Assembly: GCA_913060665.1 (NCBI GenBank)
Contig: CAJXUY010000011.1
Span: forward strand, 62,001 to 126,000
Direction of reading: 5' to 3'
From: an uncultured Oleiphilaceae bacterium
Lineage (GTDB): Bacteria > Pseudomonadota > Gammaproteobacteria > Pseudomonadales > Oleiphilaceae
DNA: 64,000 nt
Shown: one piece after another, positions 1 through 64,000 of the stretch
Position numbering within the stretch: the first letter of the stretch is position 1
Layout: each line of letters opens with the position of its first letter
The notes under the pieces: model-generated
Told to the model about the DNA's origin: nothing
The model's input: only the letters and a program-made list of their open reading frames with translations
The model's database searches: none
Program-made: the position numbers and the translations under genes

Positions 1-2882
1 GTGCCCTCTGGCAACTCATCAAGCCTGATTCGCGCATGAGGGATTTCAAACTGCCCTGATATGTCAGCAAAACCTTCTCTTAACAACAAAGCTAAATTTG
101 GCTTAATTGTCACGGTAACACCCGAACGTGGTGTAATATCAAACGCATCTGAGTTTAAAGATGTTTGTAGCACCCAATCATGTTGCCAATTCAGAGTACC
201 CTCTAAGCTTGCTTGCGCTGCAGCTGCACTGAAGCCCCCCTGATAACTTAACTGCTGATGATCAAACGCGCCCTCTATCGCTATTCCATCGAGTATCTCA
301 GGCAAGTAATCACTCTTTAGTGCGCCGCCAGAAAGACTAAAACCCCCCAATAACGCTGGCTGTTTTAGTGTGCCTGAGAGGCTTAGCTTGCTAGAAAATA
401 AACCTGATATATGCTCTATTGACGGTAAAAAATCCTGTAGCAAAGAAAGATCCAATTGATTTAAACTTAGCTCACCATTTATCAGTCGTTGTTTGGCAAT
501 ATCCGTTATTGTAAGTCTAGTCTTCGCTGCACCTAGCTGAGGCGACAAAAAACGAGCCTCAGCTGTGATATTGTCATTGCGCATCAATGCCTTTAGCGCA
601 AGTGGTTCAAATACCAAATGTACAGGAGCATTATCATCATCTTTAAGGTGATGTTTTGAACGACTATCAAAAGAAGTCCCCCTGTTTCTGGCCAACCCTA
701 GATCAAGCATTGGCATATTCATCGCCATTTCAGCGTCAATCATACCGCCAGGTTGTTGACTTATTTTAGCAAACCCATCCAGATCCCCTTGAAGACCTAA
801 GAGCTCTAGACGATTACCTTCTTCTGCTATGCTATTCCAGCGTTCTACGAGTTGTTTAACCGGCAATTTCTTTGTGGATACCCCAACATAATACCCTTTT
901 TCGGAGCTCCAGCTCGCATCCTCATGGCTGCAGACTTCAATTGATTCATCAATCAGACAAAAAGGATTTATCACCAAAGCGCTTTCATCAATATTCCAAT
1001 TAATCAAAATAGGCTTGGTGTTATGGGGGGTAAATAAAGAATAGGGCGCTACATCAGACCTCCAGCTGAGGTCATTGCACTCACTTTCAATACGCCCTTT
1101 TAAAGGCTCTGTTACAATCGCATCGTGTATTTCAATATTCCACGATATATCGCAATTGACGGCCACAGCTCCCACATCATGAACGACTACATTACCTTGA
1201 ACCGAACTCCCTTCTCGGTCACCTTGTATTTGCCAATCAGTAGACTCAACGTTAGAATCATCGAAGCGTAAATTCTCTGCACTTATTGTTATCATGCTTT
1301 CTTTCATGCCTGACTGGGCTATATCAAACACACTCTCTATTGAGCCAACAGAGACATCTCGATAGCTCAGCATTTCAGTGCTTAGCTCTCCATGAAGATC
1401 AAACATATCGACGGTTCCATCAATACTAACGCCTCCCTCCAAACTACCACTAACGCCTGGTAGCCACTGCTGGGGTTCAGGTATTGAAAAGTGCATTTCG
1501 ACATTATTAAAGCGACTTCCATCAGAGTTCAACTCGCCTGTCGCACTGAGCTGGTTGACACCTGAAGACGCTAATAGCTCATTCACTCTCCACATAGTAG
1601 CGTCGTAACTAAAGAGGGCTTTCCCGACTATTTGAGACTCGTTAACATGCCCCTTAAATTGCTTAAGATTAAACGTAATATCAGGGCGCCCGTCATTAAT
1701 ATATCCGCTAATTCGCCACTCGCTATCCATCACTACAGGGAAAGGTAAAATGGGCGTCGCTGGTTCGTCACCAGGTATCATCGCCTTATGCAGCGCAAGC
1801 GCTCGAGTATTGACCATTACATCAAATGGTATTTGGGTAGTACCTTGAAGCGCCCCTTTCAGTTGCACTTGACCATCTTTTGAGTCGAGATGCACGTGAT
1901 TTAGTATTAAACCACTGTCTAACCACTGGCCATCAATGCTCAGATCGAGCTCGCTCCAGAAAGCCGTTTTAAACCGGCTAGTTGCTTGAAGAGTAAAGTC
2001 ACGTAAGCTTGCACTGGCAGCAAACTGATTGATATCTAACTGCGTCTTTTTTATGCTGGCTTGCTCTCCCGCTAACGGAATTTGCCATGAAGTGGGTGAT
2101 TCAAATTTAACCGTCAGCGGTAAGCGAGGGTCGTCAAAGGATATCGTAGACGACAACTTTACCGGCCAGTCACCCGATAAGTCGCCCTTCACGCCAAATA
2201 CCCGCTGGCTACCTTGCAGATCAAATTCAAGACCCAATGGTTGCTTACTGATATTATCAGGTAAGCGATAACCAACCCTACCGCTAAACTGACTGACCCA
2301 GGGGGTTGAGAAATCCATCTTTCCCTTAACATCAACACCTAAGCCTTGATAGTTCGCAACCGCTTGAGAGAGCGCTAACAAGCTACCGACCCAACGACCG
2401 TTAAATTTCAGATCAGCAATGGTGTGTGTTTGCCCTGCAATAATTAGCTGTAGCGTTTGAATATCCGCCGAATCGGCAACAATTCCCACCGGCATCACAA
2501 TAGAGGGTAGAGTGCCATCACTGGCGTCATCTTCTGCTGAAGGTAATACGTTAACAATTAGCTGACCAGCACTCACTTGTTCCAGACAAATATTTTTTTC
2601 TAATAAGCAGAGCGGCGCCCAATTCACCCTAATATCATGGGCCGTAACGATAACTGAGTCTTCAACCCATTGCAGGTAGTCTACTGTTAAATCGCCTAAC
2701 ACATACCCGCTAACACCCTCTATCTTTAACTCAGGCAGCTGATTGTTAGCGACGTTAGCAATAAATTGAGTACCTTCTTTTGTTGATAGCAGCCAAGCTA
2801 CAACAATTAGCGACAACGCTAGTGGTGCCATCAACATAAGGCGTATAACGCGCCATATGATAGGCAACAAGTACTGCATCAT
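1..2882 (-). CDS. tamB: Translocation and assembly module protein TamB (3' end outside window)
   Basis: Large inner-membrane-anchored periplasmic protein that works with TamA in outer-membrane assembly and lipid traffic. About 960 codons are open from ATG at 2882 to the window edge with no stop. The N-terminus has a short basic part and one membrane segment (about residues 8-28). It is followed by the family's typical start of repeated beta-strand units, including GVSGYVLGDLTVDYLQW. The last visible codons read IPHARIRLDELPEG, which matches the start of the conserved C-terminal DUF490 region, so roughly 200-250 residues are missing. The start ATG overlaps the tamA stop (ATGA), indicating translational coupling. 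A second ATG follows directly at 2879. The call rests on this gene order and N-terminal pattern; confidence is high. Confidence 0.93.
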   Translation of the reverse strand, partial: MMQYLLPIIWRVIRLMLMAPLALSLIVVAWLLSTKEGTQFIANVANNQLPELKIEGVSGYVLGDLTVDYLQWVEDSVIVTAHDIRVNWAPLCLLEKNICLEQVSAGQLIVNVLPSAEDDASDGTLPSIVMPVGIVADSADIQTLQLIIAGQTHTIADLKFNGRWVGSLLALSQAVANYQGLGVDVKGKMDFSTPWVSQFSGRVGYRLPDNISKQPLGLEFDLQGSQRVFGVKGDLSGDWPVKLSSTISFDDPRLPLTVKFESPTSWQIPLAGEQASIKKTQLDINQFAASASLRDFTLQATSRFKTAFWSELDLSIDGQWLDSGLILNHVHLDSKDGQVQLKGALQGTTQIPFDVMVNTRALALHKAMIPGDEPATPILPFPVVMDSEWRISGYINDGRPDITFNLKQFKGHVNESQIVGKALFSYDATMWRVNELLASSGVNQLSATGELNSDGSRFNNVEMHFSIPEPQQWLPGVSGSLEGGVSIDGTVDMFDLHGELSTEMLSYRDVSVGSIESVFDIAQSGMKESMITISAENLRFDDSNVESTDWQIQGDREGSSVQGNVVVHDVGAVAVNCDISWNIEIHDAIVTEPLKGRIESECNDLSWRSDVAPYSLFTPHNTKPILINWNIDESALVINPFCLIDESIEVCSHEDASWSSEKGYYVGVSTKKLPVKQLVERWNSIAEEGNRLELLGLQGDLDGFAKISQQPGGMIDAEMAMNMPMLDLGLARNRGTSFDSRSKHHLKDDDNAPVHLVFEPLALKALMRNDNITAEARFLSPQLGAAKTRLTITDIAKQRLINGELSLNQLDLSLLQDFLPSIEHISGLFSSKLSLSGTLKQPALLGGFSLSGGALKSDYLPEILDGIAIEGAFDHQQLSYQGGFSAAAAQASLEGTLNWQHDWVLQTSLNSDAFDITPRSGVTVTIKPNLALLLREGFADISGQFEIPHARIRLDELPEG

Positions 2883-4642
2883 AGTGGAGGCCCCATAGAT
2901 ATATGGAGTTTAATATTAGTACCTTCATCGTCTAATGGGTGAGCTAAGTCCACCCTAACCTCGCCAACCACCGACAGCCAACGAGCACCAACACCTACAC
3001 TGCTGGAAAATGGCTCGTCAGAATCCTCATAAGCTCTACCCGTATCTGCGAAAATGGCTCCTCGCCACTGGTCAGAAAGCCTGCCGCTAAGTTCCATGCT
3101 CCCGACGTTTAAGAAACTGCCGCCTACTAACTCACCATCTTCGTCTCGCGTAGCCACTGTATGGTAGCTATATCCTCTGATGGTTTGGTCTCCACCCGTA
3201 TAAAACCGACGAGATACAGGCACCTGAAGTATATCACTCGTTGCAATAGCCCCTAGTTCAAAGCGAGTCAGCACTCGAAAATTTGTTTTACCGATAGGTG
3301 TTAACCACCGAGCGCCGATATGTGTTTTAAAAAAGCTGGTATCAGCTCCTATCTCGGTTGAACTACCAGACAATGATAGCCACAACCGATAGCCTTTAGT
3401 CGGATTAGCGTCTTGATCAAAGCCACTCCTCACCCAGTTTATATGAGGTACCAAGTAGAAAACATCAGTCCAATCACCACCAGCCTGTCGATAGTTTTCA
3501 TAATCTGCACTAACGCCATATCGTAACTGCCAATTATTCTCCTTAAGGTTTAGTTTTGATACGCCAGCATTCAAAAGGCTTGACTCAGTGCTCTCTATTT
3601 CCTGGTGGGCATAACCGGTATCAAACAATAAAAATTTCGTAAGAGGCTCACTCAGAGGAATACGGTAAGTGGCAGATATTTCTTGCTCGGGTTTTGACAC
3701 TTCTATAATTGAGTTCCATGAATGCCCTCTAGAGCCAATAATTGGCATATCCCAATTAAAGCGAACTCTTGGCCCATTATCAGTATCAAATCCAAGCCCA
3801 ACCTCAAACTGATGCCGACTGGAATCCTCAAGGCTAACACTTAACTTCACCTGTTTTAACCCATCTTCAATAATACGCTGAGAGTCAATTGAGACTGATG
3901 AAAAGTACCCTGTTTCGTATAGTTTTCTGCGAAAAGACGCTAAATCCTTTCGTTCATAGGGGTCATGCTGTTTGAACGTCGCGATAGATTGTAAAAATGC
4001 TCGGTCAAGCTGACTACCTTCAAAACTCAAAGCACCGAATTGATAGCGCTGACCACTCTCCATGATTAGTTTAATCTTCGCGGTATTATTTTGCACATTC
4101 ACTAACAGCTCACTTTCACGATAGACCGCATCAAAAAAACCCATTCCCTGAGCCTTCTGCATCAAAGCCTTTTTAAGTTCATCATATTTAGAGTGATCTA
4201 ACTGCTCACCAAGAGCAAGCGAGCTGAGCTTGATAATATTACTAAAGGCAGGTAATTCAGCTGCTGGGCCAATTAACTGTATATCAGGGTCAAGTAAAAC
4301 CACCGCGACCCCCGGTTTCAGATCTATAACAACCGACTCAGGGGATAAAACTATACTCCATTCGCAATGATAATAACCTAACACCTGCACCGACTGGGAA
4401 ATCAAACTATTAAGTCGCTGTTCCAATAGTCTTGAATTGCGAAACTCTGCGATATCAATTTTACCAACGTGCGCTTGAACATTCTTGGTGAGCACTTCAT
4501 CTGCTCCCGTAATAACAATGTCAACGCTAGCAGATACAGGAAGGACAAAAAAAATAACTAAGGCCGCCACTAGCAGCTCGTTGAAGAGACTAGAACGAGC
4601 AAACACTTTACGTAAATCGTGGTCGCTATTTTGAAGTTTCAA
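2879..4642 (-). CDS. tamA: Autotransporter assembly factor TamA (Omp85 family)
   Basis: Outer-membrane Omp85-family protein that partners TamB. At 587 residues it has the family's usual length. A signal peptide with hydrophobic core near residues 24-36 ends around SASVD. POTRA-like modules fill the N-terminal half (for example ALMQKAQGMGFFDAVY and RRKLYETGYFSSVSI). The C-terminal half is a beta-barrel with the family motif RFYTGGDQTIRGYSY and ends in alternating strands. The start is TTG at 4642 after CAGGTG. No ATG nearby keeps the signal peptide intact, so TTG is preferred. tamB follows with a 4-base overlap. The divergent AraC-type gene at 4884 shares the 241-base upstream gap. Confidence 0.93.
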   Translation of the reverse strand: MKLQNSDHDLRKVFARSSLFNELLVAALVIFFVLPVSASVDIVITGADEVLTKNVQAHVGKIDIAEFRNSRLLEQRLNSLISQSVQVLGYYHCEWSIVLSPESVVIDLKPGVAVVLLDPDIQLIGPAAELPAFSNIIKLSSLALGEQLDHSKYDELKKALMQKAQGMGFFDAVYRESELLVNVQNNTAKIKLIMESGQRYQFGALSFEGSQLDRAFLQSIATFKQHDPYERKDLASFRRKLYETGYFSSVSIDSQRIIEDGLKQVKLSVSLEDSSRHQFEVGLGFDTDNGPRVRFNWDMPIIGSRGHSWNSIIEVSKPEQEISATYRIPLSEPLTKFLLFDTGYAHQEIESTESSLLNAGVSKLNLKENNWQLRYGVSADYENYRQAGGDWTDVFYLVPHINWVRSGFDQDANPTKGYRLWLSLSGSSTEIGADTSFFKTHIGARWLTPIGKTNFRVLTRFELGAIATSDILQVPVSRRFYTGGDQTIRGYSYHTVATRDEDGELVGGSFLNVGSMELSGRLSDQWRGAIFADTGRAYEDSDEPFSSSVGVGARWLSVVGEVRVDLAHPLDDEGTNIKLHISMGPPL

Positions 4643-4883
4643 AAAACACCTGACAGTCCGTATCTGCGGTCATATGAACCGAGTAGTGAAATAAATGTAA
4701 GCGCTATCGTACCATGAATAAAGCCTAGCACTCACTACCTCTCGCGACCAAGCAACCATCTATTCACTCTCTTCCTATTACTCTTCCCCCTTTGCATTTT
4801 CACAAAAACCTGAAATACTCCATACAGAAGGAGCAGTATTTAGGAGCAACTTAGATAACGCCTACACTTAAGGATATTTAGCG

Positions 4884-5909
4884 GTGGCAAATACTGAAAA
4901 CACACAAGATAAAGACGATGAAGTCACGGTAAACGCCTCATCAGCCAGATCACTTTCTAGCTATCTTTTAAAGAAAGGATGCCCCAAGCAAGAACTTGAA
5001 GAGCAGACGGGCCTACAACTAAATGAGCTAGATCAGCCTGACCACCGAATTCCTCTGGACACGTTTCATGCGCTCTGGGACGTTGCAGAAGCCTTTACCA
5101 AAGACCCTGCGATTGGTCTTCATATCGGAGAGCACGCAAACTCAGATGAAATGGGCGTCGTCGGCCATATATTTTTCAACAATGCCACACTGGGTGAAGC
5201 ACTCACTCAATTTGAACGACTGTATTCACTCGTAAATGCTGGAATGCGGGTTGAGTTTTATGTTGATGATGATTTTGCTTACCTAAATTATATTTGTGAA
5301 AGCCCTGAGTACTACTCCCGGGCGAATATGGATCGCACCATGGCGATCTCGGTCGCCAGAGCACGATCACTGATCCACGCGACATTAAAAATGGAATATG
5401 TGGCATTTGCTCACCCTGAACAAAGTTATACAGTGGAGTATGAGCGCGTCTTTCAATGCCCGGTTAAATTCAACCAGCTATATTGCTCCATCGTATTTAA
5501 GAAACAGTTTCTCGAATTTGCACTACCTAAACGTAACCCTTACCTTCATCAAGTGCTAACCCGTCATGTTGAAACGTTACTCAACAAAATAAGGCCTAAA
5601 AAATCACTCTCTGAGCGCGTAAAAAAAATCGTATCTAAACAACTACCGAAAGGTAATGTTGACGCCGAAAAAATCGCTGCAACGCTGTGTATGAGTCGCC
5701 ACACTCTGTATCGAAAGCTAAAAAGTGAGGGGCATGCATTTCAGGAGTTAATAGAGTCAGTCAAAAAGGAGAAAGCGATTCGCTATATTAAAGAGAAGCG
5801 CTATTCACTCAGCGAAATTGCCTTTTTATTAGGATTTTCAGAGCTCAGTGCATTTAGTCGTGCCTTTAAACGCTGGACAGGCACATCCCCCGCAAAATAT
5901 GAAAAATAG
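4884..5909 (+). CDS. AraC-family transcriptional regulator (OruR/FeaR-like N-terminal domain)
   Basis: Cytoplasmic DNA-binding regulator of 341 residues. Residues about 30-220 form the arabinose-binding-like domain of the OruR/ArgR-type AraC group (DTFHALWDVAEAFTKDPAIGL and later GEALTQFERL). Residues about 240-340 form the double helix-turn-helix with the usual signatures AATLCMSRHTLYRKLKSEG and SEIAFLLGFSELSAFSRAF. The start is GTG at 4884 after AGGA. It is divergent from tamA, so it could regulate that operon or act elsewhere; the sequence gives no ligand. The next 212 bases to 6122 hold no gene I recognise. Confidence 0.88.
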   Translation: MANTENTQDKDDEVTVNASSARSLSSYLLKKGCPKQELEEQTGLQLNELDQPDHRIPLDTFHALWDVAEAFTKDPAIGLHIGEHANSDEMGVVGHIFFNNATLGEALTQFERLYSLVNAGMRVEFYVDDDFAYLNYICESPEYYSRANMDRTMAISVARARSLIHATLKMEYVAFAHPEQSYTVEYERVFQCPVKFNQLYCSIVFKKQFLEFALPKRNPYLHQVLTRHVETLLNKIRPKKSLSERVKKIVSKQLPKGNVDAEKIAATLCMSRHTLYRKLKSEGHAFQELIESVKKEKAIRYIKEKRYSLSEIAFLLGFSELSAFSRAFKRWTGTSPAKYEK

Positions 5910-6121
5910 GCTTCGCCTTATACTCAAATCAAACGTAGGTTCTCATGAGGTATCTCCTGAGTCATAGCCGATAAGGTTAAGGGTTGATGACTAAAAACGA
6001 CTGTCGTGATGGCGACACAGCTCTTCACCTATCATCTCAGCGTTTAACAAAACCTCAGTGGCTTAACGAGCTGCGATATGGCAGCATTACAAACATCATT
6101 CAGCAGTGAGGATGTAACCCC

Positions 6122-6553
6122 ATGCAACACCAACGTTCAATTCATCAGATCGCGCCACAGGCTGTTTCCACACCGACACTACTAATGTTTCTAGTGGCAT
6201 TGTTATCGATAGCAGACTTCAGTCATGCCATTTCAAGAGAGATAGTTAGAGGTCGTTCAATTTGCGATCAAACAGAAACAGCATGTATTGATGGTTCGAT
6301 TACCTGGCTGAAGAACAGAAAGATGATCACCATTGAGGGTCGACTTAAAAGGGATATTGAACCAGGAAAGTTGTTCTTTATGTTTTCAGGTCACCTGAGT
6401 TCAGGGGAACAGGTATTTCATACTAAACAGGTCGAAATACGGGGGAAACGCGGTGAAATTCTTGACGAACGATTTAAGCCCCCCTATTCAAACCAGACCA
6501 TTTGGGCGCTGCACAAATTCACTTATCATCCTGCGGACCCAGAGGCTAAGTAA
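6122..6553 (+). CDS. Hypothetical secreted protein
   Basis: 143 residues, not matched to any family I recognise. A hydrophobic stretch at about residues 19-36 (TLLMFLVALLSIADFSHA) looks like a signal peptide core with cleavage after SHA. This leaves a small mature protein of roughly 105 residues with two Cys close together (SICDQTETACIDG). The rest is mixed beta and polar sequence without low complexity. The ATG follows GGATG at a normal distance. It stands alone between the AraC regulator and the convergent FHA gene. The coding call is fairly secure from length and signal peptide; function is unknown. Confidence 0.6.
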   Translation: MQHQRSIHQIAPQAVSTPTLLMFLVALLSIADFSHAISREIVRGRSICDQTETACIDGSITWLKNRKMITIEGRLKRDIEPGKLFFMFSGHLSSGEQVFHTKQVEIRGKRGEILDERFKPPYSNQTIWALHKFTYHPADPEAK

Positions 6554-6701
6554 ATATACTATCGAGTGCTAGCTGATTATATGAAACGTTCCTAAGTATT
6601 TGTTTATTCGGTAAGTTCTACTTTAGGAAATAACCGCACCTTAAATCTATCGCCCTTCCCTACAATAAACGAACATCAAAACAAAATTGTAAATCGAGGA
6701 C

Positions 6702-7562
6702 CTAAAGTGCCCAGGATATTTCTCTAAAAATCATTTCTACTTGACCTAAAAAAACTGAAGAACCATGTTTAAGATGTATATCAGTGTGGAGGTCTCCATC
6801 TACCCGTATGCCATTTGTTGAGTTATGGTCTTTTAATATCCAGTGACCCTGATCATAAAAAAGATCAGCATGATGCTCTGAGACACTGGGCGTATTGATG
6901 GTAAACATACATTTGTGACTGCGACCAATGCTCATTGCTTGTTGTTGTGACTCCAAAGAAATCCCATAAATAGTCGGTGTATCGTTGTTAGGGTTAAATA
7001 CCAGCGCGGCAATATAAACCTGATCATCACCAACAAATCTATTTTGGATTCGTTGATCAATAAGCTCTAAATATTGTTTATTTGGCCCGCTCTGGAACAT
7101 TTTTTGGGTGACTGTATCATCTGCGGGCCAACCGTGCGGTAGTTTATATTCCTGCTGGATAACCGTTTCATTTGGGTCTTTGTTTTGTTCATCCATCACA
7201 ATAAACGAACTGTCTAATTTAGGTGCTGATGATTTGTTGGCAATCACTGTTGCATCACCCAAATGATCTGAATGTAAATAAAACCCAGCAGCTCCAAACT
7301 TAATAACATCACCAGAACGAACAGCGGTCGCCTTATAAATCCTTTGATTGTTAACAAAGGTACCATTGGTGGAGCCAAGGTCTTTTAATAGCAGTTGGCC
7401 GCCGCTCTGGATAAACTGCGCATGCTCTCGGGAGGGGTAGCCGAAGCCTAAAACAATATCGCAGCTCGAGTCTCGCCCAACAATACAGAGGCCTTCATTA
7501 ATTTTGAACTCGGCTCCATCATCCACGCTTTTGAGTGTTACATTAAGCATTGTATTGACCAT
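6702..7562 (-). CDS. Double FHA-domain protein, T6SS cassette
   Basis: 286 residues with two forkhead-associated domains, which bind phosphothreonine peptides. FHA1 spans about residues 20-95 (IVGRDSSCDIVLG, SREHAQ, LKDLGSTNGTFVNN). FHA2 spans about 205-280 (SIGRSHKCMFTI, SEHHADL, LKDHNSTNGIRVDG). Both keep the GR, S-x-x-H and N-G signature residues, so both are probably functional. The middle 100 residues are polar linker rich in Thr (TVIQQE, TVTQK) that could itself be phosphorylated. It is the last gene of the vgrG cassette, 20 bases after the TssB-TssC fusion gene. It presumably connects the cassette to the kinases at 31916 and 35358; that link is inference. Confidence 0.88.
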   Translation of the reverse strand: MVNTMLNVTLKSVDDGAEFKINEGLCIVGRDSSCDIVLGFGYPSREHAQFIQSGGQLLLKDLGSTNGTFVNNQRIYKATAVRSGDVIKFGAAGFYLHSDHLGDATVIANKSSAPKLDSSFIVMDEQNKDPNETVIQQEYKLPHGWPADDTVTQKMFQSGPNKQYLELIDQRIQNRFVGDDQVYIAALVFNPNNDTPTIYGISLESQQQAMSIGRSHKCMFTINTPSVSEHHADLFYDQGHWILKDHNSTNGIRVDGDLHTDIHLKHGSSVFLGQVEMIFREISWAL

Positions 7563-7582
7563 AGTGGTTCCGGCGCGTTAGC

Positions 7583-9076
7583 TTATTTGCTATTTAATGA
7601 GATCGACCCCAATTCAGGGATCAACACACTGTCTTTATTAAGTACAGACCTTATCGTTATAAGGCCGGCTGAGCGAAGCTGTATAGACGCTGAATCAAGC
7701 ATATTAATTTCTGCACATGGTGTTACTCTCGACTCTCCATCATCGTAATATACATGCAAGGGCAGCCGATCTATTTCCTGTACACTTACTTGCATATACC
7801 TTCCTGTCTGAGAATAGTTTTTGGCCATCACCAAGACGGCTAACCATGCCCCACAGCCCCATAGATAGTATGGATGCTTTATACCTGCAGGCAGTTCTTC
7901 AAATGCAAAATTATCGATAGGTGATGTTTTTTTACCGTAAGGCATTCTCGCCAAATAGCGAGGCGCGACAAGCGTAATATTTTGAGATTGAGGAGCTACT
8001 CTTAGCTCGTGCCATTTTTGTTTAAGCTCCGAGCTCTGAGAAAAATTCCAATCATCTTTATCGGGTGTCTGTGCAAGGTTATCACAACCTGCTAACTGCT
8101 CAGAGCCACCGGCAATACAGGTCGCATTAATCGCTCCAGCGATTTCACCCAAATGACTAAGTGCATCAAGATCTTGAACACTTCGACCAAATATGGTGTC
8201 TGTCATAATAATATTAAATGGCGAATTCCCGGCCGATTGACGACTTTCTACCAATAATTTATATCCATTACTTTGATCATAAGACGCTGAATTTTCAGCG
8301 TCATCAATTAGCTCTTGTGCACTAACATCTATAATAAACAGTTTTAACGCCCGATCAGTCTCAACTCTTCTAACCAGTAAATACAGACTGCGCCAAGCCG
8401 CTTCGATGGTTTGGAATTGCCGATGATGCATTAGTTTACGCATTAAATCACTTGAGGCGTTGTCCACTGTTTGAATATAGTCTTTTACATCAGGGTCGAG
8501 CTTAGGCGTAATATAAGGTGAGACGATGTCTTTGACCAAAGCCTGAACATCAATGCTATCAACAAATTTTGACGAGTCTTCACCTGATAAAATATCATCC
8601 AGTAATGACCCAGAGGGCTTATTTTCTGCTTGATTCTTAGCGGTCTGCTGATCCGACTTAGATAGCCTATATTCACCCCATTGCTTAATTTCGGAAACAG
8701 CCTCTGCATAAGTTGATTTATTCTTTAATTTTTTCTTAAGCCGCTTAAACTTATTAAAAAGCGGAATATGATCATATATAAAGTCTGGATGCATCTCATC
8801 CAGCTCAGAAAAGGCAATGGGCGCTTCTGCCAAAGGTAAAGCACACTGAACATTTAACTGTGCAAATACATCATCGAAGTTATCTCTATCTATCTCAATA
8901 ACCTTTCGCTCTTTAAGTAGTGCGGCATCATTGAGATTGCGATGATCTCTACCACTAAAATCAGCAAGCATTACGATATGACAATAACTATTATCGCCTA
9001 CCGAGGGCGAAGGCTGCTTAAAATCGTTCTTCGTTTCAAAAGGAACACTTCCTGTTGAAATAGTGGCACGTGACAT
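7583..9076 (-). CDS. TssB-TssC fusion, T6SS sheath-like protein
   Basis: 497-residue protein joining both sheath subunits. Residues about 30-130 follow TssB: MLADFSGRDHRNLNDAALL, KERKVIEIDRDNFDDVF and a charged helix near KFKRLKKKLKN. Compare MGDYSGDN and [17 protein letters not shown] in the TssB at 41228. From about residue 195 it follows TssC: RQFQTIEAAWRSLYLLVR, then VAPRYLARMPYGKKTSPIDN, matching [19 protein letters not shown] in TssC1. The TssC part ends early, so the fusion is much shorter than TssB plus TssC (174+496). The TssC signature VEFDQSQ region is also degenerate. ATG at 9076 follows AAGGAC. It may be a cap, chaperone or specialised sheath element of the VgrG cassette; its role is unknown to me. 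Confidence 0.82.
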   Translation of the reverse strand: MSRATISTGSVPFETKNDFKQPSPSVGDNSYCHIVMLADFSGRDHRNLNDAALLKERKVIEIDRDNFDDVFAQLNVQCALPLAEAPIAFSELDEMHPDFIYDHIPLFNKFKRLKKKLKNKSTYAEAVSEIKQWGEYRLSKSDQQTAKNQAENKPSGSLLDDILSGEDSSKFVDSIDVQALVKDIVSPYITPKLDPDVKDYIQTVDNASSDLMRKLMHHRQFQTIEAAWRSLYLLVRRVETDRALKLFIIDVSAQELIDDAENSASYDQSNGYKLLVESRQSAGNSPFNIIMTDTIFGRSVQDLDALSHLGEIAGAINATCIAGGSEQLAGCDNLAQTPDKDDWNFSQSSELKQKWHELRVAPQSQNITLVAPRYLARMPYGKKTSPIDNFAFEELPAGIKHPYYLWGCGAWLAVLVMAKNYSQTGRYMQVSVQEIDRLPLHVYYDDGESRVTPCAEINMLDSASIQLRSAGLITIRSVLNKDSVLIPELGSISLNSK

Positions 9077-9190
9077 ACGATAGTCCTTTTAACGCCTAGT
9101 TAATAATTTGTTTCCAGAACAAAAAACCTAATTTTAAATTCATCGATATTTACTCAGCAAGTCCAAAAAGTCGGGTAACCGGATAAGCCT

Positions 9191-10234
9191 TTATACCCCC
9201 AGTGCCTGTTTGATTTTTATCACATCAGGCCAGTCTAATTCTTCATCACCCTCGATGGCTAACCATGCTTCGTCCATAGCTTCGTCGTTCAGTATCCATT
9301 GGTTTTTTCTTAAGTTTTGCCCCGTTAATTCACTCAATACCTTGCCCGCAATACGGGCTAACTCAGGTAATTCCATTTGTTTTATAACCCAGGGTATGAG
9401 TGGTTTTTCATTCATGGCCGCCACCGCCAAGAGAAGATAACGCTCTGTATCCGGGCATGCTTTCAGCTCAGCCATCCATTGTTTAGCTTCATCGATTTTC
9501 AACTTAGAAAATACGAGTTTTAATGCAGCTTCTCGGTTTTCATTTTCCAGCAGAATAAAAGGTTTCAGTATAGGTAATGCTGAGGTATCCCCTAGTTTTA
9601 AGCGGGTTTCCAGCAATTCAAAATGGCTATCATCCAGTTGATTTTTTGGCTTTAGTGCTTGAAGAGTCGGCAGAATATTGGTGTCTTTATTTTTATGTGC
9701 GATCGCTAACAACAGCGGTAACTCGCTTGGTTTTTCTTCACTCAGGGTGCGTTTGAGTAAGTCATTAAATACAATGGGTAAAGATTTGTTGTGGGTATCG
9801 AAGCAAAATAAACCAATCGCAGCCATGGCACTTTGTTTAGCTGATATAAACTTGGTAGCCCAAAAACCACTTAAGTCCCAAGGGTGCCATGCTAAGCCAC
9901 AGGCAAAAGCCTCTAAAAGCAGAGCATCGCCTTGCGCCACTTCAGCCAAAGGCTTAATTTTTCCTAAGTCGCCCGCATAAAAGGCTAAATAAGAGGCAAC
10001 AAAAATTTCACCCGCATCATCGCCTTCTACTGCCGCTTCGCAATACTCATCAGCCGCTTTAGCATTGATCATCAAGCCTTCGAGGTTTGCATCTAAGCGA
10101 AGAACGACCCCTTTCAAATAGCCTGTATCAGTATTCGCAGCCTCGCATTCTGCTTGGTATTCACTATACAAATAGGATGCTTCATCAAAGTGTGCATTAA
10201 TCACTTCAGGAATGAAGGTTTGAACATCGGCCAT
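9191..10234 (-). CDS. TIGR02270-family T6SS-associated repeat protein
   Basis: 347 residues, soluble, almost entirely helical and Leu/Ala rich, like HEAT-type repeats. The N-terminal block around NAHFDEASYLYSEYQAE and the motif ACGLAWHPWDLSGFWATKF are characteristic of the TIGR02270 family, which is found in VgrG/PAAR neighbourhoods of T6SS loci. No catalytic motif is visible. It sits between the PAAR-like gene and the TssB-TssC fusion in a same-strand cassette; ATG at 10234 follows AAGG. A scaffold or adaptor role in effector loading is inferred from context only. Confidence 0.8.
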   Translation of the reverse strand: MADVQTFIPEVINAHFDEASYLYSEYQAECEAANTDTGYLKGVVLRLDANLEGLMINAKAADEYCEAAVEGDDAGEIFVASYLAFYAGDLGKIKPLAEVAQGDALLLEAFACGLAWHPWDLSGFWATKFISAKQSAMAAIGLFCFDTHNKSLPIVFNDLLKRTLSEEKPSELPLLLAIAHKNKDTNILPTLQALKPKNQLDDSHFELLETRLKLGDTSALPILKPFILLENENREAALKLVFSKLKIDEAKQWMAELKACPDTERYLLLAVAAMNEKPLIPWVIKQMELPELARIAGKVLSELTGQNLRKNQWILNDEAMDEAWLAIEGDEELDWPDVIKIKQALGV

Positions 10235-10256
10235 GATTATTTACCTTACTCTGGGA

Positions 10257-10637
10257 CTACCCCATAATGTTCTTTTTATTGTGAAACATCATATCGCCCA
10301 TACGACAGGCATTTTTACCTTCAAACTTCACATCAAACGAATAGAGCATAAATTCAACTTCGCCTTTATTGCAGCCACTTACAACGCCACCAGCAGTACC
10401 CGCTTCATCGCCCATTGATTGTGGATATTTAGCACCTTTAACCATCGCCATTTCACCATCAATTTTGACTTTGGTGGTACCACCCGATGTATCAGATGCT
10501 TTGCCTATATTGGGATACGGGATAGGTATAGGGCCTGCCGGAGAAGGTGTTTTACACACATCAGGAAACGCAATACTCATACCACCACTGCCCTTATGAA
10601 CCACACCACAGCAATTCGCATATACTGTACTAGCCAT
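10257..10637 (-). CDS. PAAR-like protein (DUF4150)
   Basis: 126-residue protein of the DUF4150 PAAR-like group, expected to cap the VgrG spike and help pierce the target membrane. Visible markers are the N-terminal MASTVYANCCGVVHKGSGGM, the PDVCKTPSPAGPIPIPYPN turn-rich segment and the Cys near CRMGDMMFHN at the C-terminus, typical of the metal-bound PAAR fold. It has no effector extension. The ATG at 10637 follows AAGGAG and lies 8 bases inside the 3' end of the KAS-like gene, so the two are likely translated together. Confidence 0.88.
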   Translation of the reverse strand: MASTVYANCCGVVHKGSGGMSIAFPDVCKTPSPAGPIPIPYPNIGKASDTSGGTTKVKIDGEMAMVKGAKYPQSMGDEAGTAGGVVSGCNKGEVEFMLYSFDVKFEGKNACRMGDMMFHNKKNIMG

Positions 10638-11694
10638 TTACTGACTCCTTATTTTTTGAAATCACGACAGCTCCACGCTGTTCGTAGTCTGATGCACACC
10701 ATACAAGTAGTGGACTTTGATAATACTCTTTTGTTAAACCAAGTGTAGACAAAGCAAGTAATGTGGGTGCTGTCGCAGCCCCTAAATCACCGTAACATTC
10801 GGCGGGGTGTTGAAGGTCAAGATTATCGCCAAATGCTTCACTATTTCTAACCTGAGAAGTGCCCCATTCTTTCACATGAGGAGGCTCCCCATTCATGCTG
10901 CAAAGCACTGTTTGAATAGGTTGTTTAATGTTAGTGACAGCGCCATCAACCGAACGTGAAAGCCCGTCACCCAAACAAATCTCATCACTGTAGTAATGAC
11001 CCGGCTCTTCACTTGTTGCAGGGTGGCCTACAATTACGCCAGGCTCCGTGGTTTTTTGCAGTACCACAAACGCAGCCCCTTCGCCGGGTACAAAACCACG
11101 CATGGTCGTATTTGAAGTCAAACGGTCTTCAGCATCTAAAGCACTCAACAACATCACATCTAAAAATGAATCAACACCACCGACGATAATACTTTCAAGC
11201 GGCGTGGTTAATAATAAACTTACAGCCTCTTCCATCGCATTAATACCTGCCGCACGCCCTAGCGGAAATACACGACTCGTTAATAAATCTATAGGGTAAT
11301 CGACCTCTGAGGCTAGATCTTTCAAAATAGGTTCTAATGCCGGAAATGGTCGACCACAACGCTGCTCAGGTGTCGCCAAAAATATAGGAATAGTCGCTGT
11401 AATGTTCGCCGCCTCACACGCTTCAGTCAACGCCACTTTCCCCAGCTGTAACATCCGCCGATACAGTGCATTACCATGTGATCGTGATTTTGATGCGGGG
11501 TCATCCGAATTTAATTCAGGTAAACATTGCTCAGGTACAAGCGCCATTTTATAAGGTTCACCTGTCGACCTCTGGAGTGGTGAGTCTGCGTATTGATTAA
11601 TACCGGCACGTATAGCCGCGGCACAGGCTGTCGCACCAACCCCAACAGGGTTAACTATACCAAAACCAGTGATCGTGATTTCTAGACTATTCAT
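10630..11694 (-). CDS. Beta-ketoacyl-synthase-like protein, catalytic Cys apparently lost
   Basis: 354 residues with the thiolase/KAS fold: N-terminal ITGFGIVNPVGVGATAC, then GGVDSFLDVMLLSAL and RGFVPGEGAAFVVLQ, which match the KAS consensus around the second half of the active site loop. Where KAS enzymes have the nucleophilic Cys before the S-G-x-x-A-I-x-E-A helix, this protein reads FPLGRAAGINAMEEA, with no Cys. The His residues of the PTGT/NSFGF type motifs are not evident either. It is thus probably a pseudoenzyme. KAS-like proteins are known neighbours of DUF2169 and PAAR genes in T6SS cassettes. A role as effector adaptor or scaffold is inferred. Confidence 0.8.
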   Translation of the reverse strand: MNSLEITITGFGIVNPVGVGATACAAAIRAGINQYADSPLQRSTGEPYKMALVPEQCLPELNSDDPASKSRSHGNALYRRMLQLGKVALTEACEAANITATIPIFLATPEQRCGRPFPALEPILKDLASEVDYPIDLLTSRVFPLGRAAGINAMEEAVSLLLTTPLESIIVGGVDSFLDVMLLSALDAEDRLTSNTTMRGFVPGEGAAFVVLQKTTEPGVIVGHPATSEEPGHYYSDEICLGDGLSRSVDGAVTNIKQPIQTVLCSMNGEPPHVKEWGTSQVRNSEAFGDNLDLQHPAECYGDLGAATAPTLLALSTLGLTKEYYQSPLLVWCASDYEQRGAVVISKNKESVNG

Positions 11695-11764
11695 TTTGTC
11701 TTATTTCTCACCGCTATACCCATCCCATCGCTCTAGAACAATAAATTTAACGTCTTTAACATAC

Positions 11765-12313
11765 CTAAAAGCGATGTTTATCATTCCAACCATCAGCGGG
11801 CTTCATTAATAACCCAGATAATTTTGCCAGACTCAATTGTTGTTGAATCGTCTCAGATATAAATATAGCAAGTGGGAACTCGCTAGCCCTGAAAAGCTCT
11901 ACCATCTGAATATCAGCATCCAAAACTAATTTGTTAATTCTAACAATAACGTTTTTAAACTTTTTCAAGTCACTCGCATCCAGATCAATACAAGCAACAC
12001 GACCAACAACATTTAATATGTAATACCCTTGTAACTGACTATCTGGAAACTTAACCGTGACAGGAAATAGCTGATAGTTATCAACAGGTAACAACTTCCA
12101 TGCCTTTATGAAATTTTCACTCACTATAGGCGTTTCGTCTAGCTCAAAATAGTCAGGTAATGATGCATGGTTAGCTTCGAACTCAACCGTAATGTCACCC
12201 CCAAATTTAGGGTCAAGTAATTCTCCTTCAGTGAAGTCTAACCCCCAGCCTGAACTTTGAAAGGATATTCTTCCTACTAGCTTATGATGTTCGCACTCTA
12301 ATATATAAAACAA
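11765..12313 (-). CDS. Imm11-family-like protein, probable immunity protein
   Basis: 182 residues. The pattern SENFIKAWKLLPVDNYQLFPVTV and the following strand-rich block resemble the Imm11 (DUF1629) immunity family often coded next to AHH-type toxins. No signal peptide or membrane segment is seen, so a cytoplasmic location is expected, suitable for blocking a nuclease. The start is TTG at 12313 after a strong AGGAGAGG; no ATG occurs in the first part of the frame. It lies 13 bases after the AHH gene stop, in the order effector then immunity. Cognate pairing is inferred from position. Confidence 0.72.
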   Translation of the reverse strand: MFYILECEHHKLVGRISFQSSGWGLDFTEGELLDPKFGGDITVEFEANHASLPDYFELDETPIVSENFIKAWKLLPVDNYQLFPVTVKFPDSQLQGYYILNVVGRVACIDLDASDLKKFKNVIVRINKLVLDADIQMVELFRASEFPLAIFISETIQQQLSLAKLSGLLMKPADGWNDKHRF

Positions 12314-12326
12314 TTAACCTCTCCTT

Positions 12327-13130
12327 TTAGAATGGCCCAGTATCGAGCGAAGGTTTTGGGTATTCAATTAATTTATCTACGTTCCCTTTACCCATTTCGG
12401 TGCGACTTGTATTATTCGCACCTCTCACAGTAAAGCTCTGTGTAGTGGGCGCTTTATATATTGATTCAGCTAACGTTCTCTCACTATCGTGAAGGTCCCA
12501 TCCATCATCTTCGATTGAAGACAACTGAATAAACGCATAATTCTCTGCCTGCCCAATCAATTCCTTTAAATCATCTTCCATTTCTTGGTGTGAATTTTCT
12601 TCGCATAGGTCTACATTGGATATAATTTTAAGCAGTCGAGTCACTAATCTATTACATTCAAGAAAGTAATCTTCGTCATGTCCTGGCCCATGAAGTTGCA
12701 GCGGTTTTGCCTCGTCAAGGGCCTCCCAGAATGGGCTAAAAGCCCCATAACTCTTACGAGCAGGGAGGCCGATGCAGTTTTCTGCTCTATTAGGAGAAAA
12801 GCCTACTTTACTTAAAAAATGGTTTAATTTTTTATTTTTATCTGTAGGTGTCTTAGTATTTGAACCAAAAGCAAATGACGATAACGCAATACAATGATGC
12901 CCTTGGTATTCATAAGTTGGTGGAAATGTGTCGCTAGGGTAAATAGCTTCTTTCGATGCTATTTTCTCGAAAACTCCTTGCATTGATTTTCGCTGCCACC
13001 CTTTATCAGTTGGTGCAACTTCCTTAATTTCTTCAATTTTAGGTTCTTCGTGAGACCCTCCACAGAAAACACACTTATCCCCGTCTACTGTAATGACACT
13101 TACAGCAACCGCTTCTCCAATATCAGTCAC
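12327..13130 (-). CDS. AHH-type HNH/EndoVII nuclease, probable T6SS effector
   Basis: About 267 residues. Residues 77-79 give the core G-H-H (YEYQGHHCIALSSF), followed by LNHFLSKVGFSPNRAENCIGLP and LHGPGHDEDYF. This is the AHH nuclease layout of two His, an Asn-bearing loop and a later His. A CVFC pair at about residues 20-23 could bind zinc. Expected action is DNA cleavage in the recipient cell. The best start is GTG at 13130, which has AAGGAG six bases upstream. A GTG at 13145 is possible but would overlap the DUF2169 gene. It follows the DUF2169 chaperone-like gene directly and precedes the Imm11-like gene, the normal order of an adaptor-effector-immunity module. Confidence 0.8.
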   Translation of the reverse strand: MTDIGEAVAVSVITVDGDKCVFCGGSHEEPKIEEIKEVAPTDKGWQRKSMQGVFEKIASKEAIYPSDTFPPTYEYQGHHCIALSSFAFGSNTKTPTDKNKKLNHFLSKVGFSPNRAENCIGLPARKSYGAFSPFWEALDEAKPLQLHGPGHDEDYFLECNRLVTRLLKIISNVDLCEENSHQEMEDDLKELIGQAENYAFIQLSSIEDDGWDLHDSERTLAESIYKAPTTQSFTVRGANNTSRTEMGKGNVDKLIEYPKPSLDTGPF

Positions 13131-13131
13131 A

Positions 13132-14199
13132 TTAGACTCCTTCACTCATGCTTTGCATTCCATTATTACCTGCAACTTGAGGGCTGCGTTTAACGTCGAC
13201 ACGTACCTCACTCACTTTAAGTGGCTTTTTATTACAGTTAAACGCCGTTTTCCAAATAAGACAAAAACGATTTTCATCAGGCTCAATCAAAATAGTTTCA
13301 ATCGCAACAGGTGAGTCCTGCCACTGCCCGTTGAATTTAAAAGCCGCGGCTATTGGGCAAACAGGTAACGTAAACTGAATATCGGGCTGGCCTTTCATGA
13401 GATTAACTAAACGAACAGACTCACCACCAAAGAACGTACTTCGCTCAAAGCTTAAGTTAGTAGAGCCATTTAGAAAGAAGCGCTCATCAAAATCGGTTGG
13501 TAAAAAAGGGGCGCGAGTTTTCGACCATAGTTCATCATAGGTACCTGCATAATTCTTGCGCGGTGCCCATGCCCCAGGGGTGTAACCATAAGTTGCTGGG
13601 CCGGGTTTATCTTGTGGCGTTCGAATCAGAAAGTTTGGGTCTTCGAGATTAGGTAAACGCTGCCCTATCATATCGTTATTTTGTCGCGTACCTATAAACC
13701 CCAGCCCTAGCGGATTTTGATCAAACGAAAGCGCTGAATCCGGCCCAATAGGTTGATCTGGCTGAAAGTGATGAACCCCACCAAACGCGTTTTCGTAGAT
13801 CAACGCCATTTTTTCAAAAGGCTGTGGCGATGATTGCCCACCGTGAATCCATAATCGGTCACCAAAAGCGCGTACTGTTTTTGAAGCATTCCCTATAGAA
13901 AGGTATGTATCAATAACACTAACTTGCTGCCCCTCAGGCGCATAAGCGTGGCCATTTAAGATGACATCTGAACCCGGCTTTGGCAGTAACATTTCAGAAG
14001 CATAAAGCAGGCTAGAACTAGCTGGGTCACCTAAATACTTGTCCTCGAGGCACAAAGGCACTTGCTCTGCCGACAATGACACCATAGGAGATAGAGTAAA
14101 CGTGGCTTTGACGGCCAACACCACCACATCAGCCCCTTTAGGGTCGGTAGTCAGCATAATCTGACTATCAAAAGGGGTTTTATTGTCTAACTGAAGCAT
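13132..14199 (-). CDS. DUF2169 T6SS adaptor/chaperone-like protein
   Basis: 355 residues of the DUF2169 family, known as T6SS accessory proteins that sit between vgrG and effector genes and help load effectors. Visible family features: N-terminal DPKGADVVVLAVKATFTL, LPKPGSDVILNGHAYAPEG, AFGDRLW, FEKMALIYENAFGG and the FNGSTNLSFER block. Soluble, no signal peptide. ATG at 14199 follows AAGGAATC. Its stop TAA is one base from the GTG start of the nuclease, so expression is probably coupled. The neighbouring AHH nuclease is the likely client; this is inference. Confidence 0.88.
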   Translation of the reverse strand: MLQLDNKTPFDSQIMLTTDPKGADVVVLAVKATFTLSPMVSLSAEQVPLCLEDKYLGDPASSSLLYASEMLLPKPGSDVILNGHAYAPEGQQVSVIDTYLSIGNASKTVRAFGDRLWIHGGQSSPQPFEKMALIYENAFGGVHHFQPDQPIGPDSALSFDQNPLGLGFIGTRQNNDMIGQRLPNLEDPNFLIRTPQDKPGPATYGYTPGAWAPRKNYAGTYDELWSKTRAPFLPTDFDERFFLNGSTNLSFERSTFFGGESVRLVNLMKGQPDIQFTLPVCPIAAAFKFNGQWQDSPVAIETILIEPDENRFCLIWKTAFNCNKKPLKVSEVRVDVKRSPQVAGNNGMQSMSEGV

Positions 14200-14235
14200 G
14201 TGATTCCTTGTTTCGCCATCATGACTAACCCCAAC

Positions 14236-14736
14236 TTAATTTAGCTGGATAGAGCCGCTTTTAATTTTGTATGAGCCAGAGGTACGATTAAGCATGTGCT
14301 CTCCTTTGACCAAAATCTTTCCATTTTTATTAAGCGTAATACTGGCTTTCCCACAACGAAGTGTAATTTCTTCAGTCGCCGATAGTTCTAGTTTCTTGCC
14401 ATCGGCAATAACTTCAGCCTGCTCATTTATGTTGCCGTCATTAGTTTCAACAGGCCGCGGTGCGAGCACATCATCTAGTGCGCGGCGTATTATTCCCATC
14501 ACTATCGCCATACCCCCATTATTTTGAGCAAATGAAATAGCAACCTCTTTACCAATGGAACCTTGATCTAAAGGTACTGTGGTTAAAGCCTCAATAGGGC
14601 TTTTTCGAGTCTGTTCGTCGTATGCTATTAAGGGGTTACCGTGGCTATTTAATGAAACCACCTTTCCGATCAACAACGAACCAGCACTATTAGACGTGCC
14701 AGGTAAGCCGGAGTCAGGCGCTGTTTGAGAATACAT
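14236..14736 (-). CDS. DUF6484-domain protein, VgrG-associated
   Basis: About 166 residues. The N-terminal half fits the DUF6484 family (LLIGKVVSLNSHGNPLIAYD). The C-terminal part (LSATEEITLRCGKASITLNK, then a KILVKGEH-type strand) repeats the beta-helix style of the VgrG tail coded just upstream. It may thus pack against or extend the spike. ATG at 14736 with GGGAG five bases before is preferred over the GTG at 14748, which would start four residues earlier without a spaced ribosome site. It starts 15 bases after vgrG ends and is followed by the DUF2169 gene. Confidence 0.8.
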   Translation of the reverse strand: MYSQTAPDSGLPGTSNSAGSLLIGKVVSLNSHGNPLIAYDEQTRKSPIEALTTVPLDQGSIGKEVAISFAQNNGGMAIVMGIIRRALDDVLAPRPVETNDGNINEQAEVIADGKKLELSATEEITLRCGKASITLNKNGKILVKGEHMLNRTSGSYKIKSGSIQLN

Positions 14737-14750
14737 AACGTCTCCCACCT

Positions 14751-16751
14751 TTAATTCTGTGTTATTTTACTGCCTTTAATCGCAACAGCACCGGAACCTT
14801 TAACGTTAATCTTCCCACCACTAATAGTGATATCGCCATTTTTCTTCATTGATATCTTGGCTTTTCCGACCTTAATGGTGATTTCAGTATCTGCAGAGAG
14901 CTGTATATTTTTAGCTTTCAGAGCATAATCTTTGGTGACCTGTTCAGAATGGTCTCCACCTATATTTTCAGTTAAGTCTTCTGATACATCCAGGCTGTAG
15001 TTGTTTCCGATTGAGTCGGTTTGGTCTCCTGCGACTGATATGTACTGGTCTTTTCCGACATCTAAAGAGCGGTTTTCTCCAACCGATACTGCCATTGCCT
15101 TACCTATTGACTCGGTATGGTTGGCTCCAATCGATATCGTTGTATCATTACCAACTGAGTGGGAGCGGTCATTACCAATACTCTCCACAGAGTCATTACC
15201 TACACTGATATCTTGGTTATTCTCAACCACGAGTTGTTCATCTTTTTCTGCGTGCAGATAAAAAAGCTCTTTGCCCTTTTCATCTTCAAAACGAAGCTCA
15301 TTGTAGTTTTCGGTGCCAGCCCCCTTAGTAGACCGCGATTTAATACCGCTAATGGCCTTATTGGCGGGCAGGTCGTAGGTAGGCATTTGATCTGCGTTAT
15401 ATACACTGCCCACCACTATAGGCCTGTCTGGATCACCCTCCATAAAGGAGATAAGTACCTCTTGACCCACTCTGGGCAGAAATTGGGCTCCCCATTTTTT
15501 GCCGCTCCACACTTGCGCCACTCGAATCCAACAGGAGCTATTTTCGTCTTTTTTGCCTAGGCGATCCCAAAAAAACTGGACTTTTATCCTTCCAAACGTA
15601 TCGGTATAGATCTCTTCAGCAGAGGGGCCCACCACAATGGCGGTTTGTGAACCACTAATATACGGCTTCGAACGTGTTACTTGTGGGCGAAGAACCGTTT
15701 TCTCAGGCACGCACTGGAATTCATTACTATAATTGAACGTACCTGCATCGCCTGACCGATAGCTCCCCTCATTAGCACTGTGAGAAATCGAGGATACGAC
15801 AAACTTCTTTTTTGCCTCAGCGGTGTCGGTATGACGGCCCACCTCAAAACTATAACCCGGCGCCAATTCTGGGTAGTCGCTATTCGCAGTCACTATACTG
15901 TGTGTCGTTTCAATTGATTCCATTCGCGCTCTGGCAATAGCCTTCCCTCTTGCATTGTCACTATAGGCACCAGGAAAATCATACTGTTCAAATTGAGCTA
16001 TGTTGGGTAAGTCGACTTTAGTTTGCATCTCTTCCATAAGTGATGATTTAGGTGCCTGAAAATCATAGTCAGTATGGCTCACTGCGCCACTACAAAAATT
16101 ATAACTATGTTTCCAACGGCTTATTTTATGGTCAGTATGGGTGCCATCAATAACATCAATGGGGTTCAAAGATACTTTTTCATAAGCGGTTGAATAATCA
16201 GACAACATTAATGTGTGCTTTTTCTTTTCATGTTTGAAAAAGTAGTAAATACCTTCTTCTTCCAGCAAACGAGTAACAAAAGCCAAGTCTGTTTCACGGT
16301 ATTGCACACAATATTCACGAGGGCTATAAGTTGAACCCAACTTCCAAGAAAAATCGTTAAAGCCTAACCCCTTAAAGACTTCATCAATAATGTCTGGCAC
16401 CGACATTTCCTGAAAAATACGGCAGTCAGACCGATACTCTAACAGGTTAATCCAAGGTACCATACTAACCTGATATTGACGGAATTTGCTTTCAACAACG
16501 CCGCCAACAGAAAGACTACTAACAACACCTGAGAAGTAACGATCTGTACCATCGTTGCCCGCTATAGAGCAGCATATACTTTTACCAATCAGTTTCGTTT
16601 GATCTATTTTGTCTTCTTCAGTAATTACCTGAAACGAAAAATGAAAGGGTTTAGATACAGACTCCTGCCCGCTCATACTTTGAACCAAGAATATATCGGT
16701 ACCTAATGGCGTATCGAGTTTGATGCGCTGTTTATCTTGAGTAATCGCCAT
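14751..16751 (-). CDS. vgrG: T6SS spike protein VgrG (TssI)
   Basis: 666-residue trimeric spike protein. Residues about 1-350 carry the gp27-like base (FLVQSMSGQESVSKPFHFSF, RETDLAFVTRLLEEEGIYYFF). Residues about 370-480 carry the gp5 OB-fold with the usual GRIKVQFFWDRLGKKDENSS, WIRVAQVWSG and GDPDRPIVVGSVYNADQ. From about 510 to 625 runs a needle of short repeats of the form S-(I/V)-G-(N/E)-x-x-x-x-S, ending in a DUF2345-like KAKNIQLSADTEITIKVGKA segment. No effector domain follows, so this is a structural VgrG that carries separate effectors. It heads the minus-strand cassette down to 6702. Its 5' leader contains a terminator-like hairpin at 16846-16897. Confidence 0.96.
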   Translation of the reverse strand: MAITQDKQRIKLDTPLGTDIFLVQSMSGQESVSKPFHFSFQVITEEDKIDQTKLIGKSICCSIAGNDGTDRYFSGVVSSLSVGGVVESKFRQYQVSMVPWINLLEYRSDCRIFQEMSVPDIIDEVFKGLGFNDFSWKLGSTYSPREYCVQYRETDLAFVTRLLEEEGIYYFFKHEKKKHTLMLSDYSTAYEKVSLNPIDVIDGTHTDHKISRWKHSYNFCSGAVSHTDYDFQAPKSSLMEEMQTKVDLPNIAQFEQYDFPGAYSDNARGKAIARARMESIETTHSIVTANSDYPELAPGYSFEVGRHTDTAEAKKKFVVSSISHSANEGSYRSGDAGTFNYSNEFQCVPEKTVLRPQVTRSKPYISGSQTAIVVGPSAEEIYTDTFGRIKVQFFWDRLGKKDENSSCWIRVAQVWSGKKWGAQFLPRVGQEVLISFMEGDPDRPIVVGSVYNADQMPTYDLPANKAISGIKSRSTKGAGTENYNELRFEDEKGKELFYLHAEKDEQLVVENNQDISVGNDSVESIGNDRSHSVGNDTTISIGANHTESIGKAMAVSVGENRSLDVGKDQYISVAGDQTDSIGNNYSLDVSEDLTENIGGDHSEQVTKDYALKAKNIQLSADTEITIKVGKAKISMKKNGDITISGGKINVKGSGAVAIKGSKITQN

Positions 16752-16845
16752 TTCCGTGGGCCTCTATGAATGTCGTCTGGCTTCAAGCAACCTGCAATCT
16801 GCGTAAATCGCTTTGTTGACGCTATAGTAGTCTCAAATATGGTCT

Positions 16846-16897
16846 AAAAAAAGCACAAGGGCTTGCCCTGATTGGTATTTCAGGGCAAATCCAGCCC
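16846..16897 (-). terminator. Terminator-like hairpin in the vgrG leader
   Basis: Read on the minus strand, perfect 9-base arms (TTGCCCTGA / TCAGGGCAA at 16863-16871 and 16880-16888) with an 8-base loop are extended by GGGCT/AGCCC (16859-16863, 16893-16897). Six bases later come seven T. This has the form of a rho-independent terminator or attenuator, about 100 bases upstream of the vgrG start. Whether it acts on vgrG depends on where the promoter lies. Confidence 0.55.
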
Positions 16898-16924
16898 ATT
16901 TCCCCGGCCTGAACCAACACAAAG

Positions 16925-16940
16925 CGTGACGCAAGTCACA
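16925..16940. promoter_or_regulatory. CRP/Vfr-like binding site
   Basis: The 16 bases CGTGA-CGCAAG-TCACA match the CRP consensus TGTGA-N6-TCACA at all but the first base, and are flanked by A-rich and T-rich sequence as usual. It lies between divergent vgrG (start 16751) and hcp (17356). CRP control of hcp is known in Vibrio; here the assignment rests on the motif only, and the site is far from the best hcp promoter candidate. Confidence 0.45.
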
Positions 16941-17009
16941 TTTTTAATTATATTCGAAAATTTCAAGAACCGGAGTAAGACATTAAGCCCTCAATATCTC
17001 GCGATAATA

Positions 17010-17210
17010 GGGGTCAGAGTCAAAAATAAAATAGGGTCAGAGTGAAAAAACAGCCGCCCCTTATCTTCTCTAGGAATGTCTTATCTATCACGTATTTTGA
17101 CGACTATTAAATGGGGTCAGACTCAACCCCCATAATTAAAAAACAGGGTACCAGAACCCTATTATTTTCTTGCAAATTTCAAAATTAATTGGTGTCAGAG
17201 TCGAATTAAA
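17010..17210. repeat. Cluster of four ggggtcagagtc-type short repeats
   Basis: Copies of a GGGGTCAGA(G/C)T(C/G) motif start at 17010, 17034, 17113 and 17191; the last continues as GTCAGAGTCGAATTAAA. I recall this motif as common in intergenic regions of gammaproteobacteria with REP-associated (Y1) transposases. The stretch 16752-17355 (604 bases) otherwise holds no gene: only the hairpin at 16846-16897, the CRP-like site at 16925 and the putative hcp promoter. Confidence 0.6.
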
Positions 17211-17236
17211 ATCATGTATTTTATGAATTTTTTTAG

Positions 17237-17265
17237 TTGATGTTATCTATTTTCGATTTCATACT
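17237..17265 (+). promoter_or_regulatory. Candidate sigma-70 promoter of hcp
   Basis: TTGATG (17237-17242) and CATACT (17260-17265) are separated by 17 bases, giving a plausible -35/-10 pair and a leader of about 85 bases before the hcp start at 17356. The -10 matches only four of six consensus bases, so this is tentative. Confidence 0.3.
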
Positions 17266-17355
17266 TGTCACCAAGCTCGAAACAGAAATTCAGCGAACAA
17301 GTGAGTTTCACCCTAAATTAAATACGCTCTAAAACAACAGAAAAGGAATACGACC

Positions 17356-17841
17356 ATGGCAATATTCATGAACTACAATGACCTAAACGTAAAAGGAAAC
17401 GTAACGGCAGATGGCTACGAAGATTGGATCAGGTTAGATAGCATGCAATTTGGTGTTGGCCGTGGTATTTCGATGGAAGCGGGTAACATGTCTAACCGAG
17501 AAGCGACTCGTCCAAGCTTAAGTGAAGTCAGCATTTCTAAGGTAATGGATGCCGCATCTTCAGGCATGTTCAAAGAATCATTAACCGGTGCTGCAGGCGT
17601 TAAAGTTGTTATTGATATTGTAAAAACTGGCGCAGATAAAATCGAAAAATATGTTTCTTATGAGCTTGAAGACTGCTTAATCAGTTCTTACAGTGTGTCC
17701 GCTGGAGAAGGCGCTCCCTCTGAAGGGATCTCTATCAGCTTCGCTAAGATCACTATGTCCTACACTGCAGCTGACCGTGCTAATGCAGGCGGAACACCTG
17801 AGCGTGTAGGTTATGATTTAGAGAAAGGTGTGAAGCTTTAA
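17356..17841 (+). CDS. hcp: T6SS tube protein Hcp, first copy (TssD)
   Basis: 161-residue Hcp-family protein forming the hexameric inner tube and carrying small effectors. Typical elements are the N-terminal MAIFMNYNDLNVKGNVTADG, WIRLDSMQFGVGRGISMEAG, SEVSISKVMDAASSGMFKES and the C-terminal SISFAKITMSYTAADRAN. The ATG follows AAAAGGAA at good spacing. A near-identical second copy follows at 17958, and a GC-richer hairpin at 17867-17901 separates them. No C-terminal effector extension is present. It is read divergently from vgrG. Confidence 0.96.
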   Translation: MAIFMNYNDLNVKGNVTADGYEDWIRLDSMQFGVGRGISMEAGNMSNREATRPSLSEVSISKVMDAASSGMFKESLTGAAGVKVVIDIVKTGADKIEKYVSYELEDCLISSYSVSAGEGAPSEGISISFAKITMSYTAADRANAGGTPERVGYDLEKGVKL

Positions 17842-17866
17842 TATAAGCCTTACCCTCTAAGAAACT

Positions 17867-17901
17867 AAAGTGGGGACTACGCATTGCGACTTCCTCACTT
17901 T
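17867..17901 (+). terminator. Hairpin between the two hcp genes
   Basis: Ten-base arms (17867-17876 AAAGTGGGGA, 17892-17901 TCCTCACTTT) pair fully if one G-U is allowed, with a 15-base loop that holds a small CGC/GCG stem. No long T-run follows, so it is better seen as an attenuator or an mRNA-stabilising stem that could raise hcp1 yield over the downstream genes. Confidence 0.4.
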
Positions 17902-17957
17902 ATAATTTCATCAAGACACATCTTTATTTTTAAGCTTAGCTCTACAGGTAAAATAGC

Positions 17958-18446
17958 ATGGCTATTTTCATGAATTTTAATGGCAATACGCCTAAAGGTA
18001 ATGTCACTGCCGACGGATATGCGGGCTGGATCAAACTAGATGATTTCCAGTTTGCAGTCAGTCGAGGCATATCGATGGAATCCGGAAACACTTCAAACAG
18101 AGAAGTTACCTACCCCGACATTAGTGAAGTTACAATATCCAAAGTAATGGATGGCGCCTCCACCGGGCTCTTTAAAGAAGCACTTACAGGTGCAAAGGGC
18201 TGTAAAACCCTCATAGATGTCGTTAAAACGGGTGCCGATAAAATTGAAAAATACGTTTCATATGAGCTAGATGATTGCCTTCTGAGTAACTACGACATGA
18301 GCGCTTATAGTAACTCTGCACCCATGGAAAGTATCTCTATAAGCTTCGCCAAAATAACCATGAGTTACACCGCAGGCGATAGAGCAAATAAGGAAGGCAC
18401 ACCTGAACGAGTGGGCTATGATCTTGAAGCAGGTAAAAAACTCTAA
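17958..18446 (+). CDS. hcp: T6SS tube protein Hcp, second copy (TssD)
   Basis: 162 residues, alignable without gaps over most of its length to the first Hcp: MAIFMNFNGNTPKGNVTADG, then GISMESGNTSNREVTYPDIS, and the C-terminal SISFAKITMSYTAGDRAN. Differences cluster in the loop around residues 115-125 (NYDMSAYSNSAP versus SYSVSAGEGAP), a lumen or surface loop that could alter cargo choice. ATG follows AGGTAAAAT. The next gene begins 59 bases on and may code its cargo. A tandem duplicate is the simplest explanation. Confidence 0.95.
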   Translation: MAIFMNFNGNTPKGNVTADGYAGWIKLDDFQFAVSRGISMESGNTSNREVTYPDISEVTISKVMDGASTGLFKEALTGAKGCKTLIDVVKTGADKIEKYVSYELDDCLLSNYDMSAYSNSAPMESISISFAKITMSYTAGDRANKEGTPERVGYDLEAGKKL

Positions 18447-18505
18447 TAACGCGTTGCTTCCGTAAGAATGCTGCATTCTCGCGATGAATTATAGAGGAAT
18501 AAAAG

Positions 18506-19264
18506 ATGAGTATTACTGACAAGTTGTGGGAAGGATATAACAAAGTTGATCGCGACTTATTGGACTCTTCGGGCGTGGATATGCACAACTGGGGGCACAT
18601 AAAAAGCGTTCACAATCACGACCACACGCATGGCGATTGGGGAACGATCAAAAGTCTAGGAAAGGGCACGCTGGCGGTGGGGTCTGGAACCTTCCAAACC
18701 GTTACCAATACGGGCTTTAGCACAATGGCTTACACAGCAGCAACTGGAGGCACTGTAGCTCTAAGTGCAACAGGTATAGGCGCCGTAGCAGTGGCGGGCG
18801 CGTACGCTGTTGGCTCATCTGCGTTGGCTGGCGTGTCTGTTTACAAGACCCACCAACATATCAAAAATCTCCAGGCCATCCATGATCGTGGGTGTAACCA
18901 AGGCTTCTGTGAAGGTGACCGAAATGATCACAATACAATATACACTCACGTATTGCCTTATATAATTAGCAAAAAGAAACGTAAAATGCGGCGTAAAAGC
19001 GAGGAAACAGTTCCCTTGCTAGGAAGCATGGCTACCACATTAGAAACAGGAGCCAGAAGCATATGGAAGCGAGTAAGAGGCACTCGAGGGACCGAAAGGC
19101 ATTATCATACAGAAGTACTAACAAAACACTTGGTCACCTGCACCTGTGATTTGGTTGAAGACATTGTCGCTGAACTGTGGAGCGTTGATGAGATGAAGGC
19201 TATTCGGTGCATGGATAGTGACGATGCGGGCTACTGGATATACTCTAAGATGGCCTCAATGTAG
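18506..19264 (+). CDS. Unassigned protein downstream of hcp, candidate T6SS effector
   Basis: 252 residues, family not recognised. Residues about 27-45 are His rich (HNWGHIKSVHNHDHTHGDWG). Residues about 55-112 are rich in Gly, Ala, Thr and Val without charge, long enough for two membrane-active helices (TGIGAVAVAGAYAVGSSALAG). The C-terminal half is basic around KKKRKMRRK and has several Cys (CNQGFC, CTCD). The ATG has a clean AGAGGAAT site. Position directly after hcp2, with a glycine zipper-like segment, suggests a membrane-acting Hcp cargo, but this is inference. No immunity gene is obvious unless the 209-residue neighbour plays that part. Confidence 0.6.
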   Translation: MSITDKLWEGYNKVDRDLLDSSGVDMHNWGHIKSVHNHDHTHGDWGTIKSLGKGTLAVGSGTFQTVTNTGFSTMAYTAATGGTVALSATGIGAVAVAGAYAVGSSALAGVSVYKTHQHIKNLQAIHDRGCNQGFCEGDRNDHNTIYTHVLPYIISKKKRKMRRKSEETVPLLGSMATTLETGARSIWKRVRGTRGTERHYHTEVLTKHLVTCTCDLVEDIVAELWSVDEMKAIRCMDSDDAGYWIYSKMASM

Positions 19265-19333
19265 AACTAAGAACAACATAAAACAACACCAAGGCCCGTC
19301 AAGGCAACGAGAACACCAATAGGGAATAACAAT

Positions 19334-19963
19334 ATGAGCGGCGGAAATAACAAATCATTTATGGCTGACCCTTTAGCCTTTTTAAACAGTGACAAGGTAT
19401 GGGATGTCAACTCAACTGGCGTTAATGGCGCACAGCAACCTATTTACGTTCTTGACGGCAATGGCGTTGGGACATTTAATCTAGATCCATACTCTGCACA
19501 CACTATATCGTTAAAGCAACACACGCCCAAAATTGGGCGCAACAAGCTGAAGGCATATTACCTAAATGCATCAGCAAACAGCACCCAGTCCATGGTACTT
19601 AGCAATCATGCCGATTATTTTTTTACCGACACGATTCAAGGCTGTAGTTTTCATGCTTATGGTACGTCACGCAACCGCCTCACTGTAGAGCATGTGAATG
19701 ACCTCAATCACACAACCCCTTCAGCTGATTATGCTACCGCAGCCCTTAGGGTTCAGAACCTTGGAAACGCTATTACGATAATTTACGACAATGCGACCTA
19801 CCGACAGCTAACAAACCCCGAATGGGATGGTACGAATGTTGTTGTGACAGTTATAGGGTGGAGAAAAACCGATGGTTGGCACTTCTATGCCAGAAGACGT
19901 TTAAACGGGTACAACGACACTGGCGGTAGACGATCGCTGGGGCCAGCTTTTGAGTTAACTTAG
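19334..19963 (+). CDS. Unassigned protein, possible CNF1/BLF1/CheD-like deamidase
   Basis: 209 residues, no signal peptide. The middle carries FFTDTIQGCSFHAYG with Cys104, followed 16 residues later by His120 in LTVEHVND. A Gly-Cys turn after a beta strand, then a His about 12-17 residues on, is the Cys-His layout of the Gln-deamidase fold shared by CNF1, BLF1 and CheD. The flanking strand-rich sequence (AITIIYDNATYRQL, NVVVTVIGWRKTDGWHFYAR) fits a beta-sandwich. I do not recognise a named family, so this is a motif-based suggestion. It starts after AGGGAAT, 69 bases behind the previous gene in the hcp operon, and could be an effector. Confidence 0.55.
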   Translation: MSGGNNKSFMADPLAFLNSDKVWDVNSTGVNGAQQPIYVLDGNGVGTFNLDPYSAHTISLKQHTPKIGRNKLKAYYLNASANSTQSMVLSNHADYFFTDTIQGCSFHAYGTSRNRLTVEHVNDLNHTTPSADYATAALRVQNLGNAITIIYDNATYRQLTNPEWDGTNVVVTVIGWRKTDGWHFYARRRLNGYNDTGGRRSLGPAFELT

Positions 19964-20043
19964 TATTATCGTTAGCTAGTAGTATTTTTAGCAGAAGATC
20001 AGTTGTTATATCTACTCCCTCTTTGTTAGCCCCAGTTCCCTCG

Positions 20044-20074
20044 TTTTTAGCCCCGGTATCTTTGGGGCTAAAAG
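20044..20074. repeat. Inverted repeat with TAGCCCC arms
   Basis: Arms TTTTAGCCCC (20045-20054) and GGGGCTAAAA (20064-20073) flank 9 bases. It lies 80 bases after the 209-residue gene and 200 before the autotransporter gene, in a 317-base gap that holds no other gene. It may end hcp operon transcripts, but there is no T-run after the stem on either strand. Confidence 0.4.
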
Positions 20075-20280
20075 CCTACTCTTGCAACACTGAATACCCT
20101 AAAATTAAACTCAAACGTTGAGTACCCCCCAGAATAGAACATTTCGCGGACCAAACCTATATTTGAAATATGATTTTTATCCGTAAATCGATACAATCTC
20201 ACCTAGGATTCGAAGCGCATGCTCTATCAAGCTGCTTAATGAGCAATATCGTCAAAGGAATATTCGGGTAAAAGACCTCT

Positions 20281-22020
20281 ATGAAACAGTTATTGCGCAA
20301 AAAAAAATATACGTTAGTTAGTTACGGAATCTTATCAACCATTCTTTTGTCGTTCTCTCAAGTATCGTTGGCTATCACAGCTGTTCCTGATACAGCAACA
20401 ACCAATGCGAACCAACCCGTTACTATTGCCGTTTTAAGTAATGATATTTTGGAAGAAGACGGCGGTAGCCCGGCTGATAGTTCTAACTTAACAGCAGTAT
20501 GTATATATGGCGACCTAGGCAGTGAGTGTGAACGAAATGAGATATTCGCTCCAATGTCGTTGCCATCGAATGGAACTATTGCACTAAGTGGAAAGAGTAT
20601 TATCTATACACCAAATCCCGATTTCTTTGGTACCGATAGTTTTGACTATGCAGCTCTTATAAACGAGAGATCTAATGCTTGGCCCGTAGACGCTAAAAGC
20701 GCTACCGTCACCATTACAATTAACCCAACAATCGAAGAAGAGCCCTCCTTAGATGAAGAACCAGCTACAGAAGAAGAGGCAACTATATCTGTCTCAACAT
20801 CAGCAACCGAACAAGAAGTAGAGCTGGTTAGTGCGGTTGTCAGCTTATGCGACGGTTCAGCTACCTCAGAACTGGCTGAAAGCTGCAACGCCTTGGCAGA
20901 CTTACCCGCTGACGAACAAGTATCGGCATTAAGTACCATCTCTGCGGAACAAGTCACAGCAGAGTTCACATCTACGATTAGTATGTCTCGGGATCAAAGC
21001 GCCAACCTTACCTCTCGCCTTACCCAACTGCGAAATAATTCCGGAGGGGTAAATATAAGTGGTCTGATGATCAAGAACGATGGCCAGCATGTGTCAGGTG
21101 AGTGGTTGCATGCCATAGTTGACACCGTTACTGGAGGGTCAGCCGGTGAAGAAGACAACTCAAGCGTGTTCTCACAGCTAGGTATATTTGCAAACGGGTC
21201 AATTACAACAGGCAATAGAGATACCACCGACAATGAAATGGGTTATGACCTTGATTCTGACAATTACACACTCGGTTTAGATTATCGGTTTAGCGATAGC
21301 TTTGTGGCAGGCGCCGCTTATGGTTATAGCGCCAGTCAAATCGTATTTGGTTCAACTGGCGACGATATGGACAACAATATCGACAACTTTTTCATCTATA
21401 GCTCTTGGTTCAAAGATGAGTTTTACCTAGACACCACCCTTGGATATTCTGCCGGACAAATTAAAACCGCTCGTAGAATTGTCATTCCTAACTCTTTAAA
21501 CACAATAGCAACCGGTCAAACCCATACTGAACAACTCATCATTCAGGTTACAGCAAACTATGATTTTACCTATGGCGCATTTACCGCAGGCCCATATCTG
21601 CGTTTAGATATTATCGACGGCGAGATTGATAGCTATTCTGAACAAAATGGCGGTGGTTTCGAAGTAACCTTTGATAAACAAGATATCAAGTCAAAGCTAG
21701 CAACACTAGGCGCTCAAATTCAATACGCTTTAGGGTATTCATGGGGTGTATTACTGCCACACGGTAGAATCGAAGCGAAAAATGAATTTGAGCACAAGCG
21801 AGATATCATTAGCGGTCGCTTTCTGCTCGACCCCGCTGGGAGTAACTTCTCAATAGTACCCGATGACATAGACAGCTCATGGTTACAAGCTGGTGTTGGC
21901 CTCTCTGCTGTTTTTCCATATGGTGTATCAGCATATATCGATTATGAAACCGCGATGGATCTTGACCATGTAGAACTACATACGTTTTCATTCGGCGGTC
22001 GTTGGGAGTTAATCTTTTAA
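20281..22020 (+). CDS. Autotransporter beta-domain protein with Ig-like N-terminal domain
   Basis: 579 residues. Signal peptide about 1-32 (YGILSTILLSFSQVSLA). Residues about 33-150 form a cadherin/VCBS-like Ig fold (VPDTATTNANQPVTIAVLSN and the end IYTPNPDFFGTDSFDYAA). Then comes a Glu-rich linker (EEEPSLDEEPATEEE) and a helical segment to about 250. The last 290 residues are an autotransporter beta-barrel (DNYTLGLDYRFSDSFVAGAA, LRLDIIDGEIDSY) that ends in an aromatic residue, WELIF, as required for outer membrane insertion. The passenger is short for a type Va protein. It ends 10 bases from the convergent gene at 22031 and is probably unrelated to T6SS assembly. TamA/TamB or BamA would assemble it. 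Confidence 0.82.
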   Translation: MKQLLRKKKYTLVSYGILSTILLSFSQVSLAITAVPDTATTNANQPVTIAVLSNDILEEDGGSPADSSNLTAVCIYGDLGSECERNEIFAPMSLPSNGTIALSGKSIIYTPNPDFFGTDSFDYAALINERSNAWPVDAKSATVTITINPTIEEEPSLDEEPATEEEATISVSTSATEQEVELVSAVVSLCDGSATSELAESCNALADLPADEQVSALSTISAEQVTAEFTSTISMSRDQSANLTSRLTQLRNNSGGVNISGLMIKNDGQHVSGEWLHAIVDTVTGGSAGEEDNSSVFSQLGIFANGSITTGNRDTTDNEMGYDLDSDNYTLGLDYRFSDSFVAGAAYGYSASQIVFGSTGDDMDNNIDNFFIYSSWFKDEFYLDTTLGYSAGQIKTARRIVIPNSLNTIATGQTHTEQLIIQVTANYDFTYGAFTAGPYLRLDIIDGEIDSYSEQNGGGFEVTFDKQDIKSKLATLGAQIQYALGYSWGVLLPHGRIEAKNEFEHKRDIISGRFLLDPAGSNFSIVPDDIDSSWLQAGVGLSAVFPYGVSAYIDYETAMDLDHVELHTFSFGGRWELIF

Positions 22021-22030
22021 AACATCGCCA

Positions 22031-22264
22031 CTAAAAGGTAGTGTTTACTATAAGTATTGTACAGAGTAACAATGACACAATAATCACCACGCACCCAATA
22101 ACACGTTTAAAAGCAATCGACTCCTGTTGGCTGCTTTTTTCTGACTCAGAACTTAACTTTTCCAGAACTTTTCGTCTCTGTAACCTGTAATCTAGCTGAG
22201 AAACCTCCCCTTTGTGAAAGGCACTACTCTGCGCATCGAGCTCTTGATTCAACCATATTTTCAT
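22031..22264 (-). CDS. Small membrane protein downstream of the PP2C gene
   Basis: 77 residues: a charged helical N-terminal part (residues about 15-45, many Arg, Lys, Glu and Gln) and a C-terminal membrane segment at about 53-74 (VIGCVVIIVSLLLCTILIV), hence a tail-anchored layout. The ATG overlaps the phosphatase stop by four bases (ATGA), which argues for a real, coupled gene. Family not recognised. It could anchor or regulate the phosphatase at the inner membrane; that is a guess from the coupling. Confidence 0.65.
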   Translation of the reverse strand: MKIWLNQELDAQSSAFHKGEVSQLDYRLQRRKVLEKLSSESEKSSQQESIAFKRVIGCVVIIVSLLLCTILIVNTTF

Positions 22265-22989
22265 AGCTTAGCCTTAAGCACAATAAACGAAACATTGTCT
22301 TTTGCCGCCTTGCCAAGACACTCTTTCATCATTAAATCGGGCACCTTAGATGTATTCCCTTGCTTAAGAATATTCCGAAGTTCATTAGCAGAAAGTTCAT
22401 TGTAAAGGCCATCAGAACACAATAAAAAAAGATCACCATCATTAATGGTAAACGCATTTAAATCGACCTCTAACTCATCAAATGCGCCGACTGCTCTCGA
22501 CAACATATTTTTGATAGAGCTCGTTTCGGCCTGATCTTCTGTAATTATTCCTTTATCAATTTGAACCTGCACCTCACTATGGTCTTTTGTGAGTTGTTCG
22601 AGAGTGCGTCCTCTCAAACGATACAAGCGTGAGTCACCAACCCACAACACCACCCCCATAGCACCCCGGATGATCAGAGATACCACAGTAGAACCCACCG
22701 TCAAACCATTAAATTTTTCTGCACTATAATGTCTTAGTTTCTGGTTAACCAATAACAATGCATCTTCTATATCGTCAACAAAGTCGGAGACATAAGCTCT
22801 ATGAGGTAATGCCTCAAGGTCATGGATAATCATCTGGCTAGCGACTTCTCCAGCCTCATGCCCCCCCATTCCATCAGCAATAATCCATAAGCCAGCATCG
22901 GGCTTGCTTAGTACTGAGTCTTCGTTATGTGTCCTAACATTACCCTGATGGGTTCTCTCGTAGGATTCGTATGTAAACGTTTTGCTCAT
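22261..22989 (-). CDS. PP2C-family Ser/Thr phosphatase (PppA-like)
   Basis: 242 residues of the PPM/PP2C family, which removes phosphate from Ser/Thr with two metal ions. Metal ligands are visible as E23-D24 in THNEDS, D39-G40 in IIADGMGGHEAGE, the CSDGLYNEL segment and the C-terminal KDNVSFIVL. Its length equals the bacterial minimal PP2C. In T6SS loci of Pseudomonas the phosphatase PppA opposes kinase PpkA acting on the FHA protein. The same set is found here (kinases at 31916 and 35358, TagH at 30203), so the role is well supported. No membrane segment. Confidence 0.92.
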   Translation of the reverse strand: MSKTFTYESYERTHQGNVRTHNEDSVLSKPDAGLWIIADGMGGHEAGEVASQMIIHDLEALPHRAYVSDFVDDIEDALLLVNQKLRHYSAEKFNGLTVGSTVVSLIIRGAMGVVLWVGDSRLYRLRGRTLEQLTKDHSEVQVQIDKGIITEDQAETSSIKNMLSRAVGAFDELEVDLNAFTINDGDLFLLCSDGLYNELSANELRNILKQGNTSKVPDLMMKECLGKAAKDNVSFIVLKAKL

Positions 22990-23068
22990 AAGCGAAATAA
23001 GTGTCCTATCATTCCATGTACTAGATACCAGAATGTAAAAAGTATTATTGGTATAAACACATAGTAGC

Positions 23069-23794
23069 CTAGTAACCTCGAGCTAAGTTCGGCCAATGCC
23101 AATTTTCCCACTGTCCATTTAACAGTGCCGTATAGCTTGTTGGGCGAGGAAGCCTGTCTGCCAATAGTACAGCTGGTTCAACATGATGCCCCCCCTTTGT
23201 CCACCATATACTTAATGTAGACCCTTGTGATTTCAGTAACGCATCACATAACATTGGGGTAATGCTAGTGATCGATTGCTCAGGAAATTCCAATGGTATT
23301 GAATGCTGCTGATGCCGCTTCGGTGAAAGCGGCATTATTTCTCGTACAGGCTGCTGCAACACGCCATTCAACAACCCCAAATGTTGCTCCAACTCATCAA
23401 CTGTCAGCCCCTTTTCCAACGTACCGATAGCGACATCTTCTAACTGCTCATACCAACCCGTAGCAGCAGCAACAAACTCAAACCCTCCTAATTCACTCGG
23501 TATTTGAGCTGCAAGCGTTAGCGGATAATAACGCCCCACGCTATCAACACTAGGCAGCATAATCCCAGCCCATGACATGTTACTGATACATCCATTAGGA
23601 ATCGAAAAACGCCAAATAGGGCTCACTAAAAAGTGTTCCAACCAACGTTCACCTAATGACTCTTGACTAGCCAGCATCGACTGCTGAAGCCAATGATCCC
23701 AGGATTCAATAAAGGCTGCAGGCAGTCCTTTACTAACAAAGTCCCCATGGCTAGGGATTTTGCCAAAGATACCTATTGATTGTTTCTCAGACAT
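23069..23794 (-). CDS. tagF: T6SS-associated protein TagF
   Basis: 241 residues. The N-terminal IGIFGKIPSHGDFVSKGLPA and FLVSPIWRFSIPNGCISN, then GIMLPSVDSVGRYYPLTL, are diagnostic for TagF. In Pseudomonas and Agrobacterium TagF represses T6SS firing after translation, in opposition to threonine phosphorylation, by binding Fha. Here no PppA fusion occurs; the phosphatase is a separate gene 80 bases on. The start is an ATG after GGGGTAGG. It follows tssM by 86 bases. Confidence 0.93.
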   Translation of the reverse strand: MSEKQSIGIFGKIPSHGDFVSKGLPAAFIESWDHWLQQSMLASQESLGERWLEHFLVSPIWRFSIPNGCISNMSWAGIMLPSVDSVGRYYPLTLAAQIPSELGGFEFVAAATGWYEQLEDVAIGTLEKGLTVDELEQHLGLLNGVLQQPVREIMPLSPKRHQQHSIPLEFPEQSITSITPMLCDALLKSQGSTLSIWWTKGGHHVEPAVLLADRLPRPTSYTALLNGQWENWHWPNLARGY

Positions 23795-23880
23795 ACCTAC
23801 CCCTTAGCCAGTTCATAGTGCATTCTCTTTTCTTCGGCTCTATCAGGCTGATTAGCATAGTGATCATAAAAACACATCAA

Positions 23881-26800
23881 TCAAAGTAACTTAGGGCACT
23901 GATATTGATTAAGCCACCCAGGAGTGAATGGGTTTAGAGAACTGGCTGCACTCAACTCATACTCTACTTTCCGGCTAGATACATCAAATGTCACGTAAAA
24001 TACGTTTGAGCGACTCGATTTCTTTATTGTCGCGGCATCTAGAGCCCTGAAGAACGCCCAGTCACCAGGGTACCACTGCCTATGCTCAGTCTCATTGATA
24101 TCCTCAAACAACAGCCGAACACCTTCACTGGTTTCGCCAGGCCAACTCAGTGATTTTGGCAATTTTGGCCCATGGGAATAACGAATTCGATCTAACCCTA
24201 GAGATAGCTCAAACCTCCTTACGGTCGAGTCCATACGGCGAGGCTTTAATTTATAATCGAACCCGGGCATAGAGGCACTTTTTCTAAAAAATACGCTACG
24301 AATAACCTCTGCTTTCTTCATCTCAGCAAGAGCGGACGAACGAAGCCCTAAACGTCTTCCGTTAAGGCTCTTTTCTTTCCACTGTTTGCCCTTTTTAATA
24401 AAGGGTGAAAGGTGAGCCTTAACAAAGTCATCCTCGACTCCCCCAGGTTGAAAGTACTCCGTAAAATCAAGCATCGCGACATCTTGCTCAGACGATTTCA
24501 CAAATGGATAGCGGGAGCCGATACTGCCTTGGTAACGTTGAAAAACAGTGGCCTGCCACACCGTGTTAAGATGCTGTTTACCATCGATAAGGACCACTTT
24601 CCACGAGTGATCTGCAAGCTCCTCCATCCACCTTTTAACAGGTTTGGGAAGCTGAGACGCCTGAACTCTTAGCTTTCTAATAGGGTCGTCCCCTGATCCA
24701 GTAAAACGTTTACTGGCAAACTTCAGAGATGCCTCGTTTGGAAGCGGTGCAAAAGAGAACCCTTCTAGCACTTCATGAAGCGATTTGGTTGTAGCAAGAA
24801 TATCATCAACCCGATTTTGCCGTATAAGCTGATGAATGGGTTTAAATGCTTTATCGACAGTGGTTGGTGGAAGCGCCTTCTCAGCCAATTTTGCTGCAGC
24901 CTTAGCTGCTGCATCATCTTTACCTTTCAGCAGGTTAACCTCAGGGGTCAACGATGTTTCATCGGTAACCGTGTTCAAGACTTTAACCAAAGGGGATGTG
25001 GCTTTATCTGATATTTTCGCCAACACATCTCTGGCCTGACTTGAATTTGTAATCTTTCGGATTCCCAACTGATTTAACAAGCCATTCCACTTTTCTATGT
25101 ATTTCACCAAATAAATGGCTTTAACTTTTTTAGCGATATTTTCAATATCTTTATCGCTAAAATCCTCTGTACCCGAGGTACCCAGAATCCACTGTTCGGT
25201 GGAGTATTTTCGAATTAAAGGCGAATTTTTGCTTAAATCCATTCGACCGTAACCGGCTTTTGTAAACATATACGGGACCGATAATGAATTAGATGCATTA
25301 TTGATCGAGAAAACGCTTAAAACATCTCCACCCACCGCCTGTACAAAATCTGTTTCTCGTGCGAACTCCGGGGAACGTTCAATTTGCTTGTAGATGCGTT
25401 GTTCTATTGGAATTCGCTGTAGTTGTGCTCTGGTCCGGTTAACAATGCTGGTGTTATAGTCAAATACAGGGGTGCCGTTATCTAATGCATCTCCAAGATA
25501 TGACAGTAACTGATGTTGTTTCCCTGCTTGGTTTTGCAGCAATGTCTCCCAGTCATTTTTGAACCAGGCCGTTACTTCATCTCTATTCAACTTTGTTACA
25601 TCACCGAGCATTAGGTATACCCGCAATGCATCATATAGAGCATCATTGTCTTTTGTACCAACGAGATAAGATTCCAAACGTTTGATTAGAACTGGGTAGT
25701 AAAACTCTTTCAATGCGCTGTTATAGGCGGTATGTACTGACTCTTGAACACTTTCATCGTAAAGCCCAAGTCCTGAAATCCACGGCTGACTTAGCTGATC
25801 ATAGACGTCGGTTGCTTGGTATAGGGGGTCAACAATAGCAATAGCTCTATCAAAACGATTGCTTACACTATCCTTTGTCTTTACCGCCTCTTTATGCTGT
25901 ATGATTAACGCAGACACCTCGTTCATTAATGCTTGATTATGATTGAGGCTATTAGTCCATACTGCACCAGCACATAATACCACCAACAACGAACCAATCA
26001 TGGCAAAACGTCTCCCCCATCGCAATCGGCCTTCATATTTAGTGTTTACGCCAACGATGTCTGCCTCAGGAAATATCACATCATTGAGTAGGCGTGTTAT
26101 AAAATAGCTTTTGCCTTGCCCGGCAGGCATTGCTTGGGCTGTGCCTGAAACGCCATAGTTTGCAGAAAGTGAGGTGAGAATTCGGTCAATTGGAGTCCCT
26201 TCCTGCGTACCACTCGTAAAATAAACACCTCTTAGAAGAGGAGCTGTTTGGTATTGATTGTCACCAAACACGTCCTTAACAAATTCGCTAAGGGTGCCAC
26301 GCATATTCTCAAACTGACTTGGAAACCCTTGAATTTTAGCTTTTCGATAGGGGTCTCTTTCGCTATGGAGTCGCCACAATAGACGATCATTAATTCGTTT
26401 AACTAAGGTATCAAATTCTGCATCAAAGAAATCAACCGTTTGACTTCCTTGTGCTTCAGATAAGGGAAATGACATACCCCATACCTGCTCTCTTTCAGAC
26501 TGATCCAAATATTCGAAATATTCATTAAACCCAGCCATCAGGTCACACTTTGTGATCAAGAAGTAAATCGGGAACCTGATCTTTAAGTCCCCCATTAACT
26601 CCTGAATTCGATTGCGAATAGTCTCTGCATGTCGCTGGCGTTCATCACGACTTAACATCAGAAGCTCTTGCAAGCTCACCGCGATAATAGCACCATTAAT
26701 CGCGCGCCTAGGTCGATGTTTTTTTAACAAAGCAAGAAAGCTTTTCCACGCCCCCTTGTCACTTTCAGCATTACTATCTTGAGTGGTATATCGTCCGGCT

Positions 26801-27354
26801 GTATCTATCAACACAGCTTCATCGGTAAACCACCAGTCACAATTTCTTGTTCCACCTACACCGCCAACCCCCTGTAATCCAAACTTTTCCTTTAAAGGGA
26901 ATTGAAGACCCGAATTAACAAGAACGGTTGTTTTGCCCGCGCCAGGTGGTCCAATGATGACATACCAAGGCAGCTGATATATGGTACGGCGATTCCCCTT
27001 CTCACCAAAACGGTGTGTTTTAAGCGTATCCACGGCATCTTTGAACCGGGCATGAAGAACTTTTGCTTCATCACTATTAGGGCTAGAGCTATCCTCTTGC
27101 TCAGCCGAGGCTTCAATGTCTCCCAACATTTTCTCATTTTGCTTCGATTGCTTAGCTTGTATTCTTAAGTTATTTGCCCCCCATATTAGCAATAACACCA
27201 TTATTACAATGAGACGAGCGATGGGTGAAATAGGTTCGAGCGAACCTCCAATATGAATATAAGAACCACCAAACCAAACCGCTAAGCTGAGGGCTATAAC
27301 GCCCAGCAGTCCCAAAAACCTTGGGTCCGCAAATAAAGCGATAAAACGCTTCAT
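23881..27354 (-). CDS. tssM: T6SS membrane complex protein TssM (IcmF)
   Basis: 1157 residues, full length. Two membrane segments lie at about 12-35 and 45-63, a third around 440-465 (FAMIGSLLVVLCAGAVWTNS). Between them is the cytoplasmic NTPase-like domain with Walker A GPPGAGKT at 135-142 and TAGRYT. The periplasmic part continues to the C-terminal IcmF domain (HSWKVVLIDGKQH, GRRLGLRSSALAE). TssM forms the trans-envelope channel with TssL and TssJ. ATG at 27354 follows GGGAG. It is 63 bases after tssL, in the tagH-tssJKLM-tagF order. Confidence 0.97.
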   Translation of the reverse strand: MKRFIALFADPRFLGLLGVIALSLAVWFGGSYIHIGGSLEPISPIARLIVIMVLLLIWGANNLRIQAKQSKQNEKMLGDIEASAEQEDSSSPNSDEAKVLHARFKDAVDTLKTHRFGEKGNRRTIYQLPWYVIIGPPGAGKTTVLVNSGLQFPLKEKFGLQGVGGVGGTRNCDWWFTDEAVLIDTAGRYTTQDSNAESDKGAWKSFLALLKKHRPRRAINGAIIAVSLQELLMLSRDERQRHAETIRNRIQELMGDLKIRFPIYFLITKCDLMAGFNEYFEYLDQSEREQVWGMSFPLSEAQGSQTVDFFDAEFDTLVKRINDRLLWRLHSERDPYRKAKIQGFPSQFENMRGTLSEFVKDVFGDNQYQTAPLLRGVYFTSGTQEGTPIDRILTSLSANYGVSGTAQAMPAGQGKSYFITRLLNDVIFPEADIVGVNTKYEGRLRWGRRFAMIGSLLVVLCAGAVWTNSLNHNQALMNEVSALIIQHKEAVKTKDSVSNRFDRAIAIVDPLYQATDVYDQLSQPWISGLGLYDESVQESVHTAYNSALKEFYYPVLIKRLESYLVGTKDNDALYDALRVYLMLGDVTKLNRDEVTAWFKNDWETLLQNQAGKQHQLLSYLGDALDNGTPVFDYNTSIVNRTRAQLQRIPIEQRIYKQIERSPEFARETDFVQAVGGDVLSVFSINNASNSLSVPYMFTKAGYGRMDLSKNSPLIRKYSTEQWILGTSGTEDFSDKDIENIAKKVKAIYLVKYIEKWNGLLNQLGIRKITNSSQARDVLAKISDKATSPLVKVLNTVTDETSLTPEVNLLKGKDDAAAKAAAKLAEKALPPTTVDKAFKPIHQLIRQNRVDDILATTKSLHEVLEGFSFAPLPNEASLKFASKRFTGSGDDPIRKLRVQASQLPKPVKRWMEELADHSWKVVLIDGKQHLNTVWQATVFQRYQGSIGSRYPFVKSSEQDVAMLDFTEYFQPGGVEDDFVKAHLSPFIKKGKQWKEKSLNGRRLGLRSSALAEMKKAEVIRSVFFRKSASMPGFDYKLKPRRMDSTVRRFELSLGLDRIRYSHGPKLPKSLSWPGETSEGVRLLFEDINETEHRQWYPGDWAFFRALDAATIKKSSRSNVFYVTFDVSSRKVEYELSAASSLNPFTPGWLNQYQCPKLL

Positions 27355-27417
27355 GAAAATCTCCCTAATAGTGAACTCGACTTAACAACCTCTAAAGTGG
27401 CTGCTAACCCAGCATCC

Positions 27418-28269
27418 TTAATCATCGATGCTCTTATTGTATTCCAACGACATTTGGTCAAGCTCATTAGCAACGGGCGTTGTAGTATGATCAAGCCAAA
27501 ATCTAAACCCCGAATAAGACATGACCAATAGCATTAAAGTAATACTAAATACGACCCAAAGCGGAACTAGATCTGCCACTTTTTTATTAACCTTCTGCAC
27601 ACCTTTCCAACGAGGCGATAGCTCACGCTCATACGCCCCTCTTTGCATATCTATTGCGCGATAAAGATTTTCTTTAATTTGCTCTAACTGCAGGTGTCCT
27701 CTGGGATCAACCTGATACTTACCTGCAAACCCAAGTGACAGACAGAGGTAAATAAGCTCTAGCGCATCAATATATTGAGCCGGTGTTTGCAAAAGACGAT
27801 CAAGAATCAGAAAGACCTTCTCTCCACCAAAGGTTTCATTATGAAACGTACTGAGCAAAGAGTGCTGAGCCCACCCACTTTCCGGCCCCCAAGGGGTGTT
27901 GAGTATGGCTTCATCCAATGCTGCACATAACACATAACGGGCAGACAACACTATTTCAGAGGGCTGTCCTTCTTGCTTAGCGTTGGTTTCAAACACTCTC
28001 ATTTGGTCGATAATATGGTTACGTAAACTACTGGGATCCGCATGCTGGACGGTGTGCCGGAGTTCCCCCAGAAGCGCTATTAATTCAGTAGCCGATCCGA
28101 CTAGTTTATTCAAACTACGCTTAACATTTAGCTCTCTGTTAACCCCCCCTGAAAGGTCATCTGATGGTGAAGAGCTAGAAGAAGGGCTTTGTTGATAGCC
28201 TTGGGGTTGAGCCGGAGCTTGTCGCCCTGGTGTTGGTATAATAACCGTTCTATCGCCGTCATTACTCAT
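27418..28269 (-). CDS. tssL: T6SS membrane complex protein TssL (DotU/IcmH)
   Basis: 283 residues. A Pro/Ser/Gln-rich N-terminus (about 40 residues, TVIIPTPGRQAPAQPQ) is followed by the DotU cytoplasmic domain (AALDEAILNTPWGPESGWAQ, NETFGGEKVF, CLSLGFAGKYQ) and one C-terminal membrane segment at about 238-260 (VVFSITLMLLVMSYSGF). There is no OmpA-like peptidoglycan-binding extension, so anchoring to the wall must come from another protein. A Thr at residue 8 in RTVIIPT resembles sequences bound by FHA domains once phosphorylated; this is only suggestive. The gene starts 3 bases after tssK ends. Confidence 0.95.
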   Translation of the reverse strand: MSNDGDRTVIIPTPGRQAPAQPQGYQQSPSSSSSPSDDLSGGVNRELNVKRSLNKLVGSATELIALLGELRHTVQHADPSSLRNHIIDQMRVFETNAKQEGQPSEIVLSARYVLCAALDEAILNTPWGPESGWAQHSLLSTFHNETFGGEKVFLILDRLLQTPAQYIDALELIYLCLSLGFAGKYQVDPRGHLQLEQIKENLYRAIDMQRGAYERELSPRWKGVQKVNKKVADLVPLWVVFSITLMLLVMSYSGFRFWLDHTTTPVANELDQMSLEYNKSIDD

Positions 28270-28272
28270 GAT

Positions 28273-29607
28273 CTAGTCCCTAATTGCCCAGAACTCAACT
28301 TCCAACCCAGGAAAGTCTCCACCAAGATGAAGTGCAAAGCCGCCAGACTTTTTTAAGTCTCTCCAGAATTCACTATTTTTATCAAGCTGAAAATAAGCGT
28401 AGCCTGAATGGTACGGAATCTGCCTTGGAGCCACCGGCAAGGATTGCAACGTGATGCCAGGGAGCTGAGCATTAACGAGCTCTCTAATACGCTCTACAGG
28501 CCCTACTTTCACCTGACCCGGAAACAACGTTCTAATTTTCTCAACCGGCATACTGGCCTTAACGGCCAACACAAAAGATGCGCCGTCAATGAGTGAATGA
28601 TCAGAAATAGGAGAAACTCTAATACCATATTTACGTTCAACCAACTCAAGTGAGACTGCAGACTGCTCCAGTACAGCGCTCAGCCCTTGCCTCAATGATT
28701 TAATGACAGGCGCAAATGACCCCGACAAGTCATCTTGGTTATACGCAGAAAATTCAGGAGGGCGCTTTTCTGTGGTAGTAAACGTCGCAAACTCCCCCGC
28801 CATTTGCAGCAATTCAAAATAAAGGTTTACTGGATGCAATGATTGATAGTTTTTAAGATAGTTTGCAGTCGGCTCAAGTCTATTGATTAGTTGTAACATT
28901 AAATAATCTGCGATTTCTGCTGAACCACCTCGACCACTTTCTTTTAACCGACCTGCTAATGCTTCTCCTCGCTGATGTAACAGCCCTGATAATTCATTCA
29001 AAAAACCCTTGGTAATAGTATTTATATGAGCGTCTAACACAGGGGGGATATAGGTATCGTCCAACAATACAGTTTTATCATCTCGGCTCTCTTTGATTTT
29101 CAACATACCCAAAAGCGCATAACCGCTATGGTCTTCGTTTTCAAAAAGAAGCCTTAATCGCAACTCACCAATTTGAATAGATTCATCATCTGCAAACCCT
29201 GATACATTATCAAACACTTCATTTTCGTTTGCAGTGTACCGCCGTAAGCTTTGATCATCTTTATCAAGTTGTACTTCTGCTGCCCCAGGGCGCCGAACGG
29301 GAACACCTAAATAGACAATGGCGTTACTTAGGTTCGCAGGAACATCAACCACGTCGGGCGCGACGTCTGCGTCTGGCACCTGTATCGGGGTGCCGTCAGG
29401 AAAAATAGCACGACATCTAGACAGCGATATCTTGCCCAGTTTTAATAGCTGGGAGTCAATCTCCAGCTCTTCAAACCCCCAAGAATAAGATTGCAATGGT
29501 TGACAGCGTCCTTCGATATAACTCTCGAAGTAGCGGTCTTGTTGCTGAAAATGCTGTGGACGAAGAAACATCCCCTCCGACCAAATCACTTTACTCTTAG
29601 TTGACAT
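28273..29607 (-). CDS. tssK: T6SS baseplate protein TssK
   Basis: 444 residues, family length. The N-terminal VIWSEGMFLRPQHFQQQDRY is the hallmark of TssK, followed by SYSWGFEELEIDSQLL. The C-terminal part has IPYHSGYAYFQLDKNSEFW, the domain that contacts TssL/TssM. TssK links the baseplate to the membrane complex. ATG at 29607 follows AAGGAAAA. It lies between tssJ and tssL as in most loci. Confidence 0.96.
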   Translation of the reverse strand: MSTKSKVIWSEGMFLRPQHFQQQDRYFESYIEGRCQPLQSYSWGFEELEIDSQLLKLGKISLSRCRAIFPDGTPIQVPDADVAPDVVDVPANLSNAIVYLGVPVRRPGAAEVQLDKDDQSLRRYTANENEVFDNVSGFADDESIQIGELRLRLLFENEDHSGYALLGMLKIKESRDDKTVLLDDTYIPPVLDAHINTITKGFLNELSGLLHQRGEALAGRLKESGRGGSAEIADYLMLQLINRLEPTANYLKNYQSLHPVNLYFELLQMAGEFATFTTTEKRPPEFSAYNQDDLSGSFAPVIKSLRQGLSAVLEQSAVSLELVERKYGIRVSPISDHSLIDGASFVLAVKASMPVEKIRTLFPGQVKVGPVERIRELVNAQLPGITLQSLPVAPRQIPYHSGYAYFQLDKNSEFWRDLKKSGGFALHLGGDFPGLEVEFWAIRD

Positions 29608-29658
29608 TTCTTTTCCTTAGCAAGGTTTACATGAAGTAGTGCGTAAGTAGAAGTGCCC

Positions 29659-30138
29659 TTACTGTTTAATATATATACTGTCTTTATCAACATTCACAAA
29701 ATAACTGTTAGAAGTATGCGGCTCAACAGGTAAAACTAACTTACCTTCAGCATCCTGGTACTGGACATATTCAACAACAACCCCCACGAACTTCACATCA
29801 TTTGATAGAACAAACGACTCCTCTCGTTTCTCAGAAGGAATAAATTCCTTTAATCTGACTTTCTCTATTAAGTCCTTACCCAAACGATCTTCTGGTGATT
29901 CCAGCAACGAAATAAAGTCCTCTTGCTCAAACTGTCTATCATCCTTTAAATACAGTAGATTAAGCACAACAGGTGACGCGCGTCCGTCCGAGTCAGGGTT
30001 AACCGAGGGTGAAACCGTAAATTTAACACGTATTTCAGTATCTAAATCCAACGTTTCCCGCGTGTAGGCACAGGATGCAGAAACGACAATAAGAGAAAGA
30101 ATTATCGAAAACTTAAATAGCTTTACATAGTTAAACAT
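29659..30138 (-). CDS. tssJ: T6SS outer-membrane lipoprotein TssJ
   Basis: 159 residues. Lipoprotein signal with lipobox SASC, Cys at residue 23. The mature part is strand-rich and fits the TssJ transthyretin-like fold (IRVKFTVSPSVNPDSDGRAS, VVLNLLYLKDDRQFEQEDF), including the loop that contacts TssM. It tethers the trans-envelope complex to the outer membrane. ATG follows AAAGG. Sequence of this family drifts widely, so gene order (between tagH and tssK) adds much of the certainty. Confidence 0.9.
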   Translation of the reverse strand: MFNYVKLFKFSIILSLIVVSASCAYTRETLDLDTEIRVKFTVSPSVNPDSDGRASPVVLNLLYLKDDRQFEQEDFISLLESPEDRLGKDLIEKVRLKEFIPSEKREESFVLSNDVKFVGVVVEYVQYQDAEGKLVLPVEPHTSNSYFVNVDKDSIYIKQ

Positions 30139-30202
30139 GAGTAACCTTTGTTATATTAAATGTCATATTAAGTCTTAGTAATTAGGGCCCACGGACTCTT
30201 TG

Positions 30203-31816
30203 CTACATCTTATTGCGGTTCATTTTCAATGAGTGCATTTTCCGTTCATATGAATCGGCAAAGACATCTCCAAAAAGGCGCTTAAATGTAGCTTCATTAT
30301 CCTCTGAATACTCTTCATAAGTCGCTTTGAAGGAGTCCCAGTTTTTCCCTTTCCCAGAGCTTTTGAGTAACCCTTTGCCTCGCGTTCGTTCGTATTTTTG
30401 CTCTAAAGCACTCGGGTCAAACTGCTTTAGTAAGTTGTCATATGCAGCTCTCATTGCGTCAAACAATGCGAGTTGGTGATCTGCAATATCCGCGAACCCA
30501 TCTTTTATAGATTCAACCGGAGATAAGTAAGCTTTTCCTGTTTTAGCAAACATATTTTCAATTGCATCATCAGGCGTAACAGAAAACTTAAGCGGATTGT
30601 TTTCAGCAGACTGTATTGTCGTCATATTCATCCGAAGTTCGCTTTTTATTTCACTCCGTGCACGCAATGTTTTCATCATGCCTGCGACAGTTTCCCTCAC
30701 AGTATCTGCCACAGCATTATTCAACAGTTGCTTTTGCTCAGCAGATAATTGTAACAACCCCAATGCCTCAGCTAATGAGCCTGTTACTTCTATACCTGCC
30801 AATTGCGGTGTTGATACGTTATCAGTCGGAGTGCTTGAATTCGGTATGGAGTTTAATGGCTCTTGTTTTGGCGGTGCTATTGATTCAGTAGGCGTCGTTA
30901 ATAGTTCTTCCAACCCCATTGAGTCACTAACGGTCAACTGAGGCTGAATTTCAGGTGCTTGCGCCGCTTCACTTCCTGCAGTATTTTGAGACCCGCTAAG
31001 TTCTCTCAAAGCACGGCTATTGCTCTCGATAGGTTTAAAGGTTGTTGCCTCTGAGTCCTCACTTCTGGCCAGTGGGGATGGCTCTGCCGCGTCTACGCTG
31101 CCGCCCAGCAAATCATCCCAATCATCAGGAATAACACCAGGAACCTTCATCATCTGCTGGTCTATAGAAGGCGTCTGCTGGACAAGGTCTGACAAACCTA
31201 CTCCTTTGGGACTCTGCAGCAAGTCAGGTTGAGACGGGTTCTCTACCCCCAATGCAGCTAGCGGGTCTTTTTCCTCGCCTTTCAAACCAAGGTCAATGCC
31301 AATACCCTGTGACTCAAACGCGGGAGTATTACTAATAGGTGGCGGCGACACTGGAGATGGAGTATCTACAGGTGCTGCGGGTTCCAGCCACTTGTCTAGG
31401 TCATCAATTGAGGGCTTAACTTCCGCAGGAGTAACTACTTGTTCAGTAGGGCTCAACCCCGCAGGTGAATGAGCCGCGGGCGAAACATTCTCACTAGCGT
31501 CTATATTGATTTGTATTCGGTAGTCTCCAAACTGGAGTTGATCAGCTTGGGATAGTATAGATCGGTTACCTGACCCAAGAGGCTGGGCTCCATCATTCAA
31601 ATAGATCCCGTTTGTACTTACATCAACAAGTACAAATTGCCCATTTTCAAAACATATCTGCCCATGACAAGATGACACGTATCGACTAGGGTCCGGAAGC
31701 ACCCATTGATTGTCCGCTGAGCGCCCAAAACTCCCGCCATCAATTCCGAATTGATGGTGCTGCCCTTCCATATTGCAGCCGGGGGGGCATGTAACAATGG
31801 ATAAAATCAATTTCAT
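30203..31816 (-). CDS. tagH: T6SS-associated FHA protein TagH
   Basis: 537 residues. N-terminal FHA domain (about 1-100) keeps GSFGRSADNQWVL, SSCHGQI and VSTNGIYLND. A long Pro/Ser/Thr-rich linker (about 115-345) follows, then the TagH C-terminal domain (about 355-530, helical, SPVESIKDGFADIADHQLAL and a Lys/Arg-rich end). In Pseudomonas the homologous Fha1 is phosphorylated by PpkA to activate secretion. Kinase and phosphatase genes lie on either side here, so the same logic is likely. First gene of the tagH-tssJKLM-tagF run, 64 bases before tssJ. Confidence 0.92.
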   Translation of the reverse strand: MKLILSIVTCPPGCNMEGQHHQFGIDGGSFGRSADNQWVLPDPSRYVSSCHGQICFENGQFVLVDVSTNGIYLNDGAQPLGSGNRSILSQADQLQFGDYRIQINIDASENVSPAAHSPAGLSPTEQVVTPAEVKPSIDDLDKWLEPAAPVDTPSPVSPPPISNTPAFESQGIGIDLGLKGEEKDPLAALGVENPSQPDLLQSPKGVGLSDLVQQTPSIDQQMMKVPGVIPDDWDDLLGGSVDAAEPSPLARSEDSEATTFKPIESNSRALRELSGSQNTAGSEAAQAPEIQPQLTVSDSMGLEELLTTPTESIAPPKQEPLNSIPNSSTPTDNVSTPQLAGIEVTGSLAEALGLLQLSAEQKQLLNNAVADTVRETVAGMMKTLRARSEIKSELRMNMTTIQSAENNPLKFSVTPDDAIENMFAKTGKAYLSPVESIKDGFADIADHQLALFDAMRAAYDNLLKQFDPSALEQKYERTRGKGLLKSSGKGKNWDSFKATYEEYSEDNEATFKRLFGDVFADSYERKMHSLKMNRNKM

Positions 31817-31915
31817 ATTAGACTGTCCAACTACTCACTTTAAGTGAGTTTATTTCATCAGAGACTTCGACTTACAATACATACTTTTTCTTAATTATAG
31901 AAACTCAAACAGAAC

Positions 31916-33292
31916 CTAGCTCTTAACTTTTTTAAGAAATGTCTGTTGTTCGTCTGAATCGGGGATATAACTTGCAAGATTACTATAAAAATCATCAATA
32001 TTAGAAGCCTTCTTAAAAGCCTTCTTCACCAACCGACTTGCTAACGGCCCAATAAAAAATGCCAGTTCTCCGGTCACCGTCTGTAGCTTTTCAGGCGACA
32101 GAGTTAGTGCTTGCTGGCTTTTGCCTGTTTTATTAAGCGACTTAACTAGCGAGACCCCACTTCTGGACTCAGCCTCCCTTGCCATCGAAATTTCATATAG
32201 CCCGGAAATATTGAGTGAGCGCAAAAATTCTGTTCGCTCCTCATCATTTGGGATTTGCTTAGCCAAACTCGCCGAGAGGTCTTGCAATGACATATTCTGT
32301 TTACTATATTTTCTCACAAGCATTTTGGCTGTAGGGCCAACAAATCGGATCAAACTATTTTCAAGTGTAGAGAGAACATCTGGGTGCAGCGACTCGTCTG
32401 CGCTTACCTCGGGTGACTTTGCAATTCTAACCACCTTCGTGGGCTGATAAATTACGGTTCCCTGCTCCGTTCCCGACTGAGACATTACATTAATAAGTTT
32501 ATTCAAAAACTCTGATGCATGTTGAAAGCGTAATTCAGGCTTAGGTTGCAAGGCCTTTTGAATAATAGGTTTAATCTGCGCTTTGCACGCCACATCGAAC
32601 ATATCACTTTGGGCCAATGGTTCCATGGCCTCTTCAAGATCAATCCCTTTGTATGGCCGTTGTTGTGTCAGCAATTCAAACAGCAACACACCTACGCTAT
32701 ATAAGTCTGAGCGATTATCAACAACAAAACCATGTAACCCTTCTGGCGACATATAGTTCGGCGTTCCCACCATCATGCCTGTACTGGTTAAGTCCGAATT
32801 ATCCAAACGAGCGACACCAAAGTCAGACACCTTTACACGTCCGTTATCCATTAACATGATATTCGCAGGCTTAATATCACGGTGAACAACACCATTTTCA
32901 TGGGCGTAAGCCAATGCTTCCAATATTTGAGAAATAATATCCAGTGCAGCGACAAATGAGAATGTTTTATCATTCTGCATCTGTTCCTTCAACTCAGCCC
33001 CGTCAACATATTCCATCACAATGAAAGGCGTAGAACGCTGAACCCCAAAATCAAAAACCGTCACAATATTGGGGTGAAGACAGCGTGCGGCAGCCTTAGC
33101 CTCTTGAATAAAACGTTGTTCGAAATCTTTCCCTTCATCACCCTCTAGCAAATGTGCATGAAGCACTTTAAGCGCTACAGTTCGCTCAATAGCTGAATCA
33201 AACGCTCGATAAACAACTCCCATTGCGCCTTTGCCCAAAACGCTTTCGATTTGATACTTTCCAATCGACTGAGGAATTTCGTTTTTTTGCAT
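31916..33292 (-). CDS. Ser/Thr protein kinase with tandem C-terminal repeat domain
   Basis: 458 residues. Residues about 12-270 are a complete Hanks-type kinase: glycine loop GKGAMG 20-25, Lys42 in VALK, HRDIKPAN 137-144, DFG 157-159, SPE in place of APE. No membrane segment follows, so it is cytosolic. Residues about 303-360 and 399-456 align with each other without gaps (FVGPTAKMLVRKYSK / FIGPLASRLVKKAFKK, and LAKQIPNDEE / LASYIPDSDE), a duplicated module of about 58 residues whose function I do not know. It probably phosphorylates TagH or another FHA partner. It follows the haem-motif sensor gene by 42 bases. Confidence 0.93.
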   Translation of the reverse strand: MQKNEIPQSIGKYQIESVLGKGAMGVVYRAFDSAIERTVALKVLHAHLLEGDEGKDFEQRFIQEAKAAARCLHPNIVTVFDFGVQRSTPFIVMEYVDGAELKEQMQNDKTFSFVAALDIISQILEALAYAHENGVVHRDIKPANIMLMDNGRVKVSDFGVARLDNSDLTSTGMMVGTPNYMSPEGLHGFVVDNRSDLYSVGVLLFELLTQQRPYKGIDLEEAMEPLAQSDMFDVACKAQIKPIIQKALQPKPELRFQHASEFLNKLINVMSQSGTEQGTVIYQPTKVVRIAKSPEVSADESLHPDVLSTLENSLIRFVGPTAKMLVRKYSKQNMSLQDLSASLAKQIPNDEERTEFLRSLNISGLYEISMAREAESRSGVSLVKSLNKTGKSQQALTLSPEKLQTVTGELAFFIGPLASRLVKKAFKKASNIDDFYSNLASYIPDSDEQQTFLKKVKS

Positions 33293-33334
33293 ATTAAAAT
33301 TACAACTTTTCTATCTTTGGTGTGAAATAAAACA

Positions 33335-34219
33335 CTAATCATCCATAGTGTCGTCAAGCATTTTAAGTGCATTATCAAGGCTTCGGTGCATTCTATTAAA
33401 TGAACGCCCTAGAGATGCAACCTCGTCACTCCCCTTAATTGACAACTCTTCTACGTTCAAATTTCCCATACTTACTTCATCCGCTTTTGCAGAGACCAGT
33501 CTCACAGGCTTAATAACAATAACATGGAGCATAATATTGAGCAGAACCCCTACTAGAAGGAATACTCCAACTAATGAGCCAATAAACACGTAGAACGTTT
33601 CTTCTGCTCGTTTAAGAGGTACCGACATCGGCACGGATACTACTTGAGCACCAATAACTTCATTCAGCTTCCATCCAAAACCATTGCTATCGCCATAAGT
33701 ACTGATCAACGTATCAGGTGCTTTCGATGGCTTACTATGACAAGTAAGACAAGCAGGGTTGGTGATTCTAATAGGGTGCCCTAAATATAATGAGCGACCA
33801 GTGGCTGTTTCACGCTCTCCAACCAATTCACTTGATGTTTCACTTTTTCGAAACCATGCGACAATATCAGACTCCCACTCCGTGGCCCTGTTAGCAGGGT
33901 TAGTTGGGTTCAATGTAGCTTCTTTATAGCTATAATCAGGGTAGTTTTTCTGCAGGGCTTTTACATAACTATGCGCTGCATATGCAGGCACTGTTTGGGG
34001 AATAAACTGTCGACGCTGCTGTACCGCCAATAGGGGTTTAATTTCATTAACGGTGTAATGTCTCACTGCGACAGCACTTTCCATCATAATACGAGCCTTC
34101 TCCAACACCTCTTCTCTGGCATTGTCTTGCAGCATCTGGTTTCCCAAAAATCCCGCCACCAGCAGCCCAAGCAATGTTGCCCCACTCAAAACAAGGTTAA
34201 ACTTTAACCGTAATCCCAT
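33335..34219 (-). CDS. DUF3365 sensor with haem-type CxxCH motif and HAMP domain
   Basis: 294 residues. Membrane segment at about 8-29, then a periplasmic domain to about 205 of the DUF3365 (Tll0287-like) type, containing CLTCH at 157-161, a c-type haem attachment motif. A second membrane segment at about 209-232 and a HAMP linker at about 232-284 (VIKPVRLVSAKADEVSMGNL) follow, and the protein ends there with no output domain. Output may pass to the kinase coded just downstream. Redox or small-molecule sensing is the likely input. ATG at 34219 follows AGGAC. The gene is 11 bases from the preceding lipoprotein gene, so co-transcription is likely. Confidence 0.85.
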   Translation of the reverse strand: MGLRLKFNLVLSGATLLGLLVAGFLGNQMLQDNAREEVLEKARIMMESAVAVRHYTVNEIKPLLAVQQRRQFIPQTVPAYAAHSYVKALQKNYPDYSYKEATLNPTNPANRATEWESDIVAWFRKSETSSELVGERETATGRSLYLGHPIRITNPACLTCHSKPSKAPDTLISTYGDSNGFGWKLNEVIGAQVVSVPMSVPLKRAEETFYVFIGSLVGVFLLVGVLLNIMLHVIVIKPVRLVSAKADEVSMGNLNVEELSIKGSDEVASLGRSFNRMHRSLDNALKMLDDTMDD

Positions 34220-34230
34220 TATCAGTCCTA

Positions 34231-35277
34231 TTATTTAAGTTCTTTTTCCAGTTCAACGCATGCCATCAAAGCTTGATGACCTGAAGAGAAATTACCAACT
34301 TCGAAGCTCACCGAATAAGTTTGCGTTATAGGCCATGTAGGCCAAAAACCCAGCGTCACCCTAGCAACCTCACCTCTTTCCATTTCTTCTACAAGTTTTT
34401 TATGACTCTGTTTAAATTGAATTGATGTTTCATTCAATAACTCTTCTATCGATATCTGAGAGTTTGTATCAACGGTAACCCCTGTACCCTCATACCCCAA
34501 ATCGATATTTGAGCCAGTGTTGACAATGACGCTATCTTTTTTTATCACGACATCAACGGGAGACTCTCCTTGACCATCTTCTATTAACAGTCTTCGATAA
34601 GACAATGCACAGCTATTTAGGGAGTCATTATTTCTATCTAACGTCCAATTTTTATCAATTAAAATAGGCAACTGGTCAAGGCTAGCCAATAAAATGCCCT
34701 CTTTGGGCACATCACTACTCACCTTAGCAGGTAAAGGCTCAGCACTACCCTTTGGCAATTGAGTCTCGCTTTGGTGTAATGGTTTCTCTGCAGAGGTCTC
34801 TATCGGCGAGGCTTTACTCACTGGTGCGGCCAATACGCTTGAATCTGCTGACTCTACTGAGGAGGGTACTTTCTGCTTAAGCTTGACCGTCTTGGTCTTG
34901 GTCTTGGTCTTGGGTTGAGACTTGGAGGATGGTAATGAGGCACCCTTTTTAGGCGTAGCATTTTGTGCTAGCGCCGAAGAAGTACTTTGTACGGCTACCT
35001 TTTCGGATGATTTTATCGGCGGTTGTTCAGCGGGCGCGCCAACAGGTTTAGGCTCATTCGCTGCAGTAGCAGATTGGGGGGCTGCCTTACGTACAGTGCG
35101 CGCTTGATATTCATCTGTAGGTCGAGCTGAGGCACTACCGTTTTTCCCAGACACACTGGAACAACCGTTCAATGTGATGAGTAGAGAGAGAGCAACCAAT
35201 GCCATAGTCACATGCTGATAGCTAGCTACCCTGCCCGTTGACCGCTTTTTAAATAAAGCTTTCATTTTATTATTCAT
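34231..35277 (-). CDS. Pro/Ser/Lys-rich lipoprotein in the T6SS signalling operon
   Basis: About 348 residues from ATG at 35277, which has GGAAGAG eight bases upstream; a longer frame to 35337 lacks such a site. Lipoprotein signal ends at LITLNGC. A long low-complexity region with Ala, Pro, Ser and Lys (including a Thr-Lys repeat coded by a CTTGGT hexanucleotide run at 34891-34913) leads to a folded C-terminal domain of about 150 residues (LPILIDKNWTLDRNNDSLNS, VARVTLGFWPTWPITQTYS). The layout suggests a cell-wall-spanning lipoprotein with a periplasmic domain. Family not recognised. It lies between the second kinase and the DUF3365 sensor, so it may be part of the same signalling unit. Confidence 0.7.
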   Translation of the reverse strand: MNNKMKALFKKRSTGRVASYQHVTMALVALSLLITLNGCSSVSGKNGSASARPTDEYQARTVRKAAPQSATAANEPKPVGAPAEQPPIKSSEKVAVQSTSSALAQNATPKKGASLPSSKSQPKTKTKTKTVKLKQKVPSSVESADSSVLAAPVSKASPIETSAEKPLHQSETQLPKGSAEPLPAKVSSDVPKEGILLASLDQLPILIDKNWTLDRNNDSLNSCALSYRRLLIEDGQGESPVDVVIKKDSVIVNTGSNIDLGYEGTGVTVDTNSQISIEELLNETSIQFKQSHKKLVEEMERGEVARVTLGFWPTWPITQTYSVSFEVGNFSSGHQALMACVELEKELK

Positions 35278-35357
35278 AATAAGAACTCTTCCATGAAGAC
35301 CAATAGAGTACTCGATGCCACTAGGCCATCCAAGCATCTTCGCCAGTATATTTGTTA

Positions 35358-36806
35358 TTAACGCGGAGCATGTTCAATTGTTTCTACTAGCTCCGAGAAA
35401 ATTCGTGCATCAGGAAACACTTCTAACCCCGCCTTTGCTGTAAGCAACGCTCGGTCATGATCTCCCGTTTCAACATATTGATTAGCCTTATCAACCAACG
35501 CTATCTCAACATCAACAACCCCCTGTAATGCATCATTATTATCAGGGTCAATCGATAATACGATTTTATATGCATCATAGGCATTGGAGCCTGGCGGCGA
35601 AACTAGCCGCCCGATTCGCTTATAAGTCTCTGCCACCTTAAACAGTTTAGCTATCTTCGCTGATTTTTCCGTACTTAGTGATTCTACTTGGCGTGCCCCA
35701 TCACTACTTTGACCTGAAGACTCAACAACCCCGCCACCTGTGATCAACCGTCTATACCCTTGATTGGTCTCAGCATTGCCAGAATTTTCGACAACTTCTT
35801 CCATTCCAGTTTTACGACTTTCATTAATGAGCTTGGGGCCTAGGTTTTGCGTCCCGTCAAAAGCAAAAACTACAACTAGAACTCCAAGTGCCACAACGGA
35901 AACAACCGCCCCGCCCAGCTTAACCAACAACCCAGAGCCCGGTACAGCGCTATTAGAAGGGTGAAGCGTAAGAGAAGACAAAAACTCCTCCGCACTCTGA
36001 AAACGATCTGCTGGTTTCTTTGCCAAGGATTTTTTTAAAATTTTATCAATATGTGTCGGTATATAAGTCTGAGCGACAGTAGATGCTGAAAGCGCCTCTA
36101 CATTTATTATTTTTTGTGTAATTGCAGTAGTCGAGTCCGCATTAAAACAATATTTCCCCGTTAACATTTCATATAAAATAATGCCTACTGCAAACAGGTC
36201 CGATCTCGCATCTGCGGGTTCTCCAACACACTGTTCAGGAGACATATATTTGGGGGAGCCAATAACGGTTCCTACCTGTGTCATTTCTGAATTATCTAAT
36301 TTTGCGACACCAAAATCTGCTATTTTGGCCACCCCATCGCTAGCAACAAATATATTAGCAGGTTTAAGGTCTCTGTGAACAATGCCATGCTGATGAATTC
36401 TAGAAAGCCCACTTAATACATTCGAAATAATCTTAAGGCTTTGATCTAGGGTGAAGTGCATCTTTTCATCAAGCATGTGTTTAAGCTCCTGCCCCTCAAC
36501 ATACTCCATAACAAAGAAAGGCCCCCCTTCTTTCTCTCCCGCATCAAAAACTGCAACAATATTTGGATGTGTTAACTTTCCAGCTGCCCGCATTTCATTT
36601 TTAAAACGCTCTCTAAACTCCCCTGAAGGACAGTCATCCAACAGCGCTTTATGAACCGTTTTTACAGCCACCATTCGCTGAAAATCGGGGTCATAGCACT
36701 TATAGACCTTACCCATAGCCCCTTCGCCTAACTCTGAGATCACCTGATACTTCCCAAAAGAAGCACCCTCTCCCTGAGCGGCTGGAATAACGACTGTATC
36801 TGACAT
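35358..36806 (-). CDS. Membrane-anchored Ser/Thr protein kinase (PknB/PpkA type)
   Basis: 482 residues. Kinase domain about 18-280: GEGAMG 27-32, Lys49 in AVKT, HRDLKPAN 144-151, DFG 164-166, SPE 189-191. One membrane segment at about 294-316 (KLGGAVVSVVALGVLVVVFA) places the last 165 residues in the periplasm; these end in a helical TPR-like stretch (DPDNNDALQGVVDVEIALVD, ETGDHDRALLTAKAGL). This is the layout of PpkA-like kinases that sense periplasmic events and drive T6SS activity. ATG follows TTAGG. It is 34 bases after the Sel1-caspase gene and starts the sensor-kinase run. Confidence 0.93.
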   Translation of the reverse strand: MSDTVVIPAAQGEGASFGKYQVISELGEGAMGKVYKCYDPDFQRMVAVKTVHKALLDDCPSGEFRERFKNEMRAAGKLTHPNIVAVFDAGEKEGGPFFVMEYVEGQELKHMLDEKMHFTLDQSLKIISNVLSGLSRIHQHGIVHRDLKPANIFVASDGVAKIADFGVAKLDNSEMTQVGTVIGSPKYMSPEQCVGEPADARSDLFAVGIILYEMLTGKYCFNADSTTAITQKIINVEALSASTVAQTYIPTHIDKILKKSLAKKPADRFQSAEEFLSSLTLHPSNSAVPGSGLLVKLGGAVVSVVALGVLVVVFAFDGTQNLGPKLINESRKTGMEEVVENSGNAETNQGYRRLITGGGVVESSGQSSDGARQVESLSTEKSAKIAKLFKVAETYKRIGRLVSPPGSNAYDAYKIVLSIDPDNNDALQGVVDVEIALVDKANQYVETGDHDRALLTAKAGLEVFPDARIFSELVETIEHAPR

Positions 36807-36840
36807 ATAAAAACCTAACTAATAACCTAACGCCGCGTGC

Positions 36841-38643
36841 CTATTCTTGAGGAAACAGGAAAAACTCACCGGCCTCATGACCTGCATACTTAATAGCGCC
36901 ATAGTCTGGCACTTGCTCGTGCGCCAGTGCAGCTGAACCTCGCCTTACATCACCCAAAACTGAAACAAACAAACTATTTCCATCCAGTACTCGATTATTT
37001 GTTTCTAATACATTTAGAAAGGCTTTTGCAAACACTGAATGCTTCCCACCGCCTGAATCCAATACTGGACGAACACCACCAGCAGTCAAAACGGTTCTTG
37101 CCTTCACATCAGACATCACATCTAGCCATTCAGTAATATCATCATCAGAGAGATTGAGATTCTGTCTCGCCACAGAGGCAGTCGAAAGCGTACCGGCATA
37201 ACACGAGTCAGCCACCACCATGACATGATTAGCTTTCATTGTATTTAGCTGATCTGAAATAGACACATTAGACAACCAATTCGCAGAGCTGCCCGGCTCA
37301 GCATCTACCGGCAACCAAAACCCTCGTTCATTACTATCATCGAGATCACCATGCCCAGCATAATAAATAAGAAGATTGTCTTTTTCGGTCAAACTATCTC
37401 TAAGATCATTAATAGCTGAAAGAATCTCATACCGATTCGCATTGAGTAGAAGTCGAGTATTAAAACTATAACGCTCATTAAGCACTTTAGCGACTGCAGT
37501 AGCATCTGCCACGGCTGTTTTTAAATTAACGTAATTAATATATTCGTTATTGCCGATTACCAACGCATAGAATTTGCCATACTTATCAGATGAAATGTTA
37601 CTTCCGCCAGATCTTTCTCGGTGCTCGACAAAAGCCGAACCTGCCTGCATGGAATCAGCAAACATTGTAAAATCAAAACCTACCGTTTGCTCGACCTTAT
37701 CAATTGCACTCATTGAAACCAGCGTTCGCCTACTCTCTATAGGCACATTTAGAAAGAACAGATTAAATTCATCCACCTCTACACGAGCACCATTCACCAT
37801 AAATTGAGAGACACCTGCTGGCGCATCTATCTTACCAATCACTTCTCGCTCACTGACTGCACCCCTTAATAAAGCGGTAGGCCCACTTCGGGTTAATGAT
37901 ATAGGCGGATCAATAATCTGTATCGAGGGGGGGAGGTGCATTGAAGACGGCGCACTCGCAGTAATCGTTTCAAGCCGCTTTGACGCTAACTCTTTTTGTT
38001 TTTTACTAATGGCGGCTTCGTTTTTCTTTTTGTATTCCTCCAGGCTCTCAATATCACCTTGCAGCTTACCCAGCTCAGCCTGCAGCTCCTGAGTGGCAAT
38101 AATGGTTGATGCATACTGAAGCTTATCAACCTCTAAACCTGATGCTTTCCGGTACCAGTTTAATGCTTTAATGGAGTCTTTCTCGACACCCAACCCTTTT
38201 TCGTAAAGGTTGCCCAAATTAATCTGTGCTCTGGTCAAACCTTGCTTTGCAGCTTTACTATACCATGCGGCGGCCAATTCATAGTCAGGCTGAAGTCCAA
38301 GGCCTTTTTCATAGATTTCCCCAACATACGCTTGCGCCTCAGAATCTCCGGTCTGAGCTTGGGGTAACCAAATCTTCAACGATGTAGCAAAATCAGCTCG
38401 ATCAAAAGCAACATATTCCCCTCCACGAATTGCACACTCGGATGCGGTTGTTTTTACGGGTTGTCGAGGGGACATATATCGAGCACCTCGTCCTAACTGC
38501 TTTAGCTTGCCAGGCAACAAACAATCTACAACCATGAGATTGTCAGCATCCTCTAAAGTACCAACAGAGCCAACTATTTCAGTTGTACAGCCCGTCACAC
38601 CGATAATCATTAGCAACAAACTTAGTTTTTTCGTATAACCCAT
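36841..38643 (-). CDS. Lipoprotein with Sel1 repeats and caspase-like (C14) domain
   Basis: About 600 residues from ATG at 38643, chosen because it gives a normal lipoprotein signal (MGYTKKLSLLLMIIGVTGC); GTG 38682 or ATG 38655 are possible. Numbered from 38643: lipobox Cys19, two Sel1 repeats about 97-167 (AQAYVGEIYEKGLGLQPDY), coiled coil about 182-227, an Ig-like part about 240-330, and a caspase-family domain about 357-577. The catalytic His431 (IYYAGHGD) and Cys481 (VVADSCYAG) are both present, so an active Cys protease is expected, probably in the periplasm. Role in the T6SS locus is unknown; damage sensing or envelope proteolysis are guesses. It precedes the membrane kinase. Confidence 0.85.
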   Translation of the reverse strand: MGYTKKLSLLLMIIGVTGCTTEIVGSVGTLEDADNLMVVDCLLPGKLKQLGRGARYMSPRQPVKTTASECAIRGGEYVAFDRADFATSLKIWLPQAQTGDSEAQAYVGEIYEKGLGLQPDYELAAAWYSKAAKQGLTRAQINLGNLYEKGLGVEKDSIKALNWYRKASGLEVDKLQYASTIIATQELQAELGKLQGDIESLEEYKKKNEAAISKKQKELASKRLETITASAPSSMHLPPSIQIIDPPISLTRSGPTALLRGAVSEREVIGKIDAPAGVSQFMVNGARVEVDEFNLFFLNVPIESRRTLVSMSAIDKVEQTVGFDFTMFADSMQAGSAFVEHRERSGGSNISSDKYGKFYALVIGNNEYINYVNLKTAVADATAVAKVLNERYSFNTRLLLNANRYEILSAINDLRDSLTEKDNLLIYYAGHGDLDDSNERGFWLPVDAEPGSSANWLSNVSISDQLNTMKANHVMVVADSCYAGTLSTASVARQNLNLSDDDITEWLDVMSDVKARTVLTAGGVRPVLDSGGGKHSVFAKAFLNVLETNNRVLDGNSLFVSVLGDVRRGSAALAHEQVPDYGAIKYAGHEAGEFFLFPQE

Positions 38644-38777
38644 TGCCCAAACCATTTTCACCCACTTTGGATATATCAACACTCATCTAAAGATCACAAC
38701 CCAATTATGCCACTTACTATAGCATTGCACTCTATGGCCAGGTAGAACCGATGCATCAACTCGAGCAATTACATTTG

Positions 38778-39662
38778 TTAGTTTCTACTTTCTATGCGAT
38801 CCAACTCACGCGCTAACTCATCTAAATACCCCATAATGTCCGAGCGATAGGCATTCCACCCAACAGAATGCCCAACGACTGGAAACTCAGTTACTTTCGC
38901 GTGAGGTTGACCGGCGGCAAATGACGTAATCCATTCTGACTTAATAACTTCATCATCTGTGGAGTAAAAATGCATCTGACTCACTCCGTCGTCAAGAACC
39001 GCTCCTTCCGATGGGTCGAGGGAGCCTTTAAGCGCTGAGTACTTATGATGAGCTATCCATTCCTGTACCTGTAAATTACCTGCAATAGTCACGACAGCCT
39101 TAACATAATCCAGTCGCTCAGCTATCAACATAGCAATGGTACCTCCACCACTATGCCCCACAAGTATTAATGGTCGCTCTGGCAGAACATTCTCAACAGC
39201 TCGCACCATGCTATCTACAACGTCGTTACTGTAACGTCCGTGGGTATACCAATAAGCAGAGCAATGCTCGTCATTCAAATCAAAATAACAGGGCCTACCT
39301 AAATACATAGATGGCATTTCGACCCCTACGAACCAATTCAACAAGAGGGGGTTATCTGCCGTAGGTTCATATGAAACCCTTGTACGGGAAACCCATGGCA
39401 GACCGTCTCCTTCGATATAGACAACAACCACTCCGTTTTTATGGTCATCGTGTCTGATCGAAACCAGATGTTTAAAATAGCCTGTAGATACGACATCATA
39501 ATCGGCACCGGCCTCTTCCAAAACATTGTATGCAGGCAATGCACATCCAATAATTTGGCTTAAAAAGAAAGGCAACAAGACAATCCCCGCCTTCTGCCCG
39601 CTTTTCGGCCAGCAAAAAAAAATAAATCTGCTAATCTTAAATCTAGCTAGTTTTTGCATCAT
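38778..39662 (-). CDS. Alpha/beta hydrolase, membrane- or lipid-anchored
   Basis: 294 residues. A hydrophobic N-terminal segment (IVLLPFFLSQIIGCALPAY) contains IGC, which could serve as a lipobox. The nucleophile elbow is GHSGG (LILVGHSGGGTIAMLIAERL). Later come an Asp region (FYSTDDEVIKSEW) and the catalytic His in FPVVGHSVGW, so Ser-Asp-His is complete. This suggests an esterase or lipase-like enzyme in the periplasm. It may be an effector-type lipase or an envelope enzyme, but no immunity gene is evident. First gene of the minus-strand block, divergent from tssA across 258 bases. Confidence 0.75.
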   Translation of the reverse strand: MMQKLARFKISRFIFFCWPKSGQKAGIVLLPFFLSQIIGCALPAYNVLEEAGADYDVVSTGYFKHLVSIRHDDHKNGVVVVYIEGDGLPWVSRTRVSYEPTADNPLLLNWFVGVEMPSMYLGRPCYFDLNDEHCSAYWYTHGRYSNDVVDSMVRAVENVLPERPLILVGHSGGGTIAMLIAERLDYVKAVVTIAGNLQVQEWIAHHKYSALKGSLDPSEGAVLDDGVSQMHFYSTDDEVIKSEWITSFAAGQPHAKVTEFPVVGHSVGWNAYRSDIMGYLDELARELDRIESRN

Positions 39663-39815
39663 GTCTTGCCACTTGATGTAGACTAATCAACCAATAAGGA
39701 AGAAATGTGAAATTTAACTAATTACTCGTTAATAAAATCGGCATCGCATTTACTTTAAATGATAGGTTTTGTATAAAGATACACGCTCGGCTACATTTAA
39801 TTTTGCATTCATTTA

Positions 39816-39829
39816 TTGATACTGGTCAA
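39816..39829 (+). promoter_or_regulatory. FNR/ANR-like box upstream of tssA
   Basis: TTGAT-ACTG-GTCAA matches TTGAT-N4-ATCAA in nine of ten bases. Its centre is about 40 bases before the start predicted from TATAAA at 39850-39855, the position of a class II FNR activator site. This is a motif-based prediction. Confidence 0.5.
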
Positions 39830-39856
39830 TATTTATATACATACCAGTATATAAAT
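39819..39856. repeat. Two interleaved perfect inverted repeats in the tssA promoter
   Basis: ATACTGGT (39819-39826) and ACCAGTAT (39843-39850) are perfect inverted arms with a 16-base spacer. ATTTATATAC (39831-39840) and GTATATAAAT (39847-39856) are perfect arms with a 6-base spacer. Both overlap the FNR-like box and the -10 hexamer, so a repressor bound here would compete with the activator and polymerase. Confidence 0.6.
39850..39855 (+). promoter_or_regulatory. tssA: Candidate -10 element of the tssA operon
   Basis: TATAAA, five of six consensus bases. No good -35 is present at the right distance, as expected if an FNR-type activator at 39816-39829 replaces it. The leader to the tssA start would be about 58 bases. 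Confidence 0.4.
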
Positions 39857-39920
39857 GAAATTTAATGACAGCTTAAAAACATCCAAGCTAACTAAGTTAA
39901 CACAACCTAAAAGTGCCTAA

Positions 39921-41171
39921 ATGGATTTACTAGACATACAAAGTTTATTGTCCCCAATCGAAGGGGATAACCCTTGTGGCTCGGATTTGAGAGAAACATC
40001 AAGCCCGGACTATCAAACACTAAAAGATGCTCGTAGAACAATTGCCGGGCTCGCTCGAGCAAGAAAATTTGACAGTGATGCCAATGGCGAGATCAATTCT
40101 CATTGGCAGACTATTTTTAAGCTTGCCCCTACTGTTATTAAAGCTCAAGCAAAAGATATAGAAGTCGCTGCATGGCTAACCGAAGCAGCAGTCAAGTTAC
40201 ATGGTTATAAAGGGCTTAAAGAGGCTCTTAGCCTTAACAAAGCACTGATTGATCACTTTTGGGATGACATTTACCCTATGCCTGACGAAGATGGCATCGA
40301 AACTCGGGTATACCCATTAACAGGGTTAAACGGAGAAGATGGTTCAGGCACATTGATACTCCCACTTAAAAACGTTGAACTAAGTGAAGATTACGACCAA
40401 CCATTCACATTCAACCTTTACCTCCGCTGCCAAGAAGCCGATAGAATAACTGACCCCGAAGCGAAGCAACAACGCTCTGATGATATCGGAATGACCCTTC
40501 AGGATATCAATAATCAAGTAAGCGCATCCTCAAATCAGTTTTATTTGTCAATTATTGAAGACCTTGAAGAAAGCCTCGATAGCTTTAATTCAATGACAGA
40601 AGCGCTCGACGAAAAGTGTGGCCTTACAGACGCACCGCCAAGCTCTGCGATCAAAAAAACACTAGAAGGTGTTTTAGATGCACTTAAATCACTCACCAAA
40701 GATAAGCTGGCAGTCGCCACCGAAGGGCCTAACGAAGCCCCAGAAGCTAGCTCAACCACAAACACCTCCGCTGCAACAACGCAAGATATGCAGCATGCCA
40801 CACTCGCTACAGGCCCAATTTCATCTAGAAGTGACGCATTAAATCAGCTACTCCATGTCGCTAATTATTTTCGTCAAACAGAGCCTCACTCGCCATTATG
40901 CGGTGCCTTAGAACGGGTTGTTAAATGGGGTAACTTGTCATTACAAGAGCTTATGATGGAGCTCATACCTGATGCCAACGCCAGAGCTAATTACAGTGTA
41001 TTAACGGGCATCGACCTCGGTGAAGGGGCGCTCCCAGTAGGCCAGCTTTCTCAATCCGCCAAGGCAGTAGAGCCCACGACTACTTCGGAACCTGCTCTTG
41101 CTGCAGGTTCTGTAGAGAAAAAGACAGAAAATAACGATTTCGGTCAAGAAGAGAATTTAAGCGGCTGGTAG
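39921..41171 (+). CDS. tssA: T6SS baseplate/tail-cap protein TssA (ImpA)
   Basis: 416 residues. N-terminal ImpA domain (about 1-130) with LLSPIEGDNPCGSDLRETSS and KLHGYKGLKEALSL, then HFWDDIYPMPDEDGIETRV. A helical middle follows, and the C-terminal segment VKWGNLSLQELMMELIPD resembles the short TssA branch. TssA organises baseplate and tail polymerisation. The start ATG is weakly supplied (AAAAGTG). It heads the plus-strand operon tssABC, behind the FNR-like promoter region. Confidence 0.94.
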   Translation: MDLLDIQSLLSPIEGDNPCGSDLRETSSPDYQTLKDARRTIAGLARARKFDSDANGEINSHWQTIFKLAPTVIKAQAKDIEVAAWLTEAAVKLHGYKGLKEALSLNKALIDHFWDDIYPMPDEDGIETRVYPLTGLNGEDGSGTLILPLKNVELSEDYDQPFTFNLYLRCQEADRITDPEAKQQRSDDIGMTLQDINNQVSASSNQFYLSIIEDLEESLDSFNSMTEALDEKCGLTDAPPSSAIKKTLEGVLDALKSLTKDKLAVATEGPNEAPEASSTTNTSAATTQDMQHATLATGPISSRSDALNQLLHVANYFRQTEPHSPLCGALERVVKWGNLSLQELMMELIPDANARANYSVLTGIDLGEGALPVGQLSQSAKAVEPTTTSEPALAAGSVEKKTENNDFGQEENLSGW

Positions 41172-41227
41172 CCAATTTTTTACGTTCTATTGTTTTAGAC
41201 AGCAAGAATACATAATGAGGGATACAC

Positions 41228-41752
41228 ATGTCTGATAGCTTACAAGATAAACTTTCGCGCGTACGGAAACCGCGCGTACATATCACCTATGACGTCGAAA
41301 CCAATGGAGCTCAAGAAAAGAAAGAGCTGCCATTCGTTGTAGGTGTCATGGGAGACTATTCAGGTGACAATACTGCGTCAAAGAAAGCACTAAAAGAACG
41401 AAAGTTTGTCCAGATCGATAGAGATAATTTTAACGATATCATGGGCAAGGTAGAACCTACGGCAGATATTAAAGTAGATGACAAGCTATCAGGTGAAGAT
41501 GGCAAGCAAATGGGCGTGAATTTGCAATTTAACTCTATTGAAGATTTCGAGCCACAAAATGTGGTTAATCAAATAGAACCTTTAAAGCAGCTATTGGAAG
41601 CACGCAACAAACTCCGCGATCTTATGAGTAAAGCTGATCGGTCTGATGAGCTTGAAAGCGTACTAGAAGAAGTACTCAAGAATGCAGATTCAATCGCGTC
41701 ACTATCAAATGATCTAGGTATAGAAGCCGATAAGCCAGAAGGAGCAGAGTAA
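41228..41752 (+). CDS. tssB: T6SS sheath small subunit TssB
   Basis: 174 residues, family length. Markers: [49 protein letters not shown] and the C-terminal helix that packs with TssC. With TssC it forms the contractile sheath. ATG follows GAGGG; the stop shares one base with the tssC start (TAATG), so subunits are translated in step. Confidence 0.97.
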
Positions 41753-43242
41753 TGAGTGAGACAGAAGCACAAGGTCAAGGAGCAGAAGCGCAAGAAGCCG
41801 AAGCACTCAGTTTTCTGGATCAAGCTATCGGTGCGACAAAGCAAACCGAACCTGATGCAGCAAAAGATTTACTGGCCAACCTGACCAAACAGGCTATGGC
41901 AGGCACCGTCACCTGGGATCGAAATCTTACCGTAACGATTGATAGAGCTGTCAGCAAAATTGACCAATTAATCTCTGAGCAATTAGCAGAGATCATGCAC
42001 AGCGAAAAATTCCAGAAATTGGAAGGTTCCTGGAGAGGTATGCATCACTTGGTAATGAACTCCGAAACGGGTTCTTCACTCAAGATTAGGATGCTCAATA
42101 TCAGCAAAAAAGAACTCTTCAAAGACCTTGATAAAGCAGTGGAGTTTGATCAAAGCCAAATATTCAAAAAAGTATATGAGAGCGAATTTGGCATGGCCGG
42201 TGGCGAGCCATACGGAACCCTTATTGGTGATTATGAGTTTACTAATCACCCGGATGACATAGATTTACTAAGCAATATGTCGGGTGTAGCTGCAGCAGGT
42301 TTTTGTCCATTTGTTTCAGCTGCTGGCGCTGAAATGTTTGGCTTTGAAGACTTCACTGAGCTTTCAAACCCTCGTGACCTTGAGAAGATATTTGAATCTC
42401 AGGAGTACATTAAGATGCGTAGTTTCCGCGAGTCTGAAGACTCCCGTTTCGTATCGCTAGTGATGCCCCGCGTGTTGTCGAGACTTCCTTACGGTGATGC
42501 ATCCAAACCAGTAGAAGAGTTTCGATACGAAGAATTCCCTTTAGATGAAAATGGTAAATCACTTGATGTTGCTCATGATCAATATGCATGGATGAACGCG
42601 GCTTACGCCATGGGCACAACTCTGACGCAAGCATTCTCACAGCATAGCTGGTGTACGGCTATTCGAGGTGTTGAAGGCGGCGGCAAGGTTGAAGGTTTAC
42701 CTTCTCACTTGTTCAAGAGTGATGATGGCGACATGGACCAAAAGTGCCCAGCAGAAATCGGAATTACAGAGCGTAGAGAAGCAGAGTTATCGAAAATGGG
42801 CTTCCTTCCACTCTGCCATTTCAAAAACACTGACTACGCCGTATTTTTTGGCGCACAAACCATGCAAAAGCCTAAGAAGTATGACGATAATGCTGCAACC
42901 GCTAATGCAGAAATTTCAGCTCGTCTTCCTTATGTTATGGCCACGTCTCGTATCGCCCATTATTTGAAAGTAATGGCACGTGACAAGATTGGCTCTTTCA
43001 TGGAAGCACAAGATGCGGAGCGTTGGTTAAACCGTTGGATCAATACCTATACCAACAGCAACCCTGACGCCAGTGCCGAAATGAAGTCAAAGTTTCCATT
43101 AGCAGAAGCTCAAATCAAGGTTCAGGAGAACCCAGGCGCTCCAGGATCATACAGCGCTGTTGCTCACCTAAAACCATGGTTACAGATGGAAGAGTTAACT
43201 GCATCTCTACGAATGGTTGCTGATATCCCTAAGTCGGGCTAA
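41752..43242 (+). CDS. tssC: T6SS sheath large subunit TssC, main copy
   Basis: 496 residues, full length. Markers: [87 protein letters not shown] and the C-terminal [18 protein letters not shown]. All parts needed for sheath assembly and ClpV recognition appear intact. It is followed by a strong terminator at 43252 and then by a second tssC. Confidence 0.97.
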
Positions 43243-43251
43243 CGCGATATA

Positions 43252-43283
43252 CCAAAGAGGGCAAATGCCCTCTTTGGTTTTTA
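43252..43283 (+). terminator. Rho-independent terminator after tssC
   Basis: Perfect 11-base arms CCAAAGAGGGC (43252-43262) and GCCCTCTTTGG (43267-43277) with a 4-base loop and five T directly after. Located inside the T6SS gene run, it would limit transcription of the second tssC and tssE-H relative to tssABC. Confidence 0.88.
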
Positions 43284-43371
43284 AATCCTAAACTTTAAAA
43301 GCTCATAACAACTTAATTAATACTACATATTCATAAACGCTCATTCCTCAAATAACCGAACTGACGATTCC

Positions 43372-44856
43372 ATGCTTTCAGCCACAACAGTACAAATACT
43401 TCAATTGATGGAATCAAGATTTGCTCCCGGTAGCGACTCACTCACGTCGACTAAACATCTACTTACAGACGTCATAACGAGTATAGAAAGTGCAGGGTAT
43501 GCTAGACCAGAGTCGACAGAGGATTTTTGGTTATGGATCAATCGAACCATCGCTGAAATTGACTCAAAAATTACAACTCAACTCAATACAGTACTTCACG
43601 ACCCTAAAGTAATTCAGCTTGAAAGCACCTGGCGCAGCTTATTTGATCTCGTTAACTTCTCTATAGGCCGCAAAAACATTAAAATACGAGTACTCGATAT
43701 TAGTTGGTCAGAGATCACCAAAGACGTCAATCGAGCCGTTGAGTTTGACCAAAGCCAACTATTTCAAAAAGTATATAGCAATGAGTTTGATATTCCTGGA
43801 GGAGAACCTTACGGCACACTAATCGCCGACTTCAGCATTTCTCACAAACCTACGCCTGAACATCGCTACAATGACATACCTACAGTAGAGCGCCTAGCAG
43901 AAATTGCAGCAGCATCATTCTCTCCGCTACTCATAAATGCCTCTCCTCAACTCTTTGGGTTAGACGACTTTGACCTGTTAACACAACCTATAAACTTCCA
44001 CGATATTTTTCAAGAAACTGAATATCAAGCCTGGAATCGTTTACGAGTGCACTCAGACACCCGTTTTCTTGGCATCACATTGCCTCGAATCCTAATTAGA
44101 GCACCATACGCGATTAAAGTAGATTCGGTAGGAGGCATCAGGTATGAAGAATCAACCGCTTATGCTTCCAAGAAAAACTATGTTTGGGGTAAAGCGAACT
44201 TCGCCCTGGCCAAAGTCCTGATTAGAGAGTTCTCAGAAGTCGGCTGGTTCTCTCACATTCGAGGAGTGCCAAGAGATAAATTAGCGGGTGGTGTTGTTCC
44301 GAATTTAACCGTTGATTACTTTTCAACGGATTGTGGAGCCGTTGCAGATAAACCAATAGCCGACATTATTATTTCAGACAATAAAGAGCGGGAGCTAAGC
44401 GAACTAGGCTTTATTCCATTCTGCCAATGTTACGATTTAGCCATGGGCGCATTTCATACAACACCCTCTTTACACAAACCCAAAATATATGAAGACCGGC
44501 AAGTAACCATCAATGAAAAGGTCGCATCGTCCTTACAACATGTTCTGTGTGGTTCACGCTTTGCACACTACATTAAGGTCATGGCTAGAGACAAAATTGG
44601 CTCTTATGTCAGAGCTGACGAATGCGCATCCCTCATTCAAAACTGGCTTAATGGATATACCGTATCTCAAGAAGATGCAGAGTGGCAAATGCAGGCAAAA
44701 TACCCCCTGCGTAATGCATCTGTAGATGTTAAAGAGAGCCCCGACAAACCAGGTTCTTATTGGGTCGATATCAATCTACAACCTCACTATCAGGCTGACA
44801 GCCTGGTATCCGAATTACACCTTACTACTGAGCTAACGCCACCGCGTTTAATGTAG
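43372..44856 (+). CDS. Second TssC-type sheath subunit
   Basis: 494 residues, full length, clearly Tss[88 protein letters not shown] and ESPDKPGSYWVDINLQPH. It differs from TssC1 widely in surface loops and has a shorter N-terminus. No second tssB lies beside it, so it would use TssB1, form a cap or alternative sheath segment, or act in sheath length control. Separated from tssC1 by a terminator and 88 bases. Ribosome site is weak. Confidence 0.92.
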   Translation: MLSATTVQILQLMESRFAPGSDSLTSTKHLLTDVITSIESAGYARPESTEDFWLWINRTIAEIDSKITTQLNTVLHDPKVIQLESTWRSLFDLVNFSIGRKNIKIRVLDISWSEITKDVNRAVEFDQSQLFQKVYSNEFDIPGGEPYGTLIADFSISHKPTPEHRYNDIPTVERLAEIAAASFSPLLINASPQLFGLDDFDLLTQPINFHDIFQETEYQAWNRLRVHSDTRFLGITLPRILIRAPYAIKVDSVGGIRYEESTAYASKKNYVWGKANFALAKVLIREFSEVGWFSHIRGVPRDKLAGGVVPNLTVDYFSTDCGAVADKPIADIIISDNKERELSELGFIPFCQCYDLAMGAFHTTPSLHKPKIYEDRQVTINEKVASSLQHVLCGSRFAHYIKVMARDKIGSYVRADECASLIQNWLNGYTVSQEDAEWQMQAKYPLRNASVDVKESPDKPGSYWVDINLQPHYQADSLVSELHLTTELTPPRLM

Positions 44857-44880
44857 TAATACGTACAAGGATGCAGAGGC

Positions 44881-45372
44881 ATGAATCAACCCAAAAAAAG
44901 TCAACAGTTAAGATCATCAATCTTAGACCGTTTGATCGACAAACGACCAGATCAAAGTAAAGAGCCCGAAAAGCAACGACATCAAATGATGAATGAAATA
45001 CGGAATGGCGTACGCCGAGACCTGGAAATATTACTCAATACTCGTTACCGTGGCACATCACCTCCGGAAAACTGCCCCAATCTTGATGAGTCCTTAGTAA
45101 ACTATGGATTACCAGATCTGAATACGTTTAATTTTGTAAACGGGAATAGCCGCGAACAGTTTTGTACAATTGTAGAAGATCATATTAGAAAATTTGAACC
45201 ACGCTTTAAGTCAGTGCATGTATCTATCCCTGATGAAACGGCAACAATGGGTGATAGTTTAGACTTTCGAATAGAAGCCATAATGTATGCAGACCCTTTA
45301 CCTGAGGAGATAATTTTTGACTCTTCATTGGAGCCTATCACCAACATTGTACATATCGGCGAGGTGCATTAA
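44881..45372 (+). CDS. tssE: T6SS baseplate wedge protein TssE (gp25-like)
   Basis: 163 residues. LRSSILDRLIDKRP and VRRDLEILLNTRYRG are the usual TssE/gp25 markers, followed by SLVNYGLPDLNTFNF and IRKFEPRFKSVHVSI. TssE starts sheath polymerisation at the baseplate. ATG follows AAGGATGCAGAGG. Its stop overlaps the tssF start by one base (TAATG). Confidence 0.95.
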   Translation: MNQPKKSQQLRSSILDRLIDKRPDQSKEPEKQRHQMMNEIRNGVRRDLEILLNTRYRGTSPPENCPNLDESLVNYGLPDLNTFNFVNGNSREQFCTIVEDHIRKFEPRFKSVHVSIPDETATMGDSLDFRIEAIMYADPLPEEIIFDSSLEPITNIVHIGEVH

Positions 45373-47192
45373 TGTCTGACGAACTGTTATCTTTTTACGA
45401 AAAAGAGCTCGCCTTTTTACGACAATCCGGCGCTGAATTTGCTAAGGCTCACCCTAAAATTGCAGGCCGCTTACGAATCAGCGATGATGTTGTAGAAGAC
45501 CCTCATGTATCCAGGTTGCTAGAAGGGGTCGCCTACCTTAACGCACGAATCCAGAAAAAACTCGAAGACGACTTCCCTGGTTATTCAGACGCCCTGCTCA
45601 CCAACCTCTACCCTCACTATCTGCGGCCCATTCCATCAATGTCTATTGTTCAGTTTCAGCCGGAGAATGACCTTGATGCCGTCATGAAGATTCCAAAATC
45701 CTCATTGATAGAAAGTAGCGCGTTTCATGGTAAAACCTGTCAATTCCAAACAGCTTATGCAACGGACCTTATCCCCGTTAAAGTGACTAAGGCCCGATTA
45801 CAAGAGCGGCCTTTTGTTACGCCCGGAGCTAAAGATATTCAAGGGGCTGAAGGCGTAATACACATTCAACTTGAATCGCTAACCCCTGAAGTAAACTTTA
45901 ACGATCTGCAGTTCGAACACCTTCGATTCCACTTAAAAGGTCAAACTCAACGAATATACTCCCTCTACGAGCTCATACTCAATCAAACAGAGCAAATCGT
46001 AGTCTCAACCGAGGGCGGAGGCTATAAACTGGTTAAGCCATCCCGCATACGTTCAGTTGGGTTTGCAGAAAACGAAGGACTACTACCTTATCCTGCCCAG
46101 TCTTTTATCGGTTACCGTTTACTAACCGAATTTATGACCTTTCCAGAGAAGTTCCTGTTTTTTGATTTATGTGATGTGAAAAAGTGGCTACCTCAAAACA
46201 CGAACAAGATTGACCTATACATCTACACTAAAACCGGCGATCAAGAATTAGAGCGACACCTTACCGAAAACTATTTTGCACTCAATTGCGTTCCGGTGGT
46301 TAACCTATTCCCTCATAGAGCCGAGCCAATTTCCCTGGAGCATGAACATTACAATTATCGTGTTGTTCCCGATGCACGCTTCCCTGAGCACTACGAAGTA
46401 TACTCTATAGACAAAGTGGTAGGACTCACCGGAGATGGTAAAAAAACTGAGTACAAGCCTTTCTATGGTCTCAATCACAGCGATATTCAACGCCATGAAC
46501 AACGCTTTTGGCAAGGCGATAGAGTGTCGACTAATGATGGTGCGCTTGGGAATGAGCCTGGTTCTGAAATAGATATCTCTCTTGTTGACCTGAATTTTAA
46601 TCCAGTAGAAGCAGATGATGAAACTATTACGCTCAGCACCCATTGCTTCAACCGAAACACCCCTGAAAAATTACCTTTCGGGGGTGGGCAGCCTCACTTT
46701 AAATTTGTCGACCTCGGAATAGCATTAAAAGGGATTGACACCTTAACTAGAGTCACCAATACCATTAGACCTCCGCAAGGTAACGGTGCTCGATGGCGAC
46801 TAATATCCCATTTGTCGCTTAATCATTTATCGCTACATGGCGAGAATGCGACAGAACGATTAAAGGAAATATTATCGCTTTATGACTTTGCTGACACCGC
46901 AGCTAGCCGCGCTCTAATAAACTCTATTCAATCCCTTCAAACTCGCTCCATCACGGCCCCCATAACATTACATGGGCGAACGGCTATTTGTAGAGGGACT
47001 GAGATCGAAATTTCACTAGATGAGTCGTTACTCTCTGGTAGCAGTGTTTTTCTTTTTTCAATGGTATTGCAACAGTTCTTCTCAATGTACTGTTCAATTA
47101 ATTCATTCACCCGCTTAATCGTACGATTAAAAGGTAAAACCGAGGCATATAAAATATGGCCACCGAGAATCGGCGAAAAAGCACTGATTTAA
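45372..47192 (+). CDS. tssF: T6SS baseplate protein TssF
   Basis: 606 residues, family length. Markers: LLSFYEKELAFLRQSGAEFA, HPKIAGRLRIS, DPHVSRLLEGVAYLNARIQK, DDFPGYSDALLTNLYPHYLR. Two TssF and one TssG form the wedge core with TssE. It overlaps tssG by 37 bases, indicating coupled translation. Confidence 0.97.
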   Translation: MSDELLSFYEKELAFLRQSGAEFAKAHPKIAGRLRISDDVVEDPHVSRLLEGVAYLNARIQKKLEDDFPGYSDALLTNLYPHYLRPIPSMSIVQFQPENDLDAVMKIPKSSLIESSAFHGKTCQFQTAYATDLIPVKVTKARLQERPFVTPGAKDIQGAEGVIHIQLESLTPEVNFNDLQFEHLRFHLKGQTQRIYSLYELILNQTEQIVVSTEGGGYKLVKPSRIRSVGFAENEGLLPYPAQSFIGYRLLTEFMTFPEKFLFFDLCDVKKWLPQNTNKIDLYIYTKTGDQELERHLTENYFALNCVPVVNLFPHRAEPISLEHEHYNYRVVPDARFPEHYEVYSIDKVVGLTGDGKKTEYKPFYGLNHSDIQRHEQRFWQGDRVSTNDGALGNEPGSEIDISLVDLNFNPVEADDETITLSTHCFNRNTPEKLPFGGGQPHFKFVDLGIALKGIDTLTRVTNTIRPPQGNGARWRLISHLSLNHLSLHGENATERLKEILSLYDFADTAASRALINSIQSLQTRSITAPITLHGRTAICRGTEIEISLDESLLSGSSVFLFSMVLQQFFSMYCSINSFTRLIVRLKGKTEAYKIWPPRIGEKALI

Positions 47193-48280
47193 TAGAAAAA
47201 ATCGAGTCCCAACCTTGGCGATTCGATTTTTTCCAATTAGTTTCGCTCATTGAACAGGAAGCACAAACCCGTGATGGCACAGCCCAAGATGTGGGTGAGT
47301 TTTCACCCGTAAATAATGAGTCAGTAAAGTTTAGGAGTAACCCAAATCTTAACTTTGAACCTGCGCCCGTTCAAATGGTTAAACGCCAGAGTACGCCGAA
47401 GGAACTAAACCCAAACAACTCTACCAACCAACAGTGGAAGTTAGATGTTAACTTTTGGGGGCTAAACGGAAACGCAGGCGTACTTCCATTTCATTACTCT
47501 GAGCTTGTTATTAGCCGTTTACGGGCAAAAGATTATGGTTTAAAAGATTTTCTCGACATTTTTAATCACCGAACACTATCACTGTTTTATCGCTCATGGC
47601 TGAAGCACCGACCATGGCTAAAGCACCAGAACAAAACAGTAAAGATTTCAAAGTACAAGGTTAATTGGCATCAGGAGATGCTAAAAGGGTTAACAGGGCT
47701 ATCCAACGAGCCAAATGCGGCTTTTAATAAACCTGAAGGTGCATGGCTCAACTACGCAGGCTTTGGAGCCAGCCAAGTCTGTAACCCCTCAATACTAAAA
47801 CATGCGATCCGTCATCATTTTGGTTTATCGGTACATATCAAAGAATTCAAAGGACAATGGGAACAATTACCCCAAGATGTCAGAACTAGGCTAGCTGATA
47901 AAAAGTCCAACGGCATTAACAACTCATTAGGAAGAAATGCCCTCTTAGGTAAACGTTGTTGGTGCGCACAAAATCGTTTTGAAATTGAGATCATAGACAT
48001 TGAGTACGAACAGTTTATGAATTTCTCACCAGGCTCCAAAAGACTTAATGCTCTTTATGAATTAATAAAATTTAAAGTAGGAACAGAGCTCGACTTTGAT
48101 CTAACGTTAAAGATTAAGGCGAGTCGATTAAAAACCGCCAGTTTTGGCCCGGTAAATAAACCACAATTAGGCTGGAACTCGCGTTTAAAAAGCCGAAAAC
48201 CATCTGACAATATTATAAAAATCAGTGTTTCAAAACACGGAATGCGTCGATTAGCAACAGAGCAGAAACTGACAGGATAA
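47156..48280 (+). CDS. tssG: T6SS baseplate protein TssG
   Basis: 374 residues. Typical start IESQPWRFDFFQLVSLIEQE, then VKFRSNPNLNFEPAPVQ and NFWGLNGNAGVLPFHYSELV, and the RLNALYELIKFKVGTELDFD end. The long overlap with tssF is unusual in extent but the ATG at 47156 is the only start that keeps the conserved N-terminus with some margin. Followed 6 bases later by tssH. Confidence 0.95.
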   Translation: MATENRRKSTDLIEKIESQPWRFDFFQLVSLIEQEAQTRDGTAQDVGEFSPVNNESVKFRSNPNLNFEPAPVQMVKRQSTPKELNPNNSTNQQWKLDVNFWGLNGNAGVLPFHYSELVISRLRAKDYGLKDFLDIFNHRTLSLFYRSWLKHRPWLKHQNKTVKISKYKVNWHQEMLKGLTGLSNEPNAAFNKPEGAWLNYAGFGASQVCNPSILKHAIRHHFGLSVHIKEFKGQWEQLPQDVRTRLADKKSNGINNSLGRNALLGKRCWCAQNRFEIEIIDIEYEQFMNFSPGSKRLNALYELIKFKVGTELDFDLTLKIKASRLKTASFGPVNKPQLGWNSRLKSRKPSDNIIKISVSKHGMRRLATEQKLTG

Positions 48281-48286
48281 TAAAGA

Positions 48287-50965
48287 ATGTTCAACGTTAA
48301 TTTAAAAGCACTAGTTGAAAGGATGAACCCTACACTCAAAGACGCACTGGATAATGCAGCCGGCTTATGTCTGAATAAGGGTCATTACAATATTGAAATT
48401 GAGCACTGGCTACAAAAGATACTTGAAAAGTCAGATACTGATGCTGAAAAAGTCATTAGCCACTTTGGAGGCAATGTGGGCAAAGTCCTTTCTGAGTTAA
48501 CCACTGCTTTAGATAAACTAAAGTCAGGCAACACCAGAACGCCTTCACTGTCACAAACACTTCAGGAATCAACTAAGTATGCCTGGATGATTGCTTCGGT
48601 CGATATGTCACACGGCAGTATCAGCTCAGGACACCTACTTGCAGCAGTACTTAATGATGACTCATTAAGAAGACAGCTGGTCGAATCTGCCCCTAGCCTC
48701 AACCAAATACCCTCTGAGGATGTGCGAGCTATAGTTCAGACAACATTTGGTACTACGACTGAATCCAGGCACGAATCACGTACGCCTGCTGTTGAAGGCG
48801 AAGCCCCCATGCCTGGCGCAACGGGTGGTTCAGCCTTAAGTAAATTTACAGTAAACTTGACAGAAAGAGCAAAAAATAACGAGATTGATCCCGTGCTTGG
48901 GCGCGACTCAGAGATCAGACAATGTATAGACATCCTTACCCGCCGTCGCCAAAACAACCCCATTTTCACAGGTGAGGCGGGAGTTGGTAAGACGGCTGTA
49001 GTCGAAGGGCTTGCCTTGCGCATTGCAAATGATGATGTACCAACACCACTAAAAGGTGTCGCCATTCACTCTTTAGACCTTGGTTTACTGCAGGCAGGAG
49101 CAAGTGTTAAAGGTGAATTTGAAAACCGATTAAAGTCGGTTATTGAAGAGGTAAAGGCCTCTCCGGCCCCCATCATTATGTTCATTGATGAGGCCCATAC
49201 ACTTATTGGTGCAGGAGGAAAAGAAGGGCAAGGAGATGCAGCCAATTTACTTAAGCCGGCTCTTGCCAGAGGTGAGTTACGCACTATCGCCGCCACTACA
49301 TGGGCAGAATACAAAAAATATTTTGAGCGTGACCCTGCATTAACTCGTCGCTTTCAAGTCGTTAAAGTTGAAGAACCCACAGAGTCTGTCGCCATCGATA
49401 TGATGAGAGGTATCTCAACCTCACTACAGCATCACCACAAAGTTAGAATTTCTGATGATGCAATCATACAAGCAGTTAAACTATCAGCACGTTATATCCC
49501 CGGAAGACAGCTCCCAGACAAATCAGTCAGCTTGCTCGACACTGCAGCCGCCCGAGTAGCGTTAAGCCTAAGCGCTACACCGTCAATAATCGAAGACACT
49601 CGACGTCGCATTCAACAACTTGACACCAATCTCGCAATGTTGAACCAAGAAAATGCCTCTACTGGCCTTTGCGAAGAACAAATAACAGAGGCAGAAACCG
49701 AAAAAGCAACGGCATTGCTTGAACTAGAAGCACAAGAGCAACAACTGGAAAAAGAAAAGCTCATAATAGAACAAATTCGCGCTATTCGAGATGACATTGA
49801 AACGGACTATTTTGCTAGCACAAAAGCTCCAGATGACAGTGAAGAAAACGAAGGTCGCCTCTCCCCTGAACAACTGTCAGAACTACAGAAAAAGTTGAAG
49901 TCTCTCGATAATGAGTTGGCTGAGATTCAACAGGAATGCCCCTTGATGCAACCCCACGTTGATGGCCAAGCAGTCGCTGATGTTGTTGCTAACTGGACAG
50001 GCATCCCTGTTGGGAAAATGGTTGGTGACGAAATCAACGCGATACTAGAATTAAAAGATCAGTTGGAAGACCGAGTGATTGGTCAATCACATGCATTGGA
50101 GGCCATCTCACAAGCTATTCGCACATCCAGGGCGGGGTTAACAGACCCAAGAAAACCTATAGGGGTTTTTATGATGGTTGGGTCCAGCGGTGTAGGCAAA
50201 ACAGAAACAGCTTTGGCGCTTGCTGATACGCTCTTCGGGGGAGAACAAAACATCACCGTTATCAATATGTCTGAATTCAAAGAAGAACATAAAGTATCAA
50301 TGTTGCTCGGTTCCCCTCCGGGTTATGTCGGCTACGGCGAAGGCGGTGTTCTGACTGAAGCAGCAAGACGTAAACCTTACTCTGTCATTCTACTTGATGA
50401 AATGGAGAAAGCTCACCCGGGTGTTCAGGATGTGTTCTATAACCTCTTTGATAAGGGTACGATTAAAGATGGTGAAGGCCGAGATATCGATTTTAAGAAT
50501 ACTGTAATCATTATGACTTCAAATGCAGGGGAGCAAGCTATTCGGGCCATTTGCGCGCAAGGTGAAGAAAGACCAGACCCTGAAGTGCTTTTGGATAGCA
50601 TGCGTCCAGAGCTACTGAAGTCGTTTAAGCCAGCTTTTCTTGGGCGAGCCAATGTCATCACCTACTACCCGCTTGATGATGAGAACCTTATGAAGATCTG
50701 TAAGATCAACATGAACCGAATTGAAAAGCGAATCCGGGAACATTACAGCGCTGAGTTTAGCTATGATGAAGATGTTATCCTTCATATCGTCGCCAGGAGC
50801 CAGGAAGTAGATACAGGCGCACGTAACATTGAAACTATCCTTAATAGGTCACTATTACCTGAACTTGCGGCTGAGTGTTTAGGGCGAATGGCTGAGGGCG
50901 AATCAATAAATAAGGTCCATATAAACGTCAACGACCAAGATATGTTTAACTACCAGATCAGTTAA
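48287..50965 (+). CDS. tssH: T6SS sheath-disassembly ATPase TssH (ClpV)
   Basis: 892 residues. Clp N domain about 10-160 (SQTLQESTKYAWMIAS), AAA1 with Walker A GEAGVGKT near residue 229 and MFIDEAHTLIGAGG, a coiled-coil middle about 430-530, AAA2 with Walker A GSSGVGKT near 632 and VILLDEMEKAHP. It recycles contracted sheaths by unfolding TssC. ATG follows AGGATAAT. Last core gene of the plus-strand run. Confidence 0.97.
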   Translation: MFNVNLKALVERMNPTLKDALDNAAGLCLNKGHYNIEIEHWLQKILEKSDTDAEKVISHFGGNVGKVLSELTTALDKLKSGNTRTPSLSQTLQESTKYAWMIASVDMSHGSISSGHLLAAVLNDDSLRRQLVESAPSLNQIPSEDVRAIVQTTFGTTTESRHESRTPAVEGEAPMPGATGGSALSKFTVNLTERAKNNEIDPVLGRDSEIRQCIDILTRRRQNNPIFTGEAGVGKTAVVEGLALRIANDDVPTPLKGVAIHSLDLGLLQAGASVKGEFENRLKSVIEEVKASPAPIIMFIDEAHTLIGAGGKEGQGDAANLLKPALARGELRTIAATTWAEYKKYFERDPALTRRFQVVKVEEPTESVAIDMMRGISTSLQHHHKVRISDDAIIQAVKLSARYIPGRQLPDKSVSLLDTAAARVALSLSATPSIIEDTRRRIQQLDTNLAMLNQENASTGLCEEQITEAETEKATALLELEAQEQQLEKEKLIIEQIRAIRDDIETDYFASTKAPDDSEENEGRLSPEQLSELQKKLKSLDNELAEIQQECPLMQPHVDGQAVADVVANWTGIPVGKMVGDEINAILELKDQLEDRVIGQSHALEAISQAIRTSRAGLTDPRKPIGVFMMVGSSGVGKTETALALADTLFGGEQNITVINMSEFKEEHKVSMLLGSPPGYVGYGEGGVLTEAARRKPYSVILLDEMEKAHPGVQDVFYNLFDKGTIKDGEGRDIDFKNTVIIMTSNAGEQAIRAICAQGEERPDPEVLLDSMRPELLKSFKPAFLGRANVITYYPLDDENLMKICKINMNRIEKRIREHYSAEFSYDEDVILHIVARSQEVDTGARNIETILNRSLLPELAAECLGRMAEGESINKVHINVNDQDMFNYQIS

Positions 50966-50993
50966 ATCATACTTTTGTAGTTAAGTAGCAAAC

Positions 50994-51033
50994 AAATATG
51001 TAGTTGGACAACAATCTACCCAATTACATATTT
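50994..51033 (+). repeat. Inverted repeat between tssH and the REP-type transposase gene
   Basis: Fourteen-base arms (50994-51007 AAATATGTAGTTGG; 51020-51033 CCAATTACATATTT) pair fully if one G-U is allowed, with a 12-base loop. It may end tssH transcripts, though no T-run follows, or be a REP-like target of the adjacent transposase. Confidence 0.5.
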
Positions 51034-51068
51034 CTGAAATAAGTTTTATTAGACAATAGTGAACCTAT

Positions 51069-51770
51069 ATGGCTCGTAAACCCCGCTTCAATTTAAAAGA
51101 TCATCCACAATATATTATGCAGCGAGGTCATAACCGTCTCCCATGTTTTTTTGACAAGGATGACTACGGCTACTTTCTTGATTGTTTAGAAAAAGCCTCA
51201 CGGCAGTATCAATGTGAGGTTCATGCCTACACACTGCTAGAGACTGAAATACACATTCTCGCCACTCCAAGGATTCAGGGCGGAGTATCACAAATGATGC
51301 AATCACTCGGTAGACGTTATGTGCAGTACATAAACCACAAATACCATCGCAGTGGCACATTATGGGAAGGTCGATACAAGTCGAGCCTATTAGAAGCAGC
51401 AGGTTACCTGATAACCTGCTACCGGTATATTGAATGTCTCGCAGTGGAAAGGGGTCTCGCCGACTCCGTCGATAAATATTTATGGTCCAGCTACTTAAAC
51501 CATGCTCAAGGAGTCGATAGTACGTTACTAACCGCACACTCAATGTTCAGAGAGTTGGGTGAAGATGAAGAGACATCGCGCGAACAATATAGAGAACTAT
51601 TTCGCTATGAAATCGACCCGGGCACTAAAAAACATATAAACGAAACGTTAAACTTAGAATTAGTTCTCGGCGGCGACCTGTTTAAAAGCCGCATTCAAAA
51701 TTTGGTAGATCGTCCTGTTCGGCCATTAAAGCGCGGCCGACCTCCCAAAAGCAAAGAGTGGGAAGCATAG
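51069..51770 (+). CDS. REP-associated Y1-type transposase, HUH motif degenerate
   Basis: 233 residues of the RAYT/TnpA-REP family: N-terminal MARKPRFNLKDHPQYIMQRG, the core GRRYVQYINHKYHRSGTLWE with Tyr84, and a basic C-terminal RPLKRGRPPKS tail. The metal-binding HUH motif, normally N-H-V-H in a MPNHVHLL context, reads LETEIHIL here: Glu60 replaces the first His. The enzyme may thus be inactive or bind metal differently. Such genes are often domesticated. It sits between tssH and the FHA-GGDEF gene (7 bases to the latter), so it may be co-transcribed with T6SS genes. Confidence 0.87.
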   Translation: MARKPRFNLKDHPQYIMQRGHNRLPCFFDKDDYGYFLDCLEKASRQYQCEVHAYTLLETEIHILATPRIQGGVSQMMQSLGRRYVQYINHKYHRSGTLWEGRYKSSLLEAAGYLITCYRYIECLAVERGLADSVDKYLWSSYLNHAQGVDSTLLTAHSMFRELGEDEETSREQYRELFRYEIDPGTKKHINETLNLELVLGGDLFKSRIQNLVDRPVRPLKRGRPPKSKEWEA

Positions 51771-51777
51771 AAATTAA

Positions 51778-52734
51778 ATGTACCATCCAAATGAGGCTAT
51801 GGTCGCAATGAAACAGAATGACCCCGTTGATCATGATCTAACTATCACCTATGTTGCAGAGGGTATAAAAAAAGTACTGACGACTACAGAAAATGAAGCA
51901 CTGGAAAAACCTGCGGCCCTATTGGCTATAGGAGGCGCACTCAATGGCACTATATTTGATTTGGAGAACAGTATGATCTCCGCAGGTCGGAGCCATAAAA
52001 ATCCGATTCGATTGGAATTTGTCGGGGTCTCTCGCTTTCATTTTAAACTCTACTGTATTAACAGCGACTGGTTTATAGAGGATACTAATTCCAAAAATGG
52101 TACTTATGTAAATAACCGCTCTATTGAAAAGCCCACACAGCTAAAAAAAGGCGATATCATCAAAGTGCTAAATTTTGCCTTTAAATATCTCCCCCAAGGT
52201 GACAATGAACGACTTGCTTACGACAAACTAAGCCTTGTAGCCAATACAGACAGGCATACAGGCTGCTTTAACAAATGTTACTTTAACGAGCAACTCGAAG
52301 AGGAAATTACAGCTTGCCGAATTACTCAGCAAGACCTAACGCTAATAATCTTTGATTTAGACCACTTCAAAGTACTCAATGACACATATGGACACGATGC
52401 CGGCGATTATATATTAAAAGAAATCGCTGATATTGTTCGCATTGGAGGGGTAAGAGACCAGGATGTGTTTGCCCGATACGGAGGAGAGGAGTTTGTTATA
52501 CTGCTTCCACAAACCAGCATCGTACAAGCGATGGATATTGCCGAACGCATTCGGGAACTAATTGCTGACTACGTATTTTGTTATGATTCAAAAAACATAT
52601 CGGTCACTGCATCATTAGGCGTTGCAGAGTATAGTAAAGATATAGTCACTGGAGCCGATCTATTCAAAAGAGCAGACAAGTCGGCCTACCGCTCCAAAAC
52701 GTTAGGCCGAAATAGAGTCTCCGCCTATACTTAA
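51778..52734 (+). CDS. FHA-GGDEF diguanylate cyclase
   Basis: 318 residues. FHA domain about 50-140 (SAGRSHKNPIRLE, VSRFHFK, EDTNSKNGTYVNNR) followed by a GGDEF domain about 150-318. The active site GGEEF (235-239) is intact and the inhibitory I-site RDQD (226-229) stands five residues before it, so c-di-GMP synthesis with product feedback is expected. The FHA domain would let phosphothreonine binding control activity. Soluble. Start is uncertain (ATG 51778 has no clear ribosome site; 51799 or 51808 are alternatives). It is the last gene of the T6SS block. Confidence 0.92.
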   Translation: MYHPNEAMVAMKQNDPVDHDLTITYVAEGIKKVLTTTENEALEKPAALLAIGGALNGTIFDLENSMISAGRSHKNPIRLEFVGVSRFHFKLYCINSDWFIEDTNSKNGTYVNNRSIEKPTQLKKGDIIKVLNFAFKYLPQGDNERLAYDKLSLVANTDRHTGCFNKCYFNEQLEEEITACRITQQDLTLIIFDLDHFKVLNDTYGHDAGDYILKEIADIVRIGGVRDQDVFARYGGEEFVILLPQTSIVQAMDIAERIRELIADYVFCYDSKNISVTASLGVAEYSKDIVTGADLFKRADKSAYRSKTLGRNRVSAYT

Positions 52735-52767
52735 AAATTCATTTATCCAGAAAAGTAATCCTTGGCT

Positions 52768-53034
52768 TTACGTGGACTCCTCTTTAATGCTCTTGATCAC
52801 TTTTATAGCTTTTTTACGCTGAGCTTTTATCAGTTCCAACTCATCTAGTAGCGGAGTTTTATCTTCGCTATCCCCTATTGATTCCAACTGTCGCTCAATC
52901 GCTTTAGTCCTGCCCTTCAATCGTTTAAGTACTTCCGTTATTTTTTCCTTCCGTTCGACCTGCTCTCGATAATCACTATCAAGAAACACCTTGATTTTAG
53001 TCAGCATTTTTTGGACCTTATGTTTATCTGGCAT
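52768..53034 (-). CDS. Small coiled-coil protein downstream of the Na/Pi symporter
   Basis: About 88 residues, nearly all charged helix (EKITEVLKRLKGRTKAIERQ, LIKAQRKKAIKVIKSIKEE), a likely coiled coil. ATG at 53034 has AAAGG at good spacing; the longer start at 53076 would overlap the upstream gene by 53 bases. With 53034 the overlap is 11 bases, so it is coupled to the Na/Pi gene. Family not recognised; perhaps a regulator of the transporter. Confidence 0.6.
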   Translation of the reverse strand: MPDKHKVQKMLTKIKVFLDSDYREQVERKEKITEVLKRLKGRTKAIERQLESIGDSEDKTPLLDELELIKAQRKKAIKVIKSIKEEST

Positions 53035-54952
53035 CTTGTATACCTTTATCCTTTGATGATAAATCTGGCTTATCATCCCGCTGACCTATTTCTTCAATCA
53101 CCTCTGATATTTCACTCGCATCTAGGGTCAACTCAGAATCTATCGCGCTATCGCCAGTCGATGAGGCACCTTGCAATAACTCTACCATCGTAATGAGTTT
53201 TTGCCCTACTGCATGAGCATAGTGAAAGTCGTTCATCAAGGACGTCACCACACTTCCTGGAATGGCCCCTTGCCGAATCAACTGGTCAAGCTCTCCGCTA
53301 CCCGCAACATCAGCCTTCTCTAAATGCACTCTTGCCCTATCAACCGACAACAAAGACCCTTTATCTGGGCGATTTCTAATGAGTGTTATCTCACGAATGA
53401 GTTTGACAAGATCATGCCGCAAACGCTCATACTGTTCGATCACGCGAGTGTCGTCAGAGAACATCGAACGATGTAGGTTTTTCCTTAAATGCTTAATGTC
53501 CTTAAGAGCTTCCACTGCATTACGGCAGGCAGTTTTTAGCTCAAATACCAACCGATTCTGAGCTGGGCTCATTTGAGGCTGGGATTTGGCCGCAAATTCA
53601 ATAATGTCACTATAAACACCTTTTATTTCAGTTTTATATAAATCATCAATATTTTCACTAAATAGTTTTTTGTCAGATACAGTCATAATCGATTCAATAG
53701 GCTGGTCTGATTTAACCGCATCAAAATTACAGTAAAGACCATAGGTAATCACCGCTAGCACTCTATCAGCGAGATCATTCACTTCCTTAATAAGCACGTG
53801 TAACGCCGTATCAGGGTAGATCAATGATGCCGGCGCTAAGTGACGCGCTCGGCGCACTTCAGGCTGTGGTGCTGGAGTATCAGTAATAGCAGAAACACCA
53901 CTGGCGTTTTTCAAAAGTAACTCATTGGTACTCGCCTCTTCAGGCAACAGTTTTATCAACATCGTTTCGAGTCGTGTAATAAAAGGCAGCATAATTAACA
54001 CCCCCCCTACATTGAATAACGTGTGAAACAACGATAGCTTCAATGTAAAGTTATCATCTGCAATATCCAACAATAACGCTGTTTGATCTACCATGTGCTG
54101 CAATGGTGCAATAAGTATCAACGCCACAGCACCCGTAATGACGTTAAAAACCAAATGAGCCCCTGCTAGTCGTTTACCTTGAATATTAGCGCCCAATGCG
54201 CCCAGTATCGCTGTAACCGTCGTCCCCACATTGGCGCCAATCGCCAGTGCAAGGGCATTGGTATATTCCAGCTGACCCGACGATAACGCAGTGATCGTGA
54301 TCACTAACGTGGCATGACTAGACTGCATAATCACCGTTGCAGCCGCGCCCAGCAGAGTGTAAACCAATAGCCCTTTGATACCAGGAAGCGCATATAGCGT
54401 GAGATCGATATTGCCTCTAAAGGCATCAAACCCCTCTTTCATAAAGTGAATACCGAGGAACAAAAAACCCATCCCGGCCAAGATATAGCCAACGCCCTTT
54501 ATGGGTTTTGAACGCTGATAGACAAACAGGGCACCGAACACCAGCATTGGCATTGCATAGACTGAAATATTCACTTTCAGGCCTACGCCTGCTATCAACC
54601 AAGCCCCCGTGGTAGTACCAATATTGGCACCAAAGATAATGCCTATACCTTGGGATAACCCAATCAACCCCGCGGATAAAAAAGAGATGCTAATCACGGT
54701 GACTAATGAACTAGACTGCATTAAGCTGGTCGTTACAACGCCAAAGCCAATGCTCTTCCACAATCGGTCTGTTGTCGCTGCCAGCAATTTTTCAAGCACG
54801 CCTCCGGTAAAAATACGAAAACCGGAATCCAGCGATAGCATTCCAAACAAGAATATAGCGACTCCGGCGCAGATTGTTTGAAAGTCAGGACTCAACCAAA
54901 AACCATAACCAAGAATGATAATGATACTAGGCAAAAATATTCGTTTTAACAT
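53024..54952 (-). CDS. Na+/phosphate cotransporter (NptA/PhoU-domain type)
   Basis: 642 residues. Two inverted Na_Pi_cotrans repeats with the QSS signatures TSLMQSSSLVTVISISFLSA (about 77-96) and VIMQSSHATLVITITALSSG, with about nine membrane segments up to residue 325. The C-terminal 300 residues form a PhoU-like helical cytoplasmic part (ELKTACRNAVEALKDIKHLR). It imports inorganic phosphate with sodium, in keeping with a marine host. The start ATG is weakly supplied. Divergent from the cardiolipin synthase gene. Confidence 0.92.
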   Translation of the reverse strand: MLKRIFLPSIIIILGYGFWLSPDFQTICAGVAIFLFGMLSLDSGFRIFTGGVLEKLLAATTDRLWKSIGFGVVTTSLMQSSSLVTVISISFLSAGLIGLSQGIGIIFGANIGTTTGAWLIAGVGLKVNISVYAMPMLVFGALFVYQRSKPIKGVGYILAGMGFLFLGIHFMKEGFDAFRGNIDLTLYALPGIKGLLVYTLLGAAATVIMQSSHATLVITITALSSGQLEYTNALALAIGANVGTTVTAILGALGANIQGKRLAGAHLVFNVITGAVALILIAPLQHMVDQTALLLDIADDNFTLKLSLFHTLFNVGGVLIMLPFITRLETMLIKLLPEEASTNELLLKNASGVSAITDTPAPQPEVRRARHLAPASLIYPDTALHVLIKEVNDLADRVLAVITYGLYCNFDAVKSDQPIESIMTVSDKKLFSENIDDLYKTEIKGVYSDIIEFAAKSQPQMSPAQNRLVFELKTACRNAVEALKDIKHLRKNLHRSMFSDDTRVIEQYERLRHDLVKLIREITLIRNRPDKGSLLSVDRARVHLEKADVAGSGELDQLIRQGAIPGSVVTSLMNDFHYAHAVGQKLITMVELLQGASSTGDSAIDSELTLDASEISEVIEEIGQRDDKPDLSSKDKGIQDAR

Positions 54953-55054
54953 AGACTAAGCAGCAACTAAGAGTAAACACAGAGTTTACTTAAGAGTAGC
55001 AGTTATCTCCTCTGTTGTTTTGCGCCATAACAAGAATATTGAACTGGAATAAAA

Positions 55055-56494
55055 ATGGATTTTAGCTTAATTGCCAGCCTGCTAACACTTATCTACTTTT
55101 TAGCCCTGCTGTGCATATTTCATGTATTAAAAAATTTTCAGACCGCCCAAGGCGCAATAGCCTGGATTGTCGGTTTAATATCGTTCCCCTATATTACCGT
55201 TCTACTCTACTTTTTCTTTGGCCGAAGTCGTTTTGAAGGGTATGTAGAAGCGCGCCGAATTGGTGACAAGGAGTTGTCACATATATCCGAATCTCTTTCA
55301 GCGTACTCAGAAACCTGTATTTGTCCCTCCCCCAGTGACAACCGAGAGCATGATGTTATTACCCAGCTCACCACCATGCCATTTACACAGCACAATCATG
55401 CCCAATTATTGGTAGACGGACTAGAAACGTATACCAGTATGTTCAGTGCTATTCGTGAGGCTAAAGAGTATATCCTAATTGAGTTTTATATCGTCAGACA
55501 TGACAGCACCGGCGAAAAGCTAAGTACACTTTTACTAGATAAGCTCGCTCAAGGTGTAAAGGTCTATTTTCTATATGACGATATCGGTAGTGCCAAACTG
55601 TCTAATCGATATATTAATACATTAATCTCTGCCGGTGCTCAGATACGCTCCTTCAATACCACTAGTAAACGCCGAAAACGCTTTCAGATTAACTTCAGAA
55701 ATCATCGAAAAATAGTCATCATCGATGGTCATATAGGGTTTGTCGGCGGCCTGAATATCGGTGACGAATACCTGGGGCTTCACTCAAAACTTTCGCCTTG
55801 GCGAGATACTCACCTTAAACTCAAAGGGCCCGCAGTGCTCGCACTTCAGATAAGTTTTATTGAAGACTGGTACTGGTCCGCCAATAAGGTTCCTGAGCTC
55901 AACTGGACCCCAACAATAGTCTACGCGCATGAACCTGAATCGGAAGACGCCTCTGTGTTGATTATTCCTTCTAGCGCTGCAGATGAGTTCAACACCTGTG
56001 AGCTATTCTTTCTAAATTGCATAAACCATGCAACCGATAGACTTTGGATAGCCAGCCCTTACTTCGTACCAAGTATGAAAATAATGAGCGCCTTGCAGCT
56101 AGCGGCATTAAGAGGTGTAGATGTACGGGTTATGATCCCTGACAACCCTGACCAAATTCTGGTCTATTATGCCGCATTCTCATATCTCGAAACGGCAGAC
56201 CTAAGCGGCATTAAAATATTCAGGTATAAAGCAGGGTTTATGCACCAAAAAGTAATGCTGGTCGATAACCGCTACGCATGTGTAGGAACCGCAAATCTGG
56301 ATAATCGCTCAATGCGCTTAAATTTTGAAGTAACCGCGTTGGTTTGCAATACCCAGTTCATTAACGAAGTGGAAACTATGCTCACTCATGACTTTAGTGG
56401 CTGTAGCCAATCGACAGCACAAGACTACCGTCAACGTTCATGGGCCTTTAGGATCGTATGCAGAGGAGCCCGTTTGTTTGCACCTATCCTCTAA
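55055..56494 (+). CDS. cls: Cardiolipin synthase (phospholipase D family)
   Basis: 479 residues, family length. Two N-terminal membrane segments (about 6-25 and 38-57), then the two HKD catalytic motifs: HRKIVIIDG near residue 223 and HQKVMLVDN near 401, each followed by the usual Gly/Asn contexts (GFVGGLNIGDEY; VGTANLDNRSM). It makes cardiolipin from phosphatidylglycerol in the inner membrane. ATG follows GGAAT. Confidence 0.93.
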   Translation: MDFSLIASLLTLIYFLALLCIFHVLKNFQTAQGAIAWIVGLISFPYITVLLYFFFGRSRFEGYVEARRIGDKELSHISESLSAYSETCICPSPSDNREHDVITQLTTMPFTQHNHAQLLVDGLETYTSMFSAIREAKEYILIEFYIVRHDSTGEKLSTLLLDKLAQGVKVYFLYDDIGSAKLSNRYINTLISAGAQIRSFNTTSKRRKRFQINFRNHRKIVIIDGHIGFVGGLNIGDEYLGLHSKLSPWRDTHLKLKGPAVLALQISFIEDWYWSANKVPELNWTPTIVYAHEPESEDASVLIIPSSAADEFNTCELFFLNCINHATDRLWIASPYFVPSMKIMSALQLAALRGVDVRVMIPDNPDQILVYYAAFSYLETADLSGIKIFRYKAGFMHQKVMLVDNRYACVGTANLDNRSMRLNFEVTALVCNTQFINEVETMLTHDFSGCSQSTAQDYRQRSWAFRIVCRGARLFAPIL

Positions 56495-56601
56495 CTAAAT
56501 AATTGGAGTGCAAGAGAAATTGCCTTGAACGATTAAGGTAGATAGTATGTCCAGATATTATTATCTAAACTGAAAATCAATAAAAACAAAGCGGATATAC
56601 G

Positions 56602-57252
56602 ATGCAGTTCAAGCCAAAAGAGACCCTGACTGAACAGGTGGCCACTCACATAGAAAACCTGATTGCATTTAATCAGTTAAAAGGAGGGCAAAGAATTTAT
56701 GAAGGCCCTATGGCAAAAGAGCTGGAGGTCAGCCACGGCTCTGTTAGAGAAGCACTTTTATTGTTAGAAAAAAAACATTTGGTCAGAAGCACTCCACGCA
56801 AAGGTACATTTGTCACCGAGCTTGATGAGCACTTTGTAAAAAGTTTATATGAAGCCATGGTCATGTACCTAACTAATACCAGCCTCAAGCTCATCAGACA
56901 GTGGAAACAAGAAGATATTGACCAGATGGAAAACCTATACACTCAAATGGATGAGTGTTTTCAAAAAGGTCAGTTAGTCGAGTTTCTTGATATAGGAATA
57001 GAGTACACCCAAGCGTCATTGGCCTATGCCGACAATTATTTCATTGTCAGTGCAATACAAGATTTATGGCCGTCAGCTAAACGTTGTGCATTTGTTGCGT
57101 TGCAACAGGGTACACCGGTATTAAAAGAGAACTTGGAACACATGCGGCATTCTCTAGATACGATTAAAGAACGAAATGAAGATGAGCTCATCAAAATACT
57201 TACAGATTATGCCAACCAGCAATGCCGACAAGTGTTACAGTGCATTGCTTGA
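56602..57252 (+). CDS. GntR-family transcriptional regulator (FadR/FCD type)
   Basis: 216 residues. N-terminal winged helix about 5-75 with EGPMAKELEVSHGSVREALL and LLEKKHLVRSTPRKGTFVTE. The rest is the helical FCD-like effector-binding domain without clear ligand residues. It stands alone between the cardiolipin synthase gene and a small lipoprotein gene. Target not evident. Confidence 0.88.
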   Translation: MQFKPKETLTEQVATHIENLIAFNQLKGGQRIYEGPMAKELEVSHGSVREALLLLEKKHLVRSTPRKGTFVTELDEHFVKSLYEAMVMYLTNTSLKLIRQWKQEDIDQMENLYTQMDECFQKGQLVEFLDIGIEYTQASLAYADNYFIVSAIQDLWPSAKRCAFVALQQGTPVLKENLEHMRHSLDTIKERNEDELIKILTDYANQQCRQVLQCIA

Positions 57253-57270
57253 GATTAAATTAGAACATAA

Positions 57271-57690
57271 ATGCAGGACCCATTTCTGGCTATGTCGGTA
57301 GCAAAAACACTTAAACGTTGTCTTTCCTCTCTGTGGTTTCGCTCAAGCATGCTGCTTGTTTTAACGTTATTAAATGGCTGCAGTACTAACCCCGCTCAGA
57401 CAAGCCCCGACTCCGCTAAAGAAGCTGACCGACCTTCATCTATTGACACCGGTAAAGCCCAACCTTTATGCGTTTACGAAACCACCAAAGGCATTGCTGA
57501 AGTCACTGAAATAACGGCGAACAGCATCAGATTTAAGTTTTACCCTGGCGATAAATATTTCAAAATTCCGCTAAATGAAATATCGTTTACAGATATCAAA
57601 CTGGAACAGGAAGTGAAGGCCATCACAAGAAGCCCGATATCAGGCGCCTGTGGAGGCGATGAGTTCGAACTATTAACAACCATTGAATAA
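57271..57690 (+). CDS. Small hypothetical lipoprotein
   Basis: 139 residues with a lipoprotein signal: basic and hydrophobic n-region, then SSMLLVLTLLNGC as lipobox with Cys near residue 37. The mature part of about 100 residues is strand-rich and ends with KAITRSPISGACGGDEFELL. Start ATG 57271; ATG 57292 is an alternative giving a shorter n-region. It ends one base from the convergent patatin gene. Family not recognised. Confidence 0.65.
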   Translation: MQDPFLAMSVAKTLKRCLSSLWFRSSMLLVLTLLNGCSTNPAQTSPDSAKEADRPSSIDTGKAQPLCVYETTKGIAEVTEITANSIRFKFYPGDKYFKIPLNEISFTDIKLEQEVKAITRSPISGACGGDEFELLTTIE

Positions 57691-57691
57691 G

Positions 57692-59941
57692 TTAAAACAT
57701 CGTGAAGAAATCTGTTCCAATAGAAAGATATATTGCTTGATGGTCGCTATCAGCGTAGCTTGCAGCCAGAGTAACGGGGCCTATAGGTGTGTCACTGCCG
57801 GCAAATAACGTATATGAATCCAGCACCTGCCCCCATGACGCTTCAGTAATATCATCCCAGACATTCCCTACTTCATAAGAGAAACCTGCCATATAAGGAA
57901 TGAACGGGCCTCCGAATTCTCTATACACAATCATATTGGCAAAACTCCCATCTGGCCCTGAAAACTCATTTCGGCCATAAGCGGATAAATTGAACAACCC
58001 TCCCAATGTGACAAAATCACTAATGCCAGCACTGTTTTTAGTAACGGATGAAGCGCTGACGCGCCCAACAAAGGTGTAGCGCTTTAATGAGTACGCACCG
58101 CCTAAAAGAGCAGTGACTCGATCATAGTCATGCGATGCGTTGAACTCATCCCTTGAGACGCTCCACTCTCCTCTAGCGATCACTCCGTTATGGGGAAGAA
58201 ATAAGTTATCTAGCGAATCATAAGTAAAGCTCGTTATAACACTGCCAATATTCTCATCAAACTTATTAATGTCCTCTTTACCTATTTCAAGCTCGGCATC
58301 TGCTTGACCTACTTGATAGTAAACTCTTAATTCAGAAGTATTACCAAACTCTCTTCCCAAACCCGCCGAAACATTGCCATTGGCAACATCCCACTCTGAT
58401 GTTTTATTGCCGTCTTCATAAATATTAACATCTTGCTTTTTATACTCGCCTTTTAATGAAAGAAAGTAGGTTGATTCATAAGTGAGTGGTTGAAAAAACT
58501 CCGTTTGTATAAATGGCTGGCTTCCAATTCGTGCGGCTGTTTTCCATTCGGCGCCCAAATCATTAATCGCGGTTTGATCTAGGTAAAAGGTAAGGTTAAA
58601 ACGCGTGTCGTCCTTAAAGTTTTCTTCAAATTGCAAACCAAAACGCAAGTAGTTTGGCCCCCAGGACTTCTTTTCTGCATTGATTTTCAGGGTGTTTTGA
58701 CCATCCTCATTAATAATGTCGTAAGACACTAATTCAAAATAACCTAAGCCATATATTTGATCTAAATCTTTCTCAAGCTGGGCGATATCTAACGGCTCCC
58801 CCTCTGACTGCTCAATACGTGAAGATATAAATTTATTTGCAACCCCCGAATTATTAGCAATCTCTATTCGATCCACAGGCTGCTCCTGCCTAAGGTTCTG
58901 ACCTCTTTTTAGCTGGTATGCAATCCAGGTTTGATTATCAACTGAGAGGCCTTTTAAGCGCACCGCACTAGCTCTTGCTGCCGTCGCCCCCATTTCAACC
59001 AACTCATCGCCCCGCCCAAAGTCACCAGATCCAGCGTCCTCCAAGTTAGGTTTAAGTAAAATATCTTTTTCGGTTAACGTTGCCAATTGAGCGTCTACAT
59101 TTCCACGTGTCAGTAGATTAGTTAATTGCTCAACCACGCCAACCAAACTATTAACATCATCACCCTCTAACAGCGGTGAGCTGATATCAACGGCAATAAT
59201 AAGCTCTGCCCCCATGTCACGCGCAATATTAATAGGCAAATTGTTTGAAATCCCCCCATCTACTAGTAGATGATCTTCATATTTAACAGGCGGGAACGCG
59301 CCAGGGATTGACATACTCGCCCGCATCGCCAATGCAAGGTTTCCTTTATCGATAGCGACGGTTTCGCCAGTTTCGATATCCGATGCAACCGCACGATAAC
59401 GAATGGGAAATTGATCATAATCTTCAATATGAGAGGCTTGAAGGGTAAGGTCGCTCAATATAGTCAACAGCTGCTGCCCTTGAATCAGCCCCTTACGAAA
59501 CTTAAACCCATCAGCCCCCACCCCGAGTGTTAAACCTGTTGCGAAGTCATAGTCATCTTGTTTACGCCTAAAGGCTTTATCTTCTCGAGGCGGCTCATCC
59601 GTCAACCCCTTATCCCAGTCCATCACATGAAAGCGTTCTTCAATTTCTTCAAGCGGCATCCCTATCGCATATACCCCAGCGACAGAAGCACCTGCGCTGG
59701 TACCGACAATAATATCAATGGGTATTTTCATCTCTTCAAGGACTTTTAGAACGCCGACATGGGCAATGCCTTTGGCTCCGCCACCACTCAAAACCAAGCC
59801 TATAACAGGTCGCTGCCCCCCACTGCTACTAGTAACGGAATGAGTGCCACTTAACGAATCGTGATGAGAAGATGTTTCAGCGGACACATGAAACGAACAA
59901 AAAGCAATTACCAATACAACCCTAAGCACCAAACCTGCCAT
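57692..59941 (-). CDS. Patatin-like phospholipase with Omp85 barrel (type Vd autotransporter, PlpD-like)
   Basis: 749 residues. Signal peptide about 1-21. Patatin domain about 45-320 with oxyanion hole GGGAKG (53-58), nucleophile Ser82 in GTSAG and catalytic Asp228 in VDGGISNN. A POTRA-like unit about 350-410 (YGLGYFELVSYDIINEDG) leads to a 16-strand Omp85 barrel to the C-terminus. This is the PlpD layout: the lipase is exported through its own barrel. Substrates are probably phospholipids. The Ser-Asp dyad is intact. ATG follows GGGGAT. Confidence 0.92.
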   Translation of the reverse strand: MAGLVLRVVLVIAFCSFHVSAETSSHHDSLSGTHSVTSSSGGQRPVIGLVLSGGGAKGIAHVGVLKVLEEMKIPIDIIVGTSAGASVAGVYAIGMPLEEIEERFHVMDWDKGLTDEPPREDKAFRRKQDDYDFATGLTLGVGADGFKFRKGLIQGQQLLTILSDLTLQASHIEDYDQFPIRYRAVASDIETGETVAIDKGNLALAMRASMSIPGAFPPVKYEDHLLVDGGISNNLPINIARDMGAELIIAVDISSPLLEGDDVNSLVGVVEQLTNLLTRGNVDAQLATLTEKDILLKPNLEDAGSGDFGRGDELVEMGATAARASAVRLKGLSVDNQTWIAYQLKRGQNLRQEQPVDRIEIANNSGVANKFISSRIEQSEGEPLDIAQLEKDLDQIYGLGYFELVSYDIINEDGQNTLKINAEKKSWGPNYLRFGLQFEENFKDDTRFNLTFYLDQTAINDLGAEWKTAARIGSQPFIQTEFFQPLTYESTYFLSLKGEYKKQDVNIYEDGNKTSEWDVANGNVSAGLGREFGNTSELRVYYQVGQADAELEIGKEDINKFDENIGSVITSFTYDSLDNLFLPHNGVIARGEWSVSRDEFNASHDYDRVTALLGGAYSLKRYTFVGRVSASSVTKNSAGISDFVTLGGLFNLSAYGRNEFSGPDGSFANMIVYREFGGPFIPYMAGFSYEVGNVWDDITEASWGQVLDSYTLFAGSDTPIGPVTLAASYADSDHQAIYLSIGTDFFTMF

Positions 59942-60006
59942 GAAAGTATCCCCAAAAACTACTCACTAGCCACATGACGCTTAAACGGCTAAATAAATAG
60001 TCTATC

Positions 60007-60750
60007 TTATTGATTATCGGGCAGATCGTCCAGTCTAAGGTGGGAAAGGTCAGGCACCTCTATTGCTTCATTTTTTTTAAGCTGTCCCAGGTCACTGCCA
60101 GTCGGAGCGATAGAGATACTGCTCACATCAGGCACAATCGGTGGCACCTCTTCTATCGGGTCAACTAAGTCACTGCCTGTTGGTGCCAAGGAGATACCAT
60201 CAAGCTCAGAAAAAACGGGGATATCAACGTCATGATGCTCTGATAATCTAACCCCTTCCGGGTCAAGACCAAGATGGCTTTGCTGCAAAATATCATTTAC
60301 CTCGTCCCCTGCCAGATTGATGCCTGCTTCATGATGTTCACTGCCATTACCGGGCACTGAGAACCCAGAAGATAACGGTAAGACTTTTAGTTCTTCGGCA
60401 GAATTAGCTATCACTGGTTTGGTGGATTTGGAAGGCGTGGTTGGCTGAGGTACCTCAGGCACTTTAGACGCTGCTTTTGGAGGGGCGGATGCGGGCTGCT
60501 GAGCAACACCTGCAATCCCCATTATATCAGCCTCACATACCAAGCCGTTTTTCCGCATAACCGCGATATATTTATCAGCGGTGGCTTTATCAAGTTTATT
60601 TCGAATGACCACTCTGCCACCCGCAAACATTTTATCAACCTGCGCGGCGGATGCCTTAAACAGTTTTGTTGCATTACTTTTAGCGGTATTTAGGCTGACT
60701 CCGTCAACCAATCGTCCGGAGAATGCTAACTCGTAAAGAGACTCACTCAT
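60007..60750 (-). CDS. Unassigned protein with N-terminal small domain and APTGSDL repeats
   Basis: 247 residues, soluble. Residues about 5-75 (YELAFSGRLVDGVSLNTAKS, KLFKASAAQVDKMFAGGRVV) resemble a small domain found at the N-terminus of various bacterial membrane and signalling proteins. A Pro/Lys/Ser-rich linker follows, then acidic sequence with two copies of a motif: GISLAPTGSDL and SISIAPTGSDL. Function unknown. Divergent from the kinase-AAA gene across 286 bases that hold no recognised gene. Confidence 0.65.
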   Translation of the reverse strand: MSESLYELAFSGRLVDGVSLNTAKSNATKLFKASAAQVDKMFAGGRVVIRNKLDKATADKYIAVMRKNGLVCEADIMGIAGVAQQPASAPPKAASKVPEVPQPTTPSKSTKPVIANSAEELKVLPLSSGFSVPGNGSEHHEAGINLAGDEVNDILQQSHLGLDPEGVRLSEHHDVDIPVFSELDGISLAPTGSDLVDPIEEVPPIVPDVSSISIAPTGSDLGQLKKNEAIEVPDLSHLRLDDLPDNQ

Positions 60751-61036
60751 TACACCAAATCTTCCTGTTATTCGATCATCGTTCAGTAAAAATATTACAC
60801 CGTATTATATAACTATAGCTAATTAAATGAGATTTTCGCTGCAAAGCGTACTTTAACACCCTCAACACCTACTTTTTAATAGCACTCGCTCACAACTCAA
60901 TTTCAAAACATTACATTTGTCTAACAGATGAAATTCTAATTCACTGCCTATACTGTATTCAATTGTGTATATCAGCAAGTGCACTCAACTCAATACTACT
61001 GCCTATAGCGGTGGTTACAGTAATAAAAGATAAGCC

Positions 61037-64000
61037 ATGAGTTCTTCACAACTTGCCTTCAAAGGCGTTGAAATCTTAGAGCTACTATCGCGCCATGGGG
61101 AGACCTGTGCCTGGCGGGCTTATGACCTTAATAATGATCAGCCGATCATCATTAAATCAGCACACAGCGAGACACCACCTCTGTTTTTAATGGAACGGCT
61201 TCGTCACGAATATGCAATTGGGCGACATTTCAACCACCCACACATTATTGCCTACAGAGGGCTGCTGCAACACCACCATCGCTCAGCGATTGTAACAGAA
61301 GACTTTAACGGAAAACCGTTAGCGAAGTGTATTCCTGAGCAAGGATTCCCAATCGGCACCTTTCTGGATATAGCCCTTCAAATTGTAAAAGCGCTGATCG
61401 AAGTTCATTCCCAACAGGTCATACACAAAGATATAAACCCTTATAACATTGCCTATAACGAAAAAAAGCGATTAGCTAAAATTATTGATTTTGGCATGGC
61501 CTCAAAGCTGTCCCAAGAATCACCGACCTATATGAAAACCACCTTGCTCGGCGGTAACCTCCCCTATGTAGCACCCGAGCAAACAGGCCGACTGAATCGT
61601 GTGGTCGACTATCGTACCGATTTCTACGGACTGGGAATAACACTTTACGAAATGCTCTGCGGGCAGCGCCCTTTCAACTCCCACGACCCTTTAGAGTTAG
61701 TGCATGCTCACCTGACACAGCCTGCACCCAAAATTTCTAACTGGCGCAAAGACATTCCTTCATTATTTGATGAAATTTTAGCTAAGTTACTCGCTAAGCA
61801 TTCCGAAGACCGCTATCAATCGGCCAAAGGCATCAAGCATGATTTAGAAATATGCCTTAAACAATGGCAAACGACTCAGCAATTTGAAGCCTTCGAAATG
61901 GGGACTTATGATCGTAATGAGCAACTATCGATCCCTCAAAATCTATATGGCCGAACAAAGGAGATTGCGCGTTTAAACCAGGCATTTGAAACCGCCACGA
62001 CAGGGCTCACCGAACTGGTGTTAGTCAGCGGGTTTTCAGGTATGGGAAAAACCGCACTGGTAAATGAAACACGAAAGCCTTTACTCAGTCGCCGAGGTTA
62101 TTTTATATCCGGTAAATTTGAGCCACTCAAGAAAAACGTACCACTCAGTGCGATCACCCAAAGTTTGCAAGTGCTCATTCAACAATTACTAGCAGAGCCA
62201 GAAGCTCGGGTGGCAGAGTTCAGGCATCAAATTATCAGTGTACTCGGCAATAAGGCCAGTATGTTGATCGAGCTGGTTCCAGCGCTCGAAACCATTATTG
62301 GACCACAGCCCTCAGCACCCGACTTAGGCTGCAACGACCGAAAGCAAGTGTTTCTAAGGCTGTTACAGCGCTTTATCAAAGTGATTGCAGTAAAAGATCA
62401 TCCCTTGGTGATCTTTATTGATGACCTGCAATGGGCTGACCCCATTAGTCTGGACTTTGTAAAGTCACTACTCACTGAACTGCACGATTGCCACCTTTTA
62501 CTCATCTGTTCCTTCCGAGATAGTGAAATATATGGTGGTCACCCACTCATAGATACGCTTAAACATATCCGCGAAAACACCCCCAATGTTAAGCAGATAC
62601 ACCTTGAACCCTTAAAAGGTAGCGAAGTCACCCGACTTATTTGCGACTCACTACAATATACAAACCAACAAGCGGCTAAGCTATCACGATATATCTTTGG
62701 TCGTACACAAGGCAACCCGTTTTATGTCACTCAGCTATTAAAAACCCTCAATCAAGACGGGCAGCTGTTTTTTGATACTGAACGCCGAGAGTGGCGCTAC
62801 AAACTACCGGACAGAGTTAAAAAAGTCACCGATCATCAACTCGTAGACATGGTCGTTAGCCGAATCAACCGCCTTCCCGCTGCAAGCAAAAACTTACTAC
62901 AGTTTGCTGCATGTATTGGCAGTCGTTTCAACATCCAAAACCTGACTCGTATCATCGCCCTGTCAGAAGAAGGCCTGACAGAAACCGATATTAAGCAACG
63001 CTTGGTACCTGCGATGGAATCAGGGCTGATTATTTCTAAGAACCAATGGTCTGACAGTGACCAACGAACATCAAGCCCAACCTCCAGCTATGAATTTCTC
63101 CATGATCGAGTACAACAAGCCGCCTACGACCTAGCGCCTGCCCATAAGCAACAACAACATCACCTGCAAATTGGCGACTACTTACTTAATCACCTAACCG
63201 AAGAGCAACAGCAAGAGCAGCTATTTGATATCGCCAACCAATTTAACTCAGGTATCGAACAGCTGCCCGATAAAAGGCGGCTCAGTGCTGCCACGGTATG
63301 CTTACGTGCTGCACAAAAAGCTCGTAAAGCAACGGCATTTGAGTCTGCAGTATTTTATGCTGAATTAAGTATTCGTCTATTAGATAGTCCTGACATCTGG
63401 GTCCAACATCATAAGTTGCGTTTTGAGCAAGGATTAGTGCTTGCGGAGTGCGAAGGGCTCTGCCGTCGTTTCTCACAATCAGAACAGCAGATAAACGAAC
63501 TACAACAACATGCACTATCCATTGAAGAAAAAATAAAGCTGCTGCTTATTAAGATGAATCTGGTTGAGTTACGGGGGCAGTATTTAGAGTCGATTGACGT
63601 ACTACTTAGCGGCCTGACACTTCTAAATGTCAATATTCCAAGAGACCCACAACAACAAGCGGACGAATTAAGCCAACTACTACAAGAGCTCCCCTCTCGG
63701 TTTGAGGATATAAACACTCAAAACCTTATTGAGACCACCGAAACCGAGAACCCTCGCCATTTATTGGTTATGCGGCTGCTAATGCGTTTATGGACACCCT
63801 GCTACATCACTGGCCAACGAAACCTACTCGCCCTAGTCTCAATTTATCTCGTTAATTATAGCCTTAAAAATGGCCGAAGCGAGATCACGCCGTTTGCCTA
63901 CTGTTCTTTTGCATTGGTTTACGGATTTTTAAAAAATGATCACTGTCTAGCCTATCAGTTCGGGCTTGCCGGCGCTGAACTAGCAAAGGAGTGCGATAAC
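61037..64000 (+). CDS. Ser/Thr kinase-AAA ATPase signalling protein (3' end outside window)
   Basis: 988 codons open from ATG at 61037 to the edge. Residues about 8-270: kinase domain, with HKDINPYN in place of HRDLKPxN, DFGMA and APEQTGRLN, though the glycine loop is poor (LLSRHGETCAW). Residues about 310-700: AAA/STAND-type ATPase with Walker A GFSGMGKT and IFIDDLQWADP. Then helical TPR-like sequence. This is the start of the large PknB-AAA family that ends with GAF and histidine kinase domains; those would lie outside. The ribosome site is weak. It is probably unrelated to T6SS regulation, though it could add another kinase input. Confidence 0.9.
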   Translation, partial: MSSSQLAFKGVEILELLSRHGETCAWRAYDLNNDQPIIIKSAHSETPPLFLMERLRHEYAIGRHFNHPHIIAYRGLLQHHHRSAIVTEDFNGKPLAKCIPEQGFPIGTFLDIALQIVKALIEVHSQQVIHKDINPYNIAYNEKKRLAKIIDFGMASKLSQESPTYMKTTLLGGNLPYVAPEQTGRLNRVVDYRTDFYGLGITLYEMLCGQRPFNSHDPLELVHAHLTQPAPKISNWRKDIPSLFDEILAKLLAKHSEDRYQSAKGIKHDLEICLKQWQTTQQFEAFEMGTYDRNEQLSIPQNLYGRTKEIARLNQAFETATTGLTELVLVSGFSGMGKTALVNETRKPLLSRRGYFISGKFEPLKKNVPLSAITQSLQVLIQQLLAEPEARVAEFRHQIISVLGNKASMLIELVPALETIIGPQPSAPDLGCNDRKQVFLRLLQRFIKVIAVKDHPLVIFIDDLQWADPISLDFVKSLLTELHDCHLLLICSFRDSEIYGGHPLIDTLKHIRENTPNVKQIHLEPLKGSEVTRLICDSLQYTNQQAAKLSRYIFGRTQGNPFYVTQLLKTLNQDGQLFFDTERREWRYKLPDRVKKVTDHQLVDMVVSRINRLPAASKNLLQFAACIGSRFNIQNLTRIIALSEEGLTETDIKQRLVPAMESGLIISKNQWSDSDQRTSSPTSSYEFLHDRVQQAAYDLAPAHKQQQHHLQIGDYLLNHLTEEQQQEQLFDIANQFNSGIEQLPDKRRLSAATVCLRAAQKARKATAFESAVFYAELSIRLLDSPDIWVQHHKLRFEQGLVLAECEGLCRRFSQSEQQINELQQHALSIEEKIKLLLIKMNLVELRGQYLESIDVLLSGLTLLNVNIPRDPQQQADELSQLLQELPSRFEDINTQNLIETTETENPRHLLVMRLLMRLWTPCYITGQRNLLALVSIYLVNYSLKNGRSEITPFAYCSFALVYGFLKNDHCLAYQFGLAGAELAKECDN

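Follow-up and report, generated by a model that had tools for sequence, protein, structure and literature searches.

The open reading frame at positions 7583..9076 (minus strand) of the window, by which we mean the whole 64,000-nucleotide stretch of Oleiphilaceae DNA that was analysed, encodes an ATG-initiated protein of 497 residues in which a TssB-like part and a truncated TssC-like part are joined in one chain. The protein seems best explained as a pseudo-protomer of the type VI secretion system (T6SS) sheath, an accessory that would engage the ClpV motor, most probably at the sheath, and set sheath recycling; we give this reading a probability of roughly 0.45. In this model, TssB and domains 2 and 3 of TssC would be folded as a single chain lacking the handshake (inner-wall) domain, and a flexible linker would present a recognition helix for ClpV. 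The fusion would be unable to build a sheath through the normal handshake and would instead recruit or meter ClpV, thereby setting the recycling of the sheath. It would thus be expected to bind ClpV and to attach to the sheath, and its effect on the motor might be either help or restraint. The strongest lead to this function is a ClpV-binding motif in the linker, which the first-pass annotation did not mention.

The two halves were clearly recognised by their domain profiles. Residues 34-132 (8681..8977, minus strand) matched Pfam T6SS_VipA with 38 bits (cut-off 24), and residues 199-485 (7622..8482, minus strand), which correspond to the middle and outer domains of TssC, matched VipB with 175 bits (cut-off 27). 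In a profile-profile alignment (hhalign), residues 26-130 of the fusion aligned with residues 30-142 of TssB with an E value of 4.9e-21, and no counterpart of TssB residues 1-29, the handshake arm, was recognised. The scores against the equivalog profiles of the full-length proteins were below the curated cut-offs: 168.1 bits for TIGR03355 (TssC/VipB; cut-off 271.5), whose match ended at profile position 342 of 473, and 31.4 bits for TIGR03358 (TssB/VipA; cut-off 97.25). The composition proposed by the first-pass annotation, a TssB-like N-terminus and a truncated TssC-like C-terminus in one protein, is therefore borne out by the Pfam domains within a single frame. Many family members show characteristic short patterns within the first 35 residues or so (ISTGxIxF is one), and these might represent a diverged TssB arm. 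A C-terminal LxGxW was observed in 71 of 88 family members and is absent from the window copy (7583-7630) and its nearest kin, L050 and L052.

The AlphaFold2 model of the fusion (pLDDT 88) is a single-chain sheath protomer with middle and outer domains. The sheath fold of the TssC N-terminal domain is present, and helices of the model match the outer tri-helical bundle of the sheath. The earlier proposal of a fused, shorter subunit with a sheath fold thus agrees with the prediction and with the matches to PDB structures. According to the fold match with the PDB, the chain stops at the equivalent of TssC1 residue 387; in other words, the C-terminal handshake domain, which follows approximately residue 387 in TssC1, is absent, and neither the C-terminal arm nor the acceptor sheet is formed. 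Lacking both this domain and a recognisable TssB N-arm, the fusion should not polymerise normally, and the domain missing from the model argues against its polymerisation around Hcp. Residues 1-26 were modelled with very low confidence. The segment LLDDIL (residues 158-163; 8588..8605, minus strand), which resembles the published VipB motif, lies in a short helix (158-164) inside the low-confidence linker. A phage origin was considered and rejected: two members tried gave no PHROGs match, and the matches to viral predicted structures were weak only (best E value 5.2e-3), the top ones being for the most part tail sheath proteins or proteins without a name.

Relatives were collected by scanning genome contigs with an alignment of 12 fusions, which gave 575 pattern matches, 457 of which are relatives, a number from which true TssC was not split off; a scan of the same contigs with the single protein had found no relative. 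The best 80 of the 457 were kept for the family analysis. By their record titles, they belong to Gammaproteobacteria, deltaproteobacterial groups, Acidobacteria, Planctomycetota and Nitrospirota. All 80 loci hold one uninterrupted fusion frame, a few of which run into a contig end. On the family profile, which has 511 positions, these frames begin to match at 1-32 and stop at 493-510, scoring 466-795 bits; the true TssC proteins at these loci score no higher than 235 bits, over its TssC part. The uninterrupted frame in 80 of 80 loci, together with the E value of the TssB half, shows that the fusion is not a product of chance or of a sequencing artefact. With L038-L041 and L043-L049, the 80 make up the 91 other loci. 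The alignment statistics refer to 91 rows, namely the window and 90 of these loci (the L129 fusion was lost in gene picking), of which 88 are distinct because L053, L054 and L076 repeat other rows; the gene-order statistics refer to 87 loci, without the window, L129, L053, L054 and L076. The gene statistics also leave out L042, L132 and L133. Two candidates were rejected as fusions: L042 (Vibrio THAF191d) is a normal tssB-tssC pair, and G360 from the phylum search is a read-through of separate tssB and tssC genes.

In an unrooted maximum-likelihood tree of the TssC part, which contained 88 fusions and 32 TssC sequences including both tandem types, a branch supported at 100/100 separated all the distinct fusions from the TssC sequences. 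By this phylogeny, the fusion appears to belong to an ancient family that forms one clade apart from TssC. The ratio dN/dS, where computable, was 0.03-0.24 in 9 of 11 close pairs, dS being saturated in several. A P-D-x-D-D-W-like signature was tried as a family-wide mark and rejected, as it occurs in 30 of 88 fusions (and in 0 of 29 TssC) and so covers part of the family. The presence of the gene is patchy. In a sample of 398 genomes of the phylum, with at most three candidates scored per genome, TssC was found over the cut-off in 88 genomes and the fusion in three, all of them TssC-bearing, and four other genomes of the same genus had TssC-like matches without a fusion. The family seems to lie outside those characterised so far: NCBIfam, PDB-fold and literature searches gave no such family, and the first-pass annotation knew of no described role for it. 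The literature covered, which included neither most subscription papers nor any preprints, gave no description of it, two papers each having the words 'fused TssB' once, and a word search of the accessible parts of PMC9230969 and PMC9113992 found no such fusion protein.

The linker between the two halves is variable except for a motif of the form hydrophobic-L-D/E-x-x-hydrophobic. The expression was picked after inspection of the linkers; it matched 76 of 91 rows (73 of the 88 distinct), whereas shuffling the linkers 200 times gave 0.75 matching rows on average and never more than 4 of 91. In Vibrio cholerae, the VipB motif LLDEIM binds the N-domain of ClpV, and motif-bearing TssC proteins co-occur with a ClpV whose binding groove does not have the charged pair Arg6/Asp87 (PMC4239648, available in part). 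The groove positions of ClpV were read at the same loci or in the same genomes as the fusions. The strict motif was present in 30 of 36 fusions accompanied by an uncharged-groove ClpV and in 0 of 5 accompanied by a charged one (R6/D87). The charged cases form two clades, L038-L040 on the one hand and L088 with L106 on the other. Six fusions with an uncharged ClpV do not have the strict motif: by inspection, L127, L103, L072, L049 and L114 are one substitution away from it, and L063 has lost it despite its uncharged ClpV. In L043, L047 and L051, all from Hahella genomes, the 87 position of ClpV aligned uncertainly.

A similar relation was observed with TssC. Where the first TssC of the locus has the motif, the fusion has it in 15 of 16 loci, and where the first TssC is without it, the fusion has it in 0 of 4, the tandem TssC2 and any N-terminally cut TssC being left out of this comparison. 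The Fisher values of the two comparisons, 0.0006 for the ClpV groove and 0.001 for the first TssC, ignore kinship, and the independent changes are few. The correlation between the fusion motif and the ClpV type, as read from the sequences, rests on two clade-wise changes, and the motif of the fusion could be simply inherited from TssC. The search for ClpV covered 30 chosen genomes or records with a fusion, both motif-poor and motif-bearing, and found ClpV over the curated cut-off in 22; the other eight are seven metagenome bins or uncultured sources, judged by their titles, and one Eleftheria plasmid record. Two ClpV proteins over the cut-off were left unread as their N-terminus is missing. 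The later round of groove reading comprised 21 loci, including L114 with a partial ClpV below the cut-off, and the ClpV of L088, read in both rounds, was counted once. Among the seven motif-poor loci first read in this round, the groove was charged in L106 only and uncharged in six. The motif-poor locus L091, a neighbour of L088 and L106 on the tree, gave no ClpV over the cut-off. The Eleftheria terrae plasmid NZ_CP106952.1 (L041/L164) has a T6SS cluster with a motif-less TssC and a motif-less fusion; no ClpV match was found on the whole 784-kb plasmid record, to which this search was confined.

The plasmids of Ruegeria, Qingshengfaniella and Parasedimentitalea (Rhodobacterales) carry giant forms, in which a complete TssB, an acidic repeat-rich stretch, the fusion and an acidic tail are encoded in one frame (L038, 11598-15746; L039, 11991-15656; L040, 11946-15695). 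These proteins have 1221-1382 residues, and their TssB heads match the window TssB at 39.5-41%. The deposited starts fall downstream of the TssB part, so that they miss it. The acidic repeat region is rich in LDDLL, and the tail ends in MD(P/A)(E/D)L(A/Q)ALL(A/E/D)DL; a similar tail is seen in L041 of Eleftheria. In Pseudomonas aeruginosa, TagJ (HsiE1) binds residues 8-30 of HsiB1, with Lys9, Phe10 and Arg18 among the contacts, and also contacts ClpV1 (accessible sections of PMC4239648). The giant heads have Lys-Phe followed by Arg eight residues past the Phe, which is the HsiB1 spacing published there. The heads of L039 and L040, the two that were compared (the tssB of L038 is cut by the locus end), share an N-terminal segment with the TssB of their own cluster, and TagJ is annotated in these Rhodobacterales clusters. 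Since this class is thought to recruit ClpV by another route, the giant protein might have lost a TssC-type tag and gained a TssB/TagJ-type tag. Its TssB head could be built into the sheath, with the rest of the protein held on a leash. Such a switch is not general in systems with TagJ: L113, L114 and L122 have TagJ-like genes together with a motif-bearing TssC, and the motif persists in their fusions, exactly or in closely similar form. A broader and more tentative proposal is that the fusion is an undescribed, multi-phylum component of the T6SS, a sheath subunit without its polymerisation domain that acts as a dedicated ClpV adaptor, and that in Rhodobacterales its tag changed from the TssC type to the TssB/TagJ type, the sheath-built TssB head being a tether with a long acidic leash.

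In the window, the fusion is the ninth gene in a run of ten, all on the minus strand. The first is VgrG (14751..16751; Pfam, NCBIfam), followed by DUF6484, a TvpC-like protein (14236..14748; Pfam), DUF2169, a PAAR chaperone of the TvpA type (13132..14199; Pfam), an AHH-type nuclease gene and an Imm11-like immunity gene (11765-13145; Pfam), and PRK06147, a KAS-like protein of the TvpD type (10630..11694; NCBIfam, below the cut-off). Next to these are a PAAR-like tip protein (10257..10637; Pfam Tox-PAAR-like, PF13665, called DUF4150 in papers) and a TIGR02270-like protein (9191..10234; NCBIfam, below the curated cut-off); the last gene, 20 nt downstream of the fusion, encodes a protein with two FHA domains (6702..7562; Pfam). 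The naming of the TvpC-like and TvpD-type proteins follows the available part of PMC13373197. A promoter scan of the cassette gave 26 sites against 24.4 expected; it was uninformative, and membership of the cassette in one operon is therefore judged from strand and spacing alone. The PAAR, KAS-like and FHA neighbours named in the first-pass annotation were all found, with DUF2169 and the TIGR02270-like gene in addition, and so were the full tssB and two full tssC genes it had reported from the same locus, some 32 kb away and on the opposite strand. These are tssB (41228..41752, plus strand), tssC1 (41752..43242, plus strand), which has the N-terminal motif FLDQAI, and tssC2 (43372..44856, plus strand), a divergent second TssC in whose N-terminus no ClpV motif was seen. 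The tssH/clpV gene (48287..50965, plus strand), the only ClpV of the genome over the curated cut-off, encodes an uncharged groove (L6 and S at the 87 position). A second tssB-tssC pair is present in the same genome (G000, contig C5, 119530-121326), despite this single ClpV. The tssC1-tssC2 tandem is also seen at fusion-bearing loci of Pseudomonadales. The T6SS cluster of the window also has a caspase-domain protein with Sel1 repeats beside Ser/Thr kinase genes (36841-38682, 31916-33292 and 35358-36806). An IS200-like Y1 transposase gene (51069-51770) stands shortly after clpV; in the T6SS clusters of Microbulbifer, a relative of this transposase gene immediately precedes the fusion.

The flanks of the other loci were inspected up to 10 kb, or less at contig ends. 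Neighbours were named with profiles built from seed proteins of the window or the plasmids, with Pfam checks at a few loci, so that very divergent genes can be missed. Co-occurrence of the fusion with DUF2169, DUF4150 and TIGR02270, as looked for after the first-pass annotation, did not prove general: DUF2169 and DUF4150, like PRK06147 and DUF6484, were each identified at 2 of the 91 other loci, namely L052 (Aliikangiella) and L099 (a deltaproteobacterium), and TIGR02270 at 1 of 91. An AHH-type gene is also present at both loci, weakly in L052. The window cassette thus appears to be an association of local reach, with further cases in Aliikangiella and one deltaproteobacterium. At the VgrG-linked locus L087, Pfam showed DUF4123, an adaptor of another type, after VgrG, together with DUF4280, and no set of the window type. 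Core or associated T6SS genes were recognised in the flanks of 52 of the 87 loci (at least three such genes in 39) and in none of the flanks of 35. Of the 25 loci with tssH, 20 have the fusion no more than three genes downstream of that gene, and in 12 it is the very next gene; VgrG is within three genes, on either strand, in 13 of 87. In other words, clpV (tssH) is a commoner recognisable neighbour of the fusion than the Tvp genes. The neighbours of the acidobacterial L097 are mostly of housekeeping type (GidA, ParA, ParB, AIR-synthase-like, TatC), and there is no T6SS part among them.

The main rival is that the fusion is a terminal element of the sheath, placed on the first or last ring (baseplate or cap side), which would end or seed polymerisation and carry the ClpV tag for its own strip-off. 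We regard this as possible but doubtful. Domains 2 and 3 are kept, including the helices of the outer bundle, the acceptor strands are lacking as they might be in a chain terminator, the N-terminal patterns are perhaps a diverged arm, and VgrG is close by in the 13 loci mentioned; moreover, a true end piece would need a ClpV tag too. However, the C-terminal handshake domain, with arm and acceptor sheet, is absent and TssB arm residues 1-29 are unmatched, and a universal part of the machine would not be so patchy as a gene found in 3 of 88 TssC-bearing genomes (398 sampled). It is unlikely that the fusion is a soluble decoy which sequesters ClpV and so slows or delays sheath disassembly. A free ClpV tag on a subunit not expected to polymerise, encoded near clpV, would suit such a decoy, but the complete TssB head of the Rhodobacterales forms could enter the sheath wall and points to a sheath-bound role, and the binding of such tags is weak: affinities of 26 and 39 µM were measured for TssC peptides with ClpV (PMC5048182, seen in part).

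Still less probable is a role within the Tvp chaperone set, in which the fusion would help to load one particular VgrG-PAAR spike. The same-strand run with VgrG, DUF6484, DUF2169, PRK06147 and DUF4150 in the window, and the similar sets with an AHH-type gene beside the fusion in L052 and L099, would fit this role; against it, the Tvp genes accompany the fusion at 2 of 91 other loci, and the accessible part of the Tvp study describes the system without a sheath-like member (PMC13373197). That the gene is a functionless, decaying leftover of a duplicated tssBC can hardly be maintained. It is truncated, fused and patchy within the genus, but the family forms one multi-phylum clade, dN/dS is low (0.03-0.24 in 9 of 11 pairs) and the frame is intact in 80 of 80 loci (best 80 of 457), so that this explanation is already contradicted.

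T6SS research has yet to explain how ClpV finds the proper sheath at the proper moment, and what sets the limit to the recycling of sheaths. If the reading as a ClpV-engaging pseudo-protomer is true, a non-linking sheath protomer whose tag follows the ClpV type would offer a genetic handle on ClpV targeting. Current annotation merges the fusion with the TssC sheath large subunit. In sequence records, the forms from Rhodobacterales and Eleftheria carry the label "sheath large subunit", and such genes can therefore be miscounted as extra TssC.

Compared with known systems, the fusion resembles TssB/TssC (VipA/VipB), with which it shares domains 2 and 3 in sequence and fold and the ClpV-binding motif of the TssC N-terminus; it differs in being one chain, in having neither the TssC handshake domain nor a recognisable TssB arm, and in forming its own clade. 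TssC2 is likewise a TssC paralogue in the same cluster, but it is of full length, has no TssB half, shows no ClpV motif in the window copy and groups with TssC. It presumably resembles TssC40/ImpD. In comparison with the single-chain sheaths (R-pyocins, PVC, Afp), residues 1-22 and 278-385 of R2 pyocin, which we take to hold the arms, are unmatched in the fusion; for the N-arm, this agrees with the available part of PMC5807055. The Class II Tvp spike-loading system comprises a set with DUF6484, DUF2169, PRK06147 and DUF4150, and the neighbours in the window match this set; that system differs in that no sheath-like member is described in the accessible text (PMC13373197), where TssB and TssC are mentioned in general descriptions only and the word sheath there and among the references, and in that its genes adjoin the fusion at the two other loci only. 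TagJ/HsiE, for which a role in delivering ClpV to the sheath has been proposed, is also a T6SS accessory and might do a similar job. TagJ has an ImpE-type fold and binds the N-terminus of TssB (PMC4239648, in the sections available), whereas the fusion itself carries the TssC-type tag.
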